Source of the DNA: Ignavibacteria bacterium
GTDB taxonomy: Bacteria > Bacteroidota > Ignavibacteria > Tepidaquicellales > Tepidaquicellaceae
Direction: 5' to 3'
Assembly: GCA_028714695.1 (NCBI GenBank)
Contig: JAQTLX010000005.1
Coordinates: 1 to 64,000, forward strand
DNA length: 64,000 nucleotides
Part shown: one piece after another, positions 1 to 64,000 of the stretch
Layout: every line of letters begins with the position of its first letter
Position numbering within the stretch: the stretch's first letter is position 1
Made by a program: the position numbers and the translations under genes
Notes under the pieces: model-generated
What the model was told of the DNA's origin: nothing
Seen by the model: only the letters and a program-made list of their open reading frames with translations
The model's database searches: none

Positions 1-675
1 AACACCCGCGAACTCCAATCTTTCCGTTCTTTCCCGCGGGCTATAAAATTTTTGTTTCGTGAAATTCGTGATAATCCGTGGCGGGGCTCTTATTTTTAAT
101 TCTTGCAAATCCGCGGCAGAAAGTTTTTGATATAAACACCCGCGAACTCCAATCTTTCCGTTCTTTCACGCGGGCTATAATATTATTGTTTCGTGAAATT
201 CGTGATAATCCGTGGCGGAGGCTCTTATTTTTAATTCTTGCAAATCCGCGGCAGAAAGTTTTTGATATAAACACCCGCGAACTCCAATCTTTCCGTTCTT
301 TCCCGCGGGCTATAATATTTTTGTTTCGTGAAATTCGTGATAATCCGTGGCGGAGGTTCTTATTTTTAATTCTTGCCAATCCGCGGCAGAAAGTTTTTGC
401 TATAAACACCCGCGAACTCCAATCTTTCCGTTCTTTCACGCGGGCTATAATATTATTGTTTCGTGAAATTCGTGATAATCCGTGGCGGAGGTTCTTATTT
501 TTAATTCTTGCAAATCCGCGGCAGAAAGTTTTTGATATAAACACCCGCGAACTTCAATCTTTCCGTTCTTTCACGCGGGCTATAATATTATTGTTTCGTG
601 AAATTCGTGATAATCCGTGGCGGAGGTTCTTATTTTTAATTCTTGCAAATCCGCGGCGGAAAGTTTTGCCGATAA
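1..675. repeat. 135-bp direct tandem repeat array, noncoding
   Basis: Five head-to-tail copies begin at 1, 135, 270, 405 and 540, so the period is 134 or 135 bp. Identity between copies is very high, with only scattered substitutions; the last copy decays after about 665. Each unit holds a GC palindrome (CCCGCGGG or the variant CACGCGGG), a stretch where CGTG recurs every 9-10 bases, and a GGCAGAAAGTTTTT module. The array starts exactly at the window edge and probably extends upstream. Because 135 is divisible by three, open frames run through it on both strands; I treat these as artefacts. The same modules recur singly in the spacers at 1980-2060, 2735-3110 and 4340-4430, so the unit belongs to a local dispersed family. 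Confidence 0.9.
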
Positions 676-767
676 TTCTCAAAAATAATTTCTTTGTGTT
701 TTTTGTATAATTTGAATAAATTGATTGTTCCCGATAGAATTTCAAAATTAATTTTAATTATACAAAA

Positions 768-1805
768 ATGGCAGAAAAGAAAGAATTTCTAAAAGAAACG
801 ATTGAACACATCGACATCAAAAAACACAATGTGATACCGCTGGTCGAATCCTATAAAAACATGGCATTTCAGGCAAGGAACCTGTACCGCGCGTCGAAAT
901 ATTACGACATGATGCTTGCAGACGAAAAGTGCTCTGTTTTTCTTTGCCTTGCAGGCTCTTTGTTTTCAGCAGGACTGAAAAATGTTGTCGTCGATATGGT
1001 GAGAAACAATATGGTAGACGCAATCATCTCAACTGGCGCAATAATGGTTGACCAGGATTTCTTCGAAGGGCTCGGCTTCAAACATTATATGGGAACACAG
1101 TTTGTCGATGACAATGAACTCCGCGATTTAATGATTGACAGAATTTACGATACTTACATTGACGAAGAAGAACTCCGCGAATGCGACTTTACAATCGGCA
1201 AAATCTGCGACAAACTTGAACACAGACCGTATTCGTCGCGCGAATTCATAAGGCATATGGGCGAATATCTTTCAAAGTACGGAAAGAACAAAGACTCTGT
1301 TGTGCTTGCCGCATACGAAAACAACGTTCCGATTTTCGTACCTGCATTCTCCGACTGCTCTGCCGGATTCGGATTCGTACATCATCAGTGGCACAATCCC
1401 GATTCACACGTATCGATTGACTCTGCAAAAGATTTTCTCGAACTTACAAAAATAAAACTCGAAGCATTCGAAACCGGAATATACATGGTAGGCGGCGGCG
1501 TACCCAAGAACTTCACTCAGGATGTTGTTGTAGCGGCTGAAGTGCTCGAACAGGAAGTGCCGATGCACAAATACGCGATTCAGATAACTGTCGCGGACGA
1601 ACGCGACGGCGCGCTTTCAGGCTCCACGCTTAAGGAAGCAAGTTCATGGGGAAAAGTAGATACAACATACGAACAGATGGTCTATGCCGAAGCAACACTT
1701 GCAATGCCCCTCGTTTCGGGATATGCATACCACAAAGGAAACTGGAAGAACAGAAAGAAAAGAGAATTCTCAAAAATGTTCGATTTCTCAAAAGTAAACT
1801 TCTAA
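768..1805 (+). CDS. Deoxyhypusine synthase-like protein
   Basis: A 345-residue protein of the deoxyhypusine synthase family, which moves the aminobutyl group of spermidine in an NAD-dependent reaction. In eukaryotes and archaea the acceptor is a lysine of e/aIF5A. Visible support is the GSTLKEASSWGK segment near residue 285-296, which corresponds to the family's conserved WGK with the catalytic lysine, and the dinucleotide-binding-type stretch FETGIYMVGGGVPKNF near 235-249. Length matches the family. Bacteria have no eIF5A, and some bacterial members make homospermidine instead, so the acceptor here is unknown. The ATG at 768 follows an AT-rich leader and the gene stands alone, ending in a strong terminator at 1831-1860. 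Family assignment is firm; substrate is not. Confidence 0.88.
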   Translation: MAEKKEFLKETIEHIDIKKHNVIPLVESYKNMAFQARNLYRASKYYDMMLADEKCSVFLCLAGSLFSAGLKNVVVDMVRNNMVDAIISTGAIMVDQDFFEGLGFKHYMGTQFVDDNELRDLMIDRIYDTYIDEEELRECDFTIGKICDKLEHRPYSSREFIRHMGEYLSKYGKNKDSVVLAAYENNVPIFVPAFSDCSAGFGFVHHQWHNPDSHVSIDSAKDFLELTKIKLEAFETGIYMVGGGVPKNFTQDVVVAAEVLEQEVPMHKYAIQITVADERDGALSGSTLKEASSWGKVDTTYEQMVYAEATLAMPLVSGYAYHKGNWKNRKKREFSKMFDFSKVNF

Positions 1806-1830
1806 ACATTTTAATTTGATTTTATTCAGT

Positions 1831-1860
1831 AAGGCTGTGATTTTTTCACAGCCTTTTTTA
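1831..1860 (+). terminator. Rho-independent terminator after the deoxyhypusine synthase-like gene
   Basis: A perfect 10-bp stem (AAGGCTGTGA paired with TCACAGCCTT), a 5-T loop and a run of T follow the stop codon at 1805 by 25 bases. Confidence 0.92.
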
Positions 1861-1883
1861 TTTGAGATTAATTCGACCCCCCT

Positions 1884-1909
1884 CGTTCCCAAAGTCCTCT
1901 TTGGGAACG
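1884..1909. repeat. REP-like palindrome (hairpin)
   Basis: An 11-bp perfect inverted repeat (CGTTCCCAAAG / CTTTGGGAACG) with a TCCT loop. No T tract follows, so a terminator role is unlikely. Its form resembles the widespread GTTCCCA...TGGGAAC intergenic palindromes known from many bacterial genomes; that relation is my inference. Confidence 0.7.
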
Positions 1910-1979
1910 CGAGTTAAACACGAAAAGATTTTATCAGATTATAAACTCATGGTTTTTAAAGCCGTGAAATCATTTTTTC

Positions 1980-2113
1980 TTTTTTTCCGCGGGATATAGA
2001 ACACTCTTATCCGTGATTATCTGTGTTCATCCGTGTGCATAAAGTTTTTCCGTGTGCAAAGTCTTAGCTCTTTTACCTGGAATTTCTTTGCGCTCTTTGC
2101 GCACTTTGCGGTA
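1980..2113. repeat. Short-period phased repeats in the 1806-2195 spacer
   Basis: The 390-bp spacer between the deoxyhypusine synthase-like gene and the YdeI-like gene holds, after its terminator and palindrome, a TCCGCGGG motif at 1986. Three 10-nt units starting ATCCGTG or ATCTGTG follow at 2009-2038, then a further CCGTGTGC copy. At 2087-2113 come three 9-nt units, TTTGCGCTC, TTTGCGCAC and TTTGCGGTA. No coding potential is apparent. The first module is shared with the 135-bp array at the left edge. Confidence 0.75.
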
Positions 2114-2164
2114 ATATCTTTTAATATAATGCCAGTCCCAATAAATATATGTTTTTAAAACCGA

Positions 2165-2182
2165 TTTAACGGTTTATTTTTG
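2165..2182 (+). promoter_or_regulatory. Promoter-like box upstream of the YdeI-like gene
   Basis: TTTAACGGTTTATTTTTG lies 13 bases before the ATG at 2196. It ends in TATTTTTG, which fits the Bacteroidota -7 consensus TAnnTTTG. The same 18-bp box with one mismatch lies 14 bases before mntP (3143-3160). No clear -33 TTTG is visible at the expected spacing. Confidence 0.5.
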
Positions 2183-2195
2183 TACATACTTTTTT

Positions 2196-2669
2196 ATGAA
2201 AAAAATAAAATATAATACCGAGATACTCGCGCATGAGAAATTTGACGCCACGTACGTCCTCTTTCCCTTCAGCACTGAAAAAATTTTCGGTACAAAGGGA
2301 CGGGTGAAAGTAAAAGTCAAGTTTGACGGAATCCCATACAGAGGCTCGCTTGCGCCGATGGGGCTTACCTGTCACGTACTCATACTCGTAAAAGAAATAA
2401 GATTAAAAACGGGAAAATCTGCAGGCGACATAATTGAAGTTATTATCGAACGGGACACCGAAGAAAGAACCGTTGAAATTCCAAAAGACTTTGAAAAAGA
2501 ATTAAAGAGAACCGGATTGAAAAAATTTTTCGAAAGCCTTTCATACACGCACAGGAAGGAATACGTTAAATCAGTCATCGACGCGAAGAAACCCGAAACA
2601 AGAACAAAACGCATACAGAAATCAATTGAGATGATAATCGAACTTCAAAAAAAGAGAACGCGTAAATGA
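2196..2669 (+). CDS. YdeI/OmpD-associated-like protein (DUF1905 plus OmdA)
   Basis: A 157-residue soluble protein. Residues 1-95 look like a DUF1905 domain: beta-strand rich, with the conserved pattern 'GxVKVKVKFDGIPYRGSLAPMG' and then 'GKSAGDIIEVIIERD'. Residues 98-150 resemble the bacteriocin-protection YdeI/OmdA tail (LSYTHRKEYVKSVIDAKKPETRTKRIQKSIEMI). The family's biochemical role is not established. The gene is a single unit with its own promoter-like box and no close neighbour on the same strand. No signal peptide or membrane segment is seen. Confidence 0.82.
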   Translation: MKKIKYNTEILAHEKFDATYVLFPFSTEKIFGTKGRVKVKVKFDGIPYRGSLAPMGLTCHVLILVKEIRLKTGKSAGDIIEVIIERDTEERTVEIPKDFEKELKRTGLKKFFESLSYTHRKEYVKSVIDAKKPETRTKRIQKSIEMIIELQKKRTRK

Positions 2670-2734
2670 CATTCGCCGAAAAGTTCGCCGGGTACGCAAA
2701 TATTATAACAATTTTAATCCTGGATTCTTCTTTC

Positions 2735-3118
2735 AATCCGCGGGTTCATTTTTTCCGTTTAATCCCGCGGCCTGCCTGCCCGCATTCACCTGTCTGCTAC
2801 AGGCAGAGGCAGAGGCAGGGAAATGAAAAAAAAATAATCTAAGATAATCTGTATAATGTTCCTTGTCATCCCCTGTTGTCTCGAACGGAGATTGTTTTTC
2901 TGCGTGAAAGTCTTTTGCTTTTAAATTATTGTTGTTCCGTGCAATCATTTTTTTCTGTGTCGTCCCGCGGGAAATGAAAAAAGTTTTTATCTGTGATAAT
3001 CTGTATAATTTTCTTTGTCACCCCCGGATGTTCTTGAACGGGGGCTGCTTTTATCTGTGTGCAAGGTTCTAGTTCTTAATTCGTGTTAATCCGTGGCAGA
3101 AAGTTTTTATTCGTCCCG
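2735..3118. repeat. Composite repeat-filled spacer (2670-3174)
   Basis: This 505-bp spacer shows no convincing gene. It contains TCCGCGGG at 2737, CCCGCGGC at 2764 and CCCGCGGG at 2964. A GC-rich imperfect inverted repeat built from CCTGCC/GGCAGG lies at 2771-2820. Two diverged direct copies of about 75 bp sit at 2821-2893 and 2972-3048, both with 'GATAATCTGTATAAT' followed by a GTCA-CCCC segment. The second copy contains a hairpin with CCCCCG (3021-3026) and CGGGGG (3039-3044). A final CGTG/GGCAGAAAGTTTTT module, as in the left-edge array, ends near 3110. Confidence 0.75.
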
Positions 3119-3142
3119 ATTAATAAATATTTCCAAAACCAT

Positions 3143-3160
3143 TTTAACGGTCTATTTTTG
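3143..3160 (+). promoter_or_regulatory. Promoter-like box upstream of mntP
   Basis: TTTAACGGTCTATTTTTG lies 14 bases before the ATG at 3175 and differs by one base from the box at 2165-2182. It ends with a TAnnTTTG match. The preceding AAAACC and the TCCC...TAATAAATAT stretch are also similar between the two leaders. Confidence 0.5.
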
Positions 3161-3174
3161 ATTATTATTACTTT

Positions 3175-3729
3175 ATGACATTTGCTGAAATACTGATTGT
3201 ATCAATCGGACTTGCAATGGATGCATTTGCCGTCTCCATAGGTTCGGGAACGCTGAGCAGCATGAAAGACATGCGCTCCAAAATCAGGCTGGCTGCGCAT
3301 TTCGGGCTGTTCCAGTTTATGATGCCCGTAATAGGATGGTATCTCGGAAGCACGGTTCAGACATACGTCGAAGAATTCGACCACTGGATTGCTTTCGCGC
3401 TACTTTCATACATAGGCTTGAAAATGATTTATGAAAGTTTCAGAACGGAAGAACACGTTAGGCAGAACCCGTCGAAAGGAAGCAATCTTGTGATACTCAG
3501 CGTAGCGACAAGCATAGACGCGCTGGCAGTCGGATTCACGCTTGCAATGCTTGACGTCAGCATCTGGTATCCGAGCATAATAATCGGAATCGTCACGGCA
3601 ATTTTAAGCATAATAGGAATACAACTCGGAAGCAAACTCGGTTTGAAGTTCGGCAAAATCATGGAATTTCTCGGCGGCATCGTCCTCATTTTAATAGGCA
3701 TAAAAATCCTCATCGACCATATTTCGTAA
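3175..3729 (+). CDS. mntP: Manganese efflux pump MntP
   Basis: A 184-residue integral membrane protein with six predicted hydrophobic helices arranged as two related halves. The family's acidic signature appears twice: 'SIGLAMDAFAVSIG' near residue 11-24 and 'SVATSIDALAVGFTLAML' near residue 104-121. MntP exports Mn2+ across the inner membrane and prevents manganese toxicity. Length is normal. In many bacteria mntP lies behind a yybP-ykoY manganese riboswitch; I did not recognise one here. The gene ends 13 bp from a convergent small gene without an obvious terminator between them. Confidence 0.93.
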   Translation: MTFAEILIVSIGLAMDAFAVSIGSGTLSSMKDMRSKIRLAAHFGLFQFMMPVIGWYLGSTVQTYVEEFDHWIAFALLSYIGLKMIYESFRTEEHVRQNPSKGSNLVILSVATSIDALAVGFTLAMLDVSIWYPSIIIGIVTAILSIIGIQLGSKLGLKFGKIMEFLGGIVLILIGIKILIDHIS

Positions 3730-3742
3730 GGCAAACGATTTC

Positions 3743-4168
3743 TCACTTCATCTGTTCGAGTTTGAGATTAAGTGTGAGCAATGAAATTTTCTCTTTATCT
3801 TTAAAATTGTTTTCGGAAAGGCTGTCAATCAGACGATATAGAAATTTTGTTTTTTCACTGCTAAATCCGTTAAGCCCCGCTACGTGCATCACCTGTCTTA
3901 AAGCATCCGCTCTGTAAATATATTTGCCGTTATTCGCATTACCCGCAAACTGAAAATACTCATCGCCGGAAAATTTATATGAGAACCATCTTGAACCCGA
4001 CATTTCCCGGTTCTTGTAATTGAAATAATTCAGATAATTTTCCGAGAACAACAATGTGTTCGTTATAAAAACAGAAACCATGAATAATGAAATCGGTAAA
4101 ATTATAAGTATGAATTCATACAGTTTCGATTTAAATTCATTTTTCATATGCTTTTTTATTTCAAACAT
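3743..4168 (-). CDS. Hypothetical membrane-anchored protein
   Basis: A 141-residue protein that I do not recognise. After about 15 basic residues, residues 16-43 form one hydrophobic helix (FILIILPISLFMVSVFITN). The remainder is polar and rich in Asn, Tyr and Lys, and is probably outside the inner membrane if the positive-inside rule holds. No catalytic motif is visible. It is transcribed away from dnaN and converges on mntP. The composition is like that of neighbouring genes and the frame is uninterrupted, which supports a real but uncharacterised gene. Confidence 0.6.
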   Translation of the reverse strand: MFEIKKHMKNEFKSKLYEFILIILPISLFMVSVFITNTLLFSENYLNYFNYKNREMSGSRWFSYKFSGDEYFQFAGNANNGKYIYRADALRQVMHVAGLNGFSSEKTKFLYRLIDSLSENNFKDKEKISLLTLNLKLEQMK

Positions 4169-4572
4169 AACCGATTATTCATAAGTAAAAAATAAAATGT
4201 TCGACAAAAAGCATAAAGAAAAAATAAATTCCGCTATTCCGGGTTCATATCCGCAAGTTCAAATTAATCGTTATAAGATTTACGATCTTAAAATTCGCGT
4301 ATATTCGTGTCCGTTATTTCTTATTCTTTCTAATTTTTTCTGCGATTTCCCGCGGGCAATATGAAAATTTTTATGCAATGCATGGGAATTTTTTATTATT
4401 GTAATTCGTGATAATCCGCGGCAGAATACCCCCATTTTTTGCATAAAATCAGCCGTTTTTCACGCTCTTTCGTTCGTTTTTTGAATTGAAATATAATTTC
4501 AATTTTATTGTAAATTCCGTTTATTTTGAGTATTTTCAATAATTAAATCAACTAAAATAATAACAATTTCAT
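4169..4572. other. Spacer upstream of dnaN, with repeat modules and a palindrome
   Basis: This 404-bp divergent spacer has no gene that I can support. It holds CCCGCGGG at 4349-4356 and the TTCGTGATAATCCGCGGCAG module near 4413-4432, both shared with the left-edge array. At 4484-4504 is a perfect AT-rich inverted repeat, AATTGAAAT-ATA-ATTTCAATT, 68 bp before the dnaN start. I see no cluster of DnaA boxes (TTATNCACA) by eye, and dnaA itself is not in the window. Confidence 0.6.
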
Positions 4573-6021
4573 ATGAAATTTTCTATTTCTGCCGATAAGT
4601 TTTTCAATGCGGTCAATAAACTGAATTATGTTGTTCCGGGTTCGTCACATTCAACACTACCTATACTTTCGAATATATATTTTAATCTCGAAGGCAATCA
4701 GTTGAATATGGTCTCGACAGACCTCGAAGCATTCATTAAAACCGGAATTGAAGTTGAAGGAACGGAAAACGGCTCGATTGCAGTGCCGGCGAGAAAATTA
4801 CTTGATTTGTTAAAAGCCCTGATTATAAAATCGGAAGCCGTAATTGCTAAAGTCGCTTATAATCCCGATTCATTTGCAATGCTCTCGGGCGATTCACTCG
4901 TTCCGGATCTTGCGGAAATGAAATCGCGTTACGACAGCGGCGCCGGAATGCTTGTGTTTAAAGGACCTATGCCGCAGGAGTCATTTTCATCTCTCGACGA
5001 AACTCTTGCAGAACTCAAAGAAAAAGTTTCCGGAAAAGATTCGGCTGAAATAAAAGAGGCGTTTGATACATTCTCGGCAGCAATGAGAAAACTCAGCGGC
5101 GATGCGCTTTCCGCATTCAAAAAATCCGCGGATAAGATTAAAATCAAATTTGAATCGAACGATAAAAATAAGATTACAATCAATTCAAAGAACGGCAAAT
5201 ACCAGTTCTTCGGCGAGCCCGTCGAAGACTATCCTCTGCCTGACGAGCGAGAAGACCTTTCAAAGATTGAAATGGAAGGACATCTTCTAAGAAGATATGT
5301 ACAGAAAGTGAAACATTCGGTGAAAAATGACGAGATAAGACGCAATATGGCGGGGGTGTTCATGGATTTGAGAAAAAACGAACTCCGTTTCGTTGCTACT
5401 GACGGGTTCAGGCTCAGTAAAGTTATAACATCGGAATACACACACGAAAACGGCAAGGACGATAACTTCATTCTTCCGATAAAAACAGTTGACCTCGTAC
5501 CAAAACTCATAACGGACCAGAAAGTTAAAATCGAATTCGACAACTCGATGATTAAATTCACGGTTGACGGTGTTACGGTTTATTCAAAACTCATTGACGA
5601 TACTTTCCCGAATTACGAATCAGTAATTCCGAAAGACAACGACAAGAAACTTCTTATCAGCCGTTATGAAATTCTGAGCGCTCTGCGCCGTGCATCTATT
5701 TTCACGGACAAAGTTACGATGAGAGTTAAATTTGAAGTGACTGATAACGAACTCACGATTAAATCGGATAATCCCGAAATCGGCGGCGAAGGCGAAGAAA
5801 CACTCGACTGTGATTTCAAGACCAATGCCGGCGACGAGATTTCCGAAACGTTCGCTATCGCTTTTAACGTAACGTACCTGCTCGACTGCCTTACGCAGAT
5901 TGAAACGGACGAAATTATGCTTACTTTCAGTACTCCTTCCAAAGCATCCATTATTCTGCCCGTCGGGTCGGATACTGAGGAAGATTACATGGAATTAATT
6001 ATGCCTGTAAGGGTCGGATAA
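4573..6021 (+). CDS. dnaN: DNA polymerase III beta subunit (sliding clamp) with insertion
   Basis: The replication sliding clamp, 482 residues against the usual 365-380. The N-terminus (MKFSISADKFFNAVNKL, then LPILSNIYFNLEGNQL) and the C-terminal domain (DNPEIGGEGEETLDCDF, ending EDYMELIMPVRVG) are standard. The first domain is interrupted after IAVPARKLLDLLKAL (about residue 83) and resumes at about residue 187 with 'KIKIKFESNDKNKITINSKNGKYQFFGEPVEDYPLP'. The intervening 100 or so residues include an Ala/Lys/Glu/Ser-rich, probably helical half. Frame and codon use continue smoothly, so it looks like a genuine insertion rather than an assembly error. It opens the dnaN-recF-DUF721-gyrB cluster, with recF 12 bp downstream. 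Confidence 0.95.
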   Translation: MKFSISADKFFNAVNKLNYVVPGSSHSTLPILSNIYFNLEGNQLNMVSTDLEAFIKTGIEVEGTENGSIAVPARKLLDLLKALIIKSEAVIAKVAYNPDSFAMLSGDSLVPDLAEMKSRYDSGAGMLVFKGPMPQESFSSLDETLAELKEKVSGKDSAEIKEAFDTFSAAMRKLSGDALSAFKKSADKIKIKFESNDKNKITINSKNGKYQFFGEPVEDYPLPDEREDLSKIEMEGHLLRRYVQKVKHSVKNDEIRRNMAGVFMDLRKNELRFVATDGFRLSKVITSEYTHENGKDDNFILPIKTVDLVPKLITDQKVKIEFDNSMIKFTVDGVTVYSKLIDDTFPNYESVIPKDNDKKLLISRYEILSALRRASIFTDKVTMRVKFEVTDNELTIKSDNPEIGGEGEETLDCDFKTNAGDEISETFAIAFNVTYLLDCLTQIETDEIMLTFSTPSKASIILPVGSDTEEDYMELIMPVRVG

Positions 6022-6033
6022 AATAATCACAAA

Positions 6034-7222
6034 TTGCTATTAAGGAAAATCAATTTATATAATTTCAGAAATTACGCAGTCCAGGAATTAAGATTCAACA
6101 GCAGTTTCAACTACATTCACGGCAACAACGGAGAAGGCAAAACAAACATTCTTGAGGCGATTTCATACATTTCATTCGGGAAAAGTTTTTTAAACTCTGC
6201 GGAGAATGACTGCGTTATGTTCGATTCCGAAGGATTCAATGTCAGCGGAATCTACGAAAACGAGGTAGATAATATTTTCGACGTCAGTCTGAATTATGAT
6301 TATCTTTCAAAGAGGAAAACATTTCACCTTAACAAAGAAAAGGTAAGCCGATGGTCGGCGGAAATATTCGGAAAGTTTCCCGTTGTTTTTATGTCTCCGC
6401 ACAGCCTGAACATAACTTACGGAAATCCGTCCGAAAGACGGAAATTCTTTGACATACTGCTCGCGCAGACAAGCAGGGTTTATCTCGACCTGCTGAAAAA
6501 TTTCACGAGAATACTGAAGCAGAAAAACTCGCTTCTGAAAAACCAGTTGAACGGAAATGCAATGCCGGGAAGGGATTTCAGAAACCTGCTGAATTCGTAT
6601 AACGAAAAATTTATCGAGTTTTCGGCGGATATTCTTTTCAGAAGATTCGCGTTGATGGATAAGTTCATGGACTATTTCAGGGAAAGTTTCGAGTACCTTA
6701 CCGACACTGAAGACGAGCCCGGAATTTCATATTATACGGAAATTTTCGGAGACAGAAAATATTCAGCGGCAGATTTAAGCGGCATTTCGATTGAAGATTT
6801 AAACGGCATGCTGTCAAAAAAAATATCGGAAAAGGCTTTGGAAGAATCGGCGCGTGGAATCAGCGTTGTTGGACCGCACCGCGACGATTATATATTCAGC
6901 CTGAAAAAAGATACCGGCGGCACGGAGAAAAAAGGGTTTGAGATCAAAAATTTCGCGTCGCAGGGCGAACATAAGACTTTCGTTATTGCGCTTAAACTTG
7001 CGGAATATCATTTTCTGAAAGACGTGCGGGGAAGCCTGCCTATGCTGCTTCTCGACGATTTGCTTTCGGAACTTGATTCGGTGCGGGTTTCAAAAATAGT
7101 TTCGCACCTAAAGGATTACGGACAGATTTTCCTGACAACAACGGATATGTCGTATCTTAAAGAATTGAATAATTTTTATTCAAATAATGAAATTTCGTCA
7201 TTCAAAGTAGTGCGGGGAAGAG

Positions 7223-7230
<8 letters not shown>
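6034..7230 (+). CDS. recF: DNA replication and repair protein RecF
   Basis: A 398-residue SMC-like ATPase that helps load RecA at single-strand gaps with RecO and RecR. The Walker A is GNNGEGKTN near residue 30-38; the signature-like segment FASQGEHKTF and the Walker B MLLLDDLLSELD lie in the last quarter. The start is a TTG at 6034, because the first conserved residues (LLRKINLYNFRNY) begin there and no in-frame ATG precedes them after the dnaN stop. The gap to dnaN is 12 bp. The end overlaps the DUF721 gene by 8 bp, so the two are translationally linked. Confidence 0.95.
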
Positions 7231-9543
<2,313 letters not shown>

Positions 9544-9550
9544 AAGAAAT

Positions 9551-10288
9551 TTGAATTTTAATAAAAAATCTGCCGGTATAGTTTACGGAATTATAACAGT
9601 GATTCTGTTTATGTTATTTTCTTCCAATGGTAACGCACAGGAGAAAAAGCATTTATCATTCAGAGAACAGAATGCAAAAAGTTATTACACTTCTTTCGCT
9701 TTTGGAATGGGAGCAAGTTACGGAAACAATAGTTCGCTTAATACATACATCGGATATGAACTTCCCGGATACAACTATCTGACAGACCAGCAGAAATTAA
9801 AGGACCTCGGACCGGGATTTGATTTTTTCCTGACTGCCGAAAGACAGGTGCACAGGAATTATTCCATCAAAGCCGATTATTCTTATTTCATTAAGAGCAA
9901 CGGTCTGAACAGTCTATACCCGGATTACAGTTTCAATTATACCAGCCACAGAATATTCCTGACAGCAAATTATATTATTCCGATGGAGTATTCGTTTTTC
10001 AAATTCGGAATCGGAGGGGGAGGAATTTTCTCTTCTCTTTCAAACAAATTCAGCAGCCTTGAATCGGTTTATACATCAAAAGGATTCGGAGTAAAAGCGG
10101 AAGGTGTTTTTGATCTTCAGATGGGCAATACTTTCGCCGGATATATTAGCGGATATCTTTTGAATGTTTTTGATTCGGGATTAAAAGACGAGAACGGCGT
10201 TGAAGTTCTTAATCGCGCCGGAGGCAAAGTTAATCTAAGCAGTTTTTCAGCGGGAGTAAGAATCGGAGTAGAAATTTTTATATTTTAA
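9551..10288 (+). CDS. Outer-membrane beta-barrel protein, hypothetical
   Basis: About 245 residues starting with a clear Sec signal peptide (MNFNKKSAGIVYGIITVILFM, cleaved after ...NGNA). The rest is rich in aromatic, alternating strands (YSIKADYSYFIKSN, HRIFLTANYIIP, SAGVRIGVEIFIF) and ends in Phe, as outer-membrane barrels do. I chose the TTG at 9551: it lies 8 bp after the gyrB stop and gives an ideal signal peptide. TTGs at 9506 and 9533 would add residues inside gyrB. It leads directly into uppP with a 1-bp gap. Specific function unknown. Confidence 0.72.
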   Translation: MNFNKKSAGIVYGIITVILFMLFSSNGNAQEKKHLSFREQNAKSYYTSFAFGMGASYGNNSSLNTYIGYELPGYNYLTDQQKLKDLGPGFDFFLTAERQVHRNYSIKADYSYFIKSNGLNSLYPDYSFNYTSHRIFLTANYIIPMEYSFFKFGIGGGGIFSSLSNKFSSLESVYTSKGFGVKAEGVFDLQMGNTFAGYISGYLLNVFDSGLKDENGVEVLNRAGGKVNLSSFSAGVRIGVEIFIF

Positions 10289-10289
10289 C

Positions 10290-11117
10290 ATGCAAAAAAT
10301 AATCGAAGCAATAGTTTACGGTATAATTCAGGGTTTAACGGAATTCATACCTATCAGCAGCACGGCGCATATCCGCGTAATCCCTGCTTTACTGCACTGG
10401 GGCGACCCCGGTGCGGCATTCACTGCCGTGATACAAATCGGCACGCTCATAGCAACATTCATATATTTCAGAAACGACATAGCGCATTTATTCAAAGGAT
10501 TCTTCGGAGCGCTGAAGACGAGGAATTTTATTTCGGATCCTTATGCAAGAATATCTTTGCTTATCATAGTAGGTACCATTCCGATTTCAATTTTCGGGCT
10601 GCTTCTGAAAAAACACATAGAAGGCGATTTCAGGGGACTGTACGTGGTTGCGGCTTCATTGATAGGTCTTGCGATAGTGCTTTTCATAGCGGAAAAAGTG
10701 GCTTCGAGAAAAAAGGAATTCGAGCAAATCACTTTGATGGACGGTATCATAATCGGATTCGCACAGGCAGTTGCATTAATACCGGGAAGTTCAAGAAGCG
10801 GAGTCACAATCACAGCGGGTCTGTTCTGCGGACTAAAAAGAGAAACCGCTGCGAGATATTCATTCCTTTTGAGTCTGCCAGCGGTGTTCCTGAGCGGATT
10901 TTATGAACTCTACAGCGAAAGACATGAATTGCTTAACGAGAATGCAGTGAGTTTGATAATTGCTACGGTTGTTTCGGGTGTGGTAGGTTATTATGCGATA
11001 GCATTTTTGATAAATTACCTGAAGACAAGGACAAACATGATATTCATCATTTACAGGATACTGCTTGCAATAGCAATAATCATTCTCCTGAGAATCGGTG
11101 AATTGACTAATTTATAA
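10290..11117 (+). CDS. uppP: Undecaprenyl-diphosphatase UppP
   Basis: A 275-residue polytopic inner-membrane enzyme that dephosphorylates undecaprenyl diphosphate to recycle the lipid carrier for peptidoglycan and O-antigen. Both family motifs are present: GIIQGLTEFIPISSTAHI near residue 12-29 and the PGSSRSGVT motif near residue 165. Length is typical. It follows the outer-membrane protein gene by one base. It ends immediately next to the convergent polyprenyl synthase gene, another step in isoprenoid lipid supply. Also known as BacA. Confidence 0.95.
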   Translation: MQKIIEAIVYGIIQGLTEFIPISSTAHIRVIPALLHWGDPGAAFTAVIQIGTLIATFIYFRNDIAHLFKGFFGALKTRNFISDPYARISLLIIVGTIPISIFGLLLKKHIEGDFRGLYVVAASLIGLAIVLFIAEKVASRKKEFEQITLMDGIIIGFAQAVALIPGSSRSGVTITAGLFCGLKRETAARYSFLLSLPAVFLSGFYELYSERHELLNENAVSLIIATVVSGVVGYYAIAFLINYLKTRTNMIFIIYRILLAIAIIILLRIGELTNL

Positions 11118-12086
11118 TCAGTATTCCCTCGTTGTAACGAATGATGCAAGTTCGGTAAGCGATTCCTTGGATTCGCAGTCAGCAAAGGATTCCAACGACT
11201 TGAGCGCAAGATTCGCGTAATGCGATATTTTATTGATTGTATATTCTATTCCTCCGAACTCGTCGACGAAATAATACACGGTATCGAACTTTTTGTTCGA
11301 ATCGCTTTTAATCAGTTTCATTATTTCTTTTGATTTTTTCGAAGGCGCGTTTCGCAATGCAACAAGCAGGGGCAGAGTAAATTTCTTTTCCTTTAAATCA
11401 TTTCCCGTTGCTTTGCCCAGAAGTTTTTTCCTTCCGGTATAATCAAGCAGGTCGTCGCGCAATTGAAAAGCGATACCGAGATTTTCACCGAAACCCGACA
11501 TTCTTTCAATCTTGTTTTTATCCGTCGTTACGCTTAGAGCGCCGAGTTTGCAGCACGTCTTGATAAGCGATGCCGTTTTATCCGAAATAACTTTGAAATA
11601 CGTTTCTTCGGTCGCGTCAAAATTTCTTGCTTTCTGAATCTGGAGAAGTTCGCCTTCGGACATTCTTCTCACCGCTTCCGAAGTTGCTTTCAAAAATTCG
11701 AACTCATTGTTATCAAGAGACACAAGAAGTCCTTTTGAAAGCAGAAAATCCCCCATCAGAACGGCGGCTTTATTTTTCCATACGGCATTAATCGAAGGCA
11801 GACCGCGTCTTGTCTTTGCTTCATCGACAACATCGTCATGAATTAATGTGGCTGTATGCAGAAGTTCAACCAGTGTTGCGGCAACGAAACTTCTTGAGGA
11901 TATTTTTCCGCACAGTTTTGCTGAAAGCAGAACGAGTATGGGTCTTATCTTCTTTCCCTTTTGTTTCAGAACATATTTCGTAATCAAATCAACGAGTGCG
12001 ACATTTGATTTAAGCGAGCCCGCGAAAATTTTCTGAAATTCTTCAATCTCGTTCTTAACGGGTAATGATATTTTGTTTAGATTCAC
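11118..12086 (-). CDS. Polyprenyl diphosphate synthase (trans-isoprenyl)
   Basis: A 322-residue member of the IspA/IspB family that elongates allylic diphosphates with isopentenyl diphosphate. The first aspartate-rich motif is HDDVVDEAKTRRG (D near residue 84-88) and the second is QLRDDLLDYTG (D near residue 211-215). Chain length cannot be told from sequence alone. A heptaprenyl- or octaprenyl-type product for the menaquinone side chain fits the presence of menA in the window. Its ATG overlaps the tatC stop in an ATGA arrangement, so it is the last gene of the rpiB-glyA-tatC unit. Confidence 0.9.
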   Translation of the reverse strand: MNLNKISLPVKNEIEEFQKIFAGSLKSNVALVDLITKYVLKQKGKKIRPILVLLSAKLCGKISSRSFVAATLVELLHTATLIHDDVVDEAKTRRGLPSINAVWKNKAAVLMGDFLLSKGLLVSLDNNEFEFLKATSEAVRRMSEGELLQIQKARNFDATEETYFKVISDKTASLIKTCCKLGALSVTTDKNKIERMSGFGENLGIAFQLRDDLLDYTGRKKLLGKATGNDLKEKKFTLPLLVALRNAPSKKSKEIMKLIKSDSNKKFDTVYYFVDEFGGIEYTINKISHYANLALKSLESFADCESKESLTELASFVTTREY

Positions 12087-12811
12087 GATGTTTTCTTTTG
12101 CGAATATTTACAAATTAAAATACTAAGTTCATACAAACCCAGAAGCGGAATTCCAAGAAGTACCTGGCTCGTAATATCCGGTCCCGGAGTGACAATCCCG
12201 GCGACAAGTAAAATAACAACAATTGCATGCCGTCTGTATTTTCTCATGAAAGAAGGTTTAAGTATCCCTATTTTCGAGAGAAAGAATGACAGCATAGGAA
12301 GTTCAAATACCAGTCCCGACGCTATAATCAGCGAAAGAACAAAACTCATATATTCATCCGCGGATATTTTATTCTCAATAATCGTAGAACCGAAATTTGC
12401 AAAGAACCCAAGCGCCGCGGGAAGAAGAAGAAAATACGAAAATACAACACCCGTTATAAAGCAAACGGACGTAAAAATCACAACTCCGCTTACGTATTTC
12501 TTCTCGCCTTCTTTTAAAGCCGGCTCGACAAATTTCCAGATCTGGTAAATAATATTGGGGACGCTGATTACGGCGCCCCCTATTAAAATCACTTCCATGT
12601 AAATAACAAACTGTCCGTAAGGTCTCAGATTAATAATGGACAACGGCGGCTGGGAATTCGCAGCCGGGGCAAAAATTATGTTGTTCATAATCCAGTCGAT
12701 GAATATACCGACTCCGACCCCGCCGATTATTATCCCTATTAATGACTTAATTATCCTCCACCGTAATTCCTCGAGGTGATCGAGGAAACCCATTTCTTTA
12801 TCTGATTCCAT
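12083..12811 (-). CDS. tatC: Sec-independent protein translocase TatC
   Basis: A 242-residue inner-membrane protein with six predicted helices; TatC recognises twin-arginine signal peptides. The hallmark N-terminal cytoplasmic stretch [18 protein letters not shown] is intact, as are the P-rich segment [13 protein letters not shown] and [12 protein letters not shown]. Length is normal. It overlaps the end of glyA by 14 bp and the polyprenyl synthase by 4 bp. No tatA/tatB gene lies in the window. Confidence 0.95.
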
Positions 12812-14090
12812 ATAACGGGAAACGCGATGTTATACCTGCGACCGCATTTCTAACTTCTTCTTTAGTTTTTTCGTCTTTCGGATTTGTAACTACCTTATCA
12901 ATCAATTCTGCTATCAGTTCCATATCGTTTTCTTTCATTCCTCTTGTTGTGAGCGCGGGTGTACCGAGTCTTATTCCGCTTGTTATAAGAGGACTTTTAT
13001 CGTCATACGGCACTGCATTTTTATTACAAGTAATTCCAACGTCATCAAGTGCTTCCTGAGCCGCTTTGCCGGTAGTGTTCTTACTTCTAAGGTCAACAAG
13101 CATAAGGTGATTATCGGTTCCGCCCGAAATAACTTTGAAATTGAGCGATACCAGTTTCGCGGCAAGCGCTTTTGCATTTTTGATAATTTGTTTCGCATAA
13201 TCAAGAAAATCCGGCTGCAGCGCTTCATTGAAACCCACTGCTTTCGCGGCGATACAGTGCATAAGAGGACCGCCCTGAATTCCCGGAATGACCATCGAGT
13301 CAATAAGTTCTGACATCATTTTTACTCTTCCTGATTTCGGCGCAACTTTGCCGAACGGATTCTCATAATCTTTTCCTATCAGGATAAGTCCGCCTCTCGG
13401 ACCGCGTAATGTTTTGTGTGTTGTTGTAGCAACAACGTGACAGTACGGAATCGGGTCATCGAGAAGTTTCTTTGCAATAAGACCTGCGGGATGAGCAATA
13501 TCGGCAAAAAGAAACGCGCCGACCTTATCCGCTATTTCCCTGAATTTTTTATAATCTATATTTCTCGAATAGGCGCTTGCGCCGACAGTTATCATTTTCG
13601 GTTTTTCTTTTAACACCGCATCAGCAACCATATCATAATCAAGCATTTCAGTCTTCGGATTAATACCGTAAGCAACGAAATTATAAAGTTGACCGGAAAA
13701 ATTAACGGGCGAGCCGTGTGTCAGATGTCCGCCGTGGGAAAGGTCCATACCCATAACTTTATCTCCCGGGTGCAGAAAGGAAAAATACACTGCCATATTC
13801 GCAGTACTTCCCGAATGCGGCTGAACGTTGGCATATTCCGCGCCGAAAAGTTTTTTTGCTCTTTCGCGTGCAAGATTTTCAGCAACGTCAACATATTCGC
13901 ATCCGCCGTAATAACGTTTGCCCGGATATCCTTCCGCATATTTATTTGTAAGAGTAGAGCCGAGTGCTTCCATAACACTCATAGATACGAAATTTTCAGA
14001 TGCTATCATTTCAAGTTTCTTCGCCTGTCTGTTCGTTTCGTTTGAGATAGCGTCAAAAATTTCGGGGTCAGTTTTTTTCAAGTATTCCAT
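12798..14090 (-). CDS. glyA: Serine hydroxymethyltransferase
   Basis: A 430-residue PLP enzyme interconverting serine and glycine while charging tetrahydrofolate with a one-carbon unit. The N-terminal [11 protein letters not shown], the substrate loop [22 protein letters not shown], and the PLP-lysine motif [16 protein letters not shown] are all present. The length is usual. It lies 11 bp after rpiB and overlaps tatC by 14 bp, so it is part of one transcript. Confidence 0.97.
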
Positions 14091-14101
14091 AAAAAATGTG
14101 T

Positions 14102-14536
14102 TTAATTATTTTCCAATTTTTGAATACGGCGTTCGTGTCTTTCACCGCCTTCAAATTCAGTGTTGATAAATATTTCAAAAAATCTTGATGCCTTGTCGAT
14201 ATCTATAAAATCGGAACCGAAGCATATCACGTTTGCATTGTTATGCCTTCTGGACATTTCCGCCATATTATTTGTATTAGCATTAACCGCGCGTATACCT
14301 TTGTGCTTATTAGCCGCTATCGATACGCCGATTCCGCTTCCGCAGATAAGAACTCCGAACGTGAATCCTTCATTGACCACCGCATTACAGACCTTCGCGG
14401 CATAATCCGGATAATCCACGCTTTCTGTTGAATTTGTTCCTAAATCGGTAAATTCGATTTTTTTATCCGTGAAATATTTTTTCAATTCCTCTTTCAGAGG
14501 ATATCCTCTGTGATCAGAGCCAATTGCTATTTTCAT
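14102..14536 (-). CDS. rpiB: Ribose-5-phosphate isomerase B
   Basis: A 144-residue RpiB/LacAB-family isomerase converting ribose 5-phosphate and ribulose 5-phosphate. It shows the N-terminal [13 protein letters not shown], the active-site cysteine in [15 protein letters not shown] and the catalytic histidine in MSRRHNN. The loop [16 protein letters not shown] lacks the common Cys/His residues after GIRA, a variation outside the catalytic pair. It precedes glyA by 11 bp and follows the FadL-like protein gene by 24 bp. Confidence 0.93.
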
Positions 14537-14560
14537 ATATTGTCTTAAAATAAGTTATTT

Positions 14561-15820
14561 TTATTTATCTTCTTCTTTCTGTCTGATAAACCAGAATTCG
14601 CCGAAATTAAGACCTAGCGAAACTTTTATATATTTATCTTTTACCAGTCCGTTATCTGTTTTTCCTCTTGTACCGATTTCGAAGCCCAAATCCGCCGCAT
14701 TTTCATTATTGATTGGAATTCCGATACCGAAATTCAATGCATAGCCGTTTACGTATTCACCGTTAATCTTGTAATAAGATTTGTCATATGAAAAACCGAA
14801 TCTGTAAGTAAGACTTTCCCATGCTGTTTTATCGATTTTCGGCGCGGGCAGAACTTCAAAACCGATTCCATATCTGAAATTATCCGCGTAATTTGCAGGT
14901 GATTCGGGATTTGTGAATTTGCTCCACTTTTGGAAAAGTATATCCGAAGAAAGTATAAGTTGTTTGCCGAATTGTTTCGTTATTCCAAAACCGTACGATT
15001 CGGGAATATCCAGATTTCCGTTTACGACTTTTTCCGTATCATTATACACCATGCTTGTACCGTATATTTTATCCAGTTCGGAAGAAAGACTAAACTTGTT
15101 CTGGTAAAACGCTCCCAGGTTTAATTTATCGAATACTTTGTTCTTTGGAAACATGGCGCCGAGGTCAATTACTGTGCCTGCTTTAAAATAGTTTCCTTTC
15201 AGATTATTTTCGGTTCTTAGATATGTATTTGTATAACTTGAATTTCCAAAATCCAGATATGTGAGTTCATTGATATTTCCAAATGCGTAATTGTAATCAA
15301 AACCAAGATTCAAAAACGGCAGCGGTCTGCCTGCAAGCCCGAAGTTCAGTTTTGACAGACCTCCATTGCCCGCGAATGTTGCGGTGTATGGACCTACAGG
15401 ATCATTCACGTATCCTGATATTTTATACTCGACCTGCGAGTAGGGGCTAAAACCAAACGACAAAGCCATACCGTATTTATTCCAGAAAGGAATTCCCAAA
15501 TTAAACCCCGAAATATATGTATCGGATACTTTGATTGTGGAACTTGCATTAGATGAATTCATCATCAGAACTTTAGTGCCCAGCGAAATATATGTGTTCT
15601 TCAGATACGTATTTGCAGCCGGATTAAGATTATTTACATAATTTCCAAAAAGGGAGATGCCCTGAATACCCATATTATCGGTTCTCATACTTGCACTGTA
15701 TTTCAGTTCACCAATCCCGAAAGCAGAATAAGGAGACCCGGGATGAAACTCTACCTGCGCAAAATTTAATTTTGCAATTAATAGAAACGTTATTAATATT
15801 ATTAGTTTTTTCATTTTCAT
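14561..15820 (-). CDS. Outer-membrane protein, OmpP1/FadL/TodX-like
   Basis: A 419-residue protein with a signal peptide (MKMKKLIILITFLLIAKLNFAQ). The mature start, SPYSAFGIGELKYSASMRTDNMGIQGISLF, resembles the FadL-type hatch, with an 'AFGIG' and 'NPAANTY' pattern. The remainder alternates short strands with aromatic ends typical of a 14-strand barrel. FadL-type porins pass hydrophobic molecules across the outer membrane; the substrate here is unknown. It begins 1 bp after the lipoprotein gene, which suggests joint function or export. ATG at 15820 or 15814 are both possible. Confidence 0.7.
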   Translation of the reverse strand: MKMKKLIILITFLLIAKLNFAQVEFHPGSPYSAFGIGELKYSASMRTDNMGIQGISLFGNYVNNLNPAANTYLKNTYISLGTKVLMMNSSNASSTIKVSDTYISGFNLGIPFWNKYGMALSFGFSPYSQVEYKISGYVNDPVGPYTATFAGNGGLSKLNFGLAGRPLPFLNLGFDYNYAFGNINELTYLDFGNSSYTNTYLRTENNLKGNYFKAGTVIDLGAMFPKNKVFDKLNLGAFYQNKFSLSSELDKIYGTSMVYNDTEKVVNGNLDIPESYGFGITKQFGKQLILSSDILFQKWSKFTNPESPANYADNFRYGIGFEVLPAPKIDKTAWESLTYRFGFSYDKSYYKINGEYVNGYALNFGIGIPINNENAADLGFEIGTRGKTDNGLVKDKYIKVSLGLNFGEFWFIRQKEEDK

Positions 15821-15821
15821 G

Positions 15822-17006
15822 TTATCCCCTTGGTGTGTACCTTATGATTAGTTTCGGTCGTTTTGCCGTATCCTGAACAGACGGTCCGAAAAAGACGAGT
15901 TTATCAAGATTAACGGATTCAGAGAGGTTAAATAATCTTACTCCAAGATTCGCAACCACACCGTAATTCCAACTTTGGAATATGCTGTTCAGCGTTACCG
16001 AATATGTAATGGAATCTTCCTGTATAGCGGTAATGGAACCCGTGCTGAGTTTCAACACGGAATCGGTCACACCGGCAAAATATATACCGGGATTCGTATA
16101 AGCCGTGATTGAATTTGCTTTGTCAAGTTTGATTTTTAAATAAGCCTGATTTATCGTAACTCTTCCCGGCAATTTCGAAATATTAAAATTTATTATGTCG
16201 CCGAACATTACGCCGTTTTGAAGAACAATTCTGTCTGCCATATATATAGAGGAAGGCGCGTCTATAAGCGATACAGCGCCGCTGTTTCCGATACTGGAGT
16301 ATGTAAGCGTATCAGTGACATTGTTCTTATTTACAATTATTACGAGTTTAGGGCAGAGAGTATCTATCGATTTTGAGAAACCTTTTATTGTATTTGAACT
16401 CGCATTAGGCATCAATATCATTCCGTAATTCTTCGCAGCGTAAGATGTGTCTGCCGCGTATTCAAGCCAGTTCTTAGCAGTCTGCGCGTCGAAAGGAATT
16501 GCAATCTCATTATAATTAGTAGGGGCGCCTGTATATGTCCCGATTAATGTCGAACCTATACTTCCGGTTGAGAAGGAATCGTTCGTAATGGTAGTAAAGT
16601 TATAATTCGTATTCAGAGGATACATATTGAACGAAACCGAGCCCATAGAATCAGTGAATGCATATTTTGCATAATGAAACTTCAAAGTAGCCGAAAGAAC
16701 CGTTCCCCCTTGATATGCTGAGGATAATCCGTCAAATTTCAAAAGCGCTTTCGATTCGTATCCCTGCGTTTTTCCGACAAAAAAATCGGCCGAAGCACTT
16801 GTGTTAATGAATTTCTTGTAGTTATTATGCGTAATCTGCATTGTGTCCCTGTTGGAATCGAGAACCTTCGTTCCGAGTGTATCCGAAAGTATGAATTCAA
16901 GCCCTAATTCGTTAGGATTATTTTCACAGGACTGAAAAACAAACAGCCCTCCGATTCCCAAAATCAGCACTAATGCCCTGATATAAAATTTCAATTTTTT
17001 TCTCAA
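15822..17006 (-). CDS. Lipoprotein, DUF4270/DNRLRE-like
   Basis: A 394-residue predicted lipoprotein: the N-terminal helix ends in GLFVFQSCENN, a lipobox with the acylated Cys near residue 27. The body is beta-rich, with 'SKALLKFDGL...GTVLSATLKFHYAKY' and a second related half 'GRVTINQAYLKIKLDKA', resembling DUF4270 lipoproteins and DNRLRE-like modules of surface proteins. The only start giving the signal sequence is a TTG at 17006. The gene heads the unit that runs through the FadL-like protein, rpiB, glyA, tatC and polyprenyl synthase. Function unknown; surface location is inferred. Confidence 0.68.
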   Translation of the reverse strand: MRKKLKFYIRALVLILGIGGLFVFQSCENNPNELGLEFILSDTLGTKVLDSNRDTMQITHNNYKKFINTSASADFFVGKTQGYESKALLKFDGLSSAYQGGTVLSATLKFHYAKYAFTDSMGSVSFNMYPLNTNYNFTTITNDSFSTGSIGSTLIGTYTGAPTNYNEIAIPFDAQTAKNWLEYAADTSYAAKNYGMILMPNASSNTIKGFSKSIDTLCPKLVIIVNKNNVTDTLTYSSIGNSGAVSLIDAPSSIYMADRIVLQNGVMFGDIINFNISKLPGRVTINQAYLKIKLDKANSITAYTNPGIYFAGVTDSVLKLSTGSITAIQEDSITYSVTLNSIFQSWNYGVVANLGVRLFNLSESVNLDKLVFFGPSVQDTAKRPKLIIRYTPRG

Positions 17007-17205
17007 TATTCTTTAAATTTCGTTTATTTTTCAAAATATGAATAATTAAGATAACATAAACAATTTTAAATTTGTAGAGACTTTTTTAGCCTGGAAAACA
17101 TATAAAAATTGCATTTTTTGTGAAAATCCGGTTGATTTAAGAATTAGTTTGAATAGAGGATTTTCGGTGCCTGATTAGTCATTTAACGGATATGTGTATA
17201 TATCT

Positions 17206-17778
17206 TCAAATTTGCATTTTTCCGATGAATTCCGCTGCCGATTTCAAATCAGCGGCGATGAATTCGATATGAATGTTTTCCGATTTGCATTTCTCAATCG
17301 TTATATCTCCGTATCCGGTCATAACGAGAATTTTTTTTATTCCTGCATTACGTGCGCACTGCATATCCACGAGCGAATCCCCGATTAAGAACGACTGATT
17401 TAAATCAATTTCGTATTTCTCAACTGCCAGCATAATCATACCTGTCCCGGGTTTGCGCGTATTGCTTTCCATCGTATATTTTTTTACTATGCCTTCGGTA
17501 TGGTAAGGAGAATAGAATATATCGTCAATTAGTACGCGGTTGTCCGAATTAAGTAAATTAAGAAATTCATCATGAATGTCTTTAAGGTCTTCTTCCGTGT
17601 AATATCCGCGCGCAATTCCGGATTGATTTGTAACAACTATGTTGAGATAACCGAGGCTCTTAAATACAGAGAGCGCTTCGTGAGCGCCCTGTAAAATTTT
17701 TATATCTTTCTTTTTCGAAAGGTAACCAACATCGTGGTTAATGGTACCGTCTCTGTCGAGAAAAATCGCTTTTTTCAT
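17206..17778 (-). CDS. HAD-IIIA phosphatase, GmhB/HisB-N-like
   Basis: About 190 residues. The catalytic HAD motif I is FLDRDGTIN, motif II VVTNQSG, motif III K in NTRKPGTGMI and motif IV FLIGDSLVDMQCA. This is the D-glycero-D-manno-heptose-1,7-bisphosphate 7-phosphatase pattern, a step in the heptose supply for LPS. The zinc-binding loop normally built from Cys-x-His...Cys-x-Cys reads SPYHTEGIVKKYTMESNTRKP here, with all three cysteines replaced. That leaves the substrate less sure. I prefer the ATG at 17778; one at 17784 would add two residues. glgA lies 33 bp upstream on the same strand. Confidence 0.8.
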   Translation of the reverse strand: MKKAIFLDRDGTINHDVGYLSKKKDIKILQGAHEALSVFKSLGYLNIVVTNQSGIARGYYTEEDLKDIHDEFLNLLNSDNRVLIDDIFYSPYHTEGIVKKYTMESNTRKPGTGMIMLAVEKYEIDLNQSFLIGDSLVDMQCARNAGIKKILVMTGYGDITIEKCKSENIHIEFIAADLKSAAEFIGKMQI

Positions 17779-17811
17779 AAGCATTAATGCGTGTATGCGT
17801 CAGAAATAAAA

Positions 17812-19293
17812 TTATTTCGATGACGTTAATGTTTTATACATGCTCATATATTTTGTCGCCGATACCTTCCATGAGAAATCAAGAGCCATGCCGCTGCGTA
17901 TCAGTTGGTTCCATTTCTGACGGTTCTTTTTGAATAGAGATATTGCCGTCTGAATAGTTGTAAGGAATTCTTTCCCGTCAAATTTATTGAACAGAAAACC
18001 GTTACCGTCGCTTTTCTTGTAATCCGTTATTGTATCAGCCAGACCGCCCGTATTTCTTGCAATCGGAACCGTTCCGTACGTTAGACTGTATAAATGAGTC
18101 AGTCCGCACGGTTCGTATTTTGAAGGAGCAAGTATCATATCGCAGCCTGCCTGAATGTAGTGAGCGAGTTCTTCATTAAACTCGATAACAACAGCAAGTT
18201 TGTTTGCGTACTTCTTCTTTGCCTGAAGCAGGAATTTCTGATATTCTTCTTCGCCTGTTCCTAAAACAATAAGTTGAATGTCTTCCTTCATTAAATCGGG
18301 AAGAATTTTCTTTATAAGTTCAAACCCCTTTGATTCAACGAGCCTTGTGATAACACCGATTAAAGGAACGCCTTCTTTCATTTCAAAATTGAACTTCTTC
18401 AGAAGTTCTCTTTTGTTTTCCCATTTTAGAGGTATTTCCTGTGATGTGTATCTGTAGATGATAGTTTTGTCAGTGTTCGGATTCCATACATTCCTGTCGA
18501 TTCCGTTCAGTATTCCGGTTAGATCTTTTTTTCTTTTGCTAAGTACGTCTTCCATTCCGAACGAATATTCCTTGCTCGACCTTATTTCTTCGGCATATTG
18601 TTCGGAAACCGTAGTAATCTTATCCGCATAATAAAGCCCCGCACGCAGGTAATTGAAACGTCCCTTCGCGAAGCCGACATCGGTCAGTACTTTTTCCGGC
18701 ATTCCCGTTTTTGCAAATGTTGAAATCGGAAAATCGCCCTGATATCCGAGATTGTGAACCGTAAGAACCGTTTTTATTCCCTTTGTATGCTGATTGTCTT
18801 TGTAAACCGTTTTCAGCAATGCGGGAATAAGAGCCGTCTGCCAGTCGTTGCAGTGAATTACGTCGGGCTTCCATTGTAATACTTCAAGAATCTCGATTAC
18901 CGTTTTACAGAAAAAGAGAAACCTGTCGTCATTATTATCAAAATCTTTTTTCGTTCTGCTGTTTATGTAGATACCTTTATTCTTGAAGAAATCATTATTT
19001 TCAAGAAGATACATTTGTGCCTTTGTATTCTTGCCGTGAATAAACGACGACTTTATGCTGAACTTGTAATTTTTGCCCAACAGATTAACATTAAGGTCTT
19101 TTAATCGTTTAATTTCGTGAATCTGGAGGCGTCTTTCGTCGAGTGGTCCGTATTTCGGCGTGATAATTCGTACTTCGTTACCAAGTGCATTCATTGCCTG
19201 AGGCAATGAGTTCGAGATATCCGCGAGTCCACCAGTTTTCGAATACGGAAAAACTTCACTGGTGACGAAAAGAACATTGTATCCTTTAGCCAT
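17812..19293 (-). CDS. glgA: Glycogen synthase (ADP-glucose type, GT5)
   Basis: A 493-residue glucosyltransferase that extends alpha-1,4-glucan from ADP-glucose. It has the donor-binding motif SKTGGLADISNSLP near residue 19-32. The GT5 C-terminal signature is EPCGLTHLYSLTYGTVPIARNTGGLADTI, and HNLGYQGDFP lies in the middle. Length is typical. No other glycogen gene is adjacent; the neighbours are a GmhB-like phosphatase downstream and a TonB-receptor unit whose end lies 258 bp upstream. Confidence 0.94.
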   Translation of the reverse strand: MAKGYNVLFVTSEVFPYSKTGGLADISNSLPQAMNALGNEVRIITPKYGPLDERRLQIHEIKRLKDLNVNLLGKNYKFSIKSSFIHGKNTKAQMYLLENNDFFKNKGIYINSRTKKDFDNNDDRFLFFCKTVIEILEVLQWKPDVIHCNDWQTALIPALLKTVYKDNQHTKGIKTVLTVHNLGYQGDFPISTFAKTGMPEKVLTDVGFAKGRFNYLRAGLYYADKITTVSEQYAEEIRSSKEYSFGMEDVLSKRKKDLTGILNGIDRNVWNPNTDKTIIYRYTSQEIPLKWENKRELLKKFNFEMKEGVPLIGVITRLVESKGFELIKKILPDLMKEDIQLIVLGTGEEEYQKFLLQAKKKYANKLAVVIEFNEELAHYIQAGCDMILAPSKYEPCGLTHLYSLTYGTVPIARNTGGLADTITDYKKSDGNGFLFNKFDGKEFLTTIQTAISLFKKNRQKWNQLIRSGMALDFSWKVSATKYMSMYKTLTSSK

Positions 19294-19485
19294 CTAATAA
19301 ATTAATTTTGTTGAAATTAACTTTTAATGAAAATATATACAATGCAAAACGGAATCGCATTGCATCGAAATTTGATGCAGAAATTGTCTAATTAATGCTT
19401 ATCGTGATGAATTCAAGCACAAGTGTATATTATTTCTAAACTTAATTCTTAAGTAAAATCGGTATTTGGGCGAATTCTAAAAGCG

Positions 19486-19511
19486 AATGCCGGATTTAAC
19501 AATCCGGCATT
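19486..19511 (-). terminator. Hairpin terminator after the TonB-receptor gene
   Basis: An 11-bp perfect stem (AATGCCGGATT / AATCCGGCATT) with a 4-base loop lies 41 bp beyond the receptor stop codon and ends that minus-strand unit. The following T-run is short and interrupted, so efficiency is uncertain. Confidence 0.7.
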
Positions 19512-19551
19512 TTCGGTTAAACTGCTTTTACTAATTTATTTAATATCATAA

Positions 19552-22002
19552 TCAGAACGTGAAACTGGTTTTAATATAGAAATTCCTCGGCAGCAAAGAG
19601 CCGCCGAACATTTCATAATGCTCTTCATTCAGAAGGTTGAATACAGAAACGCCTAACTGAAGATTTTTAAGTATATAATAACCGGCGTTTAGATTAACAA
19701 GTTTGTACGCGGGCACTACTCCCGTGTATGCTCCCGCAAGCCAATCGAATTTATCGGAATACAGGAAAGAAACCGTTGCGTCAAACTTCTGAGGTATCTG
19801 ATACGTAACCGCCAGATTAACCTTGTTCGGTGAAGTATTCGGCAGAATATCAGGGTCCCCCGGATTTTTTTCAATTGTATAATTGTATCTCGAATAATTT
19901 CCCGTCATGAATATATTTTTATTCAGATAATAACTTAATGTAAGGTCGATGCCGTATTGCCTGACAGTTCCTATGTTCGTATTCGACACAACAAATGCAG
20001 GCATTCCGTTATAATAAGAAAGTCTCTGCCTGTCGCGTTCGGATAATTTGCTGTAAACAATTGACGTTGCCAGTGCATTCCATTGCGAAAGCGAATCCTG
20101 AAGATTTGCCTGCCATGACGAAAAGTTTTTATTTACGGCGGGCAGGAAGTTTGTAATGAAATCGTTCAGTACATTGTAATATATATCGACGTTTACAAAA
20201 AATTTGTTCTTGAAATTTCCGTTATATCCGAATTCAAATCCGAGATTTTTCTCGACCTTGAGTCCGTCGTTGCCGATTGCATAAGCACGGGTACCGTCAA
20301 GATTAAGTTTTATGTTCGGCGATGAAGAATAACCGCCGAGAACTTTGATTGAATCCGCAACTATCTTGTCTATTCCGAGCAGCGCGGGTTTAGGCGGTCC
20401 GGGTGTTGTAGCAAACGCAGGCGCATCGGGCGTTACGCGGAACAGGTCCGAATAATTCGGCCTCTGGAAAGAACGGCTAACCGATAATCTGAATTGATGT
20501 TCTTTAAGCGGCGCAAAAACAATTGCCGCCCTCGGCGACAACTGCGGTTCATGTATGTTAGTCCTGTCGAAACGCAGTGTTCCGACAAATTTAAAATTCT
20601 CATTAAGTTTATGGCTGAACTGCCCGTACATACCCGTGTAATTTGCATTCACGTCATTCGGTATCGAGGTGCCGCTAGTTCTAATATTCTGAAATTGCTG
20701 CGACAATCCGAATACCAACTGCGAATTATTGTCTTTGTCGAGGAATTTATTGTACTGCGCGTCGAGAAGTATATCGTCGCTGTTATCGAGCAGAGGCGAG
20801 CCGAGTTTATTTCCGTTTCTAGGAAGCAGCAGCCACATTGTATCGAGCGTGTGTCTCTTCATAAAATGCGCATGCAGATAAAAATTTTCGGAAGAAAAAC
20901 CTGCCGCTATATACGGTCTTTCGGTATTTTTAACGAATGTTCTTCCAAGTCCAAATACAAACGCTTCGTTTGTATTGTTTGAATATCCGCCTTCGAGATT
21001 TATTTTGCTGCTGTTCTTGAAATCGTAATCGAGCCTTAATGTTCCGTAGTTGGAATATGTTTTCCTTTCGTTGTCATAAATAGGTCTTGCTTCAACAAGC
21101 AGTCCGGGATATTCGAGATACTTAGCGGAATCGCGCCTGTTCGCAAGATTCAAAGACTGAGAATGGCCGAGAGTGATTTTATATGAAATCTTATCCGTTA
21201 TCAATCCGGCATTGCGAACATCCGCACGCAGTGTATTATAATCACCGCCAAGCAATGATATTTTTGTGCCGAGAACCTCTCTTGGAGAAAAAGAAGTCAG
21301 ATTAAGCACACCGTTAAAAGCGTTCGCGCCGTATAAAGAAGCGGAAGGACCTTTTACAAACTCAACTTTTGAGAATTCATCGAGCGGATAAGAAAAAGAA
21401 TTCCATTCAATCGCGCCGAGCAACGGCATTGCAACATCGCGTCCGTCCTGAAGAACAAGAACACGCCTGTTCAATCCTGCATTAAATCCCCTTGCATTCA
21501 CGATGTAATCTGTCGAACCGTTTTTGAGAACATCGACTCCTGATAATCCCGAAAGCGCTCCTGCAAGTTGATTTCCGCGAGACAATGAATTCAATTTATC
21601 CCTGTAAAGAACTATTACCGCTGAGGGCGACTCTGTTACTTTTTCATATGATTTTGTAACGCCGTAAACATAAATATCGTCGAGTTTATATGTCTTCGGA
21701 GTAAGATTTATATCGACAAGTCTTTCTTTATTCGATTCGACCTTCACATCAGTTTCGTACGGTTCGTAATTCAGTTCCGATTCGTTCATATAAACCAGAG
21801 TATATTTTCCCTGAGGAACATCTTTAATCGTAAATCTGCCTTTCGAATCCGAAACGGCAATAAAGGAGGTGTTTTTCAGTCCGAATTTAATTCCCTGAAT
21901 TTCTTTTCCGCTGTAAGCGTCATTTACGACACCGTTCAAAATTCCCTGTGCATTCAGCGCACTTGCAGCGAAAAAGAGTAATAAGAGTAATTTAATTTTC
22001 AT
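19552..22002 (-). CDS. TonB-dependent receptor with carboxypeptidase-regulatory-like domain
   Basis: About 816 residues. A signal peptide (MKIKLLLLLFFAASALNAQ) is followed by a CarboxypepD_reg-like beta sandwich (GILNGVVNDAYSGKEIQGIKF ... VPQGKYTLVY). Next come the plug, with VEFVKGPSASLYGANAFNGVLNLTS, and a 22-strand-type barrel ending in Phe (NFYIKTSFTF). Such receptors import scarce ligands across the outer membrane with TonB energy; the ligand is not evident. The ATG at 22002 gives the proper signal peptide and overlaps the MFS stop by 11 bp; an ATG at 22029 would add nine residues before the signal peptide. It is last in the menA-MFS-receptor unit and is followed by a hairpin. Confidence 0.9.
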   Translation of the reverse strand: MKIKLLLLLFFAASALNAQGILNGVVNDAYSGKEIQGIKFGLKNTSFIAVSDSKGRFTIKDVPQGKYTLVYMNESELNYEPYETDVKVESNKERLVDINLTPKTYKLDDIYVYGVTKSYEKVTESPSAVIVLYRDKLNSLSRGNQLAGALSGLSGVDVLKNGSTDYIVNARGFNAGLNRRVLVLQDGRDVAMPLLGAIEWNSFSYPLDEFSKVEFVKGPSASLYGANAFNGVLNLTSFSPREVLGTKISLLGGDYNTLRADVRNAGLITDKISYKITLGHSQSLNLANRRDSAKYLEYPGLLVEARPIYDNERKTYSNYGTLRLDYDFKNSSKINLEGGYSNNTNEAFVFGLGRTFVKNTERPYIAAGFSSENFYLHAHFMKRHTLDTMWLLLPRNGNKLGSPLLDNSDDILLDAQYNKFLDKDNNSQLVFGLSQQFQNIRTSGTSIPNDVNANYTGMYGQFSHKLNENFKFVGTLRFDRTNIHEPQLSPRAAIVFAPLKEHQFRLSVSRSFQRPNYSDLFRVTPDAPAFATTPGPPKPALLGIDKIVADSIKVLGGYSSSPNIKLNLDGTRAYAIGNDGLKVEKNLGFEFGYNGNFKNKFFVNVDIYYNVLNDFITNFLPAVNKNFSSWQANLQDSLSQWNALATSIVYSKLSERDRQRLSYYNGMPAFVVSNTNIGTVRQYGIDLTLSYYLNKNIFMTGNYSRYNYTIEKNPGDPDILPNTSPNKVNLAVTYQIPQKFDATVSFLYSDKFDWLAGAYTGVVPAYKLVNLNAGYYILKNLQLGVSVFNLLNEEHYEMFGGSLLPRNFYIKTSFTF

Positions 22003-23179
22003 TAATTGAATTTTCTTTATAAAAAGCAAATTGAGACACTCCGAGCGTAAGAAGGCAGACGACGGAATAGAAATAGAACAACATATTTATAGATGAAATT
22101 CCTGCTCCGAAAAGATAAAGAAGGAAACCCGAAATAACGGGTCCGAGAAATTGACCGAGGAGCGAAATTGTCCTGTTTAAAGAAACCAGAACACCCCTCT
22201 GATTATCCGGAGCAAGTTTAATAACAAGCGATTGTATGTTCGGCAGAATCAAACCGAAACCGGAACCGAACATTACCATTGGAATAAAAAGATAATACCA
22301 TTCGGTTATAAGCGTAACAGTGAATAAAGCGGCAGACGTAAGAATGAAAGAGTAAACGAAAATTTTACCCGGATTCATTTTCTTTGAAATTTTACCGAAG
22401 AATATTGAAATAAAAGACGCGGTTATTGACATTCCCGCAAGCACAAGACCGTTAACAACCGACGATGACAGAAATTTTTTCTCGATTATAAACGGAATGT
22501 ATGTCCAGAGCGAACCGAAATGTATAATATATATCAGTACATTCACGAGAAAGACAATAAGTATCCTTCGGTTTTTGATTGCCGAGGCAAACTCTTTAAA
22601 ATAAGAAACCGATTTCTTATTTGCTGAGACGGGTTCTTTAAAAGACGTCATTATGAAAACCGCCAGAACTATTGCCAGTAAAGGGAGAAGGAACACATAG
22701 TTCCAGTGTATCTTCGCAAGCATACCGCCCGCGACAGGCACAATTGTAGTTCCAAAATTTAACGCGCTGTTATTATAACCCACAACTTTGCCTCTCACTT
22801 CTTCGGGGAAGAGGTCGCCAATAAGCGCGACGTTTAATGCGCCGAGAGACGCGGCACCCGTTCCCGAAATAAATCTGAACAAAAGAAGCATATTGAAATC
22901 TCTGACAAAAAATCCTGCCGTTCCGAAAATGCCGAATATAAGCAGGGAAGGAATCAGTACTTTCTTCCGTCCGTATTTATCAGCAAGAATTCCATAAACG
23001 GGTGTAAAGAAAATTCCCGGCAGAGCAAACAAAGAAACAACAAGCCCTATTTTATCCGCCGTTACGTTGAGGTCAGAGGCGATATACGGCAATGACGGCG
23101 TAACGGAGACTATTCCAAGAATTGCCATTATTGAAATAGAAAATATAAACGAGATATTTTTTACGTAAGATGACGGCAA
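21992..23179 (-). CDS. MFS transporter
   Basis: A 395-residue major facilitator protein with 12 predicted helices. The MFS motif A appears as GILADKYGRKKVL after the second helix and the motif C-like 'GAASLGALNVALIGDLFPEEVRGKVVGYNN' lies around the fourth and fifth. It resembles drug-efflux (DHA1) members such as Bcr/TetA types; substrate unknown. The gene starts 11 bp after menA and overlaps the receptor gene, so import across the outer membrane and transport at the inner membrane may concern one compound. That is inference. Confidence 0.85.
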   Translation of the reverse strand: MPSSYVKNISFIFSISIMAILGIVSVTPSLPYIASDLNVTADKIGLVVSLFALPGIFFTPVYGILADKYGRKKVLIPSLLIFGIFGTAGFFVRDFNMLLLFRFISGTGAASLGALNVALIGDLFPEEVRGKVVGYNNSALNFGTTIVPVAGGMLAKIHWNYVFLLPLLAIVLAVFIMTSFKEPVSANKKSVSYFKEFASAIKNRRILIVFLVNVLIYIIHFGSLWTYIPFIIEKKFLSSSVVNGLVLAGMSITASFISIFFGKISKKMNPGKIFVYSFILTSAALFTVTLITEWYYLFIPMVMFGSGFGLILPNIQSLVIKLAPDNQRGVLVSLNRTISLLGQFLGPVISGFLLYLFGAGISSINMLFYFYSVVCLLTLGVSQFAFYKENSINEN

Positions 23180-23190
23180 TGTTCCGGAAA

Positions 23191-24063
23191 TTATTTTATT
23201 ATGAAAGAGATTGAGTTTGCGATTCCGTATAATATGAGAAGAAGACCCGTTTGAGCGAGAATTCTATTTAATTTCGCGCCTGATGTTTTAAAGAGGTTCA
23301 GGCATATAATAAGCGAGATTGGAAATACAAGAAGGGGCATTAAAAAATATTTATTCTCGAGAGAGAAATAAAGTATGACGGGAACTATGAAAGCAAGAAC
23401 ATTTATAACTACGTACATTATTTTAGCGGGCTTTTCTCCGATTCTCACAGCCAGGGTTATCTTTCCCGCTTTTTTGTCGGTTTCGATATCGCGGATATTA
23501 TTTATTCCGAGAATATTCATTGATAAAAATCCGGGAGCAAGCGACGCAATCAAAACTTCGGGAATCAATCTCTGCGCCTGCAGATAATAAGAGCCGGTAA
23601 CCGCAATAATCCCAAAAAATATAAGGACAAAGATATCGCTAAGACCTTTGTATGCAAGCGGATAAGGACCGCCCGTATATAAATAAGCGAATACAAGTGA
23701 AAGAATACCTATTCCCAGAATGAAAATTCCGCCGCCGGAATATACAAGATACAAACCTACAAGGAATGTAAATACCACAAGAACAGCGGTTACGATTTTC
23801 ATAGTCCGGACTTTAATCAATCCGGCTGCAACGGCCCTTCTCGGTCCGATTCTTTCGGATGTATCGGCGCCTTTTTTATAGTCGTAAATCTCATTCACGA
23901 AGTTAGTTATAACCTGAATTAAAAGAGAGCAAAGCAATGTAAGCGCGAAAACAACGGGTTTAAAATATCCGTCGTAATGAGCCATTGCGGTTCCTATTAA
24001 TACGGGAACAACACTTGCGGGAAGAGTTTTCGGTCTTAATGCGTCAATCCAGATTCTAAGCAT
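23191..24063 (-). CDS. menA: 1,4-dihydroxy-2-naphthoate polyprenyltransferase
   Basis: A 290-residue UbiA-superfamily membrane enzyme that joins the polyprenyl tail to 1,4-dihydroxy-2-naphthoate on the way to menaquinone. The first aspartate-rich motif NFVNEIYDYKKGADTSERIGPRRAV is of MenA type. The second is NNIRDIETDKKAGKITLAVRIG. Eight or nine helices are predicted and length is normal. It begins its own unit; no other men gene is nearby. Its substrate tail could come from the polyprenyl synthase at 11118-12086. Confidence 0.92.
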   Translation of the reverse strand: MLRIWIDALRPKTLPASVVPVLIGTAMAHYDGYFKPVVFALTLLCSLLIQVITNFVNEIYDYKKGADTSERIGPRRAVAAGLIKVRTMKIVTAVLVVFTFLVGLYLVYSGGGIFILGIGILSLVFAYLYTGGPYPLAYKGLSDIFVLIFFGIIAVTGSYYLQAQRLIPEVLIASLAPGFLSMNILGINNIRDIETDKKAGKITLAVRIGEKPAKIMYVVINVLAFIVPVILYFSLENKYFLMPLLVFPISLIICLNLFKTSGAKLNRILAQTGLLLILYGIANSISFIIK

Positions 24064-24129
24064 TCAATGTCATTTGTATTAAAAATCGGGAAAAAATATG
24101 TGAAATGGTATGGAAAAGAACGGGAGAGC

Positions 24130-24262
24130 AGAATCTAGAATCCAGAAGTTAGAATCTAGGAGTTAGAAGTCGAAGATTCGCATAAGTGATTCGAAGACCG
24201 GTTGTGGCGATTTTAGGAGAAAATATCAAAAATCAGATATAAAAAATCAAAAATACAAGCCA
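24130..24262. repeat. Spacer with heptamer repeats, shared with 27622-27863
   Basis: The spacer between the TIKI-like gene and menA holds six consecutive 7-nt units (AGAATCT, AGAATCC, AGAAGTT, AGAATCT, AGGAGTT, AGAAGTC) at 24130-24171. A GAAGACCGGTTGTGGCGATT-type segment follows at about 24193, and then an A-rich stretch beginning TTAGGAGAAAATATCAAAAA at 24213. All three modules recur in different order in the 27506-27908 spacer. Confidence 0.7.
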
Positions 24263-24302
24263 AAAAACGAATATTTCAATCGAAAATGAGCATAATTTAA
24301 TA

Positions 24303-26012
24303 TTATTTCAATTGCTGTAGAAACTCTATTGCAAGTTTTGCCTTGGGATGTACGTTCTTTTCATTCTTTAACAACGAAAGGATTTCTTCCCTCTCAGGCT
24401 TATTGCCCTTATTGCGAAAATATTCAGACAATTCATACAAAACAAGTTGTCTGACGGTCAGAAAATCATAACCTTCTACAACCTGATTCGCAAACGCATT
24501 ATTATAAAATATCGACGATGCATCCGGTTCTTCTGTAAAGAATAATTCGGGTTTCGGATATGATTTAATTTTATCTGCGCCTGATTTTATTATTCCGTTT
24601 AAAAGCGCCAGATAATTTGCCGTATCATTTTTCAGCAAATAATATCTTCCCCGAAGATACTTTAATTCAATGTCTACTTTTGTCGATTTTTCGTATTTCG
24701 AAAGTATTGAATCTATTCTTCCGAAAGGAAAAAGATTTTTATCCGCAATCCAGTTATTGTCGTTCATCAGGAAATAACACACCGCAAGTTCATCCTCTTT
24801 TAAAGTTTCTTTTTCAATTTCATCAGCAGAGGGATAGCCATATTCTGAAGGTTTTATGATGTTTACATTATCGCTGAAATATTTTTTCAGATAATATTCC
24901 AGACCTGCCTTATGCGCCGCTCCGTAAACAACCAGCACTGTCCCGCACTGAAAATTCACGGCAACGTCAAGAATGTTCTGGGCTATTATCATATCGCGAA
25001 AAAGCATATAGCGTCTGAATCCCTCATCACTCCATCTGCCTTCAGGCGCAGGATTAGAGATGTTACCAAGCCAATATCTGTTGAAATAAAAGGTGTCGAT
25101 ATCTGCAAAGAACAGATCATTTTCGGGATTATATTCGAGTCCGTTGGAATCCGAAGAAGGAATTTCTCTCTTCCTTTTGTCAAAATCCATTTTCGTCCAG
25201 TATCTTTCGGATGCTTTTATATCGGGCTGCCAGTCAACGCCGAAAACGGGCACGTTGTTCTTTACTGCCCAGGGATAAGTGATACCCCAGGATTCATACG
25301 AAGCAGGAAAAAACTTTTTGTCAGCCAGCCATTCCGATTTTGTCTCGAGGCAGACCGCATCGGGCTTGAGCCTGTTGAAAAATGCACGGAACACCGCAGG
25401 AAACATCTTCGGATTAATCAACTCCGAACTATGCTCGCATCCGAGAACAACAATATTTGTTTTGCCTGTTTTAAATTGTTTTGTAATTCTCAAATCGAGA
25501 TCGTCAAAATACGCCTTTCCGATTCCAATGAACAGATTCATTACCACAACATTTTTTGTATCATGAGGCACATTAAACTTGAAACTGATTTCCCGCCACG
25601 AGTTATTGCCGGCAAATTTTTGTGTACCGAAAGCCACAGGATTATTCGAACTGTCATTACAGCGAATAAAAAATTCAACGCTGTCTGAAAAACCGGCTTT
25701 GAACTTCGCCCGAAATTCAAGTTCGCAGGATTTTATACCATTGATTTTTTGAGTGAACATTGAAAATTTATCGGGAGGCAGTTTCGTATTTTCAAGATAG
25801 AGGATTTTATTACCGTTCTCTTCGCGGACGCGGCAGTTTGAATATTCTTTATAACCCGTGTCCCATTTCCAGCCTTCGGGGATTGAATCATACGTGATTC
25901 CCTGCTCAAAATTTCCGTTGAGCAATAGATTTTTATTCTCCTGCGGGAAACAATACGAAGTTAATATAAACGCCAGAAGGATAAGCCTGAATAAGTTTTT
26001 AACGATTTTCAT
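24303..26012 (-). CDS. Exported TraB/TIKI-like protein with N-terminal lectin-like domain
   Basis: A 569-residue protein with a signal peptide (MKIVKNLFRLILLAFILTS, cleaved near residue 23). Residues 25-160 look like a galactose-binding jelly roll: LLLNGNFEQG...PEGWKWDTG and a strand ending AYFDDLDLRI. Residues 165-370 match the TraB/TIKI superfamily pattern: GCEHS near the start, CLETKSEW, a FRDMIIAQNI helix and a second GxxH in VVYGAAHKAGL. This superfamily includes putative metallo-hydrolases and EreA/GumN-like proteins. The C-terminal 190 residues are helical and not recognised. No T9SS tail is seen. Function unknown; family call moderate. Confidence 0.65.
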   Translation of the reverse strand: MKIVKNLFRLILLAFILTSYCFPQENKNLLLNGNFEQGITYDSIPEGWKWDTGYKEYSNCRVREENGNKILYLENTKLPPDKFSMFTQKINGIKSCELEFRAKFKAGFSDSVEFFIRCNDSSNNPVAFGTQKFAGNNSWREISFKFNVPHDTKNVVVMNLFIGIGKAYFDDLDLRITKQFKTGKTNIVVLGCEHSSELINPKMFPAVFRAFFNRLKPDAVCLETKSEWLADKKFFPASYESWGITYPWAVKNNVPVFGVDWQPDIKASERYWTKMDFDKRKREIPSSDSNGLEYNPENDLFFADIDTFYFNRYWLGNISNPAPEGRWSDEGFRRYMLFRDMIIAQNILDVAVNFQCGTVLVVYGAAHKAGLEYYLKKYFSDNVNIIKPSEYGYPSADEIEKETLKEDELAVCYFLMNDNNWIADKNLFPFGRIDSILSKYEKSTKVDIELKYLRGRYYLLKNDTANYLALLNGIIKSGADKIKSYPKPELFFTEEPDASSIFYNNAFANQVVEGYDFLTVRQLVLYELSEYFRNKGNKPEREEILSLLKNEKNVHPKAKLAIEFLQQLK

Positions 26013-26074
26013 AAAATGTAGTTACAAATTATTATAATCAAAAACATTATTACTTATTTATGAATAAGGCAGAT

Positions 26075-27505
26075 TTATTTTATCAAAAGCATCTTCTTTG
26101 TTTGTATAAGACTGCCTGATTCGAGTTTATAGAAGTAGACGCCGCTCGGGAAACCCGATGCATTCCAGTTTGTACTGTAGGATCCCGGATTCATGTATTC
26201 ATTTAGAAGAACATGCACTTCCTGTCCGAGTGAATTAAACACGGATAACTTTATAATACCGTTCTTCGGAATATCGAACGATATTTTTGTGGACGGGTTA
26301 AACGGATTCGGATAGTTCTGATGCAAAGTGAATGATGATGGATTTTCGGTTCCTATCTGATTTACAAAAACGCTCCCGCCGTTTGTGGACTTGAGAATAA
26401 AGGGATACAGGTTTGTAAATTCCGTACCACTCATAAAAAAGTTATTCTGGTCATTTAAAGATATTCCATATATACCACCAAGCTGATTAAAATCATTGAC
26501 AATCCAATTAGCCCCGTAATTAGTTGTTTTCATAGTTGTAATTTTATTGTCAGGAATATCAATCCTATATCCTGCTGCAAATGCTATACCTGTTGACGAA
26601 ATCGATTTAATTTTATAAAATATCCGTTCCGATACATAAGATATAGAATCCCAATTATTTCCAGCATTGGTTGTTTTATATATAATGCTCTGCAATCCGG
26701 TACCTCTAAATCCTATTGCAATTCCGGTTGTAGAATTAAGAAAATTAAAACAATCTATCCCTTCATTAAACATTTTTGTAGTCCAGTTCAAACCGCCGTT
26801 TGTTGTTTTATAAATTCTACCTGAAGGATTATTAAGATTTTCTCCGCAAACAAATCCCGTATTAATATCGAAGAAAACCATTTCCCTTTTCTCATAAACC
26901 GGTTCTATGTTATTTATCATTAACAAGTTAACACCGCCGTTCGTGGTTTTATAAAACTTTGTATTTTGCGAAGGGTTATCATCTATTAAAGCATATCCAG
27001 TATTGGCATCGAAGAAATGAATATCATTTATATAACCGGTAAGCGTATCGAAAGTCCCGATTTTTTGCCATGAGACACCGGCATTTGTTGATTTCAGAAA
27101 AGCGCTTTTGTATTCGGAGTAAAATTCCCTTCTGCCCTCCATCAGGTATTTCTGTCTTATGTAATTCGGCAGCGAAAGAAAATCGTTATTTAATTTATTT
27201 AGCTTCCATGGATTTACATTTTCCGAACCGCACGCATATACCAATGCTGAGTTCAAAAATTGAATCCCGAGCATTACTCTGATTTCCGGAGGACAGGAAG
27301 CTAAAGTCCAGTTAAATCCTGAATTCGTCGTATAATAAATTCGTTCGCTGAAACTTGTTGCTGCGTGCCCAAGCGAGATTCCGATGTTCATATTATAAAA
27401 CCCTAATGTATAAGCAATCCCTGTATATGGAAGCGTATATGTAGACCACTGAGCATTTAGATTTGCGGCGAAAAATAAAGCGATGATTAAAACTGTTTTT
27501 TTCAT
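26075..27505 (-). CDS. T9SS cargo protein with YCF48/BNR-like propeller repeats
   Basis: A 476-residue secreted protein: signal peptide MKKTVLIIALFFAANLNAQ, a repeat body, and a type A T9SS sorting domain over the last 80 residues (NYPNPFNPSTKISFDIPKNG ... PSGVYFYKLESG). The body carries about seven copies of the motif (S/T)TN-x-G-x-NW, each at the end of a blade (YYTTNSGFNW, YKTTNGGLNW, YKTTNAGNNW, MKTTNYGANW), as in YCF48/BNR beta-propellers. Such proteins sit on the cell surface or are released. No enzymatic residue is visible. It stands 62 bp upstream of the TIKI-like gene on the same strand. Confidence 0.88.
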   Translation of the reverse strand: MKKTVLIIALFFAANLNAQWSTYTLPYTGIAYTLGFYNMNIGISLGHAATSFSERIYYTTNSGFNWTLASCPPEIRVMLGIQFLNSALVYACGSENVNPWKLNKLNNDFLSLPNYIRQKYLMEGRREFYSEYKSAFLKSTNAGVSWQKIGTFDTLTGYINDIHFFDANTGYALIDDNPSQNTKFYKTTNGGVNLLMINNIEPVYEKREMVFFDINTGFVCGENLNNPSGRIYKTTNGGLNWTTKMFNEGIDCFNFLNSTTGIAIGFRGTGLQSIIYKTTNAGNNWDSISYVSERIFYKIKSISSTGIAFAAGYRIDIPDNKITTMKTTNYGANWIVNDFNQLGGIYGISLNDQNNFFMSGTEFTNLYPFILKSTNGGSVFVNQIGTENPSSFTLHQNYPNPFNPSTKISFDIPKNGIIKLSVFNSLGQEVHVLLNEYMNPGSYSTNWNASGFPSGVYFYKLESGSLIQTKKMLLIK

Positions 27506-27621
27506 TATTCAGATTTTATAAATTTTATATCTGTAAAGATGTATAAAAGGGAAAACTTTCTGCCATTATTAATAAATTATCGGGATTGGTCATTATTATC
27601 AAGGAAAAAAGCGGACGGAAA

Positions 27622-27863
27622 TTAGAAATCAGAATCGAAGAGTTAGGAGAAAATATCAAAAATCAAAAATACAAATCAAATATCAAATATAAAAAAACAA
27701 GTAATTAAATATTGTTGAAAATTGACTATGATTGATTATATGGATATTACATACTTCGTTCTCCGCAGTGAATTGAAGACCCGTCGCGGCGGTTATAATA
27801 CCTGACGCCGCTAAAGGAACAAGAAGTTAGGAGTTAGAAGTTAGAAGTTAGAAGTTAGAAGTT
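27622..27863. repeat. Spacer 27506-27908: heptamer array and shared modules
   Basis: This 403-bp spacer holds no gene I can support. It contains a TTAGGAGAAAATATCAAAAA stretch at 27643, a GAAGACCCGTCGCGGCGGTT segment at 27776, and six 7-nt units at 27822-27863 (AGAAGTT five times, AGGAGTT once). The same modules occur at 24130-24262 with different order and divergence. Confidence 0.75.
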
Positions 27864-27908
27864 ATCATAAAAACCATTCTTTATTCGGCTATTTTCCATT
27901 TTCCGTTA

Positions 27909-28817
27909 TTACAGCAGGCTGATGAGCATGTGCATTGAAAGCAAATGAGGGGTTTCGATTTTATTTTTCTGCGCGATTTTAAGAATTTCAGATGTGAAAT
28001 AGCCGGTTTCGAGTTTCTTACCTTTGAGCCTGTCCTGGTAAGACGAGGTTTTGGCGATGTTTACTTTTTTCGTATCGGTGATTACTTTTTCATACGCTTC
28101 GTTTGTGAATATTACACCGACTGATGCGGCGACTTCCGAGATTTCTTTATACAAATCATTAATAAGCGAAATGATTTTCTTATCTTTAAATAGTTCATCA
28201 ACTTCCACGAGCGCGATTGCTGTAAGCGAATTGAATATCGTGTTCCAGGCGAGTTTAACCCAGATATCAAGTTTTATATTTTCCGACATCTTACATTTAA
28301 TTCCGGGAGTATTCAAAACAGTGTAAATACTTTTGAGTCGTTTTGTAACCTTCCCGTTCTCTTCGCCAATGACGATTATTCCCAGCGCCGTATGAAGAAT
28401 TTTGTTTTCATTCATTTCGGTTGCAATCCTGCTGATTCCCTGCAGTACACGGGTTTTGCCGAATGCTTTTTTCAGCACGTTATAATTATATATACCGTTC
28501 TGAACGGAAATAAACTGCGTGTCTTTAGTCGTCACTTTTTTCAGCGCGGGTATTAGCGCCTCAGTGTCCTGAGATTTGACGCTCACAATCACATAATCAA
28601 ACTTAGTCTTGAACGATGACGGATTATCCGAAACTTTTATATTAATATTAAAATCCCCGTATGTACTTTTAATAGATAAACCTTTTTTCTTGAGAAGTTG
28701 TAAAGTAATGCCGCGGGAAAGAAAATAGACTTTATGGTTTTTATTCTGCGCGAGTCTTCCGCCGAAATACCCTCCTACCGCACCGGTTCCCGCTATAAGT
28801 ATTTTAGGCTTATTCAT
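27909..28817 (-). CDS. Ketopantoate reductase-like protein (ApbA/PanE family)
   Basis: A 302-residue NADPH-dependent 2-dehydropantoate 2-reductase family protein. The Rossmann motif is ILIAGTGAVGGYFGGRLA. The middle segment is KLDIWVKLAWNTIFNSLTAI, containing the family's catalytic Lys. Near residue 270 the stretch SSYQDRLKGKKLETGYFTSEI keeps the Glu that binds substrate. The C-terminus ends right after LLSMHMLISLL, slightly shorter than most members. True PanE function in pantothenate synthesis is possible but not proved, because this family has many paralogues. It abuts the sirtuin gene and closes the efflux operon. Confidence 0.82.
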   Translation of the reverse strand: MNKPKILIAGTGAVGGYFGGRLAQNKNHKVYFLSRGITLQLLKKKGLSIKSTYGDFNINIKVSDNPSSFKTKFDYVIVSVKSQDTEALIPALKKVTTKDTQFISVQNGIYNYNVLKKAFGKTRVLQGISRIATEMNENKILHTALGIIVIGEENGKVTKRLKSIYTVLNTPGIKCKMSENIKLDIWVKLAWNTIFNSLTAIALVEVDELFKDKKIISLINDLYKEISEVAASVGVIFTNEAYEKVITDTKKVNIAKTSSYQDRLKGKKLETGYFTSEILKIAQKNKIETPHLLSMHMLISLL

Positions 28818-29513
28818 TTAAGAAGCCAGTAGTTTTTTGACAAGAGGAGGCGTGCCTGTAGTGGCTTTCTCTACAATGAATTCAAGATTCTTGTGTATGC
28901 CCGAAACATTTGGTTTATGAGGGTCGATAATATATTTCTTTGTTTCTCTTGATACGTAATCTATCAGCCCGGCAGCGGGATAAACAACAAGCGACGTTCC
29001 TACAACAATCAGAATATCCGCCGAGGCTGCAACGGTTGCGGCATCCGTCATCAGCGGAACCGCTTCGCCGAACCAGACTATATCCGGTCTTAACTGCGAA
29101 CCTTTTTCGCATTCGTCCCCGAGATTAATATCCCTGTAACCGATATCATAAACGTTGTAAGGAGGAACCGTGCTTCTTGCTTTTGTAAGTTCGCCGTGAA
29201 GGTGTATGATATTCGAAGAACCCGCTCTTTCGTGAAGATTGTCAACATTCTGAGTAACGATGACAACATCGTATTTCGATTCCAACTGGGCAAGGGCAAT
29301 ATGCGCTTCGTTGGGCTTAACATTATGCAGTTGTCTTCTTCTTTCGTTATAAAAACGAAGAACAACTTCGGGGTCTTTTATCCATCCGCCGGGCGACGCC
29401 ACTTCATATACATCGTAGCCTTCCCAGAGTCCGCCTGCATCTCTGAATGTGGAGAGTCCGCTTTCCGCGCTTATACCGGCTCCGCTTAACACAACGATTT
29501 TTTTACGGGACAT
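28818..29513 (-). CDS. Sir2-family NAD-dependent protein deacylase (zinc-less)
   Basis: A 231-residue sirtuin that removes acyl groups from lysine using NAD+. It shows GAGISAESGLSTFR (NAD site), TQNVDNLHERAGS, the catalytic His in HLHGEL (about H106) and VVGTSLVVYPAAGL. FYNER near residue 54-58 keeps the Tyr-x-x-Arg pair that favours succinyl/glutaryl lysine in SIRT5/CobB types. The zinc module is altered: the segment after HLHGEL reads KARSTVPPYNVYDIGYRDINLGDECEKGSQ with one Cys, and I find no other Cys in the protein. It abuts the PanE-like gene and follows DUF302 by 48 bp. Likely the cytoplasmic tail end of the efflux operon. Confidence 0.9.
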   Translation of the reverse strand: MSRKKIVVLSGAGISAESGLSTFRDAGGLWEGYDVYEVASPGGWIKDPEVVLRFYNERRRQLHNVKPNEAHIALAQLESKYDVVIVTQNVDNLHERAGSSNIIHLHGELTKARSTVPPYNVYDIGYRDINLGDECEKGSQLRPDIVWFGEAVPLMTDAATVAASADILIVVGTSLVVYPAAGLIDYVSRETKKYIIDPHKPNVSGIHKNLEFIVEKATTGTPPLVKKLLAS

Positions 29514-29561
29514 AAATATGCTGTTTATTTAACCCCGTAATTTACTAACTGTAAAATTAAA

Positions 29562-29945
29562 TTATAAGATAGATAATACTCTTTGAATTTTTTCAGTCAG
29601 TTTCCCGGACAGTTCTTTGAGTTTAGGATTATCCGAAACCGCGAATATCAATTCGGGATTAAACATCGAGACAATAACTTCGCCGTTTTTTTCATGCACA
29701 ATTACGTTGCATGGCATAAGAAGTCCGACGTTTTCTTCCGTTTTAAGCGCTTCGTATGCAAACGGAGGATTGCACGCGCCGAGAATCATGTATCTGTCGA
29801 AATCAACGTCCAGTTTTTTCTTCAGTGTTTCTTTTACGTCGATTGTGGTAAGTATGCCGAAACCTTCGGTTTTTAATGCTTCAGTTGCTTTTTCAATTGC
29901 GGCTTCATAACCGTAATTTACTTTTTTAGTGAATCCGTAATTCAT
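29562..29945 (-). CDS. DUF302 domain protein
   Basis: A 127-residue cytoplasmic protein filling the DUF302 fold: YGFTKKVNYGYEAAIEKATEALKTEGFGILTTIDVKETLKKKL, then YMILGACNPPFAYEALKTEENVGLLMPCNVIVHE. The conserved ILGACNPP and LLPCN-type motifs are present. The family's function is not known, though a role in stress or metal/thiol homeostasis has been suggested for members beside transporters. It starts 20 bp after the last ABC permease. Confidence 0.88.
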   Translation of the reverse strand: MNYGFTKKVNYGYEAAIEKATEALKTEGFGILTTIDVKETLKKKLDVDFDRYMILGACNPPFAYEALKTEENVGLLMPCNVIVHEKNGEVIVSMFNPELIFAVSDNPKLKELSGKLTEKIQRVLSIL

Positions 29946-29965
29946 ATGTATTTTATTTAATTAAT

Positions 29966-31078
29966 TTATTCAGATTTTCTGTAACGCCAAACGGCAAGAG
30001 TCATTATTACAACAGAGAAAATTACAAAAAAGTACAGAGCAGGGAGAACGTCTTTTAACTGAGAACCTTTCAGCATTATCATCCTCATCGCGCGGTTGAA
30101 CTGCGCGACCGGATTGAAGTATGCAATCGTCTGCGCCCAATCGGGCATGCTTTCGACAGGCGTAAATATGCCCCCCATCAACATAAACAGAACCATAAAG
30201 AACCATGCAATGAACATTGCCTGCTGCTGTGTATGAGTAACGGTTGATATAAGCAGACCGATTCCAAGCACTACAAACATATATACCGAAGCAAGCAGAA
30301 GAATCAGGAATGGACTGCCCAATAGCGGTACATTAAACACAAAGAATCCAAGCGTCAGCCCGAATATGAGTTCGCCGATACCTATGAACCAGAAAGGCAT
30401 TAACTTCCCTATTATGAATTGATATTTCTTAATGGGCGTAACGTTCAACTGTTCAATCGTGCCGATTTCCTTTTCTTTCACAATGTTCATACCCGAAAGA
30501 AATGAGCCGATCATAGTTACGAGCGCAACGAGAATGCCGGGGACCATGTATGTTTTGTAATCCAGTTCGGGATTGTACCAGTTCATAAATTCAACGTTTA
30601 TCAGCGCTGTTTTTTCCGGAACGATTGATGACTTTGTTATTATTTCGGAATTGTACTGCCTTACGATATTAGTCGCGTAATTGTTTATTATTCCAGCGGC
30701 GGAACCGTCTTCGGCATTTATTAGAAACTGGACTTCGGATTTTCCGTTTGTTCTAAAATCCTTTTCGAAATCTTTTGGAATGTAAATAATCAGGCGGGCT
30801 TCATATTTTTTAAAACTTTCCTCCGAATTTTCGACGGAGAAAGAAACCTCGTTCAGAGTGAAATAATTCGAAGCGGTGAATTTGGAAATAAGTTCTCTTG
30901 AGAAATGGCTCTGGTCGAGGTCAACAACATTGAATTTTATATTCTTAATTTCATATGTAGCCGCATTGGAAAGTATCAGCAGTTGAAAAATCGGCATGAA
31001 GAATATAAGCGGAATCATTGCTCTGTTCCGGAAAATCTGCAGAAACTCTTTTTTTAATATAACAAGTATGGTTCTCAT
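29966..31078 (-). CDS. ABC-2 type permease (YbhR-like)
   Basis: A 370-residue membrane component of an ABC exporter. One N-terminal helix (MIPLIFFMPIFQLLILSNAA), a 140-residue periplasmic domain, then five helices with the ABC-2 signature around MVPGILVALVTMIGSFLSGMNIVKEKEIGTIEQLNVTPI. This is the topology of YbhS/YbhR. Its first base overlaps the end of the previous permease gene by one base (31078), so the two are translated together and likely form a heterodimer. Confidence 0.9.
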   Translation of the reverse strand: MRTILVILKKEFLQIFRNRAMIPLIFFMPIFQLLILSNAATYEIKNIKFNVVDLDQSHFSRELISKFTASNYFTLNEVSFSVENSEESFKKYEARLIIYIPKDFEKDFRTNGKSEVQFLINAEDGSAAGIINNYATNIVRQYNSEIITKSSIVPEKTALINVEFMNWYNPELDYKTYMVPGILVALVTMIGSFLSGMNIVKEKEIGTIEQLNVTPIKKYQFIIGKLMPFWFIGIGELIFGLTLGFFVFNVPLLGSPFLILLLASVYMFVVLGIGLLISTVTHTQQQAMFIAWFFMVLFMLMGGIFTPVESMPDWAQTIAYFNPVAQFNRAMRMIMLKGSQLKDVLPALYFFVIFSVVIMTLAVWRYRKSE

Positions 31079-32184
31079 TACTCAAGTCTGATTTTAAATT
31101 TTTTAATGCTGACCGTTATGAAAAACACCGTCATACCCGCAAGTATAAGCGTTTCCTGCCAAATGTAAGAGAATGTAACACCTTTCAACATTATGCCCTT
31201 TACTATTCGAATAAACCATTTGGCGGGAATCGTGTTGCTCAATAATTGCAGAGGCAGAGGCATATTTTCAACCGGGAAAATATATCCCGAAAGAATAATT
31301 GTCGGGAGCATAAGAGCGCCGAGAGAAATCATCATCGCCGTCTGCTGATTGTTGCTTACAGTCGAAATCAAAATGCCAAGAGATAAAGCGGTAACTAAAA
31401 ATAACGTGCATTCGGCTATAAGCAGAGGAAGACTTCCCACTGTCGGTACTTCAAAAACATATTTTGAAAGTATCAGCACGGCAGCGGAATTTACAAGTGC
31501 AAGAAGGAGATAAGGAATAACTTTTCCAACAATTATCTGAAACGGATTCAGCGGAGACACAAGCAGTATTTCCATCGTACCAAGTTCCTTTTCTTTCGTA
31601 ATCGATATCGATGTCATGAGTGCGGAGACAAGCAGCAGTATAACCGACATCAGTCCCGGCACGAACATGAAAACGCTTTTCAGATTCGGATTGAAGCGCA
31701 TTTTGATTTCGGGATTAATCATCGGAGGAAGAGTTTTCCCTTTTGAAAGTTCCGCCTGATAATCCATTATAATCGAGGAAGTATATCCTATAAGCATATT
31801 CGCGAAATTCGGGTCCGAAGCATCAGCCACAATTTGAACATTTGCAGTTCCTGTTCTTTCAATATTCTTTCCGAAATCGGGTTCGAATATTATCACTTCT
31901 TTGATAATGCCCTTTCTGAATGCAGGCTCAATGTCATTCTGCGACTGCAGGTTTTCATAGAGAAGAAAATATCCGGACGACAAAAGTTTATTGCTTATTT
32001 CCTGCGTATTATTGTCTTTTGCAAAATCGAGTATGGCTATTTTCGCATCCTTTATTTCATTTGTTATAGCAAAGCCGAAAAGCAATACCTGGGCAATCGG
32101 CATACCGAACAATATAAGGAGCGTTCTGTAGTCCCTGACAATATGAAGGAATTCCTTCCACACAAAATTTAAGAATCTATTCAT
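31078..32184 (-). CDS. ABC-2 type permease (YbhS-like)
   Basis: A 368-residue paralogue of the following permease with the same topology: helix LLILFGMPIAQVLLFGFAI, an external domain, and a five-helix block with VPGLMSVILLLVSALMTSISITKEKELGTMEILLVSPL. It overlaps the ATPase gene upstream by 8 bp and the second permease by 1 bp. In the E. coli CecR-regulated operon two such permeases form the YbhFSR exporter linked to drug and lipophilic-cation export. Confidence 0.9.
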   Translation of the reverse strand: MNRFLNFVWKEFLHIVRDYRTLLILFGMPIAQVLLFGFAITNEIKDAKIAILDFAKDNNTQEISNKLLSSGYFLLYENLQSQNDIEPAFRKGIIKEVIIFEPDFGKNIERTGTANVQIVADASDPNFANMLIGYTSSIIMDYQAELSKGKTLPPMINPEIKMRFNPNLKSVFMFVPGLMSVILLLVSALMTSISITKEKELGTMEILLVSPLNPFQIIVGKVIPYLLLALVNSAAVLILSKYVFEVPTVGSLPLLIAECTLFLVTALSLGILISTVSNNQQTAMMISLGALMLPTIILSGYIFPVENMPLPLQLLSNTIPAKWFIRIVKGIMLKGVTFSYIWQETLILAGMTVFFITVSIKKFKIRLE

Positions 32185-32917
32185 TACTTTGCGGTCTGGC
32201 TAATTTTACGAATACTTCGTGCATAGTTTCTACGCCGAATTGTTTTTTAAGATTTCCCGGTGTATCAAGCGCCGCTATCCTTCCGTCAACCATCATTGAT
32301 ATCCTGCTGCAATATTCCGCTTCGTCCATATAGTGGGTTGTAACAAATACCGTTACATTCCTGTCCGCCGCTTCATAAATCATATCCCAGAACTGACGGC
32401 GCGTAATCGGGTCAACTCCGCCTGTCGGTTCATCAAGAAATACTATCTTCGGTTCGTGAATAATCGCTATCGAGAAAGCAAGTTTCTGTTTCCATCCTAG
32501 GGGAAGCGATTTTATAAGTTTATTTTTTGCATCTTCAATTTTCAGAAGGTCAATCAGGAATTCGGTCTTCTCTTTTCTTTTTTCCTTCGAAAGTCCGTAA
32601 ACCCCGCCGTAGAAATCAATGTTTTCTTTTACTGTTAAATCCTCGTACAGCGAAAACTTCTGACTCATATATCCGATGTTTTTCTTTATTTGTTCCGTCT
32701 GCTTATAAACGTCAAAACCCGCTACCGTTGCCGTTCCGGACGAAGGAATGGATAGTCCGCATAACATTCTCATAGCAGTGGTTTTCCCCGCACCGTTCGC
32801 ACCAAGAAAGCCGAATATTTCTCCGGCGGGTACTTCAAATGATATTTTATCCACCGCTATGAACGAGCCGAATTTTTTAGTGAGATCCTTAACCGTTATT
32901 ATATATTTGTCGTCCAT
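32177..32917 (-). CDS. ABC transporter ATPase (second half of a YbhF-like pair)
   Basis: A 246-residue nucleotide-binding protein: Walker A GANGAGKTT, Walker B KIVFLDEPTGG, and switch His in FVTTHYMDEA. The signature motif is not LSGGQ but LPLGWKQKL, the same variant known from the C-terminal half of E. coli YbhF. That makes this the likely degenerate partner in a heterodimeric pair. It starts right after the other ATPase gene ends and overlaps the first permease by 8 bp. Confidence 0.9.
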   Translation of the reverse strand: MDDKYIITVKDLTKKFGSFIAVDKISFEVPAGEIFGFLGANGAGKTTAMRMLCGLSIPSSGTATVAGFDVYKQTEQIKKNIGYMSQKFSLYEDLTVKENIDFYGGVYGLSKEKRKEKTEFLIDLLKIEDAKNKLIKSLPLGWKQKLAFSIAIIHEPKIVFLDEPTGGVDPITRRQFWDMIYEAADRNVTVFVTTHYMDEAEYCSRISMMVDGRIAALDTPGNLKKQFGVETMHEVFVKLARPQSNE

Positions 32918-33829
32918 TTATTTGTTCATTAATGACATAAAACAATCCTCGATGCCGGGATTTATTTCCTGTATAGTTAAATTTGTATGCCCCTCTGACA
33001 TTAAAATATTTTTCATTCTTTCAATATCGATGCCGCCGTGTTTATCCGTGTAGTGAAGGAAATCACCGAATGAATAAACCGATTCAGTATTTTCATCCGA
33101 ACGAATATCAAGTATCAGTTTGTGCATATTGTCAGACCTGACTGCATATATTTTTTTTCCGTACTTGCCGATAATATCCCGGAGAAATCCAATATCAAGA
33201 ATTTTTCCTTTCTGCATGAGCGCTATTCTGTCGCATTTGGATGCTTCGTCCATGTACGGCGTAGAAACAAGAATCGTTATGCCTTCATTTTTTAATTTGC
33301 CGAGCATTTCCCAGAATTCATTTCTTGATACCGGGTCGACACCAGTAGTCGGTTCATCGAGGAATAGAACGTCGGGTCTGTGAATAAGCGCACATGAGAG
33401 AGCAAGTTTTTGTTTCATACCGCCTGACAACTGCCCAGCCCTTCTTTTGTTGAAAGGTTCGAGCATTATATATATATCTTTAATGAGGTCGTAATTTTTT
33501 TCGATTGTGGTGCCGAAAACTCTGGCGAAGAACTTTAAGTTTTCCTCGACGCTTAAATCCTGATAAAGCGAAAACCTTCCGGGCATATAGCCGACTGATG
33601 ACCTTATTTTCTTATAATCTTTTACGATGTCAAATCCATCCACAACAGCGCTTCCGCTTCCCGGAAGAAGCAGCGTGGTAAGCATTCTGAACAAAGTCGT
33701 CTTACCCGCGCCGTCAGGACCGATGAAACCGAAAAGTTCGCCGTGTTTAACGTCGAATGAAATATCATCCACAGCTTTTGTTTCGTCGAACGATTTAGAA
33801 ATATTTTTTACAGATACTGCGTATTCCAT
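32918..33829 (-). CDS. ABC transporter ATPase (first half of a YbhF-like pair)
   Basis: A 303-residue nucleotide-binding protein with Walker A GPDGAGKTT, a canonical signature QLSGGMKQKL and Walker B VLFLDEPTTGVDP. The switch His of a typical H-loop is replaced by Pro in STPYMDEAS, a feature also seen in other members of this group. The C-terminal 70 residues form a small extra domain. In E. coli the two halves are fused in YbhF (578 residues); here they are two abutting genes. Confidence 0.9.
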   Translation of the reverse strand: MEYAVSVKNISKSFDETKAVDDISFDVKHGELFGFIGPDGAGKTTLFRMLTTLLLPGSGSAVVDGFDIVKDYKKIRSSVGYMPGRFSLYQDLSVEENLKFFARVFGTTIEKNYDLIKDIYIMLEPFNKRRAGQLSGGMKQKLALSCALIHRPDVLFLDEPTTGVDPVSRNEFWEMLGKLKNEGITILVSTPYMDEASKCDRIALMQKGKILDIGFLRDIIGKYGKKIYAVRSDNMHKLILDIRSDENTESVYSFGDFLHYTDKHGGIDIERMKNILMSEGHTNLTIQEINPGIEDCFMSLMNK

Positions 33830-33835
33830 GATTCT

Positions 33836-34729
33836 TTATTTAAATACAATTTCTCCGGGCATGCCGATTTTCAAGGAACCGTCATTCTTAACGCGCACCT
33901 TTACCGCATAAACAAGATTAACTCTTTCTTCCTTCGTCTGAATTATTTTAGGAGTGAATTCGGCTTTTGAAGATATCCAACTGATTTCTCCTTCCAGCGT
34001 TCTGAAATCGTCTTTTCCGTTATCGATAAGCACTTTAACCTTCTGTCCTATTTTAATTTCAGGTAGTTGAGAGCCGCTTACATACACTCGAAGTTCCATT
34101 ATGCTCAGGTCGGCAATCTTATATAAAGGTTTTCCGTAGTTTACAACTTCATTCTGCTCCGCATATTTGATTATCACCGTTCCTGTAACGGGATTAATAA
34201 TAGTGCTCTTATTCAATTGGTCGTCAATCTGCTTTATCTGCACGTCATAATTTTTAAGTTCTTCGTTAGTCGTATTATTCTGCGTTTCTACTGCCGCCAT
34301 CTGTTTGTTTATCACATCGATATTTCCGACTATATCATCAAGTTGTTTTCCCGTCGCAGCATTGTCTTTTAAGAGTCTTTCAATCCTGTCTTTTTCTTTT
34401 AAGGCAACTCTTTTTTGTTCCTGATAGACCGCGACCTGAGAACTAACATTTTTAAATTTTGTGCGGGTAAGATTTTTTGTTGCTTCAAGTTGTTTCTTCT
34501 TAAGATTCAACTGCACCGTATCGATATAGCCTGCAATATAGTTCGCATTCAGCGTCTGACCTTCCTCGACATTGAACTCGACCAGTTTACCACTGGATTC
34601 AGACGAGACAATCGTTTCGACCGCTTCAAAATTCCCGTAGGCATCCGAGCGCTTGTCGTTTTTCGAACATCCGCTGATTATGCCTGCGGACAAAGCAATT
34701 AAAATAAATCCGAATAATTTATTATTCAT
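33836..34729 (-). CDS. Membrane-fusion (HlyD/YbhG-like) lipoprotein
   Basis: A 297-residue periplasmic adaptor. The N-terminal helix ends with the lipobox IISGCSKN (Cys near residue 21), so it is probably lipid-anchored. Next come a biotinyl-lipoyl half (SGKLVEFNVEEGQTLNANY), a coiled-coil hairpin from about residue 70 to 175 (KKKQLEATKNLTRTKFKNV...), the second lipoyl half (INPVTGTVIIKYAEQNEVV) and a beta-barrel domain. It bridges the ABC-2 permeases to the TolC-like channel encoded just upstream (1-bp gap). Confidence 0.9.
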   Translation of the reverse strand: MNNKLFGFILIALSAGIISGCSKNDKRSDAYGNFEAVETIVSSESSGKLVEFNVEEGQTLNANYIAGYIDTVQLNLKKKQLEATKNLTRTKFKNVSSQVAVYQEQKRVALKEKDRIERLLKDNAATGKQLDDIVGNIDVINKQMAAVETQNNTTNEELKNYDVQIKQIDDQLNKSTIINPVTGTVIIKYAEQNEVVNYGKPLYKIADLSIMELRVYVSGSQLPEIKIGQKVKVLIDNGKDDFRTLEGEISWISSKAEFTPKIIQTKEERVNLVYAVKVRVKNDGSLKIGMPGEIVFK

Positions 34730-34730
34730 A

Positions 34731-35999
34731 TTAATATACTCCTTTTGCCGTTAAATAATTTATTTGAGCCTGCAGCAATTGTATCTTATGAGTTGCAAGC
34801 ATTATTTCTGCCTGTGTTTTATTGTTTAATTCCGTAAGATAGATAGTCGAAGTAACGGTTCCGTTCTGTAACTGCGAAAAGACACTGCTTACAATTTTAT
34901 CTCTGAGAGCAATTAATTCTTCGTCTTTCTTTTTCAATTCACTGTATTTCAGAATATCGGATTTGTATTTTTCGAGGCTTACCTTTAGATTTTTATCGAA
35001 AGTTTCTTTCTGAGAATCGACAATTTTACTGTTTACCGAATAAATTTGTTTTTCGTTATTATCAGAACTCCAGTTTATGGGATTCCAACTTACAGTCAGT
35101 CCAACCATATAATACGGCTGAAATGTGTTGTCGAGCATATTCAGTCCCGGTCTGCCATATCCTGCCTGACCGAATGCAGATAATTTAGGAATAACTCTCG
35201 TTGAAATGGAATTTGAATATGCATTCAGTTGATCTTTTTGAAACGAAAAGAGTTTGTATTCGGGTCTGCCGGAGAAGTCGTTGTCAAAAATAATATTTGT
35301 TCCGGCGGGAATTTCAAGTTTTGTATTCTCCGGAATCGCAACGCCTATAAGTTCTCCGAGCATCTTAAGCGCCGATATCCTGTCAATTTCTATGCTTTGA
35401 ATATCTTCTTCAGTTTGTATCAACTGCGCCTGAAGAATGTATAAATTACTCGCTGTCGAAACTTCGTTCCTTATACGCGACTCCATTTCCGAAATTCTGG
35501 AAAGCAAATCCTTTTTTAGTGTCTCATTAACGTTTTTCTTTTCCTGATATAAAAGAACGGAAAAATACAGGTCGTTGATTTTAGGTTTCAGCGAGAACAG
35601 TTCAACTTCTATCTTTTGGTTATCAACCAGCACCTGCCGGTTTTCAGTTTCTTTCAGAGAGGAAATATTGCCTCCGTCATAGAGCAGTTGTTTTACGTCC
35701 ATCGTAACTTTGTACTGGTCCTTGTTCATTTCAGGCGGTTTAATGGCCGGAAGACTAATATTCAGTTTCGTTACATCGGACTGATACGACGCCTGCCCTT
35801 TAAATGAAATCTGAGGCAGATAATTTATGCCGAGATTTTCCAGTTTCAATTCGTTTATTGATTTGTAATAATCCCGCTGTTTCGCGTTGGGATAATTTTC
35901 GTATGCAGCCTTGAAACAATCCTTAAGGGATATTGTGTTATCCTGTGATTGCACGCTGACAGCCGCCGCAAGAAAAATTATCAACAAAATCTTTCTCAT
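34731..35999 (-). CDS. TolC-family outer-membrane efflux protein
   Basis: A 422-residue protein with a signal peptide (MRKILLIIFLAAAVSVQSQ) and two OEP repeats, each with long helices and an outer-membrane strand pair: YPNAKQRDYYKSINELKLENLGINYLPQISFKGQASYQSD and the related GRPEYKLFSFQKDQLNAY...VIPKLSAFGQAGYGRPG. It supplies the outer-membrane channel of the tripartite exporter. It begins 1 bp after the TetR-like gene and ends 1 bp before the adaptor gene. Confidence 0.93.
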   Translation of the reverse strand: MRKILLIIFLAAAVSVQSQDNTISLKDCFKAAYENYPNAKQRDYYKSINELKLENLGINYLPQISFKGQASYQSDVTKLNISLPAIKPPEMNKDQYKVTMDVKQLLYDGGNISSLKETENRQVLVDNQKIEVELFSLKPKINDLYFSVLLYQEKKNVNETLKKDLLSRISEMESRIRNEVSTASNLYILQAQLIQTEEDIQSIEIDRISALKMLGELIGVAIPENTKLEIPAGTNIIFDNDFSGRPEYKLFSFQKDQLNAYSNSISTRVIPKLSAFGQAGYGRPGLNMLDNTFQPYYMVGLTVSWNPINWSSDNNEKQIYSVNSKIVDSQKETFDKNLKVSLEKYKSDILKYSELKKKDEELIALRDKIVSSVFSQLQNGTVTSTIYLTELNNKTQAEIMLATHKIQLLQAQINYLTAKGVY

Positions 36000-36000
36000 A

Positions 36001-36648
36001 TCAATTAATTTTAATTGAGTTTATTATAAATTTTGAAACTTCTTTTTTTCTGGATTCGATAAACTTCGTATAACTGTCGTCATCAAAATTCAGAACGGTA
36101 GATACAATCGGACGCGCCACAACGGGAAAAATGCAAAGTGCGATAATATTTATTATCAACTGTCTGGGGTCAATCGGATTTATTATACCGAGAGAAATAG
36201 CCGATCTGATGTCTTCAATAAATCTGTTGCCAGGGTGAATTCCTTTTTCAATAAAAACATTTTTAATTCTTTCCGGATTGTGATGAATCTCGTTTAAAAT
36301 AAATGCGGGTATATATGAATTCTTAAGCAGTAGATCTATATAGTTCTCAACGAAGTATTCTATTTTTGCCAGTAGCGGCAAATCCACACTTATTAATTCC
36401 TGAAGTTTCGCAAAAAAGCCGACGCAGTCTTCATTGAATATTGCCTCGAATAAATTTTCTTTGGAACGGAAATAATAATGCAGCATAGCCTTGTTTATCC
36501 CTGCCTCATCGGCAATTTCCTGCATCCTCGCCCCGTCGAGACCCTTAACGTGAAATATTCTTTTTGCCGCAGAAAGAATTTGCTTTTCCGTAGTTTTGTC
36601 TAAATTTTCTTTCTTTTCAGCCTCTTTTTCGATATTTTCGTCATCCAT
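36001..36648 (-). CDS. TetR/AcrR-family regulator (CecR-like)
   Basis: About 215 residues. The N-terminal helix-turn-helix reads KQILSAAKRIFHVKGLDGARMQEIADEAGINKAMLHYYFRSKENLFEAIF, a standard TetR domain, and the rest is helical ligand-binding. I choose the ATG at 36648. An upstream ATG at 36708 would add 20 residues whose codons would cover the -10 box and operator. It heads the exporter operon, as CecR (YbiH) does in E. coli, and probably represses it. The ligand is unknown. Confidence 0.9.
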   Translation of the reverse strand: MDDENIEKEAEKKENLDKTTEKQILSAAKRIFHVKGLDGARMQEIADEAGINKAMLHYYFRSKENLFEAIFNEDCVGFFAKLQELISVDLPLLAKIEYFVENYIDLLLKNSYIPAFILNEIHHNPERIKNVFIEKGIHPGNRFIEDIRSAISLGIINPIDPRQLIINIIALCIFPVVARPIVSTVLNFDDDSYTKFIESRKKEVSKFIINSIKIN

Positions 36649-36679
36649 ATACTTAAACTTAATAGTTAATCTGAATGGT

Positions 36680-36728
36680 TTAACCAACTGGTTAACACAA
36701 AAATACACCTGACCGTAATAAATGTCAA
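36680..36728 (-). promoter_or_regulatory. Promoter and TetR-type operator of the efflux operon
   Basis: On the minus strand a TTGACA (36723-36728) and a TATTTT (36700-36705) are separated by exactly 17 bp, a sigma70-like promoter. Directly downstream, at 36680-36695, lies the inverted repeat TTAACC-AACT-GGTTAA, covering the likely start point. A further half-site GGTT at 36677-36680 makes a second overlapping palindrome (GGTT-T-AACC). This is the expected place for an autorepressing TetR operator. Confidence 0.75.
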
Positions 36729-36741
36729 GTGAATTTTAAAA

Positions 36742-39700
36742 TTATCTCAGGACTACAAGTTTTTGTATTTCGGAATGTTTTTCAGAATCTCCTTTAATGA
36801 GGAGGCGGTAGAAATAAACGCCGTTGGCAATATAATCGCCGTCAGCATCGCGTCCGTCCCATTGCACCTGATTGAATCCGACATTAGCCGGAGCAACAAT
36901 TTCTTTAATTACTCTTCCTGCGACACTGAATATTTTTATCCTGCATTCGCCTGGCATTTGATTGCCTGTAAGATTGAAAGTAAAGAGCGTATTGTCTTTC
37001 ATCGGATTGGGATAGTTATAGACATCCCTGAATGATGTTTCGTTTACCACATCGAGTACAAATTTTGCCGTATCGTAACCGCTGCCTTTTTCAGAAATCA
37101 GGTTCAGATAGTTCAGTCCGTTTTTTAACCGGGGAGTAAATTTTATGACGAAATTTCCTTTGTCGGTTTCTTTTGCTACTGTAGTTATCATCTGGGATTT
37201 TGAATATCCGTACAATGAAACGAACTGATTGTTAAGCATTACTCTGAAAAGCGAAGTATCGGAACTTAATAATTCTTCTATCGATTTGCCTGTCAGTTTT
37301 ATCAGCATGTCGGGAGTGGAACGAACATAATCATTTCCATACAGCCTTGTTCCGTCCGAATAAACTTCAGTCTGGAAATCCGCAAGAGAGCCTTTAACAT
37401 AGAATGAAGAAATTACCGAATTATTATAATCGTAAATATCGTTCTGGTTCAGCGGTTGGATTTCCAGAACAATCGCTATCTGGTTCAGATATTTTTTATA
37501 GATCGGCAGCCTGTTTACTTTGAACGAGGCTTTTACAAACATGGAACTGTCAACTTTCAGTTGAGTAAATATAGTATCCGACTTCAGCATTACCTTATTT
37601 CCCGCTCCGTCAAGTGCATAGAAATTTCTTATATGAGAATTAAGCGGTACGTAGCCTATATTATAATACATGCCTCCGATGCCTACACTGTCTCCCATAG
37701 TTACTATTGAATCGGACTTATATATTGAATTATTGTCAAGCGCAATTTCAGGAGGACCTACATATTTCAAATTCAGTCCTTTGTATAACGGTGATAGAAC
37801 TCCGTTTATCGTATCAATAGAAACTTTCGCTATAAGTTTTAACTGCGGGTACTGGAGTGCGTTTATTCCTTGAAGGTTAACCAGATTATTGGTTGTCACA
37901 TCATTCATCAGCATCGTTTCGTTATTGTTATGCTGAATTCCGATAACATCGAACTTTATGTTCGTATAAGGATTAAGCACCTGATTCCAGTTAAAGTTCT
38001 GCCAGGATTGAGCGGGACCGATAATATTCGTCATACTTCCTGCGGGAAACATGAAAGCCGGGTCCATTGAACATGTTGCAGGTACCCAGGGATTTAAATC
38101 AGGAAAATATGATTCAGAAACCAATTTGTTAGGTAAACTTCTATAACTTATAAAACTCCATCTTCCCCAATCCATTAGACTAACTGCATCACAAGATACA
38201 CTGCCGAACTGTCTTAAAACCGCTTTCGCGCTCGAATTTAATTCCGAACTAGTCCCTACAGGCACCTGTTTTAAAAGTACAAGGATATTCGTTGTATCGA
38301 ATGTGCTTAAATAATTTATGAGGGAATCTGACGATGTACTTGATGTAAAGGAAATATGCCTGAAATCAATAACGCTGCCCGTAAATTTCGTTACCTTGGC
38401 AATTAAAAGCCCGCTAACATCCGCATCGCTTATATAGTATTTAAGATATTTGTTTAATATCATGAAAGAAGGATTTGTCATGTTGTTACTAAAAGAACTC
38501 GACAGCACCTTGCCGATGTAGTTACTTAAAGCATAATTATTGTTAACCGCAGTTAAATTGCTGATTTCAAAATCCTGAGATTGGTTTTTTAAATATTTGT
38601 TTATGACGATTAGAGAATCGTTTGGCGTTCCGTTTGAGTGATAAGTGAAACGCCTGACAAGAGACCAGCCAAGCGTATCTGCGTTATTCATTATGGAGTT
38701 CAGTCTCCAGAAATACACTACGTTTGTATCTGTCAGCGGTAAATGAACTTTTATTTTTGTTTTGACCCCGACAATATTAGGTATCAAATAATTCTGCTGC
38801 ACCGATGAATTGAAATTAGCCGTAGTATCCATTTGGAGCATTAGTTTTAAAGAATTTCTTCTAATATCAACATTCGGATTTATACCGACGAACTCAACCG
38901 TATCCCTGTAAACCGATTGGTTGTTTTCAGGTTTCAACGGCACAAAGGAATAATTCTTGACAGTTAATGATACTGTAAGAATATTATTGGATTTATTATC
39001 CGAAGGATACCAGTTATCAGGATCGATACTTATTTTGAGCGAATAATCTCCTGCCGTATCAAAAGACAAATAATATCTCAATGTATCGATGAACCTGAAA
39101 CCATGAACAATTGTATCTTTTGTTTTATTCGGAATATTTCTTTTCAGTATCTGGAATCTGATCTTGCAGGAATCCGCATACAATCCGAGATTTTTCGGGA
39201 ATACGCTGAATGTAATATTTTTCCTTGCGGGAGGATTTTCATCTGATAAATTATAATCCTGATTTTGAATATCAAACTCGGGATGAACAGGCAGTAATAA
39301 TTTTAATGCAGGGTCGCCGAGCAGTCCGTAACAATTTATTGTATTACTCTTTGCGAAATCCGTTGTATCCACGCCGAGTGTAACAGAGGCGTATTTCAAT
39401 ATATCTCCTGTTCTTCTGAGAGTATCCAACGCTAACGCTTGTAACAGATAATCATTATATACGCCTCCTGTACCTGAAAAACTCCATCCCGAAGTTCCAA
39501 AAAATCCTATAGAACCTTTTCCGGGATAATAAGCAAATCTTTCTCCGAAACCTCTTGCATCAGGTTCAGCGCATTTTCCGGACAAACATGTCATACTGTA
39601 GACAAGCGGATATTTATCATTAGATAAGGCGCCGGGATCTTCAAAGGCGTTATTCCAGAAACCCTGACCTGCATGTGCAACGAAATTTACTATTAGGGCG

Positions 39701-41544
39701 CCTCTGTTGATTGATTTTATTATTGAATCGGGATAATTAAAAACAATTGCTCCCGAAGTATCGTTTAAAAATATTTTTACAGGATCGGATGCTAAAGGAG
39801 CGGGCGAAATATATGAATTAATGAAATAATTCGATTGGGCTGCAAAACTTTGCTGTTCGTTACGATCATATCCGCCCGTTATAAATACGGGCTTTTTAAT
39901 CCAGGACTGAAGGGGCTGGCTTTCGTAATAAATAATTTTATTGACCATATCCTGCGCTTCCTGCGGCGTATAAGCAGGCAAACGACCAACAGCGACCTGA
40001 TGTGAAAAAGTGAAAGTACCTATTTTAAAGTTTGCAAAATAACCGTCCGTAATCGGGTTTCCATAAACAGGGACAAAATTCTGATAGTATACCGATGTAG
40101 TCAGGTATTTTTTCGGGTCCACCGAACCTCTCCCGAAAAGACAGAGATATTTAAATTTTGGCAGCGTCCATGTTTCATATACATTCTTTGTAAAATTTCT
40201 TACTGCAACAGGACTCTCCATTCCGTAATTAAAAATATCATATAAGTCTTCTATCTCCGCTTTAAAAGTCCTGAAACCGTCGTGTGTATTCCTGTATGCT
40301 CTTAGTTGTTCTGCCTGACTTTCGAACAATTTATTGTAAACAATCAGATAATCCGTCCCGGTACTGTTTGTTACCAGCGGCGGAACCTGTCTTTGTTTTA
40401 TTCTGAACGGCTTATTTGTAATTTGTTTGTTGTTTATTTCGTAATTTCCGTTTCCTTTTCCTACAAAGAACAACGTATCATTTGATATACTGTAATTTAT
40501 TATTCTGTTCCCATTCTTTGTGTCATAAATCGATACCGGATTGGAAGGAACAACGCCTTTTACATAAAAGATCATGGGCGAATTATCGGTTAATTCGCTG
40601 GGAATACTGATATAATTACTTTCAAACTCAAATCTTTTTGCAACGGTTAACTCAAAATAATCGAACCAGATCAATAGACTTGTAGTAATAGGCAAATACC
40701 TCACCAAGAAAGAATTTGCGCCTGATGTCAACGCAGAACCGGAAAAATATAAGGTCGTATCAAGACGGTTTAAATTATCAAATCTGACTGTATCGAACTG
40801 TGTACTGTTTATTTTTATAACAAGACGGTGTTCATTAAAAATATTGGGGTTCTGAGAATATGGGTAAGCAAATAGTTTCAGACGACACTGCTGAGGCGTA
40901 TTAGACGGAAGGTTTACGGTAAACGGCTGTGAAATAGAATTATTATTCGCAAGGTATGTCCAGTACCAGCCCTCACCCTTGTATTTATCATTCAAAAAGT
41001 TTTCATTATCCAGCGTACCTGTGTTTTGCCCGAGCGAATAATACTGCTCCTTTTCGAAATGCAGTTTCTGATAGTAATAATCCAGCGAATAATGAACTGA
41101 CGAAGAATTGTTGTAGTCTGCAAACCGAAGTCCTTGCGCCCCTCCCCAGCCAATCCAATATACGGAGGTATCGGAATACAGATTATAATACTCGTTAGTT
41201 GTGTACGCGATATTGCCGCTAATGTCATACGTATTCGTCAACCCGCCGTAATTTCTTATCCCATAAAAATCGAAATAATCCGCATCATCAAAGACACCGT
41301 CACTCTCGCCATAAAAATAAATCGGAGTCTGATTTCCCTTATAATAAACTTTTACAGTTCTCGGATCGATGGATGCGACGCTTATTCCTGCATTAACAAA
41401 ATCATTCTTGTCTATCCTGTACATTCCGTCGTTTACAACGTACATCTTCAGGTAAACCTGATTAGGCGTAATCCAGTTATAATTTTGGGAAAAAACGGAA
41501 TTTACTCCCAGCAAATAAATTAAAACGGCTAATATTCTTTTCAT
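36742..41544 (-). CDS. Gingipain-family C25 peptidase with T9SS tail (PorU-like), copy 1
   Basis: A 1600-residue secreted protein: signal peptide (MKRILAVLIYLLGVNSVFSQ), a PorU-type N-terminal region (NWITPNQVYLKMYVVNDGMYRIDKNDF), and a C25 domain at about 398-760. The presumed catalytic pair is His near 624 (NFVAHAGQGFWNN) and Cys near 653 (SMTCLSGKC). Long beta-rich repeats follow, then a type A sorting domain over the last 85 residues (NYPNPMKDN...NGVYFYRLLIKG). Members include gingipains and the T9SS sortase PorU. Having its own tail suggests secreted cargo or a PorU2-like sortase; I cannot decide. The ATG overlaps the stop of the next protease in ATGA. 23% longer than classical PorU if that is about 1150-1300 residues. 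Confidence 0.85.
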   Translation of the reverse strand: MKRILAVLIYLLGVNSVFSQNYNWITPNQVYLKMYVVNDGMYRIDKNDFVNAGISVASIDPRTVKVYYKGNQTPIYFYGESDGVFDDADYFDFYGIRNYGGLTNTYDISGNIAYTTNEYYNLYSDTSVYWIGWGGAQGLRFADYNNSSSVHYSLDYYYQKLHFEKEQYYSLGQNTGTLDNENFLNDKYKGEGWYWTYLANNNSISQPFTVNLPSNTPQQCRLKLFAYPYSQNPNIFNEHRLVIKINSTQFDTVRFDNLNRLDTTLYFSGSALTSGANSFLVRYLPITTSLLIWFDYFELTVAKRFEFESNYISIPSELTDNSPMIFYVKGVVPSNPVSIYDTKNGNRIINYSISNDTLFFVGKGNGNYEINNKQITNKPFRIKQRQVPPLVTNSTGTDYLIVYNKLFESQAEQLRAYRNTHDGFRTFKAEIEDLYDIFNYGMESPVAVRNFTKNVYETWTLPKFKYLCLFGRGSVDPKKYLTTSVYYQNFVPVYGNPITDGYFANFKIGTFTFSHQVAVGRLPAYTPQEAQDMVNKIIYYESQPLQSWIKKPVFITGGYDRNEQQSFAAQSNYFINSYISPAPLASDPVKIFLNDTSGAIVFNYPDSIIKSINRGALIVNFVAHAGQGFWNNAFEDPGALSNDKYPLVYSMTCLSGKCAEPDARGFGERFAYYPGKGSIGFFGTSGWSFSGTGGVYNDYLLQALALDTLRRTGDILKYASVTLGVDTTDFAKSNTINCYGLLGDPALKLLLPVHPEFDIQNQDYNLSDENPPARKNITFSVFPKNLGLYADSCKIRFQILKRNIPNKTKDTIVHGFRFIDTLRYYLSFDTAGDYSLKISIDPDNWYPSDNKSNNILTVSLTVKNYSFVPLKPENNQSVYRDTVEFVGINPNVDIRRNSLKLMLQMDTTANFNSSVQQNYLIPNIVGVKTKIKVHLPLTDTNVVYFWRLNSIMNNADTLGWSLVRRFTYHSNGTPNDSLIVINKYLKNQSQDFEISNLTAVNNNYALSNYIGKVLSSSFSNNMTNPSFMILNKYLKYYISDADVSGLLIAKVTKFTGSVIDFRHISFTSSTSSDSLINYLSTFDTTNILVLLKQVPVGTSSELNSSAKAVLRQFGSVSCDAVSLMDWGRWSFISYRSLPNKLVSESYFPDLNPWVPATCSMDPAFMFPAGSMTNIIGPAQSWQNFNWNQVLNPYTNIKFDVIGIQHNNNETMLMNDVTTNNLVNLQGINALQYPQLKLIAKVSIDTINGVLSPLYKGLNLKYVGPPEIALDNNSIYKSDSIVTMGDSVGIGGMYYNIGYVPLNSHIRNFYALDGAGNKVMLKSDTIFTQLKVDSSMFVKASFKVNRLPIYKKYLNQIAIVLEIQPLNQNDIYDYNNSVISSFYVKGSLADFQTEVYSDGTRLYGNDYVRSTPDMLIKLTGKSIEELLSSDTSLFRVMLNNQFVSLYGYSKSQMITTVAKETDKGNFVIKFTPRLKNGLNYLNLISEKGSGYDTAKFVLDVVNETSFRDVYNYPNPMKDNTLFTFNLTGNQMPGECRIKIFSVAGRVIKEIVAPANVGFNQVQWDGRDADGDYIANGVYFYRLLIKGDSEKHSEIQKLVVLR

Positions 41545-44500
41545 TTTAAAACTACTAATTTCTGCAATGCTGTTTCTTTCTTATTGTTTCCCTCAATAAT
41601 CAACTTATACAAATATACGCCATTTGCGATATAATCGCCATCCGCATCTTTGCCATCCCAGTGAATCTGGTTATATCCGATACTTAAATTAACATTCATT
41701 GTTTTAATAACGCGCCCGGCGACCGTGAAAATTTTCAATTTTGCACCCGAAGGCGGTGTACCGCCTGATAGATTTATCAGGAAATATGTTTCCGATTTCA
41801 TCGGGTTAGGATAATTTTTGAGGTCGGCTATCTTTAATTCGGGATTTACAGTCATTAAGTGCGTAACTGTATCGGAATAATTTCCGTTTGCATCTATAGA
41901 CGTAAATTGAAATGTGTGATCTCCGTCAGACAAAGAAGGATTATAGTATAAAGTTGCTTGTAGCGATTTTCCGGCCGGGAAGACAATATCGATAAGGGGA
42001 TTTTTAATACCGTTAATATAATACCATACAATAGTATCATCAAGTTTCACGCGGATGTTTGAAGTATCTTTTATAAATATTTTGCTGTCATCGAGAAACT
42101 TCAATACGATGTGCGGCTTTGCGGCAATAAAATCTCCGCTCATGCCTCTCACGCCGTCGTATGTAATTTCCATTTGCGGCTTGAGTGTGTCGCCTGCCAG
42201 TACTATTCTTGTTACAGCAACATTATTATATGTATAAAACTCATTTTGTCTTATCAATGATGTTTCAAAGTAAACAGTTACAGTGTCAAATCTTTTATTT
42301 CTGTCTCTTAACCCTGCAGTAGGAAGTTTAACGGATGACAATGTCATGGAATCTACATACAACGTGTTATAAACCGTATCGATCCTCAATAATTTTATGC
42401 CTGAAGGCGAAGAGGCAGACCATTTATTTATATAAGACGTTGCATTCGCATATCCGAAATTTCCGAATCGTACGGATACTCCGAGAGTATCTCCCTCCTG
42501 CATAATACTATCGCTTTTTACAACCGAATTATTATCGGCAATTATTTCAGCAGCAGGAGTATAATTGAATTTTAAATTATTCAGAACAGGCGATACCAGT
42601 CCGTTAAGCGAATCCATATAAAGTTTCGTAACAAGTTTCATTGACGGATATGTGAAAACATTAAACGAATCCAACCGGACTCCGGAATTATTTGTCAGAT
42701 TACTTAAAAGCAGAACACTCTGGGACGACTGATTCACACCGTAAACATCAAATGACAATCTTGTGTTCGCCGGGATTACATTCGACCAATTGAAATTTGA
42801 CCATGTTCGGGCCGGTCCGAAATTATGATAAACATAAGCCGAATCGTAGTAAAACACTGGCTGCATCGAACAGATTGCCGGATTAAATGCCGCATTATAA
42901 CTCTCGGCATCGATTGTATTCGGCAGAGTGGAATAATTAATGAAACTCCAGCAGGAATACGACTGAACATTTACGGAATCTATGTATGTACTTCCAAGTA
43001 TTTTTATTCTCGACCTTAAACTGCTGTTAATGTTAAAATTTGTATTATACGGCGAAGTCTTCAGAATTATTAGAATATTATTATCCGTAAATGTATTCAG
43101 GAAATTTATTGCGGAGTCATTTGACTGTGAAGTCGTGAAACCAAAATGCATCTTCTCAATAAGCCTTGCGTTTGTTTTGTTTATCTTGATTATGTTCAGG
43201 CCTCCCCATGAACCGGTATCCGACAATTGATATTCATTATTATTTATTACGAATCTTGTCATGTTGAATAGATTATTTCCCCATGACTGCGCTGTAATGC
43301 TTCCGGTAAATTTGCTTACAACTATGCTGTCATTACCTCCCGAAGCATGCATCAAATCGCTTAAATTATACTGGCTGATTTTTTTCCTGTACAGCGTAAC
43401 TATCCTGTCGGTTAAAGCAATTTTGCTCTTTGGGTCCGGCGCACCTATTCTTGAACTGAAAAAAGCGGAATTCCCGTAAATAAATCTTCGCGTGTCCGAC
43501 CATCCAGATGTATCGGTATTATTTATAATGGAATTCATTCTCCAGAAATAAACCGTGTTACTGTCTTTCACAGGAATGCTGTAACCGAATTTCGTAACTA
43601 AGCCCTGAGGATTCGCAACAAAATATGTCCTGCTCAAAGAGGAATTAAAAGATGAAGACGTATCCACCTGAAAAAGAAGTTTGACATTATTCCCGCGGCT
43701 AACGTTTGGATTTATTCCGGTAACTGTCACCGTGTCGCCGCTTACAAGTTCATCATTGACCGGTTTCAGCGGCAGGAATGATGAATTTTTCAGATTTATG
43801 GAAAATGTTATCGAGTTATTTGTTTTTATTTCTTTCGTATTCCACCGGTCGGGGTCAAGGTCAATCTTCATTGAATAATTTCCTGCTGAATCCAGCGAGA
43901 ATAAATAGGAAACGGTGTCGATGAAACCGAACCCGTGAACAACAGTATCCTTTAATTTGTTGTTTACATTATTTTTTATGAGAGTAAATCTTATTTTAAT
44001 GGAATCGGAATATATTCCGAGATTCCTCGGATATATTGTAAGAATCACAGGCTCTCTGACCGACGGAAAAGGATTTGATAACTTATAGTTTGACTGGTCA
44101 ATAGCATACTCCGGATATTTCGGCATAAGCAGATTTGCCGCGGGATCTCCGAGCAGGCTGTAACAATTAATTGTATTTCTTGATGCAAAACTAATAGGAT
44201 CCGCGTATAATCTTCCGGATGCAAGCCGCAATATATCACCGATTCGTCTTATTGTGTCCCTTGCAAATGTTTTTATGAGGTAATCATTCAACGTGTTTCC
44301 GGACCCGGAAAAACTCCAGCCCGTAGTACCTATAAACCCGACAGCGCCCCTGTTATTCAGATTAATAAAATTTTCACCAAAACTTCTTACATCCGATTCT
44401 GCGTTTTTCCCTGTGTAGCATGTCATGCTGAGTATTAGCGAAAGCCGGTTCTGATTAGCAAGAACACCGGGATCTGTCAAGCCGTTATCCCATGTTGTAC

Positions 44501-46400
44501 TTCCGGCATGCCCGATAAAATTGGTTATCAAACTGCCCCTGTTCATTGCATTTTTAATTGAATCCGAATAACTGTACGTAACACCTCCGGCAGAATCATT
44601 TCTGTAAATTCTTACGGGATAGCCTGAAACGGGCGGCGGGAATATATAATTGTTTACGAAAACATCAGACTGAGCGGCAAAAGTGATTTGCTCCTGACGG
44701 TTTTGTCCGCCGGAAATATAAATGAAATTCTTAAAGAAATTTTCCGGATTTGACGATTGATTTTCGTAGGCAATGGTTTTATTAATGATATTATTTGCTT
44801 CCTGCTCAGTCAGCGCAGGAATTCTTCCGACTGCAATCTGTGGATGATAGGTCGACGAATTTAAATTGAAGTTTGCGAAGTAACCATCCGAAGGAGGATT
44901 ACCGTATACCGGCACTAGATTCTGTGTATATATTGAAGCCGGATAATTTCCTTTCGGGTCAAGCGAACCTCTTCCAAGCAAACACAAATACCTGAACCTC
45001 GGCTGCTGCCAGTTTTCATACGCGTTCTTTGTGAAATATCTGACAGCGACAGGACTTTCCATGCCGAAATTAAAAATATCATATATATCTTCGATTTCGG
45101 CTTTGAATGACCTGAGAGTATCATGCGAACCCCTGTATTGCCTTAATAATTCAGCGGAAGATTCAAGAATTTTATTATAAACAACCAGATAATCCGCACC
45201 GCCAGTATTTGTAACAAGATTAGGAACCTGTCTTTGTTTTATCCTGAAAGGTTTTTTGGTAATATACTTATTGATTACTTCGAACTTCCCGTTTCTTTTT
45301 CCAGAAAAGATAAGCGTATCTGCATTGCTGCTGCTTGCCGTAATTCTGACATTGTTTTTAACGTCATAAATATTGACTTCGTTCGACGCGGTATATCCCT
45401 TTATTTTATAAATATTAGCGGTAGTATCAGTGAAAGATGCGGAATACGAAATTGAATTGTCCTGAAATTCAAACCTTGCAGGATACTGAATATTAAAAAA
45501 ATCAAAATACATATAGCCGTAATATCCTCCGGCGCCTCTATAAGTAACCGTCACCTGATTTTGCCCCGGCAGCAGCAAAGCAGATGAGAAAGATATTGCA
45601 GTATCGATTCTGTTGTAATCGTTGGTGAATAAAGTATCGACATTTGTGCCGTTAATTTTAATAATCAGGCTATGTTCGTTGTACACAGTGTCAAGAAACG
45701 AATTCGGATATGCGAACAATTTAAAGAGACAATTTTGAGGCGTAGGATATAAATTCGTCAAATCAAATACCGCGGTAAGGGATGCGTTTTGAGGAGGATT
45801 TAACTGCTTCCAGAACCATCCTTCGCTCGATATTTTCTCCGTATTAAAATTTCTGTAATCATCGTTCGACCTGTGTTCACCAAGCCAATACACAGAATCC
45901 TTTTCAAACTGCCTCTTGATATTATAGTATTGATTCGGATATGGCACGAACGAAGTAAAGCCGTAATCGGTAAACCTGAGACCGTATGCTCCGCCCCAGT
46001 CTATCCAGTAAACCGAGGTATCCGAATAAAGATTGTAATATTCATTTGTTACGTAGTCGACAACGTTGACGGTGTCCATCGTTGCTTTATAGGTAATTGT
46101 TGAATCTCCGTAATTTCTTTTGCCGTAAAAATCGAAATAATCATTGTCGTTAAAAACGCCGTCCTGTTCGCCGAAAAAATATATAGGTATTTGGGCGCCT
46201 TTGTAGAGTACTTTTACTGTACGCGGGTCGATGCTGTTTGCGTTGATTCCTGCATTCGTAAAATCAGACTTATTGATTCTGTAAATTCCGTCATCGGATA
46301 CATACATTTTAAGGTATGTCTTATTCGGAGTTATCCAGTTAAAATTCTGGGCAAATGCGAAATTCGCGGACAATATGAGAAGGATTAAAATACGTTTCAT
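41541..46400 (-). CDS. Gingipain-family C25 peptidase with T9SS tail (PorU-like), copy 2
   Basis: A 1619-residue paralogue of the adjacent protease, colinear throughout: signal peptide MKRILILLILSANFAFAQ, N-terminal NWITPNKTYLKMYVSDDGIYRINKSDF, C25 domain with His near 631 (NFIGHAGSTTWDNG) and Cys near 661 (SMTCYTGKN), and a C-terminal sorting domain (NYPNPMKSE...ANGVYLYKLIIEG). The two copies differ markedly outside the catalytic region, so the duplication is old. Its ATG lies 4 bp after the stop of the WecG-like glycosyltransferase, placing the pair in the glycan operon. Substrate unknown. Confidence 0.85.
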   Translation of the reverse strand: MKRILILLILSANFAFAQNFNWITPNKTYLKMYVSDDGIYRINKSDFTNAGINANSIDPRTVKVLYKGAQIPIYFFGEQDGVFNDNDYFDFYGKRNYGDSTITYKATMDTVNVVDYVTNEYYNLYSDTSVYWIDWGGAYGLRFTDYGFTSFVPYPNQYYNIKRQFEKDSVYWLGEHRSNDDYRNFNTEKISSEGWFWKQLNPPQNASLTAVFDLTNLYPTPQNCLFKLFAYPNSFLDTVYNEHSLIIKINGTNVDTLFTNDYNRIDTAISFSSALLLPGQNQVTVTYRGAGGYYGYMYFDFFNIQYPARFEFQDNSISYSASFTDTTANIYKIKGYTASNEVNIYDVKNNVRITASSSNADTLIFSGKRNGKFEVINKYITKKPFRIKQRQVPNLVTNTGGADYLVVYNKILESSAELLRQYRGSHDTLRSFKAEIEDIYDIFNFGMESPVAVRYFTKNAYENWQQPRFRYLCLLGRGSLDPKGNYPASIYTQNLVPVYGNPPSDGYFANFNLNSSTYHPQIAVGRIPALTEQEANNIINKTIAYENQSSNPENFFKNFIYISGGQNRQEQITFAAQSDVFVNNYIFPPPVSGYPVRIYRNDSAGGVTYSYSDSIKNAMNRGSLITNFIGHAGSTTWDNGLTDPGVLANQNRLSLILSMTCYTGKNAESDVRSFGENFINLNNRGAVGFIGTTGWSFSGSGNTLNDYLIKTFARDTIRRIGDILRLASGRLYADPISFASRNTINCYSLLGDPAANLLMPKYPEYAIDQSNYKLSNPFPSVREPVILTIYPRNLGIYSDSIKIRFTLIKNNVNNKLKDTVVHGFGFIDTVSYLFSLDSAGNYSMKIDLDPDRWNTKEIKTNNSITFSINLKNSSFLPLKPVNDELVSGDTVTVTGINPNVSRGNNVKLLFQVDTSSSFNSSLSRTYFVANPQGLVTKFGYSIPVKDSNTVYFWRMNSIINNTDTSGWSDTRRFIYGNSAFFSSRIGAPDPKSKIALTDRIVTLYRKKISQYNLSDLMHASGGNDSIVVSKFTGSITAQSWGNNLFNMTRFVINNNEYQLSDTGSWGGLNIIKINKTNARLIEKMHFGFTTSQSNDSAINFLNTFTDNNILIILKTSPYNTNFNINSSLRSRIKILGSTYIDSVNVQSYSCWSFINYSTLPNTIDAESYNAAFNPAICSMQPVFYYDSAYVYHNFGPARTWSNFNWSNVIPANTRLSFDVYGVNQSSQSVLLLSNLTNNSGVRLDSFNVFTYPSMKLVTKLYMDSLNGLVSPVLNNLKFNYTPAAEIIADNNSVVKSDSIMQEGDTLGVSVRFGNFGYANATSYINKWSASSPSGIKLLRIDTVYNTLYVDSMTLSSVKLPTAGLRDRNKRFDTVTVYFETSLIRQNEFYTYNNVAVTRIVLAGDTLKPQMEITYDGVRGMSGDFIAAKPHIVLKFLDDSKIFIKDTSNIRVKLDDTIVWYYINGIKNPLIDIVFPAGKSLQATLYYNPSLSDGDHTFQFTSIDANGNYSDTVTHLMTVNPELKIADLKNYPNPMKSETYFLINLSGGTPPSGAKLKIFTVAGRVIKTMNVNLSIGYNQIHWDGKDADGDYIANGVYLYKLIIEGNNKKETALQKLVVLK

Positions 46401-46404
46401 AATA

Positions 46405-47139
46405 TTACGTATTTTCTTTTTTTATTATTAAATTAACCTTTTGTTTGATAATTTTAAATATAAAAATTGGATTTTGAATTATATATCTGTTCCATAATCT
46501 CGCAGGTTCCTGAAACAGACGGAAAAGCCATTCCAGTCCCAGGTTCCTTATAAAGTTTGGGGCGCGCTTTTTCACACCTGCCAGGTAATCAATTCCGCTT
46601 CCTGTTGCAATAATCACTGGAACATTTATTTTATCTTTATTTTTAATAATCCATGCTTCCTGATCCGGAGTACCGAGTGCAACCAATAAAATATCTGCGC
46701 CGGATGCGTTTATAATACTTATATCACCTTCCTGGTTCATTGGCTTAAATAAGAACCCGCATATTTTGCTGTTTTTCCCGAATTTTTTCCCCAGAATTTC
46801 TTTTGTTTTTTCCGGACCTCCCAGAATAAAATAATTATAAGATTTATCGCCCGTGAAAAGTTTGAAGTATAAATCGGTACCGTTGACCCTTTCCGTCCGT
46901 TCGGTTTGCTTATGAAGAAACTTTGAGGCTATATGAACAGCAATACCGTCAGCATGCACAAGATCGAATTTTCGAAGGCATTCATCCAATGATTTATCTT
47001 TTAAAGAATAGTTGCAAAGATAAGAATTGGCGTAAGCAACGGTAAATTTTTCTTTCTTCTCCGTTTTTTCGAGTATCATTTGCAATATTACGGGGTATAC
47101 AGTAAATGTTATCTCCGTATTTAGTATTCTATTCTTCAT
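46405..47139 (-). CDS. WecG/TagA/CpsF-family glycosyltransferase (GT26)
   Basis: A 244-residue enzyme that transfers a sugar (often N-acetylmannosaminuronic acid or ManNAc) to a lipid-linked GlcNAc. Family landmarks are VHADGIAVHIASKFL, ERVNGTDLYFKL, DILLVALGTPDQEAWI and the C-terminal GLEWLFRLFQEPARLWNRY. The donor cannot be told. It overlaps the GT9 gene by 4 bp upstream and is followed 4 bp later by the C25 peptidase, so methyltransferase, GT9, GT26 and both peptidases form one unit. Confidence 0.9.
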   Translation of the reverse strand: MKNRILNTEITFTVYPVILQMILEKTEKKEKFTVAYANSYLCNYSLKDKSLDECLRKFDLVHADGIAVHIASKFLHKQTERTERVNGTDLYFKLFTGDKSYNYFILGGPEKTKEILGKKFGKNSKICGFLFKPMNQEGDISIINASGADILLVALGTPDQEAWIIKNKDKINVPVIIATGSGIDYLAGVKKRAPNFIRNLGLEWLFRLFQEPARLWNRYIIQNPIFIFKIIKQKVNLIIKKENT

Positions 47140-48059
47140 TCAACTTTAAGTAAAGTTCTGACCTCAGGTATAATATGTTCAATCTTAATGTCTTTCATCG
47201 GGTTAATCCGGACGTAATTTTTATTGCCGCTGCCGAGAACTGACATGGGATTCGTTGGGCCAAAAATACTCAACATATTAACGCAAGAGGCTTCAGCCGG
47301 ATGAAGCAGAAACGAATCAACCGTTATGAATAACTTTGAATTGATAATTTCGTTTAATATTGTCCGAAATTCGTAATTTATCGGAAAGCGAAATCCTGCT
47401 TTTGCGCTCGAAAATTCACCGTAAAAATCCAGAACAGTGACTTTTAAAGAATATACATGTATTAGATATTCCGATAAATCTTCAACAAGATCTTTGTTTA
47501 GCGACCGGTTTTTTTCTCTTGATGAGAAATTAATTACTACATCCTGACCTCCTGACCCGAAATCGACTAATGGAACATTAAGCGGGAGTTTTTTTATTTC
47601 GTTATCAGTACTCGTTACAGCGTCAACAATAATTTTTATCCTGTCGAGATAATTCATATCCGGCTCCCAGGCAATCTCCAGATTTTCCGTGTTATAATAA
47701 ACGCTCTGAGAAGTTTTGTACCAGTCCTCCACCTTTAATAAATTTTTATAAAAATATTTATTCGCGGATTTGGACTGCTTTACAAGAAGCGTGTTCATTC
47801 TGCCCGGGAAAAAAGAAAAAACATAATCATATTCCCTCGTTCTTAAAAACGACCGCGATTTAAATAACTCCTTTGCTCCTCTTCCTTCCAGATAATGGAC
47901 TTCATTGAAGTTCGTAAAAGGAATGAATATTTCGGAATCTTTTATTGTGACAAGATCGAATGAAATATCGTTAAAGTAATTTCTTAACGGTTCCATAGCC
48001 GAACAGGACAAATACGTATCGCCAAGTGCATTTGCGGATATTATCAGTACTTTAATCAT
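47136..48059 (-). CDS. Glycosyltransferase family 9 (heptosyltransferase-like)
   Basis: A 307-residue protein with the GT9 start MIKVLIISANALGDTYLSCSAMEPLRNYF and the typical donor-binding end KLFITVDSFLLHPAEASCVNMLSIFGPTNP. GT9 enzymes add heptose (ADP-heptose donor) or related sugars to LPS core. It overlaps both neighbours by 4 bp (ATGA), which implies translational coupling. The GmhB-like protein elsewhere in the window could supply heptose, though that is speculative. Confidence 0.85.
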   Translation of the reverse strand: MIKVLIISANALGDTYLSCSAMEPLRNYFNDISFDLVTIKDSEIFIPFTNFNEVHYLEGRGAKELFKSRSFLRTREYDYVFSFFPGRMNTLLVKQSKSANKYFYKNLLKVEDWYKTSQSVYYNTENLEIAWEPDMNYLDRIKIIVDAVTSTDNEIKKLPLNVPLVDFGSGGQDVVINFSSREKNRSLNKDLVEDLSEYLIHVYSLKVTVLDFYGEFSSAKAGFRFPINYEFRTILNEIINSKLFITVDSFLLHPAEASCVNMLSIFGPTNPMSVLGSGNKNYVRINPMKDIKIEHIIPEVRTLLKVE

Positions 48060-48697
48060 GTAATCCTCCTTGCAACTATATATTCTGCAAACCCTAATAA
48101 ATCCCAGAATGCACTGCCTCTTACGTAACCGTGTACAAAAATCGATTTAACAACCATGTATGGAATTCCTATTATACGGAAAAAATCTCTTTTTATTCCG
48201 CTCTTCAGAATTTCAAATCCGGATTTTATTAATATGTCTTTCAATACGTCTATTTTATAAAATCGTTTGTGTGTCGGATCGTCATAAAAATTCAAAGTGC
48301 CCTTCATTGACGGAAATTTTGCGGATTTTTCGGCAGGATATTCTATGTAAAAAACACCGCCGATTTTAATTTTTTCCGCCAGTCTTTCGATTACTTTTTC
48401 TCCGTTTTCTATATGTTCTATAACGTGCGCAATTACCAAATAATCATAATAACTGTTTGCCAAAGAATTTAAATCGTCATTTTCAGGGTCGAGAATATAA
48501 AATTTATTAATCAAACCGATGCTTCGTAAGGACAAATTACAATCTTTGGTTTTATCAAGTCCGTCATAAATATATCCTTTATTATATTTAAAGAACATAA
48601 TCGGACTGTCATTTCCTACCCCTGCTTCGAGAACATTTATACCGCCTGATTTGATTAATTTAACATATTTATATTTATAAGGTGCTAATAAAGCCAT
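48056..48697 (-). CDS. Class I SAM-dependent methyltransferase
   Basis: A 213-residue protein with a Rossmann-like methyltransferase core: VLEAGVGNDSPIMF (SAM motif I), DYLVIAHVIEHIENGEKVIERL (motif IV/V region) and GGVFYIEYPAE. It probably methylates a sugar or polymer end in the glycan pathway, by position; the acceptor is unknown. It is the first gene of the minus-strand glycan/C25 unit, divergent from the GT2 gene at 48868 across a 170-bp AT-rich spacer. Confidence 0.83.
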   Translation of the reverse strand: MALLAPYKYKYVKLIKSGGINVLEAGVGNDSPIMFFKYNKGYIYDGLDKTKDCNLSLRSIGLINKFYILDPENDDLNSLANSYYDYLVIAHVIEHIENGEKVIERLAEKIKIGGVFYIEYPAEKSAKFPSMKGTLNFYDDPTHKRFYKIDVLKDILIKSGFEILKSGIKRDFFRIIGIPYMVVKSIFVHGYVRGSAFWDLLGFAEYIVARRIT

Positions 48698-48867
48698 CGT
48701 TCGTCAATTCCTGTTCCTCGATTTAAAATTGTATGTTTAAAAAAGAATTAGATAATTATATTAATTAAATAATGACAAAATTTCAGGTCAAATACAATAT
48801 GTTGTTTCTTGAGTTAATTTTTATTTGATTCAAAATTTAAAACCTTAAGAATCGCCGAAACAAGACA

Positions 48868-49818
48868 ATGATAACCGTATTACTGCCGACATACAATAAT
48901 TCCGCTTATATAGAATCATCTATAGAAAGCATACTGAACCAGACTTTTAAGGAATTCGAGTTGCTTATTATAGATGACAGTTCAACCGATGACACCGCCG
49001 CTAAAATAAAAGAATTTCACGATGACAGAATAGTATTGTATGAAAATGATGAAAATAAGGGACTTGGAAATACGCTAAATATAGGACTAAATATTGCAAA
49101 ACACGACATTATTGCAAGAATGGACGCAGATGATATATCGCTTCCCGAACGATTAGCGATTCAGTACAATTTCATGAATGACAATAAAGACATCGATGTT
49201 CTTTCATGCCATTACGCAATGATGTGTAACGGAAAAATCCGATATACAGTCAAAACTCACACCGAACACGCGGATATCAAAAGAAGGCTTATACTTCATT
49301 CCGAAATTATGCACCCCGGAACTATGTATAATAAAGACAAAATCATAAAATACGGCGGATATAGGGACATTTATGTGGAAGATTATGAAATGTGGCTTAG
49401 AATGAAAGATAAAATTGTTTTTCACAATCTTCCGGAGATACTGCTAATTAAACGTTATCATGATAAGTCTATTTCCTTTAATTCTCAAAAAAGAGATGAT
49501 TCGGTTTATTCATTCACCGGGAAATATTATCTGAATTTACAAACGGAATTCGGGATAAAACAAAACGAGGAGAATATTTATAAAGGCTGGAGAGAATATT
49601 TTTACGGCAGCAAAAAATCGGCAAGAAAGTACTTTATCAAACCAATTTCCAATTTACTTAAATCTCCCCGTGTCTTTGCGGCTTATTTCATTACTTTTCT
49701 TAACGACAAGAACTTTTTGAGATTTAAAGAATTAAGATTACGATTCAGGCTGTCTTATTATCTGCACTATTTTTCGAAAGAAAACAAAAAGGCGAGAAAA
49801 TTTTCCGATATTCTCTGA
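48868..49818 (+). CDS. Glycosyltransferase family 2
   Basis: A 316-residue GT-A enzyme: TVLLPTYNNSAYIESSIESILNQTFKEFELLIIDDSSTDDT at the N-terminus, then the metal-binding RMDADDISLPERL. Later come YGGYRDIYVEDYEMWLRM and a C-terminal region without membrane helices. Sugar and acceptor are unknown. It is the only plus-strand gene between 48868 and 54528, ending 4 bp before the convergent GT4 gene; divergent transcription begins from the 48698-48867 spacer. Confidence 0.9.
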   Translation: MITVLLPTYNNSAYIESSIESILNQTFKEFELLIIDDSSTDDTAAKIKEFHDDRIVLYENDENKGLGNTLNIGLNIAKHDIIARMDADDISLPERLAIQYNFMNDNKDIDVLSCHYAMMCNGKIRYTVKTHTEHADIKRRLILHSEIMHPGTMYNKDKIIKYGGYRDIYVEDYEMWLRMKDKIVFHNLPEILLIKRYHDKSISFNSQKRDDSVYSFTGKYYLNLQTEFGIKQNEENIYKGWREYFYGSKKSARKYFIKPISNLLKSPRVFAAYFITFLNDKNFLRFKELRLRFRLSYYLHYFSKENKKARKFSDIL

Positions 49819-49822
49819 TAAT

Positions 49823-50887
49823 TTACCTCCCTGATAATTCCCTGTAGAGTTCCAGATGCCTTCTTATCATATTGTCGAGCGAGTATTCTTCGTTTATTTT
49901 CAGATACAAAGGAGCAAATTGCTTTCTTAATTCCTCGTAATGTTCCGAGGCATATTGCATTCTGCCGGATAATCCCCGCACATCACCGGCTTTGAATAAT
50001 AATTTATCGTACGGTTCCGGAAATAAATCCTCTATTCCTTTGTATGATGATGAAATCACCAGACAATCGGCTGCAACAGCCTCAAGCAAAACCGTCGGCA
50101 GGCCTTCAAGCGCAGCAGATGAAAAAACAAAAACCGCCGCTTTTGAAAGCAGTTCATGATAATCTTTCCGCCCGTCGAAGAAGGTTACGCTTCCGCCTGA
50201 CCTGCTGTTAATTTTTCTTAAAGTTTTCTCTTCCTCCCCTTCTCCCGATATACAGAATTTATACTCATCAGGAAAAGACAAATTCATTAAACCTGCCGCT
50301 TCAATGTATGTGTTTAAACTCTTTTCTCTGGAATATCTGGATGCCGAAAAGAACAATCTCTTATCTTTTTCTGTTTTACTGCCCCGTTCGTAAATAAAGC
50401 CGGGCTTAATAAGTTTTATGCGCTTCCTGTCGATTCCGATTTCACTTTCAAGATAATCGAAAATTCTTCTGTTCAGAACAATATGATGGTCAGCCTTGAA
50501 ATGTTTAAGCCTGCCGGCAGACGGGAACAAACCGTGATTTGTCTGTATGGTTCTCGCCCCTGTAAATTTCGATGAGTAATATGCAATGTTAGCGGCATAA
50601 TGGTTGTGCGAGTGAATTATACCGATATTATTTCTTTTCGCAAAACCGGTTACATATTTTATTGCTTTTGTAAAATTAAGGATGTTTCTATCCTGATGCC
50701 GGAATAATGGATTTATAATTAATTCGCAGTGTACACTATCGAATAAACTTAGATTATTTCCGCCTCCTGCGATAACATATATTTTCCCTTTGTATAGACC
50801 CGACAATTCTTTAACCAGAAAATACAAGTGGTTGGTGACACCGTCAAGACTGTTTAATTCGTTCGTAATGTATAAAATATTTTTCAA
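49823..50887 (-). CDS. Glycosyltransferase family 4
   Basis: A 354-residue GT-B enzyme. N-terminal YITNELNSLDGVTNHLYFLVKEL, the acceptor-site segment NNIGIIHSHNHYAANIAYY, and the donor domain RLFFSASRYSREKSLNTYIEAAGLM and AVFVFSSAALEGLPTVLLEAVAADCLVISS, with the E-x7-E catalytic pattern. Likely retaining enzyme on surface glycan. One base separates it from the next GT4 gene. Confidence 0.88.
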   Translation of the reverse strand: MKNILYITNELNSLDGVTNHLYFLVKELSGLYKGKIYVIAGGGNNLSLFDSVHCELIINPLFRHQDRNILNFTKAIKYVTGFAKRNNIGIIHSHNHYAANIAYYSSKFTGARTIQTNHGLFPSAGRLKHFKADHHIVLNRRIFDYLESEIGIDRKRIKLIKPGFIYERGSKTEKDKRLFFSASRYSREKSLNTYIEAAGLMNLSFPDEYKFCISGEGEEEKTLRKINSRSGGSVTFFDGRKDYHELLSKAAVFVFSSAALEGLPTVLLEAVAADCLVISSSYKGIEDLFPEPYDKLLFKAGDVRGLSGRMQYASEHYEELRKQFAPLYLKINEEYSLDNMIRRHLELYRELSGR

Positions 50888-50888
50888 A

Positions 50889-52115
50889 TTATCCTGATTT
50901 TGTTTCGTACAATTTTTCGTAATTTTCCGACATACGGCTTAACGTGAATTTAAAAGCGTCATTATTGATTACTGAAGTGCTCTTTTCAATATAAAATTTA
51001 CGGCGGATTAGTTCCGCAATTTCAACAACGCTCATGTTCTCTGTATTCAGAATATTCCCGTAACCCGAAAGTATCTCTTCGTTCCCCCCTTTAGTATCGG
51101 AGATAATGGGAATCCCTGCCGATACCGCTTCTAGCATAACAAGGTCGAATATCACCCTGTCCGACAGCATTATTAAGGCGTCGGAAGATTTCATGAGTTT
51201 TATTATATCAGTATGTCCGATTTTTCCGGCAAGTTTTATATTCCGGATAAGACCTGACGTTTCAATTGCCGACTTTATATTCTCAGTCAAAGGTCCGCAG
51301 CCGGCATTTATCAGAAGCGGATTTTTTCCGGTTTGCACCAGTTCGTAAATAACCGCTATAATCTTATCGATATTTTTCTGCCTCACATGCGCCGCAATAT
51401 TCAGAAACACGGCATCGTGCTCATTTAAATAACCGTATTGCTTTAGTATATCTGTATCGGGTTTAATGCCGTCAACCTCTTCTTTGTTTATGCCGTTGTT
51501 TATTATTCTTATGTCCTTGTCAGTCTTTATCATGCCTCTGTAATCATTTAAAAACAAATCTTTTGCAAAACATCCCGGGAAAGTAATAACATCCGCATTA
51601 TTAAAGGCTTCAATTTCTCTTCTCTTAAGTTCCGGCAAATAGTTTTTAACGAAAGTATTGTTATGTACGGCATCTGTCCAATCATTCTCAATCGAACCGT
51701 TGCCGTGTATTGTCAGTATCTTAAATGCATCTGTTTTATTCCTGAAATAATAGTGCGATAAAGTGTCATGCGAATGTATAATATCCGAATTGATTTCATT
51801 TGCCCGTTTTTCAAAAAACGTGTCCCTGAGTTTAAAATGTCTTTCAAGATAAAGCCTGTTTGTCGTAATTTTCTTGTACAAATTAGAGTTGTAGTAAAGA
51901 AAATCAGTTACGCTTTTCTTTAAATTTATTTTTATCGGTTTATCGGCGTTCTTATTAATCGCTTCGATATAATTTTTATACGAAAGAAACGATGGCATGA
52001 ATTTATTTGTGTTCAGGTTCGATAATAATTTTAATATAATATTATTCGGTCCTCCCTGGTTTTCGTTCGGAATCCCGTCGAATGAAGTAAATAATATTTT
52101 TCTTCTGTTTTTCAA
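50889..52115 (-). CDS. Glycosyltransferase family 4
   Basis: A 408-residue GT-B enzyme. FDGIPNENQGGPNNIILKLLSNLNTN at the N-terminus, IIHSHDTLSHYYF, VFLNIAAHVRQKNIDKIIAVI and SSDALIMLSDRVIFDLVMLEAVSAGIPIISDTKGGNEEIL near the C-terminus. It overlaps the UDP-galactopyranose mutase gene by 4 bp, so it could act on galactofuranose-bearing glycan, but family 4 does not itself show that. Confidence 0.86.
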   Translation of the reverse strand: MKNRRKILFTSFDGIPNENQGGPNNIILKLLSNLNTNKFMPSFLSYKNYIEAINKNADKPIKINLKKSVTDFLYYNSNLYKKITTNRLYLERHFKLRDTFFEKRANEINSDIIHSHDTLSHYYFRNKTDAFKILTIHGNGSIENDWTDAVHNNTFVKNYLPELKRREIEAFNNADVITFPGCFAKDLFLNDYRGMIKTDKDIRIINNGINKEEVDGIKPDTDILKQYGYLNEHDAVFLNIAAHVRQKNIDKIIAVIYELVQTGKNPLLINAGCGPLTENIKSAIETSGLIRNIKLAGKIGHTDIIKLMKSSDALIMLSDRVIFDLVMLEAVSAGIPIISDTKGGNEEILSGYGNILNTENMSVVEIAELIRRKFYIEKSTSVINNDAFKFTLSRMSENYEKLYETKSG

Positions 52116-53200
52116 AATCGTTTTGAAAATTCATTTAAACATTGAGCGACAACCTGACCTATGTCATAATATTGAAATGAAGGGTGCATTCCCGCAAAAA
52201 TCACATCTTTAAGATTATGTGCTGCACTCATATACTTTTTATAAATTTCAAGAGATTCGGCAGTTCGCCTGGGATAGAAACGTTCGCCTTCTTTTGAGGC
52301 GAATTCCCTGCAAATGGTTGTGCTGTCGGATTTCTGCCCCGTAATATGTTTAAACTCCGTAATCCTGTAATACGGTTCGTTCCCGGGAAAATTGATAACG
52401 GAATTATCCTGAAAAATCTCTTTCCTGTGGTTTTCAAAAACCAATTTTATCGAACGGTAAGGAAGTCTGCCGAATATGTTTTTGAAATATGAATCAATCG
52501 GTCCTGTATATATAATGCTTGCGTAATGCTCGGGTTTTACTTTTTCGAATTCCGTTTCAAGCCGCACGTCAATATTTTTATTGTCCAGTAAATTCTGTAC
52601 AAGATTATTATAGCCCTTTTCGGGCATATACTGATAATCATCGGTAAAATATCGGCAGTCATCGTTGTACCTGACGTTTATTCTGCCGCATACATTCGGA
52701 GTCAGGTTACGGGGATGTTCAAACCAGATTTTCTCCGTGAATTTTTCGAAAAATTTTACGTAAAGGTCACTTCCTACGCGGTTTAACATAATATCTTCCG
52801 AACTCACAACAGGATGAATATTTGATTTCACATTTTCCAAATACTTCTTTGTTTCTTCGCCGCTCTTGAGTTCAAGTCCATAAAGTTTATTTATTGTTAT
52901 CCTGTTTACCGGAATGGGATAATCCTTTCCTTCTATCCTGGAAATGACTTTGTGTTCATATTTTCTCCATGTTGTGAAATTCGACAAATAATCAAACACG
53001 GACTTATCGTTTGTATGAAATATGTGCGGGCCGTACTTATGCACAAGAATACCGTTTTCATCGGTATAATCGTGAGCATTTCCTCCGATGTGATTGCGCT
53101 TATCGACAACGAGTACTTTTTTGTTAAGAACCGAAGCGATTCTTTCCGCCATCACCGCGCCTGCAAATCCGGCGCCCGCTATTATGTAATCATATTTCAA
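52112..53200 (-). CDS. glf: UDP-galactopyranose mutase
   Basis: A 362-residue flavoenzyme that interconverts UDP-galactopyranose and UDP-galactofuranose. It shows the FAD fingerprint YDYIIAGAGFAGAVMAERIA, the KRNHIGGNAHDY and KYGPHIFHTND motifs and the C-terminal IFAGMHPSFQYYDIGQVV. Presence of Galf in the organism's surface polysaccharide is the natural reading. It overlaps the flippase gene by 4 bp on one side and the GT4 gene by 4 bp on the other, so all three are co-translated. Confidence 0.95.
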   Translation of the reverse strand: MKYDYIIAGAGFAGAVMAERIASVLNKKVLVVDKRNHIGGNAHDYTDENGILVHKYGPHIFHTNDKSVFDYLSNFTTWRKYEHKVISRIEGKDYPIPVNRITINKLYGLELKSGEETKKYLENVKSNIHPVVSSEDIMLNRVGSDLYVKFFEKFTEKIWFEHPRNLTPNVCGRINVRYNDDCRYFTDDYQYMPEKGYNNLVQNLLDNKNIDVRLETEFEKVKPEHYASIIYTGPIDSYFKNIFGRLPYRSIKLVFENHRKEIFQDNSVINFPGNEPYYRITEFKHITGQKSDSTTICREFASKEGERFYPRRTAESLEIYKKYMSAAHNLKDVIFAGMHPSFQYYDIGQVVAQCLNEFSKRF

Positions 53201-54396
53201 ATTTCCGATAAAAGGTTTTTCTTTTTAATAAATATAACCATTAAGAATAAAACAACAAGTTCGGTTGTCGCTATTGCCAGCGAGGTTCCTATTGCCTTGA
53301 AGACCGGAACAAATATAAAAGATACTATAAGAAAATAAAACAGCGATATTAAAATGATTTTTAAAAATTCCCTCTTGTATCCCATATTCAGGATTGTCTG
53401 TACGCCGAAAAGATTATTCAAAGAGAGAAATAACGGAACAAAAGAAAGTATGCGGAGAAGAATTACGGTATCAGAAAACTCGGCACCGAATACGATTCGC
53501 ACAATCGGTTCAGCAAAAACGAATGCGATAACCGTTGCCGCCAATGATACTGCACCGATTAATTTTGCAGATGTCTTAATCATGTCAACGCCTGATTTTC
53601 TGCTCTCTGCAAGAAGAAACGATATTCTGGGATAAGTGCTTTCGTTAAGATTTGATACGAGCCCCGTAATACCGGAAATGATTTTATCCGCCGCGGAGTA
53701 GAAGCCCACTATTCTGTAGTCTGCAAAAACACCGAGAAGAAAAACGTTCGCGTAATTATAAATGCTTGTGCAAATAATCGAATAGAATACTTCAAGTCCT
53801 TCCTTGAAATTCTCTTTCAGTACTGCGGCGGGAGGAAATTTAAATCTGTATCCGTATTTTACTGCCACAATCAAAACACCTGCAATACCCAGCAGCACAT
53901 TTCCCGCATTCAGTATAAGCGCATAAATGACCACATCATCTCTTTTTAACACTAATACAAATATTAACACTGTTGTGACAGTCCTTACTATTATGTTCGG
54001 GACTGCAATATACATCATTTTTTCCATCCCTTTGAAGAACCAGTACGGGAAGAGAATATTGCCCAAAAGTGTACCGAGGCTGATATAGAAAATAATCTTT
54101 TGTTGAAACAAATCGCCGAATATGTAAATAACGGGAATAAAAATAAGAAGACTTAATAGAAACAAAGATGATTTCAAAACAAATACCGTATTATACAATT
54201 CGCGGCATTTTTCTATATCATTCCTGTTCTTTGCAATATCCCTGTTTCCCGTAAAATTAAACCCGTAATCGCTTATAATTACGAAAAAGCCTGCAAATGC
54301 CGCAGCAAAATTTACAAGCCCGAAATTACCCGGACCCAGAACTCTCACAACATAAGGCACCGAAATCAACGGTATAACCACATTGAATATCTGCAA
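53197..54396 (-). CDS. Polysaccharide flippase (Wzx/RfbX-like)
   Basis: A 399-residue membrane protein with 12 predicted helices, N-terminal PLISVPYVVRVLGPGNFGLVNFAAAFAGFFVII, then GNRDIAKNR, matching the oligosaccharide flippase (MOP superfamily) family. It moves undecaprenyl-linked repeat units across the inner membrane. Paired with the Wzy/ligase-like gene that starts 132 bp away in the opposite direction, it completes a Wzx/Wzy-type system. The next gene (glf) overlaps its stop by 4 bp. Confidence 0.88.
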   Translation of the reverse strand: MQIFNVVIPLISVPYVVRVLGPGNFGLVNFAAAFAGFFVIISDYGFNFTGNRDIAKNRNDIEKCRELYNTVFVLKSSLFLLSLLIFIPVIYIFGDLFQQKIIFYISLGTLLGNILFPYWFFKGMEKMMYIAVPNIIVRTVTTVLIFVLVLKRDDVVIYALILNAGNVLLGIAGVLIVAVKYGYRFKFPPAAVLKENFKEGLEVFYSIICTSIYNYANVFLLGVFADYRIVGFYSAADKIISGITGLVSNLNESTYPRISFLLAESRKSGVDMIKTSAKLIGAVSLAATVIAFVFAEPIVRIVFGAEFSDTVILLRILSFVPLFLSLNNLFGVQTILNMGYKREFLKIILISLFYFLIVSFIFVPVFKAIGTSLAIATTELVVLFLMVIFIKKKNLLSEI

Positions 54397-54528
54397 TAAC
54401 GAAAGAATACCGAAATTCGAAAATATTATTTTGATATCTTTATTCTTAATTGTATTGATATTAATTTGTATAAGTAATGAAATTTACATTAATAAACTCA
54501 AATATTTAGTGATAATATTTTTCAATAA

Positions 54529-56178
54529 ATGACTATAAAAACCGTAAAATATTCCGGCCTTATATTATTCGCAGCGTTTTTAATATTGCTGGCAGCCGGT
54601 TCGATTCAATATGGCAGGGCGGATATTTTAACGTACTATGTTTTCCTATCCTCATTTTTCTTTTTGTCGTACTCCGTTTTAAGGTATTCGGAATATAAAA
54701 TCACTAAATTCATATTTTATACTTTGCTTGTTTCGGGAGTTATTCTTCCTGTTTATGGATTATTCAACATACTGATTTATAATACAGGCAGGGCTTCCGG
54801 TTTGCTTGGCGATCGTGTTTTTGAAGCCGATGCCGCCGCAGGCATATTAATATTTTTAATGTGCACATTTCTGATATCGGATAAAAAGAATTATATCATT
54901 GCCTTTACAGGCGGCGCTGTATTTTTATGCCTTTCGTATATAATTCAGTTAAAGGTCAGAACCGCTTATGTGGCTGTTTTTCTTTCCTTTTTATTTCTTG
55001 CCGCGTTTCTGATTAACCGAAGAAAATCATGGGGTAATGAAATAATTCCGAAATTGAAAATTCGTGTTTTGCTGCTTTCGGGAATAATATTGTTGTCTTT
55101 ATTTACTTCAATATATAATCCCTCTCCAGCCTCAAAGAAGGAAAAGGGAACAGGCGAGACAATTACAAGTATTTTCAGATCAAGCGAAGTTTCTAATCTC
55201 GTACGTTTGTATTTCTGGGATGCTTCCTTTAAAATGTTTATTGAAAGACCGCTAACAGGTATTGGACCCGGAATGTGGACAGGAACATTTCCGAAATACT
55301 ACGGGCAATTATATAATGACAGGAATATAGACATGAATTCATCGCTAAATCCGCATAACGACTATCTGGAATTTATTTCCGAATTCGGGATTGCCGGTTT
55401 GTTCTATACGTTGTTCATGGCGGGCGGATTTATTTTACTTTTCAAAAAATCGCTTAAAGATTTTTCATATCTGCCGTATTTGTTTCTTGTCTTTTGTTTT
55501 TCCATTACTTCTGTATTTAATTTTACGAAAGGCGGCATATTTTCGGTTCTATTGCTGCTAATATCTCTTGCGATTGCTTATTCCGGAGGAATATCTTTAA
55601 ACAAGCGCGGAAGAAAAATCAATAACCTTATTTTTTATTCTTCCTCAGTATTGCTTTTGCTGGCGGCAGTATTGCTTGTTATAAGAATGTTCCTGCAGAA
55701 AAATTATCTTGAAGCAATGAATCTAAAAGCAAAAGGCGATTACGGAAAAATGCTCGCTAAACTTGATGGAATATATAAGCCTTTATATCCTGTCGATATG
55801 AACGGAATACCTCTGGATTATTACAGGGGCGCAGCATATTTCGAATTAAATGACTATGAAAAAGCCTTTATCTGCTCGGATAATGCGGTTAAACTGATGC
55901 CGCAATATCCTTCATTATTAAACAATAGAGCCTCTGCTTTGTATAAAACAGGCAGAGTGACTGAATCAATAGAATCGTTCCGTTATCTGGAAAAGGTTTT
56001 TCCGAATTATGCAGAGCCAAGAATCAACCTGCTTGCAATTTATACCAATGAAAAAATGTACGATGAAGGCTTAAAATGCCTGAATGATATTGAGAAAGCC
56101 GGACCCGAACGCGAATTCATTAAAAATTATATTGTATTTCTTGAGATTAAGAAATACTTTGAAAAAATGAAACTATGA
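54529..56178 (+). CDS. O-antigen polymerase/ligase-like protein with TPR tail
   Basis: A 549-residue protein: about ten hydrophobic helices (residues 10-385), a large loop with GIGPGMWTGTFPKYYGQ...LNPHNDYLEFISEFGIAGL, the Wzy_C signature, and a cytoplasmic or periplasmic TPR-like C-terminus from about 400 to 540 (YFELNDYEKAFICSDNAVKLMPQYPSLLNNRASALYKTGRVTESIES). Wzy_C proteins polymerise or ligate O-antigen; choosing between the two needs experiment. It overlaps the T9SS protein gene by 4 bp. Confidence 0.85.
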   Translation: MTIKTVKYSGLILFAAFLILLAAGSIQYGRADILTYYVFLSSFFFLSYSVLRYSEYKITKFIFYTLLVSGVILPVYGLFNILIYNTGRASGLLGDRVFEADAAAGILIFLMCTFLISDKKNYIIAFTGGAVFLCLSYIIQLKVRTAYVAVFLSFLFLAAFLINRRKSWGNEIIPKLKIRVLLLSGIILLSLFTSIYNPSPASKKEKGTGETITSIFRSSEVSNLVRLYFWDASFKMFIERPLTGIGPGMWTGTFPKYYGQLYNDRNIDMNSSLNPHNDYLEFISEFGIAGLFYTLFMAGGFILLFKKSLKDFSYLPYLFLVFCFSITSVFNFTKGGIFSVLLLLISLAIAYSGGISLNKRGRKINNLIFYSSSVLLLLAAVLLVIRMFLQKNYLEAMNLKAKGDYGKMLAKLDGIYKPLYPVDMNGIPLDYYRGAAYFELNDYEKAFICSDNAVKLMPQYPSLLNNRASALYKTGRVTESIESFRYLEKVFPNYAEPRINLLAIYTNEKMYDEGLKCLNDIEKAGPEREFIKNYIVFLEIKKYFEKMKL

Positions 56179-57155
56179 GAAGATTATATTTAACATTGCT
56201 GTTTTCAATAATAGCGTCGATTACATATTCGCAGGCAGTAATATCAGTTACACCTGATAAATACTCACCCCTGCTTGATACAGGGATCGTAAAATCAATT
56301 ATTCCCGACACCGGTTCACAGGGAGCCGCATTTCCAATAGTTGTGCATGGAACCTTAACCGAATGGACGCTTGCTCCGTATTACGTAGTTAATTTCAGTT
56401 GCTGCGGAGTAGGTTCTTTTAATGTTGTCATTGTAAATGACTCTACGCTTAATGCAGTTGTATTTGCAGACGGCAAAGCATCACTCGGATGGCATAAATG
56501 CATGGTTGCAGATGAGTATCATAATCTTTATATAAAAGACAGCGCATTCTTTATATTTTTGAATGCTCCCGTGGCGCCTACGCCTCTTCTCCCTTTCAAC
56601 AATTCATCCAATATAGCGCCGAATCCTTATTTTCTTTGGGACAGTAATGTTTATGTCAGTACTTTCAGATTCCAGATTGCAAGTGATTCAACATTTGAAC
56701 CGGGAGTTATAGTCTTTGATACAGTTCTTGCGAATACGCCTTATACGCTCAGACTTGGGGTGTTGGCATCAGATACGCGGTATTACTGGAGGGTAAATGC
56801 TACGAACACTCTGGGTACAAGCGAATGGTCAACGATATTTAAATTCAGAGTAAAGTCCGTGGGCATATCAAATATTTCGACTGAAATTCCGGCTAACTAC
56901 AGCCTATTACAGAATTATCCAAATCCTTTTAATCCCTCGACAAAAATAAGATTTCAAATTCCAAAAAACGGATTAGTGAAATTAAAAGTTTATGATGTGT
57001 CGGGAAAAGAAATAAGCGGCATTTTAAGCGAGCACTTATCTGCGGGCACCTATGAGTTTACGTGGAATGCATCATCGCTGCCATCCGGTGTTTATTTCTA
57101 TCTGATGGAATCAGGTGATTTCAGGGAAGTTAAAAAAGCCGTACTTTTAAAATAA
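56175..57155 (+). CDS. T9SS cargo protein with FN3-like domain
   Basis: A 326-residue secreted protein: signal peptide (MRRLYLTLLFSIIASITYS), an IPT/TIG-like region (residues 20-120), a fibronectin-type domain (APTPLLPFNN...FLWDSN...FRFQIASDSTF...YYWRVNATNTLGTSEWSTIFKF, residues 128-225) and a type A sorting tail (NYPNPFNPSTKIRFQIPKNG...PSGVYFYLMESG). No catalytic residues are seen, so it is a structural or binding protein. Its ATG overlaps the Wzy/ligase-like stop in ATGA form; the two products are probably made in proportion. Confidence 0.87.
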   Translation: MRRLYLTLLFSIIASITYSQAVISVTPDKYSPLLDTGIVKSIIPDTGSQGAAFPIVVHGTLTEWTLAPYYVVNFSCCGVGSFNVVIVNDSTLNAVVFADGKASLGWHKCMVADEYHNLYIKDSAFFIFLNAPVAPTPLLPFNNSSNIAPNPYFLWDSNVYVSTFRFQIASDSTFEPGVIVFDTVLANTPYTLRLGVLASDTRYYWRVNATNTLGTSEWSTIFKFRVKSVGISNISTEIPANYSLLQNYPNPFNPSTKIRFQIPKNGLVKLKVYDVSGKEISGILSEHLSAGTYEFTWNASSLPSGVYFYLMESGDFREVKKAVLLK

Positions 57156-57171
57156 ATTCAAAATCTATAAT

Positions 57172-57205
57172 ATGGTTTTCGCGGAGTATACTCCGCGAAA
57201 ACCAT
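57172..57205. terminator. Bidirectional hairpin terminator, 34-bp perfect palindrome
   Basis: ATGGTTTTCGCGGAGTA joined to its exact inverse complement, 17 bp per arm with no loop, then TTTTTATTTTT on the plus side. It sits between the convergent T9SS cargo gene and the Yip1 gene and can stop both. Stem GC content is moderate. Confidence 0.93.
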
Positions 57206-57213
57206 TTTTATTT

Positions 57214-58008
57214 TTATCCTGTTATAAAACCCAGACTGGAAGTAATAATCAGCCAGAGAATCCAGATACCAAAAACAATTCCGTATGCCTTGCCGCCGGA
57301 TATTCTTGCTACCTTTGAAAGCCCTATGGCCGTTGCAATATAGAACCATATCGTAAACACGTCAAGTTTCAAAAACAACTCGTGCAGTTTTGCGCCTACC
57401 ATCGACTCCTTTAATACCAGCGCCAGACTTAAAGATGATACCTCTCCAATTAGTATCGACAACACAAGTCCGATAACGGAACCTATTGTCGATATTATCA
57501 TCGATAGTCCCACTACATTCAGAATGTTTACAAAATCAAATTCGGCCTTCATTATTTTCAGAATAATCAGATAAACAAGACTGAGGACAAAGAGCATTAT
57601 GAACGGAGTTATTATCGCCCCGCCGAATCCTATGACCTGAAAGAAGGTACTCTTCGGGTCCATATATTTTTCGGCCTGTTCTATTGCAACTTTTGCCTGT
57701 TCTGAAGACATTTTACCGCTTTTTACCTGTTCTTCCATTCTTTTTTCAAGCGAGGCTTTCTGTTTATCCATCATACCGGAAATTAACTGTTCGTCTCTGA
57801 AGAAAAGGAAAGTTACAATTATAGAAACGACAACTGTTATAATAATAGGAACAGCCCAGTAAGTTTTTTTCGGGGTCTTAACGATTGTATCGAATGTATC
57901 GCCGGGTCCCGTAATAATACCGGTTAATGCATCGCTCACCGATAATTGTTCAGGAATTTCCTGATTAAGGTTTTCCTGTTGTTCAATGTTTTGATTATTC
58001 TCTTCCAT
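57214..58008 (-). CDS. Yip1-domain membrane protein
   Basis: A 264-residue protein: a Gln/Asn/Glu-rich N-terminus (residues 1-22), then five helices of the Yip1 family pattern with the extended polar loop (MDKQKASLEKRMEEQVKSGKMSSEQAKVAIEQAEKYMDPK) between helices one and two. PF04893-type bacterial Yip1 proteins have no settled function. It lies 49 bp downstream of nadD and closes the minus-strand unit, just before the palindrome terminator. Confidence 0.8.
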   Translation of the reverse strand: MEENNQNIEQQENLNQEIPEQLSVSDALTGIITGPGDTFDTIVKTPKKTYWAVPIIITVVVSIIVTFLFFRDEQLISGMMDKQKASLEKRMEEQVKSGKMSSEQAKVAIEQAEKYMDPKSTFFQVIGFGGAIITPFIMLFVLSLVYLIILKIMKAEFDFVNILNVVGLSMIISTIGSVIGLVLSILIGEVSSLSLALVLKESMVGAKLHELFLKLDVFTIWFYIATAIGLSKVARISGGKAYGIVFGIWILWLIITSSLGFITG

Positions 58009-58057
58009 AATTGAATTAGTTTATACTAAATTAGCAAAGATATTAGTAAAAGAGTAT

Positions 58058-58654
58058 TTATTTATATAACCCGTTTTCTTTTATATATTTTTCAACACCT
58101 TCGTCAACAAGATACTTTATCGATTTTCCGGATTTCACCCTGTCCCTTATATTAGTCGATGATATCTCAAGCATCGGAACGCTTAAATATCTTGCCTTTC
58201 GGGAATACTCAACGTCTACATCCTGTACAAGATAACCGGGTCTGTTCATGACAACAACTTCCGACAAAGCAAACAACTTGTCCGGATTCTTCCATTTCGG
58301 GAAATCTATCAGATTATCGATGCCGATAATAAGATACATTTTCACAAAGTCGTTCTTATAAACTTCATAAAGTTCCATAAGTGTATCGACAGTATAATTC
58401 ACTGCTCCGGTTTTTGCTTTTTCAATCTCATGGTCAAGAACTTCGAAATGAGATTCTTTACCGAATGCAATTTTCGACATATTGAGTCTGTGCTCTGCAG
58501 AAATAATTTCGTTTTCATCTTTGAGCGGGTGTCTGCCCGAAGGAATAAAAATAACTTTGTCGAGCGATAACTGTTCGCGGACATTTTCGGCAAGTATCGA
58601 ATGCCCGATGTGCGGCGGGTTGTAACTTCCTCCTAAAATTCCGTATCTATACAT
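58058..58654 (-). CDS. nadD: Nicotinate-nucleotide adenylyltransferase
   Basis: A 198-residue nucleotidyltransferase that makes deamido-NAD from nicotinate mononucleotide and ATP. The catalytic nucleotidyltransferase motif is GILGGSYNPPHIGH near residue 5-18, with FIPSGRHPLK and a LEISSTNIRDRVKSGKSIKYLV tail as in NadD. Length fits. It overlaps the upstream GT4 gene by 8 bp, an unexpected place for a housekeeping gene between glycosyltransferases and a Yip1 protein. Confidence 0.94.
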   Translation of the reverse strand: MYRYGILGGSYNPPHIGHSILAENVREQLSLDKVIFIPSGRHPLKDENEIISAEHRLNMSKIAFGKESHFEVLDHEIEKAKTGAVNYTVDTLMELYEVYKNDFVKMYLIIGIDNLIDFPKWKNPDKLFALSEVVVMNRPGYLVQDVDVEYSRKARYLSVPMLEISSTNIRDRVKSGKSIKYLVDEGVEKYIKENGLYK

Positions 58655-59774
58655 TTTTGCTCCCTGATAAAGACGAATAAATGTTTTCGATTTTTTCCGT
58701 CATCACGCGTTCATCATATACTTCTGATGATTTCACGGCATTTGACGATAGTATTTTCGAATCTATAGTTTTATTATATAAATCAAAGATAATATTTACA
58801 AGTTGAATATTATTGTCGAGATTGAAAAGAAGTCCGTTTTCATTATTCTTAATCATTTCCGCATTTGCAGGAATATCGCTTGCAACAATGCATCTGCCTG
58901 CTGAAAGCGCTTCAATTAATGTAATGGACAGGCCTTCCCATTTCGAAGGGAATACAAAAACATCCATAAGCGGATAATATTTTTCAACATCGCTCCTTGA
59001 ACCCGCAAAGATAACTTTATCCTGTACGTTTAAATTTTTTGCTTTCAATTCAACGAATTTTTTCATACTTCCGCCGCCGACAAGAAGAAGAACCGCGTTC
59101 GGTATCATCGAAAGGATTTCAGGAAAAACTTTTACAAGCAGTTCCTGATTTTTCTGTTCGTCGAAACGCGATATATTTCCGATAACGAATTTGTCACTGC
59201 CGATTCCGAGTTCTTTCATCAGGTTAACATCTTTTGGGATATTTCTGAACCGCTCAAGTTTTATTCCGTTGGCAACCTGATGAGTCCGTGATTTAATAAT
59301 TATTATATTCTCTTCGCCGGTTTTTATGTCATCGCCCGAAACACAGATGTAAGCATCGGCATAGTTTACGAGATACTGCTCGATTACCCTTGTAACAAAT
59401 CTTCTTATTAAATTCGGCGAGTGAATGTAATGAATTCCGTGCAGCGTATGAACAACGGGAATATTTCCAAACTTTTTCCTGTAAAATTTCGCGTACATTC
59501 CCGCAACCCCGCCATGCGCGTGTATTATGCCGATTTTCTTTTCGTTGACAATATCGTTTAACCGGTTAAGTATTTTTCGTTTATATAACTTCGGGAGTAA
59601 TATATCCGTGAAACTTAATCCGCTTTCTGTAACCAGTTCCTTGAAACCGCCATATGGCGAGGAGGCTATAAGCGGAGAAAATTTATTTCTGTCAAGATTC
59701 CTGCACAAAGAAATTATGTGCGTCTGTCCGCCTCCTATAAATCCACCGTCAATTAATTGCAGCACGTTTATCAT
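58647..59774 (-). CDS. Glycosyltransferase family 4
   Basis: A 375-residue GT-B enzyme. N-terminal VLQLIDGGFIGGGQTHIISLCRNL, the GIIHAHGGVAGMYAKFY acceptor segment, FVIGNISRFDEQKNQELLVKVF and DVFVFPSKWEGLSITLIEALSAGRCIVASDIPANAEMI. No clue to sugar specificity. It overlaps the GT2 gene upstream by 4 bp and nadD downstream by 8 bp. Confidence 0.89.
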   Translation of the reverse strand: MINVLQLIDGGFIGGGQTHIISLCRNLDRNKFSPLIASSPYGGFKELVTESGLSFTDILLPKLYKRKILNRLNDIVNEKKIGIIHAHGGVAGMYAKFYRKKFGNIPVVHTLHGIHYIHSPNLIRRFVTRVIEQYLVNYADAYICVSGDDIKTGEENIIIIKSRTHQVANGIKLERFRNIPKDVNLMKELGIGSDKFVIGNISRFDEQKNQELLVKVFPEILSMIPNAVLLLVGGGSMKKFVELKAKNLNVQDKVIFAGSRSDVEKYYPLMDVFVFPSKWEGLSITLIEALSAGRCIVASDIPANAEMIKNNENGLLFNLDNNIQLVNIIFDLYNKTIDSKILSSNAVKSSEVYDERVMTEKIENIYSSLSGSKNV

Positions 59775-60619
59775 TTATCCATCCCCATAACAAGTTTCAA
59801 AATTCTTCTGTATAGTTTCCCTTTGAAGGATAAAGTAACGAACCTTGCGAACAGATAAACCCTTAGTATAATTCTTTGTGAAAAAGAATTGTGTTTCTTG
59901 TAATAAAAGATTTGCGATTTTTTGGAATAGTAATATGTGTCCGTTTTAAAATCAGGATTCACGTTTTCGCCTTTAAAGTGCACAAGACCGTCGAAGGGCA
60001 TATAATATACAGTTTTTTCGATATCATAAATTCTTTTACATATATCCGCATCTTCATAGAAAAGATAAAACTCCTCGTTAAATCCGTTTAACTCAACGAA
60101 CACATCTCGCGGTATTATCATCGCCGCTCCGCTCACCCAATCCACCTGAATCGGGTCTTTAATCGAACTGAATTCATTTATTGTTCTTTCGTTGCCCGTC
60201 TTAAATCCGATTTCCATTTTCTTGTTCTGAATTTCGTTCATAAATGTGTTTTCTCTCCAGAACGATAATTGAAATGTATTATCCGGATTTTTCAGACCAA
60301 TCCCGACGGCGCCAAAATCTTTATTTGAAAAATTATCCAGAAATATTTTGGAAAAATCTTTTTCAAGAATTGTGTCGGCATTAAGGAACAGAAGATATTT
60401 CCCTGATGCTGATTTCGCGGCGAGATTATTTGCCTGAGCAAATCCTTTGTTTGCGTTTTCTATAATCCTGACACCGTCCATATTGACTTTGTCATCCCGG
60501 GAATTGTTTACTAATATAATTTCGTACGAACTGCCCGGCAAAAATGTTTTTACCGACTGCACGCAGTTTTCCGTAAACTTTTTCTGTTTATAATTTATTA
60601 TGATTATGGAAAACAGCAT
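59771..60619 (-). CDS. Glycosyltransferase family 2 (rhamnosyltransferase-like)
   Basis: A 282-residue GT-A enzyme of the RfbF/WbbL type. FSIIIINYKQKKFTENCVQSVKTFLPG at the N-terminus, then KGFAQANNLAAKSASGKYLLFLNADTILEKDF with the metal-binding NAD. A DWVSGAAMIIPRDVFVELNGFNEEFYLFYEDADICKRI segment follows, typical of rhamnosyl transferases. It shares one base (60619) with the next gene and ends with a 4-bp overlap on the GT4 gene. Confidence 0.89.
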   Translation of the reverse strand: MLFSIIIINYKQKKFTENCVQSVKTFLPGSSYEIILVNNSRDDKVNMDGVRIIENANKGFAQANNLAAKSASGKYLLFLNADTILEKDFSKIFLDNFSNKDFGAVGIGLKNPDNTFQLSFWRENTFMNEIQNKKMEIGFKTGNERTINEFSSIKDPIQVDWVSGAAMIIPRDVFVELNGFNEEFYLFYEDADICKRIYDIEKTVYYMPFDGLVHFKGENVNPDFKTDTYYYSKKSQIFYYKKHNSFSQRIILRVYLFARFVTLSFKGKLYRRILKLVMGMDK

Positions 60620-61656
60620 TATATTAATTCCCTCGTTTTTATTTTTACCAGTTTCAGATATGTCAGCGATATAAAATTAAAATATTTTTCAATTATATTA
60701 TATCCGTTTGCGTACCTGCCGCTCAGCATCGCAATCACGGAACTTTCGTTCACTTTCTTTATTTTTTCTAGTTCATTCCTTTTTGCTTCTATCCATTTTC
60801 GATTTTTGTAAATCCAGATATATGCCTTTACAATCCCTTTGAACGAATACTTCCCCGTAAACAAAGAATATAAAATTTTTATTTTTATGTTCATCCACAG
60901 AAGCAAAAAATATTTTCTCCGGAAAGACCTTGAGAAAAATATAAGGAAGTTTAATATCCTGTTCCTTTCCTGATAGAACGTCACCATTTCGTTTTTGTAT
61001 TTCTTCATAGTTGCTCCGCCTTTATGCCGGACAACGGATTTGGATGTATGCAGTATTTTATATCCCGCGAATATAACCTTGAACGAAAGATGGGAATCCT
61101 CCGCATAGGCAAAAAATTCATCTGGAAACAATCCTCCCGTTTCGTCGAGTATTTTCCTCCTGACTATCAAAGAACAACCGTTAGCCTGAAATATTTCACC
61201 GATTCCGTCTGTTCCGATATCAAACACCCCCATTATATTGTGCCCGAATAGATTGATTGTGCCGTTCTTTTCGTAATATTTCAACGGAATGCCTTCGGTT
61301 ATTACTAATGACTGCGCCATTCCCGTCTCTTCATCCGCAGTAACCGTTTTCACGAGTTCTGAAAGCCAGTCTTTTTCAACTACGGTGTCATTGTTGAGAA
61401 GGACTATCAATTCACCCTGTGTGCTTTCGTATGCCTTGTTGTTGCCCCCCGCAAATCCAAGATTCTTTTCGGAGATAATTACTTTGATTCGTTCATCGCG
61501 AAAATTTTCCTTTACAAAATCAGGACTCCCGTCGCTTGAATTATTATCGAACAGTATTGCCTCGAAATCATTGTAACTTTGAGATAGCACAGAATTAATG
61601 CAGTCTTTAAGAAATTCTTTACCGTTATAATTTAATATTATTATCGAGGCCTTCAT
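60619..61656 (-). CDS. Glycosyltransferase family 2 (rhamnosyltransferase-like)
   Basis: A 345-residue GT-A enzyme. ASIIILNYNGKEFLKDCINSVLSQSYNDFEAILFDNNSSDGS and LGFAGGNNKAYESTQGELIVLLNNDTVVEKDW are family 2 donor and metal sites. FQANGCSLIVRRKILDETGGLFPDEFFAYAEDSHLSFK resembles WbbL/RfbF. The C-terminal part has one or two hydrophobic helices that may associate with the membrane. Confidence 0.89.
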   Translation of the reverse strand: MKASIIILNYNGKEFLKDCINSVLSQSYNDFEAILFDNNSSDGSPDFVKENFRDERIKVIISEKNLGFAGGNNKAYESTQGELIVLLNNDTVVEKDWLSELVKTVTADEETGMAQSLVITEGIPLKYYEKNGTINLFGHNIMGVFDIGTDGIGEIFQANGCSLIVRRKILDETGGLFPDEFFAYAEDSHLSFKVIFAGYKILHTSKSVVRHKGGATMKKYKNEMVTFYQERNRILNFLIFFSRSFRRKYFLLLWMNIKIKILYSLFTGKYSFKGIVKAYIWIYKNRKWIEAKRNELEKIKKVNESSVIAMLSGRYANGYNIIEKYFNFISLTYLKLVKIKTRELI

Positions 61657-61657
61657 T

Positions 61658-62752
61658 TTAACAAACGGCTGCTTTCATTAATATTTCTTCTATCTCTTTT
61701 ACTCTCTCGCTCCATGTGTTATTTTTTGCAAAACTTTCGCTTTCTTCTTTTGTTTTTTTTAACCCGGTTTTACCCGAAGTCATTTTGCCGAGCAAGTCAA
61801 AATATTCGGCTTTTGAGTTATACAAATAAACGTACTCACCGAATTTCTGCGTTTCACCGTAACCCAATATAAGCGCCGGCTTTCCGCTATAGATATATTC
61901 ATACACTTTTACCGGATTGACAGATTCCACAAGTTTGGTTTTTTTGAACGGCATAACAAGCATATCCGATTTGTTCATCGCGTCGAATATCTGCCTGTGC
62001 TCTATGGGTGCACGATATACTATTCTGTCGTTCTCAGGTATGCAGACATCAGAAGGACCTATTAAAACATAATTTACTTTATCGAACTTCTCAAGCGATT
62101 CGTTTATTAAATCGAAGTCAAACCACTCCGAAACGCTCCCCGTATAAAGAATATTAAAATATCCCTGTTTGAAACACGCTGTATCGGTAAATTTCTGCAA
62201 TTCGGATGCAGGAGGTATATCAATTGCATTGTTCAGGACGCTGATGTTCGTTATTCCGTATCTCTTCGTCAAATTATTTTTCAACTGCTCCGAAGAACTA
62301 AACACTATATCACTCCGTTGGCATAATCTTTTCTCGAACAGCAGTATTTCGTCTATTGTCTTTTGGTTTTTCTTTGAGCCCTGAAATTCAGTAAAATCAT
62401 CCATACAATCATAAACAACCTTAGCCCCGTTTTTAATATATTTCTCCGCATATTTGAAATGTTTCCAACTATTAAACCAGATTATATCGTAACTTTCGTT
62501 TACAATATATTTTTTAAATTCGTTTTTCAGAACGGCATCATTCATTATCTTTACAAACGGATTATGTGTAAAAGGAAATTTGTACAATTCAAACAAATTG
62601 AGCCTGCCTGTGTCCGCATTTTTCACCTTTCCTGTATATCTTTTTTCAAAAACCACGTCAACTTCATTATTGCGTGAAAGATATTCAGCAATAAAATGAG
62701 GTCGCTGTTTTATCCAGTACCAACTATCGCCCATTATGTATAAAATTTTCAT
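61658..62752 (-). CDS. Glycosyltransferase, GT-B fold (TuaH-like)
   Basis: A 364-residue protein: WYWIKQRPHFIAEYLSRNNEVDVV at the start, VVYDCMDDFTEFQGSKK and a second half FNILYTGSVSEWFDFDLINESLEKF and SDMLVMPFKKTKLVESVNPVKVYEYIYSGKPALI. The conserved 'QRPHH/F' and 'YDCMDD' patterns match the TuaH-like group of family 4/1 transferases. It lies 1 bp after the next GT2 gene's upstream neighbour and is co-transcribed. Substrate not evident. Confidence 0.83.
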   Translation of the reverse strand: MKILYIMGDSWYWIKQRPHFIAEYLSRNNEVDVVFEKRYTGKVKNADTGRLNLFELYKFPFTHNPFVKIMNDAVLKNEFKKYIVNESYDIIWFNSWKHFKYAEKYIKNGAKVVYDCMDDFTEFQGSKKNQKTIDEILLFEKRLCQRSDIVFSSSEQLKNNLTKRYGITNISVLNNAIDIPPASELQKFTDTACFKQGYFNILYTGSVSEWFDFDLINESLEKFDKVNYVLIGPSDVCIPENDRIVYRAPIEHRQIFDAMNKSDMLVMPFKKTKLVESVNPVKVYEYIYSGKPALILGYGETQKFGEYVYLYNSKAEYFDLLGKMTSGKTGLKKTKEESESFAKNNTWSERVKEIEEILMKAAVC

Positions 62753-62762
62753 CAGCGGATAT

Positions 62763-63620
62763 TTAACTCATCCATCCCTTAATATACCCTTTTAAAAGCG
62801 AAAAATTGATTTTATAACTTACCGTGAAATGACCGCTCAGTAAATATTTGAAGGGTAATAATAAATGAATAAACTTTTTGAAATAATAAAACTTAAATAA
62901 TTTATATACGCCGTCTCCAAAACCATAATCATAATATTTCGAACTTGCCTCTTCTATACCGGCAGGCAGTTTCCACAACACAAGCGCATCCGAAGCAAAA
63001 ACAAATTTACAGCCGTTTTCTCTCAGCATGATATCGAATTTTGTATCTTCGCCGTTGTAGGATTTCACGGGATAACCGCCGACAGACTCCCAGCAACTTT
63101 TTTTAAAAGCAATACTTCGCGAAGACGGTAAAAAAGTATCGGCTTTAACAGTTTCCTTTACGGGCAGAAATATTTTTTTAAATATTTCCTGAAAATCATT
63201 TTCAACGATAGGTTCATACCAGCCGGATACGACATCTACATTCAAATCTTCAAATGGTCTTGTGATATTGTTAAGCCAATCTTTATCAAGAAGGCAGCCT
63301 GCATCAGTAACGGCAATTATTTCATTTTTTGAAACCTCAATTGCTTTGTTTCTGGCTAACGCTATCGGGGCTGCAGACTTTTTTTTAGAAAATAATTCGT
63401 CATCAATAAGATTAATCTTAAGAAACGGATTGTCTGCAGAATATTTTCTTATAATACCGGCAGTACCGTCCGGTGATTTTCCATCTACTATTATAAATTC
63501 ATCGGCATAACGAGTTTGATTCCTATAGCAGTCAAGAAAGTCAATTATTGAATCTGACTCATTATATACTGCCGTAATCAACGAAACATTATTTAAATAT
63601 GTTCGTTTTTCTTTTTCCAT
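62763..63620 (-). CDS. Glycosyltransferase family 2
   Basis: About 285 residues. NVSLITAVYNESDSIIDFLDCYRNQTRYADEFIIVDGKSPDGT (donor-binding part) and NKAIEVSKNEIIAVTDAGCLLDKDWL (metal-binding part). The Asp-x-Asp is replaced by TDAG, as in the processive-type GT2 subgroup. I take the ATG at 63620, which overlaps the upstream GT4 gene by 28 bp; an earlier ATG at 63653 would extend it further inside that gene. Confidence 0.87.
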   Translation of the reverse strand: MEKEKRTYLNNVSLITAVYNESDSIIDFLDCYRNQTRYADEFIIVDGKSPDGTAGIIRKYSADNPFLKINLIDDELFSKKKSAAPIALARNKAIEVSKNEIIAVTDAGCLLDKDWLNNITRPFEDLNVDVVSGWYEPIVENDFQEIFKKIFLPVKETVKADTFLPSSRSIAFKKSCWESVGGYPVKSYNGEDTKFDIMLRENGCKFVFASDALVLWKLPAGIEEASSKYYDYGFGDGVYKLFKFYYFKKFIHLLLPFKYLLSGHFTVSYKINFSLLKGYIKGWMS

Positions 63621-64000
63621 AATTTGTAATAATTTTCTTTCATTCTGCTCCAACTATGTTCCAGTGAAAACTTGTACGCGGCTTCTTTTCTTGTTTTATC
63701 ATTAAGCGCCTGCTCAACCGCTTTGATTATTTCTTCGGTTGAAGATGCCGGAAAAAGCATCTCCTCAGAATGCGGTATCATTGTAAAATAATCTTTTTTC
63801 AACTCATTATCGTAATACGCTACAACACTTTTTTTGTAAGAAAATGCCTCCAGCATGGAAAGGTATCCCGGTACGAAGACTATTTTAGCGTGTTTTAAAT
63901 ATTCGTCGATATCCTTCACATTGCCCTTAAACTCAATGTTCTCATTCGCGTCAAGTATTGACTTAAGGCTGCCTTCTCCACAGACTATCATTTTGAGTTC
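63593..64000 (-). CDS. Glycosyltransferase family 4, C-terminal part (runs off the edge)
   Basis: The reading frame is open to the window's right edge, so the start lies outside. The visible 135 residues are the donor domain end: ELKMIVCGEGSLKSILDANENIEFKGNVKDIDEYLKHAKIVFVPGYLSMLEAFSYKKSVVAYYDNELKKDY, typical of GT4, although the usual EGxxxxxxE reads YLSMLEAFSYKK. It ends in the GT2 gene. Confidence 0.8.
   Translation of the reverse strand, partial: ELKMIVCGEGSLKSILDANENIEFKGNVKDIDEYLKHAKIVFVPGYLSMLEAFSYKKSVVAYYDNELKKDYFTMIPHSEEMLFPASSTEEIIKAVEQALNDKTRKEAAYKFSLEHSWSRMKENYYKLWKKKNEHI

Follow-up and report, generated by a model that had tools for sequence, protein, structure and literature searches.

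A predicted folded extra domain inserted in domain I of the sliding clamp within one family of Ignavibacteria

Each domain of the bacterial sliding clamp (DnaN) contains two antiparallel helices, and in the S. pyogenes clamp most of the acidic patches are located on the face opposite to loop I (part of PMC1368978). In E. coli, loop I, which follows helix 1 (P20-L27), touches the DNA and helps loading, and two residues of helix 2, R73 and R80, form part of the pore lining and also touch the DNA (part of PMC5042465). For S. pyogenes, an insertion in domain I is reported with the ring left intact; it is only six residues long, however, lies in another loop (between strands 4 and 5) and does not form a domain (part of PMC1368978). 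The 55 solved clamp sequences that we matched were at most 410 aa in length, except four longer ones, of which two are named as MutL fusions and one as a SMT3 fusion, the fourth being 6pth. Here we describe a clamp that shares with bacterial DnaN (TIGR00663; 8dt6, 2pol) all three domains and the core fold, and that differs from it by an extra domain of about 105 aa located after helix 2 of domain I. No clamp insertion of such kind was found described in the literature searched, at the level of titles and abstracts, and an insertion in trypanosomatid PCNA was looked for and was not confirmed by the literature search.

We considered as the window the whole stretch of 64,000 nt analysed, in which dnaN is one unbroken frame of 482 aa (see the table for the coordinates of the features). 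The encoded protein exceeds the gathering score for all three clamp domains of Pfam (PF00712, PF02767 and PF02768), with the match to domain I ending at residue 83 and picking up again past the insert, and it reaches 232.9 bits, in two stretches, against a cut-off of 137.65 for the NCBIfam equivalog TIGR00663. The best AF2 model of the clamp had a mean pLDDT of 90.2, and the predicted protomer was superposed by VIA-align on the clamp of Elizabethkingia (Bacteroidota; 8dt6_D) over 368 residues at 1.5 A (Z 43.0) and on 2pol with a Z of 41.4. Because of the DnaN family matches and of these superpositions of the model, the core is that of an ordinary clamp, as the sequence-only reading had assumed from the motifs on both sides of the insertion, and the insert is additional to it.

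Table. Features of the clamp gene and of its neighbours in the window
Feature	Position	Strand	Basis
dnaN, DNA polymerase III beta subunit (sliding clamp), 482 aa	4573..6021	+	TIGR00663, PF00712, PF02767, PF02768; Foldseek and VIA-align matches to solved clamps
Insert (residues 84-188) in clamp domain I, after helix 2 and before the following strand	4822..5136	+	Alignment of family clamps with and without the insert
Predicted strand 90-95 and helix 98-106 of the insert	4840..4890	+	AF2; over residues 91-110 the pLDDT block means are 93 and 89
Putative module region, made of the hairpin 118-121/126-131, the helix 141-153 and the beginning of helix 158-186	4903..5100	+	Joint-profile match, the window itself being a row of the profile; hhalign; shuffle tests
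recF (neighbour; tree marker)	6034..7230	+	ORF list
gyrB (neighbour; tree marker)	7564..9543	+	ORF list

In genome G000 the clamp gene gave one match, corresponding to the single copy of the genome, with recF and gyrB nearby; we take the ORFs after dnaN to be recF, a DUF721-type ORF and gyrB, and the ORF at 768-1805 presumably encodes a deoxyhypusine synthase-like protein. The window starts within a tandem repeat array (1-667), which is therefore truncated, with a unit of 135 bp, 4.9 copies, 97% matches and long open frames on both strands. Parts of this unit recur singly at 3053-3108 and at 4388-4425, one of them upstream of dnaN.

By alignment, the insert corresponds to about 105 residues that are absent from the aligned insert-free clamps; the insert-free clamps of the family that were shown in full length among the matches listed, 7 in number, are 379-380 aa long. 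The insertion of about 100 residues in domain I of a 482-residue clamp, with an uninterrupted frame, that had been proposed from the sequence is thus borne out, and the proposed boundaries (4822-5130) were right within two codons. Over 15 genomes of the family the insert measures 81-105 aa, or 102-105 aa in 14 of them, the shorter one (81 aa) being that of L015; its frame is open in 15/15, and no internal stops were found in the clamps of the listed relatives. That the insert is an artefact of assembly or of frame, or a chimera, is a reading for which we found no supporting evidence and whose probability is practically negligible: 15 of the 29 family genomes have an open insert at the same site, and these are separate assemblies, among which there is the complete, single-contig chromosome G028 (CP054675.1, also L069). 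Hence neither an assembly error nor a sequencing error that had lengthened the clamp accounts for it.

The clamp was searched in 59 relatives, and 58 of them had a match; the relatives that are named are mostly Ignavibacteria or Bacteroidetes MAGs. Within the family of the window a clamp was matched in 29/29 genomes, with the insert at the site in 15 (G000-G004, G008-G011, G018, G019, G022, G023, G026 and G028) and an ordinary clamp in 14; the insert occurs in 7 of the 16 genera, none of which is mixed. We also ran the profile of the insert alone (A1), a search proposed by the sequence-only reading, over 395 genomes of the phylum, and an insert in the clamp was recovered only in G000 and G019, which are the members of the family drawn in that sample. 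An insert-free clamp query matched 387 of the same 395 genomes, 7 of them with two matches; among these 7, only G000 and G019 had a split clamp, and the other five each had an unsplit match over all, or nearly all, of the query. Since no other clamp of the 387 sampled was split at this site, in the phylum sample the insert is a feature of family level, and the possibility that it is universal in the group was rejected. As a separate observation, G333, G287, G261 and G413 each have two full-length clamp-like places, with a contamination of 0-1% in the first three and of 7% in G413.

For the history of the insert we used a tree of GyrB and RecF with 34 rows of 53 (the window and 52 loci), on which the presence of the insert needs at least 3 changes. 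The main clade of insert-bearing loci does not include L073, which has the insert, and does include L072, which lacks it, both being weakly placed. The inserts can be aligned along their entire length, with L015 shorter, and for this reason we find a single early gain, with later losses, more likely than several gains at one site, although the tree does not settle it. The clamp alignment A2 included 14 of the 15 rows (L008 was left out), A3 included 36 of 53, and A4 had 13 rows (L068 was left out). In A2, the loop I region (after helix 1; columns 23-24; window 4573-4650) has two extra residues in the genus of the window and in G009 with respect to the other insert-bearing clamps.

In the AF2 model of the clamp the insert consists of a strand (90-95), a helix (98-106), a short helix (113-116), a beta hairpin (118-121/126-131) and two helices (141-153 and 158-186), with pLDDT block means of 77-93, and a model of the insert only, from 13 sequences, gave the main elements in the same order with a mean pLDDT of 81.3. 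The insert is thus predicted, with good confidence, to fold as an alpha/beta domain of its own. The sequence-only reading, which had suggested predicting the structure of the monomer, expected an Ala/Lys/Glu/Ser-rich and probably helical segment; this agrees with the second half of the insert, whereas a strand, a helix and the hairpin, the last an additional find, are predicted in the first half. The model supports a real extra domain, predicted to be folded, in domain I of a clamp whose core is intact.

That reading had not recognised the sequence of the insert, and our searches of Pfam, NCBIfam and PDB sequences with the insert likewise gave nothing reliable. The structural searches with the insert model were read as giving no match, either by Foldseek against the PDB (best E 0.28) and against viral structures (best E 0.034) or by VIA-align (best Z 5.0); these scores fall in the range of common arrangements, and the absence of a match does not make the fold new. 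TrsD/TraD (NF041427) was rejected as an identity because the insert of the window scored 19.6 bits, far below the curated cut-off of 200, and only 2 of the 15 inserts were listed at all.

Over an alignment of 14 clamps, the mean entropy is 1.40 at 21 positions of the insert that are mostly hydrophobic and 1.95 at 41 polar ones, and the only polar positions of low entropy are K86, G131, K184 and K188. The alignment therefore points to an insert that keeps a hydrophobic core and varies at its surface. In the same 14 clamps we found no conserved surface patch on the insert, hence no sign of one conserved partner; binding of a partner by the insert is possible.

All the inserts are acidic (15/15), with a net charge from -2 to -7 and a pI of 4.7-5.5, and this disfavours DNA binding. 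It bears directly on the reading in which the domain, at the rim of the pore, would give an extra grip on duplex DNA: its starting point is that the insert follows helix 2, whose R73 and R80 touch DNA in E. coli (part of PMC5042465), but with a net negative insert in every case we consider it exceedingly unlikely.

As regards the position on the ring, the two helices of each domain are antiparallel and loop I, which helps loading, comes after helix 1, so that the insert, which follows helix 2, likely sits at the rim of the pore and faces away from both the clamp loader and the polymerase; we infer this from topology. Such a position would leave the partner cleft and the loader contacts free, which fits the intact core, and the insert is acidic, like the opposite face of the S. 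pyogenes clamp. A change in the interaction with the loader, which the sequence-only reading had put forward, becomes less likely with this face. We consider very unlikely, for the same reason, that the domain contacts the clamp loader or the polymerase and alters loading or switching, even if the insert is in domain I, which moves strongly when the ring opens (part of PMC11139829). Y-family polymerases are present in 28 of the 29 genomes of the family, in most cases two of them, whether the insert is there or not, hence with no link to it.

We then compared insert and core in 7 chosen close pairs, which are not all the possible pairs, and the insert was the more divergent in 7/7. Precisely, the identity of insert and core, respectively, was 48% and 97% for L002/L003, 55% and 92% for L001/L002, 43% and 92% for L001/L003, 87% and 96% for L004/L005, 77% and 91% for L007/L008, 83% and 96% for L013/L016, and 73% and 89% for L009/L011. 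L002 and L003 belong to sister species (G002 and G001), in which 52% of the residues of the insert differ against 3% of those of the core. At DNA level, in the loci of the same two genomes (L062/L063), the dnaN core shows an identity of 78-98%, which drops sharply to 43-58% across the insert, where the alignment has no gaps, and recovers to 87% at the 3' end of the insert. Where the residue is unchanged, identical codons were 14/49 in the insert against 226/356 in the core for L002/L003 (p 4.4e-6), and 48/91 against 254/352 for L004/L005 (p 6.1e-4); in the other 5 of the 7 pairs the difference was not significant, and one of them leans the opposite way. The drop in identity at the borders, together with the excess of codon differences at unchanged residues, suggests that in some lineages the insert was replaced by a diverged allele, with many codons being saturated, so that this is a suggestion and not a proof.

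These comparisons are relevant to two readings. The first considers the insert as a passenger, tolerated at a loop that is permissive; it would be folded, with only its hydrophobic core constrained, and its surface would drift because nothing binds it. It accounts for the patchy occurrence in the family (15/29), the variable surface and the lower conservation of the insert in all seven pairs, but in 7 genera the insert has stayed open and foldable, with a length of 102-105 aa in 14/15, and drift of the residues alone does not explain the codon excess in L002/L003 and L004/L005, the five other pairs being not significant. We judge it rather unlikely, yet the main rival of the reading that we prefer. 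The second considers the domain as a shield or decoy that covers part of the clamp against phage proteins or toxins and that is diversified, or swapped by recombination, in an arms race; to our knowledge no clamp attacker of this kind is known for Ignavibacteria. The sharp borders and the excess of synonymous differences in the sister species are in line with it, as is the existence of known attackers of the clamp, namely Gp168, which targets the DNA channel (part of PMC11139829), and RipA and SocB, which target the hydrophobic pocket (part of PMC12795458). The synonymous signal, however, is seen in only 2 of the 7 pairs and the likely face of the insert differs from that of the pocket, so that we regard a shield or decoy as improbable.

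Outside the clamps, the profile A1 gave weak matches to L047, an ORF of 2427 aa (E 2.8e-6 per genome), and to other ORFs with lengths of about 430-447 and 890 aa. By Pfam, L047 has ABC_toxin_N with PA14, L048 has PBP_like_2 and L053 has ResIII. The hosts of what we call here an unnamed hairpin-helix module are thus of three sorts, the PBP_like_2 lipoproteins such as L048 and L128, which carry it at the N end, ResIII-type ORFs such as L053 and L129, and the ABC_toxin_N/PA14 ORF L047; no Pfam or NCBIfam family matched the module reliably. Ten putative lipoproteins (L048, L054, L056, L060, L121, L122, L124, L125, L127 and L128) carry the module as a conserved stretch of about 60 residues ahead of PBP_like_2, an assignment for which Pfam was run on L048 and L128 only. 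A similar hairpin-helix segment is present in helicase ORFs of about 880-890 aa (L051, L053, L123, L126 and L129), called ResIII-type from Pfam runs on L053 and L129 only.

Judged from their sequences, the non-clamp instances appear to have in common with the insert a hairpin followed by a helix and by a closing helix, as well as key residues; the insert differs in its greater length, in a strand and a helix that are added at its start and, usually, in 15-20 more residues before the last helix. We built a profile of five non-clamp modules with no clamp sequence in it (A5), which hhalign aligned with the inserts (A1) over 50 columns with a probability of 96.5%. In the 29 genomes of the family, the top four places found by A5 were clamp inserts (E 1.1e-6, 8.1e-6, 0.0012 and 0.0018), weaker matches to clamp inserts were found in G010, G019 and G008, and the insert of the window itself was not matched in this search. 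With respect to 200 shuffles, A5 scored higher on the real sequence than on all of them in 14 of the 15 inserts (in L003, 3/200 shuffles were as high); the insert of the window had a weak score of 13.2 bits, which 0/200 shuffles reached, and 15 insert-free clamps gave 0.9 bits or less. A profile of six lipoprotein modules not listed by A1 had its real score reached by at most 2 of 500 shuffles for 15/15 inserts and, on whole clamps, its best place was inside the insert in 13/15. These tests are partly circular, because the rows of A5 were first picked by their likeness to the inserts and the six lipoproteins were found via L048, itself a match of A1.

A joint profile, clamps included, matched further lipoproteins and ResIII-type ORFs. 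A search with the module of L048 as a single sequence matched 9 of 296 genomes, all outside the family of the window, and did not match the clamps of G000 and G019, which counts against the link at that level; when plasmids were searched with one of the inserts and with one lipoprotein module, no useful match was obtained. A match to DnaK in the genome of the window (E 0.0057, or 9.7e-4 with the joint profile; HSP70 by Pfam) was read as a chance match of helices. As the profile of non-clamp modules recovers the clamp inserts, we consider it quite probable that insert and module have a common origin, the insert deriving from a small roaming module. The same module could be imagined as the source of a hypervariable, exchangeable surface domain that, on an essential and otherwise nearly invariant ring of the replisome, diversifies under conflict with phages or toxins in the manner of an antigen, a view to which we give a low probability.

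The reading that we prefer, tentatively and at slightly less than an even chance, is that, early in the history of the family, a small roaming module of the hairpin-helix type, preceded by a strand and a helix, entered domain I at the loop that follows helix 2, and that some lineages lost it later. The insert would fold as an acidic alpha/beta domain of its own, present twice per ring, at the rim of the pore away from the loader and the polymerase, so that ring, partner cleft and loading would work normally. The domain may then serve as a peripheral and dispensable contact or spacing surface, tuned by each lineage to its own partners. Against this stand the 14 of 29 family genomes that manage without the insert, the non-clamp module lacking the leading strand and helix, and the missing fold match among the solved structures; the contact surface, in particular, is weakened by the lack of a conserved patch.

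In any case, this is a real variant within a known protein and not a new kind of clamp; the acidic charge of the insert, its fast change and its link to a module go beyond the sequence-only reading, and the last two would come as a surprise to a specialist. Few proteins of the cell are as constrained as the sliding clamp, which is also a drug target, and the solved clamps that we matched have no such insertion. A domain that can be gained or lost, and of which half the residues can change while the core hardly alters, indicates a permissive site on the ring. If the fast change does reflect a conflict, it would point to clamp attackers not yet described. The insert-bearing clamps represent a natural experiment on the rear face of the clamp, and the site may be suitable for tagging clamps.

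Follow-up and report, generated by a model that had tools for sequence, protein, structure and literature searches.

The two long C25 peptidase genes described here are linked to glycan synthesis, and this link is well supported: a gene for a WecG/TagA/CpsF glycosyltransferase lies directly ahead of them, and this adjacency recurs across the order and the class, which argues for more than chance. The name C25L is used for the long C25 family that includes both proteins (copies A and B). The reading that we favour, with a probability of about one half, is that C25L is an accessory type IX secretion system (T9SS) sortase-like transpeptidase or processing protease that works with an undecaprenyl-PP-linked glycan.

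Gene organization and surrounding glycan cluster

The genes lie in the window, the whole stretch of 64 000 nucleotides of an Ignavibacteria genome that was analysed, where they close a five-gene run on the minus strand (36742-48697) that has a larger glycan cluster upstream of it. The features are as follows.

48056-48697, minus strand: SAM methyltransferase (PF13489, 35.8 bits); heads the run, not conserved as a partner
47136-48059, minus strand: GT9-like (heptosyltransferase-like) protein, weak match; a variable neighbour, not a conserved partner
46405-47139, minus strand: WecG/TagA/CpsF glycosyltransferase (PF03808, 144.8 bits; TIGR00696, 98.7 bits, cut-off 69)
41541-46400, minus strand: C25L copy A, 1619 residues with a signal peptide, PorU/PorU2-like (PF01364, 215.9 bits)
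36742-41544, minus strand: C25L copy B, 1600 residues, tandem paralogue of copy A (PF01364, 211.5 bits)
48868-49818, plus strand: divergent GT2 glycosyltransferase of the surrounding glycan cluster (domain search), retained in the same-genus locus L020
49823-54396, minus strand: glycan cluster including two GT4 enzymes (GT4 by domain search)
52112-53200, minus strand: UDP-galactopyranose-mutase-like protein (label from sequence reading; homologues beside other C25L loci)
53197-54396, minus strand: Wzx-type flippase-like protein (label from sequence reading; homologues beside other C25L loci)
54529-56178, plus strand: O-antigen ligase/polymerase with TPR
56175-57155, plus strand: T9SS type-A-tail protein

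A sequence-only reading of this DNA had described a methyltransferase, a GT9, a WecG-like enzyme and two C25 genes in one tightly spaced run, and the open reading frame coordinates and domain searches bear this out exactly. Neighbouring genes overlap by 4 bp at the methyltransferase/GT9, GT9/WecG and C25 A/C25 B junctions, and a 4-bp gap separates WecG from C25 A. WecG passes the curated cut-off for WecG/TagA/CpsF glycosyltransferases (PF03808, TIGR00696) and is the sole PF03808 gene in the genome. The gene labelled GT9 is present in the run, although its identity comes from a 22-bit heptosyltransferase match (E = 7e-5), the Pfam search of this protein having returned zero matches. Promoter and terminator scans found no clear excess over shuffled sequence.

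In the window the C25L pair is flanked by glycan genes and TetR, and no dedicated C25L cargo was identified within the window. The O-antigen-ligase-like gene and the small T9SS-tail protein (54529-57155) both have homologues between two C25L genes in genome G014 (L036:11782-14197). At the start of the window (1-667) a 135-bp unit is repeated in tandem (4.9 copies, 97% matches), with long open frames on both strands. WecA was considered as an enzyme of the pathway in this genome and rejected, as the only PF00953 gene is MraY; five matches to PF02397 enzymes are found elsewhere in the genome. Since WecA is absent, the primer for a WecG pathway would presumably have to be one of these PF02397 enzymes.

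Architecture and catalytic residues of C25L

The domains located in the two window proteins are as follows.

44130-45191, minus strand: C25 catalytic domain of copy A (residues 404-757), with His631 and Cys661
39298-40350, minus strand: C25 catalytic domain of copy B (residues 399-749)
42846-43313, minus strand: FAM3/POMGnT1-stem-like (ILEI) domain of copy A (residues about 1030-1185; PF15711, 30.5 bits)
38143-38412, minus strand: ILEI domain of copy B (residues 1045-1134; PF15711, 23.1 bits, under the cut-off of 27)
41544-42188, minus strand: C-terminal Ig domains and PorU-type tail of copy A (residues 1405-1619; PorU structure 6za2, Z 11.8, 21% identity; tail scores)

Alignment confirms the earlier statement that both proteins keep the catalytic His and Cys. 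All 49 long C25 proteins that were aligned, four of them from beyond the class, retain the Cys, and 48 retain the His. In the second C25L copy of genome G008 (L028:36-4937) the catalytic His is replaced by Lys, and this copy is possibly a natural inactive paralogue; the first C25L copy of the same genome is split into two overlapping frames. The architecture is consistent among the 12 C25L members scanned, all of which have the C25 and ILEI (PF15711) domains and 11 of which have the FlgD-type Ig domain of the PorU tail. Neither the C25 propeptide (PF08126) nor the type A cargo tail (PF18962) gave a Pfam match in the window proteins.

Both proteins do carry a T9SS tail of their own, as had been proposed, but it is of the PorU type and not of the cargo type. 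Copy A matches the TIGR04183 tail model weakly (26.5 bits, cut-off 23), and the tails of the window proteins score 133-170 against PorU tails (n = 13) and 49-91 against cargo tails (n = 7). A WDGxDxDG-type motif is found in 63 of 67 C25L tails, in all 13 PorU tails and in none of the seven cargo tails. The nearest solved structure is likewise that of PorU for both the C25 domain and the tail, with gingipain R a weaker match.

The ILEI domain was assessed from a structure model of copy A residues 781-1619, built from 65 sequences (mean pLDDT 86; 34 without the alignment). Residues 250-405 of the model align with the POMGnT1 stem (Z 19.8; 2.2 Å over 144 residues), with sugar-bound entries among the matches, and the same region aligns with FAM3 proteins (Z about 17). 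Profile searches with copy A match FAM3B (2.5e-15), POMGnT1 (1.7e-14) and PorU (1.9e-12), and copy A qualifies as having the FAM3/ILEI/POMGnT1-stem fold. The POMGnT1 and FAM3 domains bind GlcNAc and further sugars (PMC9802357). Copy A resembles them in fold (Z 17-20) but differs in the residues that contact the sugar: Arg129, Asp179 and Arg207 of POMGnT1 are Gly, Thr and Tyr in copy A. These contact residues are mostly replaced across copy A's order, are partly kept in other families of the class and are all three retained in each of the two ILEI domains of a KSB1 homologue. With these residues replaced, the window proteins may have another ligand or may have lost binding. No ILEI domain is present in the PorU or the two gingipain-like proteins of the same genome, or in two Bacteroidia PorU2 proteins (L052, L053); in a further PorU2-type protein (L054) the match is below threshold.

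Relationship to PorU, PorU2 and gingipains

The genome contains six C25 genes. PorU itself is encoded on contig C4 (L007:9257-18943), where it is duplicated in tandem (920 and 915 bits; NF033707 cut-off 420) immediately ahead of PorV, and the C25L pair was therefore rejected as the cell's own PorU. PorZ is found on contig C3 (338 bits, cut-off 260). With PorU and PorZ encoded by separate genes, C25L is an addition to the system. The two remaining C25 genes (contigs C1 and C10) have a propeptide and a type A cargo tail and encode gingipain-like secreted proteases. The genome also has eleven PorV/PorQ-family matches; two of these, on contig C1, precede by a few kilobases a glycan cluster whose last gene is a gingipain-like C25 (L009).

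The curated models place the window proteins near both PorU and PorU2. Copies A and B score 343.1 and 315.7 bits against the PorU model NF033707 (cut-off 420), and 353.1 and 357 bits against the PorU2 model NF052324 (cut-off 450). As all of these scores are below the cut-offs, neither model accepts the pair, and the proteins are called PorU/PorU2-like. In a quick tree of the C25 domain, the deep branches of which are unsure, 13 PorU sequences form one clade (support 99) and the window copies belong to another clade, formed by C25L proteins of the order (support 100). Copies A and B occupy separate branches within it, each with the matching copy of other genomes. The gingipain-like proteins of the same genome fall outside the C25L clade, with branches that are very long, and PorU2 proteins from outside the class are on long, weakly placed branches.

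The sequence-only reading had called the proteins PorU/gingipain-like and had named grouping with ordinary secreted gingipains as one outcome that would count against it. No such grouping is seen in the tree, the domains or the tails, and the proposal that C25L proteins are ordinary gingipains was rejected on the same evidence. The PorU-like half of the label is retained (structure match, tails and tree) and the gingipain-like half is not; neither protein is the PorU of the cell. The gingipain-like peptidases share the C25 domain with C25L, but those of this genome combine a propeptide with type A cargo tails and lack the ILEI domain.

PorU (NF033707; PDB entry 6za2) shares with C25L a C25 domain with its His and Cys and a FlgD-like C-terminal domain of the PorU type; by analogy, a lipid-linked sugar acceptor is proposed for C25L. 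C25L differs in having no C25 propeptide, in its added ILEI domain, in not lying beside porV and in scoring below the model cut-off. The best full-length model match is to PorU2 (NF052324, 'putative type IX secretion system sortase PorU2'), which resembles C25L in length (1650-1690 residues) and in its PorU-type tail. The PorU2 proteins of L052 and L053 lack the ILEI domain, however, and WecG is within 20 kb of PorU2 in none of the 52 PorU2 genomes outside the class. PorU2 of the Bacteroidia-type locus L052 adjoins PorV2, whereas no PorV2 lies beside the window pair; PorV2, seen only beside the one PorU2 examined outside the class, was rejected as a partner of C25L. The exosortase/PEP-CTERM and rhombosortase systems share with C25L the idea of a C-terminal sorting enzyme linked to polysaccharide gene clusters (PMC1569441; treated alongside the T9SS in PMC7468200), but these are unrelated membrane-embedded enzymes, while C25L is a predicted secreted cysteine peptidase with a T9SS-type tail.

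Conservation of the WecG-C25L pair

Among 39 related genomes (the window's own included), C25L is found in 37, and in 35 of these WecG is directly upstream, with a spacing between domain matches of at most 252 bp in 34 of the 35. In the two C25L-containing relatives without an upstream WecG the C25L genes are at contig ends or fragmented, and the two relatives that lack C25L also lack WecG. A survey of 149 genomes of the class gave C25L in 67, WecG in 75, both in 61 and neither in 68 (Fisher p = 6e-21 for co-occurrence, shared ancestry being ignored). WecG lies within 10 kb of C25L in 51 of the 67 genomes, representing nine families and always on the upstream side; it is on the same strand in 47 and divergent in four. 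The pair often overlaps by 4 bp. One family (f56) keeps C25L and WecG apart. The trees of the two proteins agree only moderately (distance correlation r = 0.65 within the order and 0.46 overall), and this correlation is not taken as proof of a link.

The arrangement is therefore not unique to this strain, and the expectation that the gene order would be conserved holds for its WecG-C25L core; the full five-gene order is found in the same genus only (L020). Before WecG the relatives have a GT4, a membrane GT-like protein, a methyltransferase or a GT9, and after C25L the genes are unrelated. A conserved role for the methyltransferase and GT9, which the sequence-only reading had treated as members of the unit, was rejected because the genes flanking WecG differ outside the genus; of the upstream genes, WecG alone is conserved.

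Among relatives that carry a name, most are Ignavibacteria, and some records belong to KSB1, Deferribacteres and Caldithrix. C25L of three KSB1-type loci (two of them titled KSB1, the third 'bacterium') follows a run of glycosyltransferase-like genes and starts 16-76 bp behind a PF00953 (WecA-type) enzyme, a placement that provides an independent tie to lipid-linked glycan synthesis. Several genomes of the window's family have extra C25L pairs behind three GT2-like genes, and single extra copies are found outside glycan clusters.

Two kinds of downstream gene were also observed. In family f2 (L025, L026, L029, L032, L033), the single C25L gene is followed directly by a T9SS type-A-tail protein of about 895 residues, with BNR/Ycf48-like and fn3 domains in the members scanned, which is a candidate dedicated cargo. 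Close downstream of C25L in L044, L045, L046 and L050 is a protein of 439-451 residues with a signal-peptide-like start and, in most members, an aromatic last residue; it is a possible outer-membrane partner and matched no Pfam family in the two members scanned.

Proposed function and alternative explanations

In the mechanism that we favour, C25L would be made with a Sec signal peptide, would cross the outer membrane through the T9SS by means of its PorU-type C-terminal domain and would be retained at the surface, where its His/Cys site may cut the tails from a subset of T9SS cargo. C25L would then most likely hand the new C terminus of the cargo to the glycan, or process glycan-bound proteins. 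The neighbouring enzymes could build this presumed glycan on undecaprenyl-PP, on lipid primed by one of the PF02397 enzymes and with WecG adding an early sugar, after which it would be flipped, extended and exported; the POMGnT1-stem-like domain may hold the glycan acceptor. For PorU of P. gingivalis, assembly of the acceptor sugar on undecaprenyl-PP has been proposed (PMC13086638), and this sugar is amide-bonded to the cargo C terminus (PMC7468200). Transfer onto the glycan, rather than plain proteolysis, is suggested for C25L by analogy. Several observations count against this reading: the POMGnT1 sugar contacts are replaced in copy A and mostly in its order, some C25L copies lie outside glycan clusters, family f56 has no WecG near C25L, the WecG and C25L trees agree only moderately, the genome has no WecA, and no dedicated cargo is seen in the window. 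The earlier idea of a dedicated glycan-plus-sortase system is partly supported: the glycan-protease link, present in nine families, is genuine and old, and the proteins are PorU-like and have a POMGnT1-stem-like domain, but the methyltransferase and GT9 drop out, and transfer to the glycan would be the proposed step.

C25 enzymes are chiefly endopeptidases, and C25L could instead be a surface protease that matures or trims glycan-displayed glycoproteins or matrix proteins without sugar transfer, its lectin-type domain serving for targeting only. The ILEI-type domain and the linkage to glycan genes are equally consistent with targeting of this kind; the PorU-type tail and the architecture, however, point to the T9SS attachment complex and not to a released protease, and we consider this explanation rather unlikely. 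The large size and many Ig domains of C25L, its tandem multiplication to as many as several copies in a genome and the one copy with His replaced by Lys (L028) would all suit a main client of the pathway, that is, a large surface scaffold or S-layer-like protein that bears or is anchored by the glycan and whose peptidase is secondary. Such a role seems improbable, as the Cys and His are nearly universal even in copies that are about 25% identical, which argues for retained catalysis. WecG and C25L might also merely share a glycan island or regulon and be functionally unconnected, as could be supposed from the C25L copies outside glycan clusters and the one family that separates the two genes. 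Yet the two genes stay together in nine families in which most of the surrounding genes vary, and 4-bp overlaps are frequent, so that we regard a purely positional association as very improbable.

The sortase-like reading places C25L in a known kind of protein, since a putative PorU2 sortase family has already been named by NCBI; what is new in C25L is the ILEI domain, the missing propeptide and the pairing with WecG. In the open-licence full-text literature, neither PorU2 by name nor WecG together with a sortase was found, and Ignavibacteria with a T9SS receive incidental mentions only. More tentatively, Ignavibacteria and KSB1-type bacteria might have a second, dedicated system for anchoring proteins to a glycan, in which a lectin-bearing C25 transpeptidase would link its own T9SS cargo to a polysaccharide that depends on WecG or WecA and differs from the A-LPS-type acceptor used by PorU. 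Beyond the oral Bacteroidia, no part of T9SS surface anchoring is less well known than the acceptor glycan, and the conserved pairing of a glycosyltransferase with a PorU-type enzyme names both an enzyme and a biosynthetic step to test. If the proposal is true, a sortase-like protease that brings along a lectin-type domain would show how the choice of acceptor may lie in the enzyme itself and not come from PorZ.
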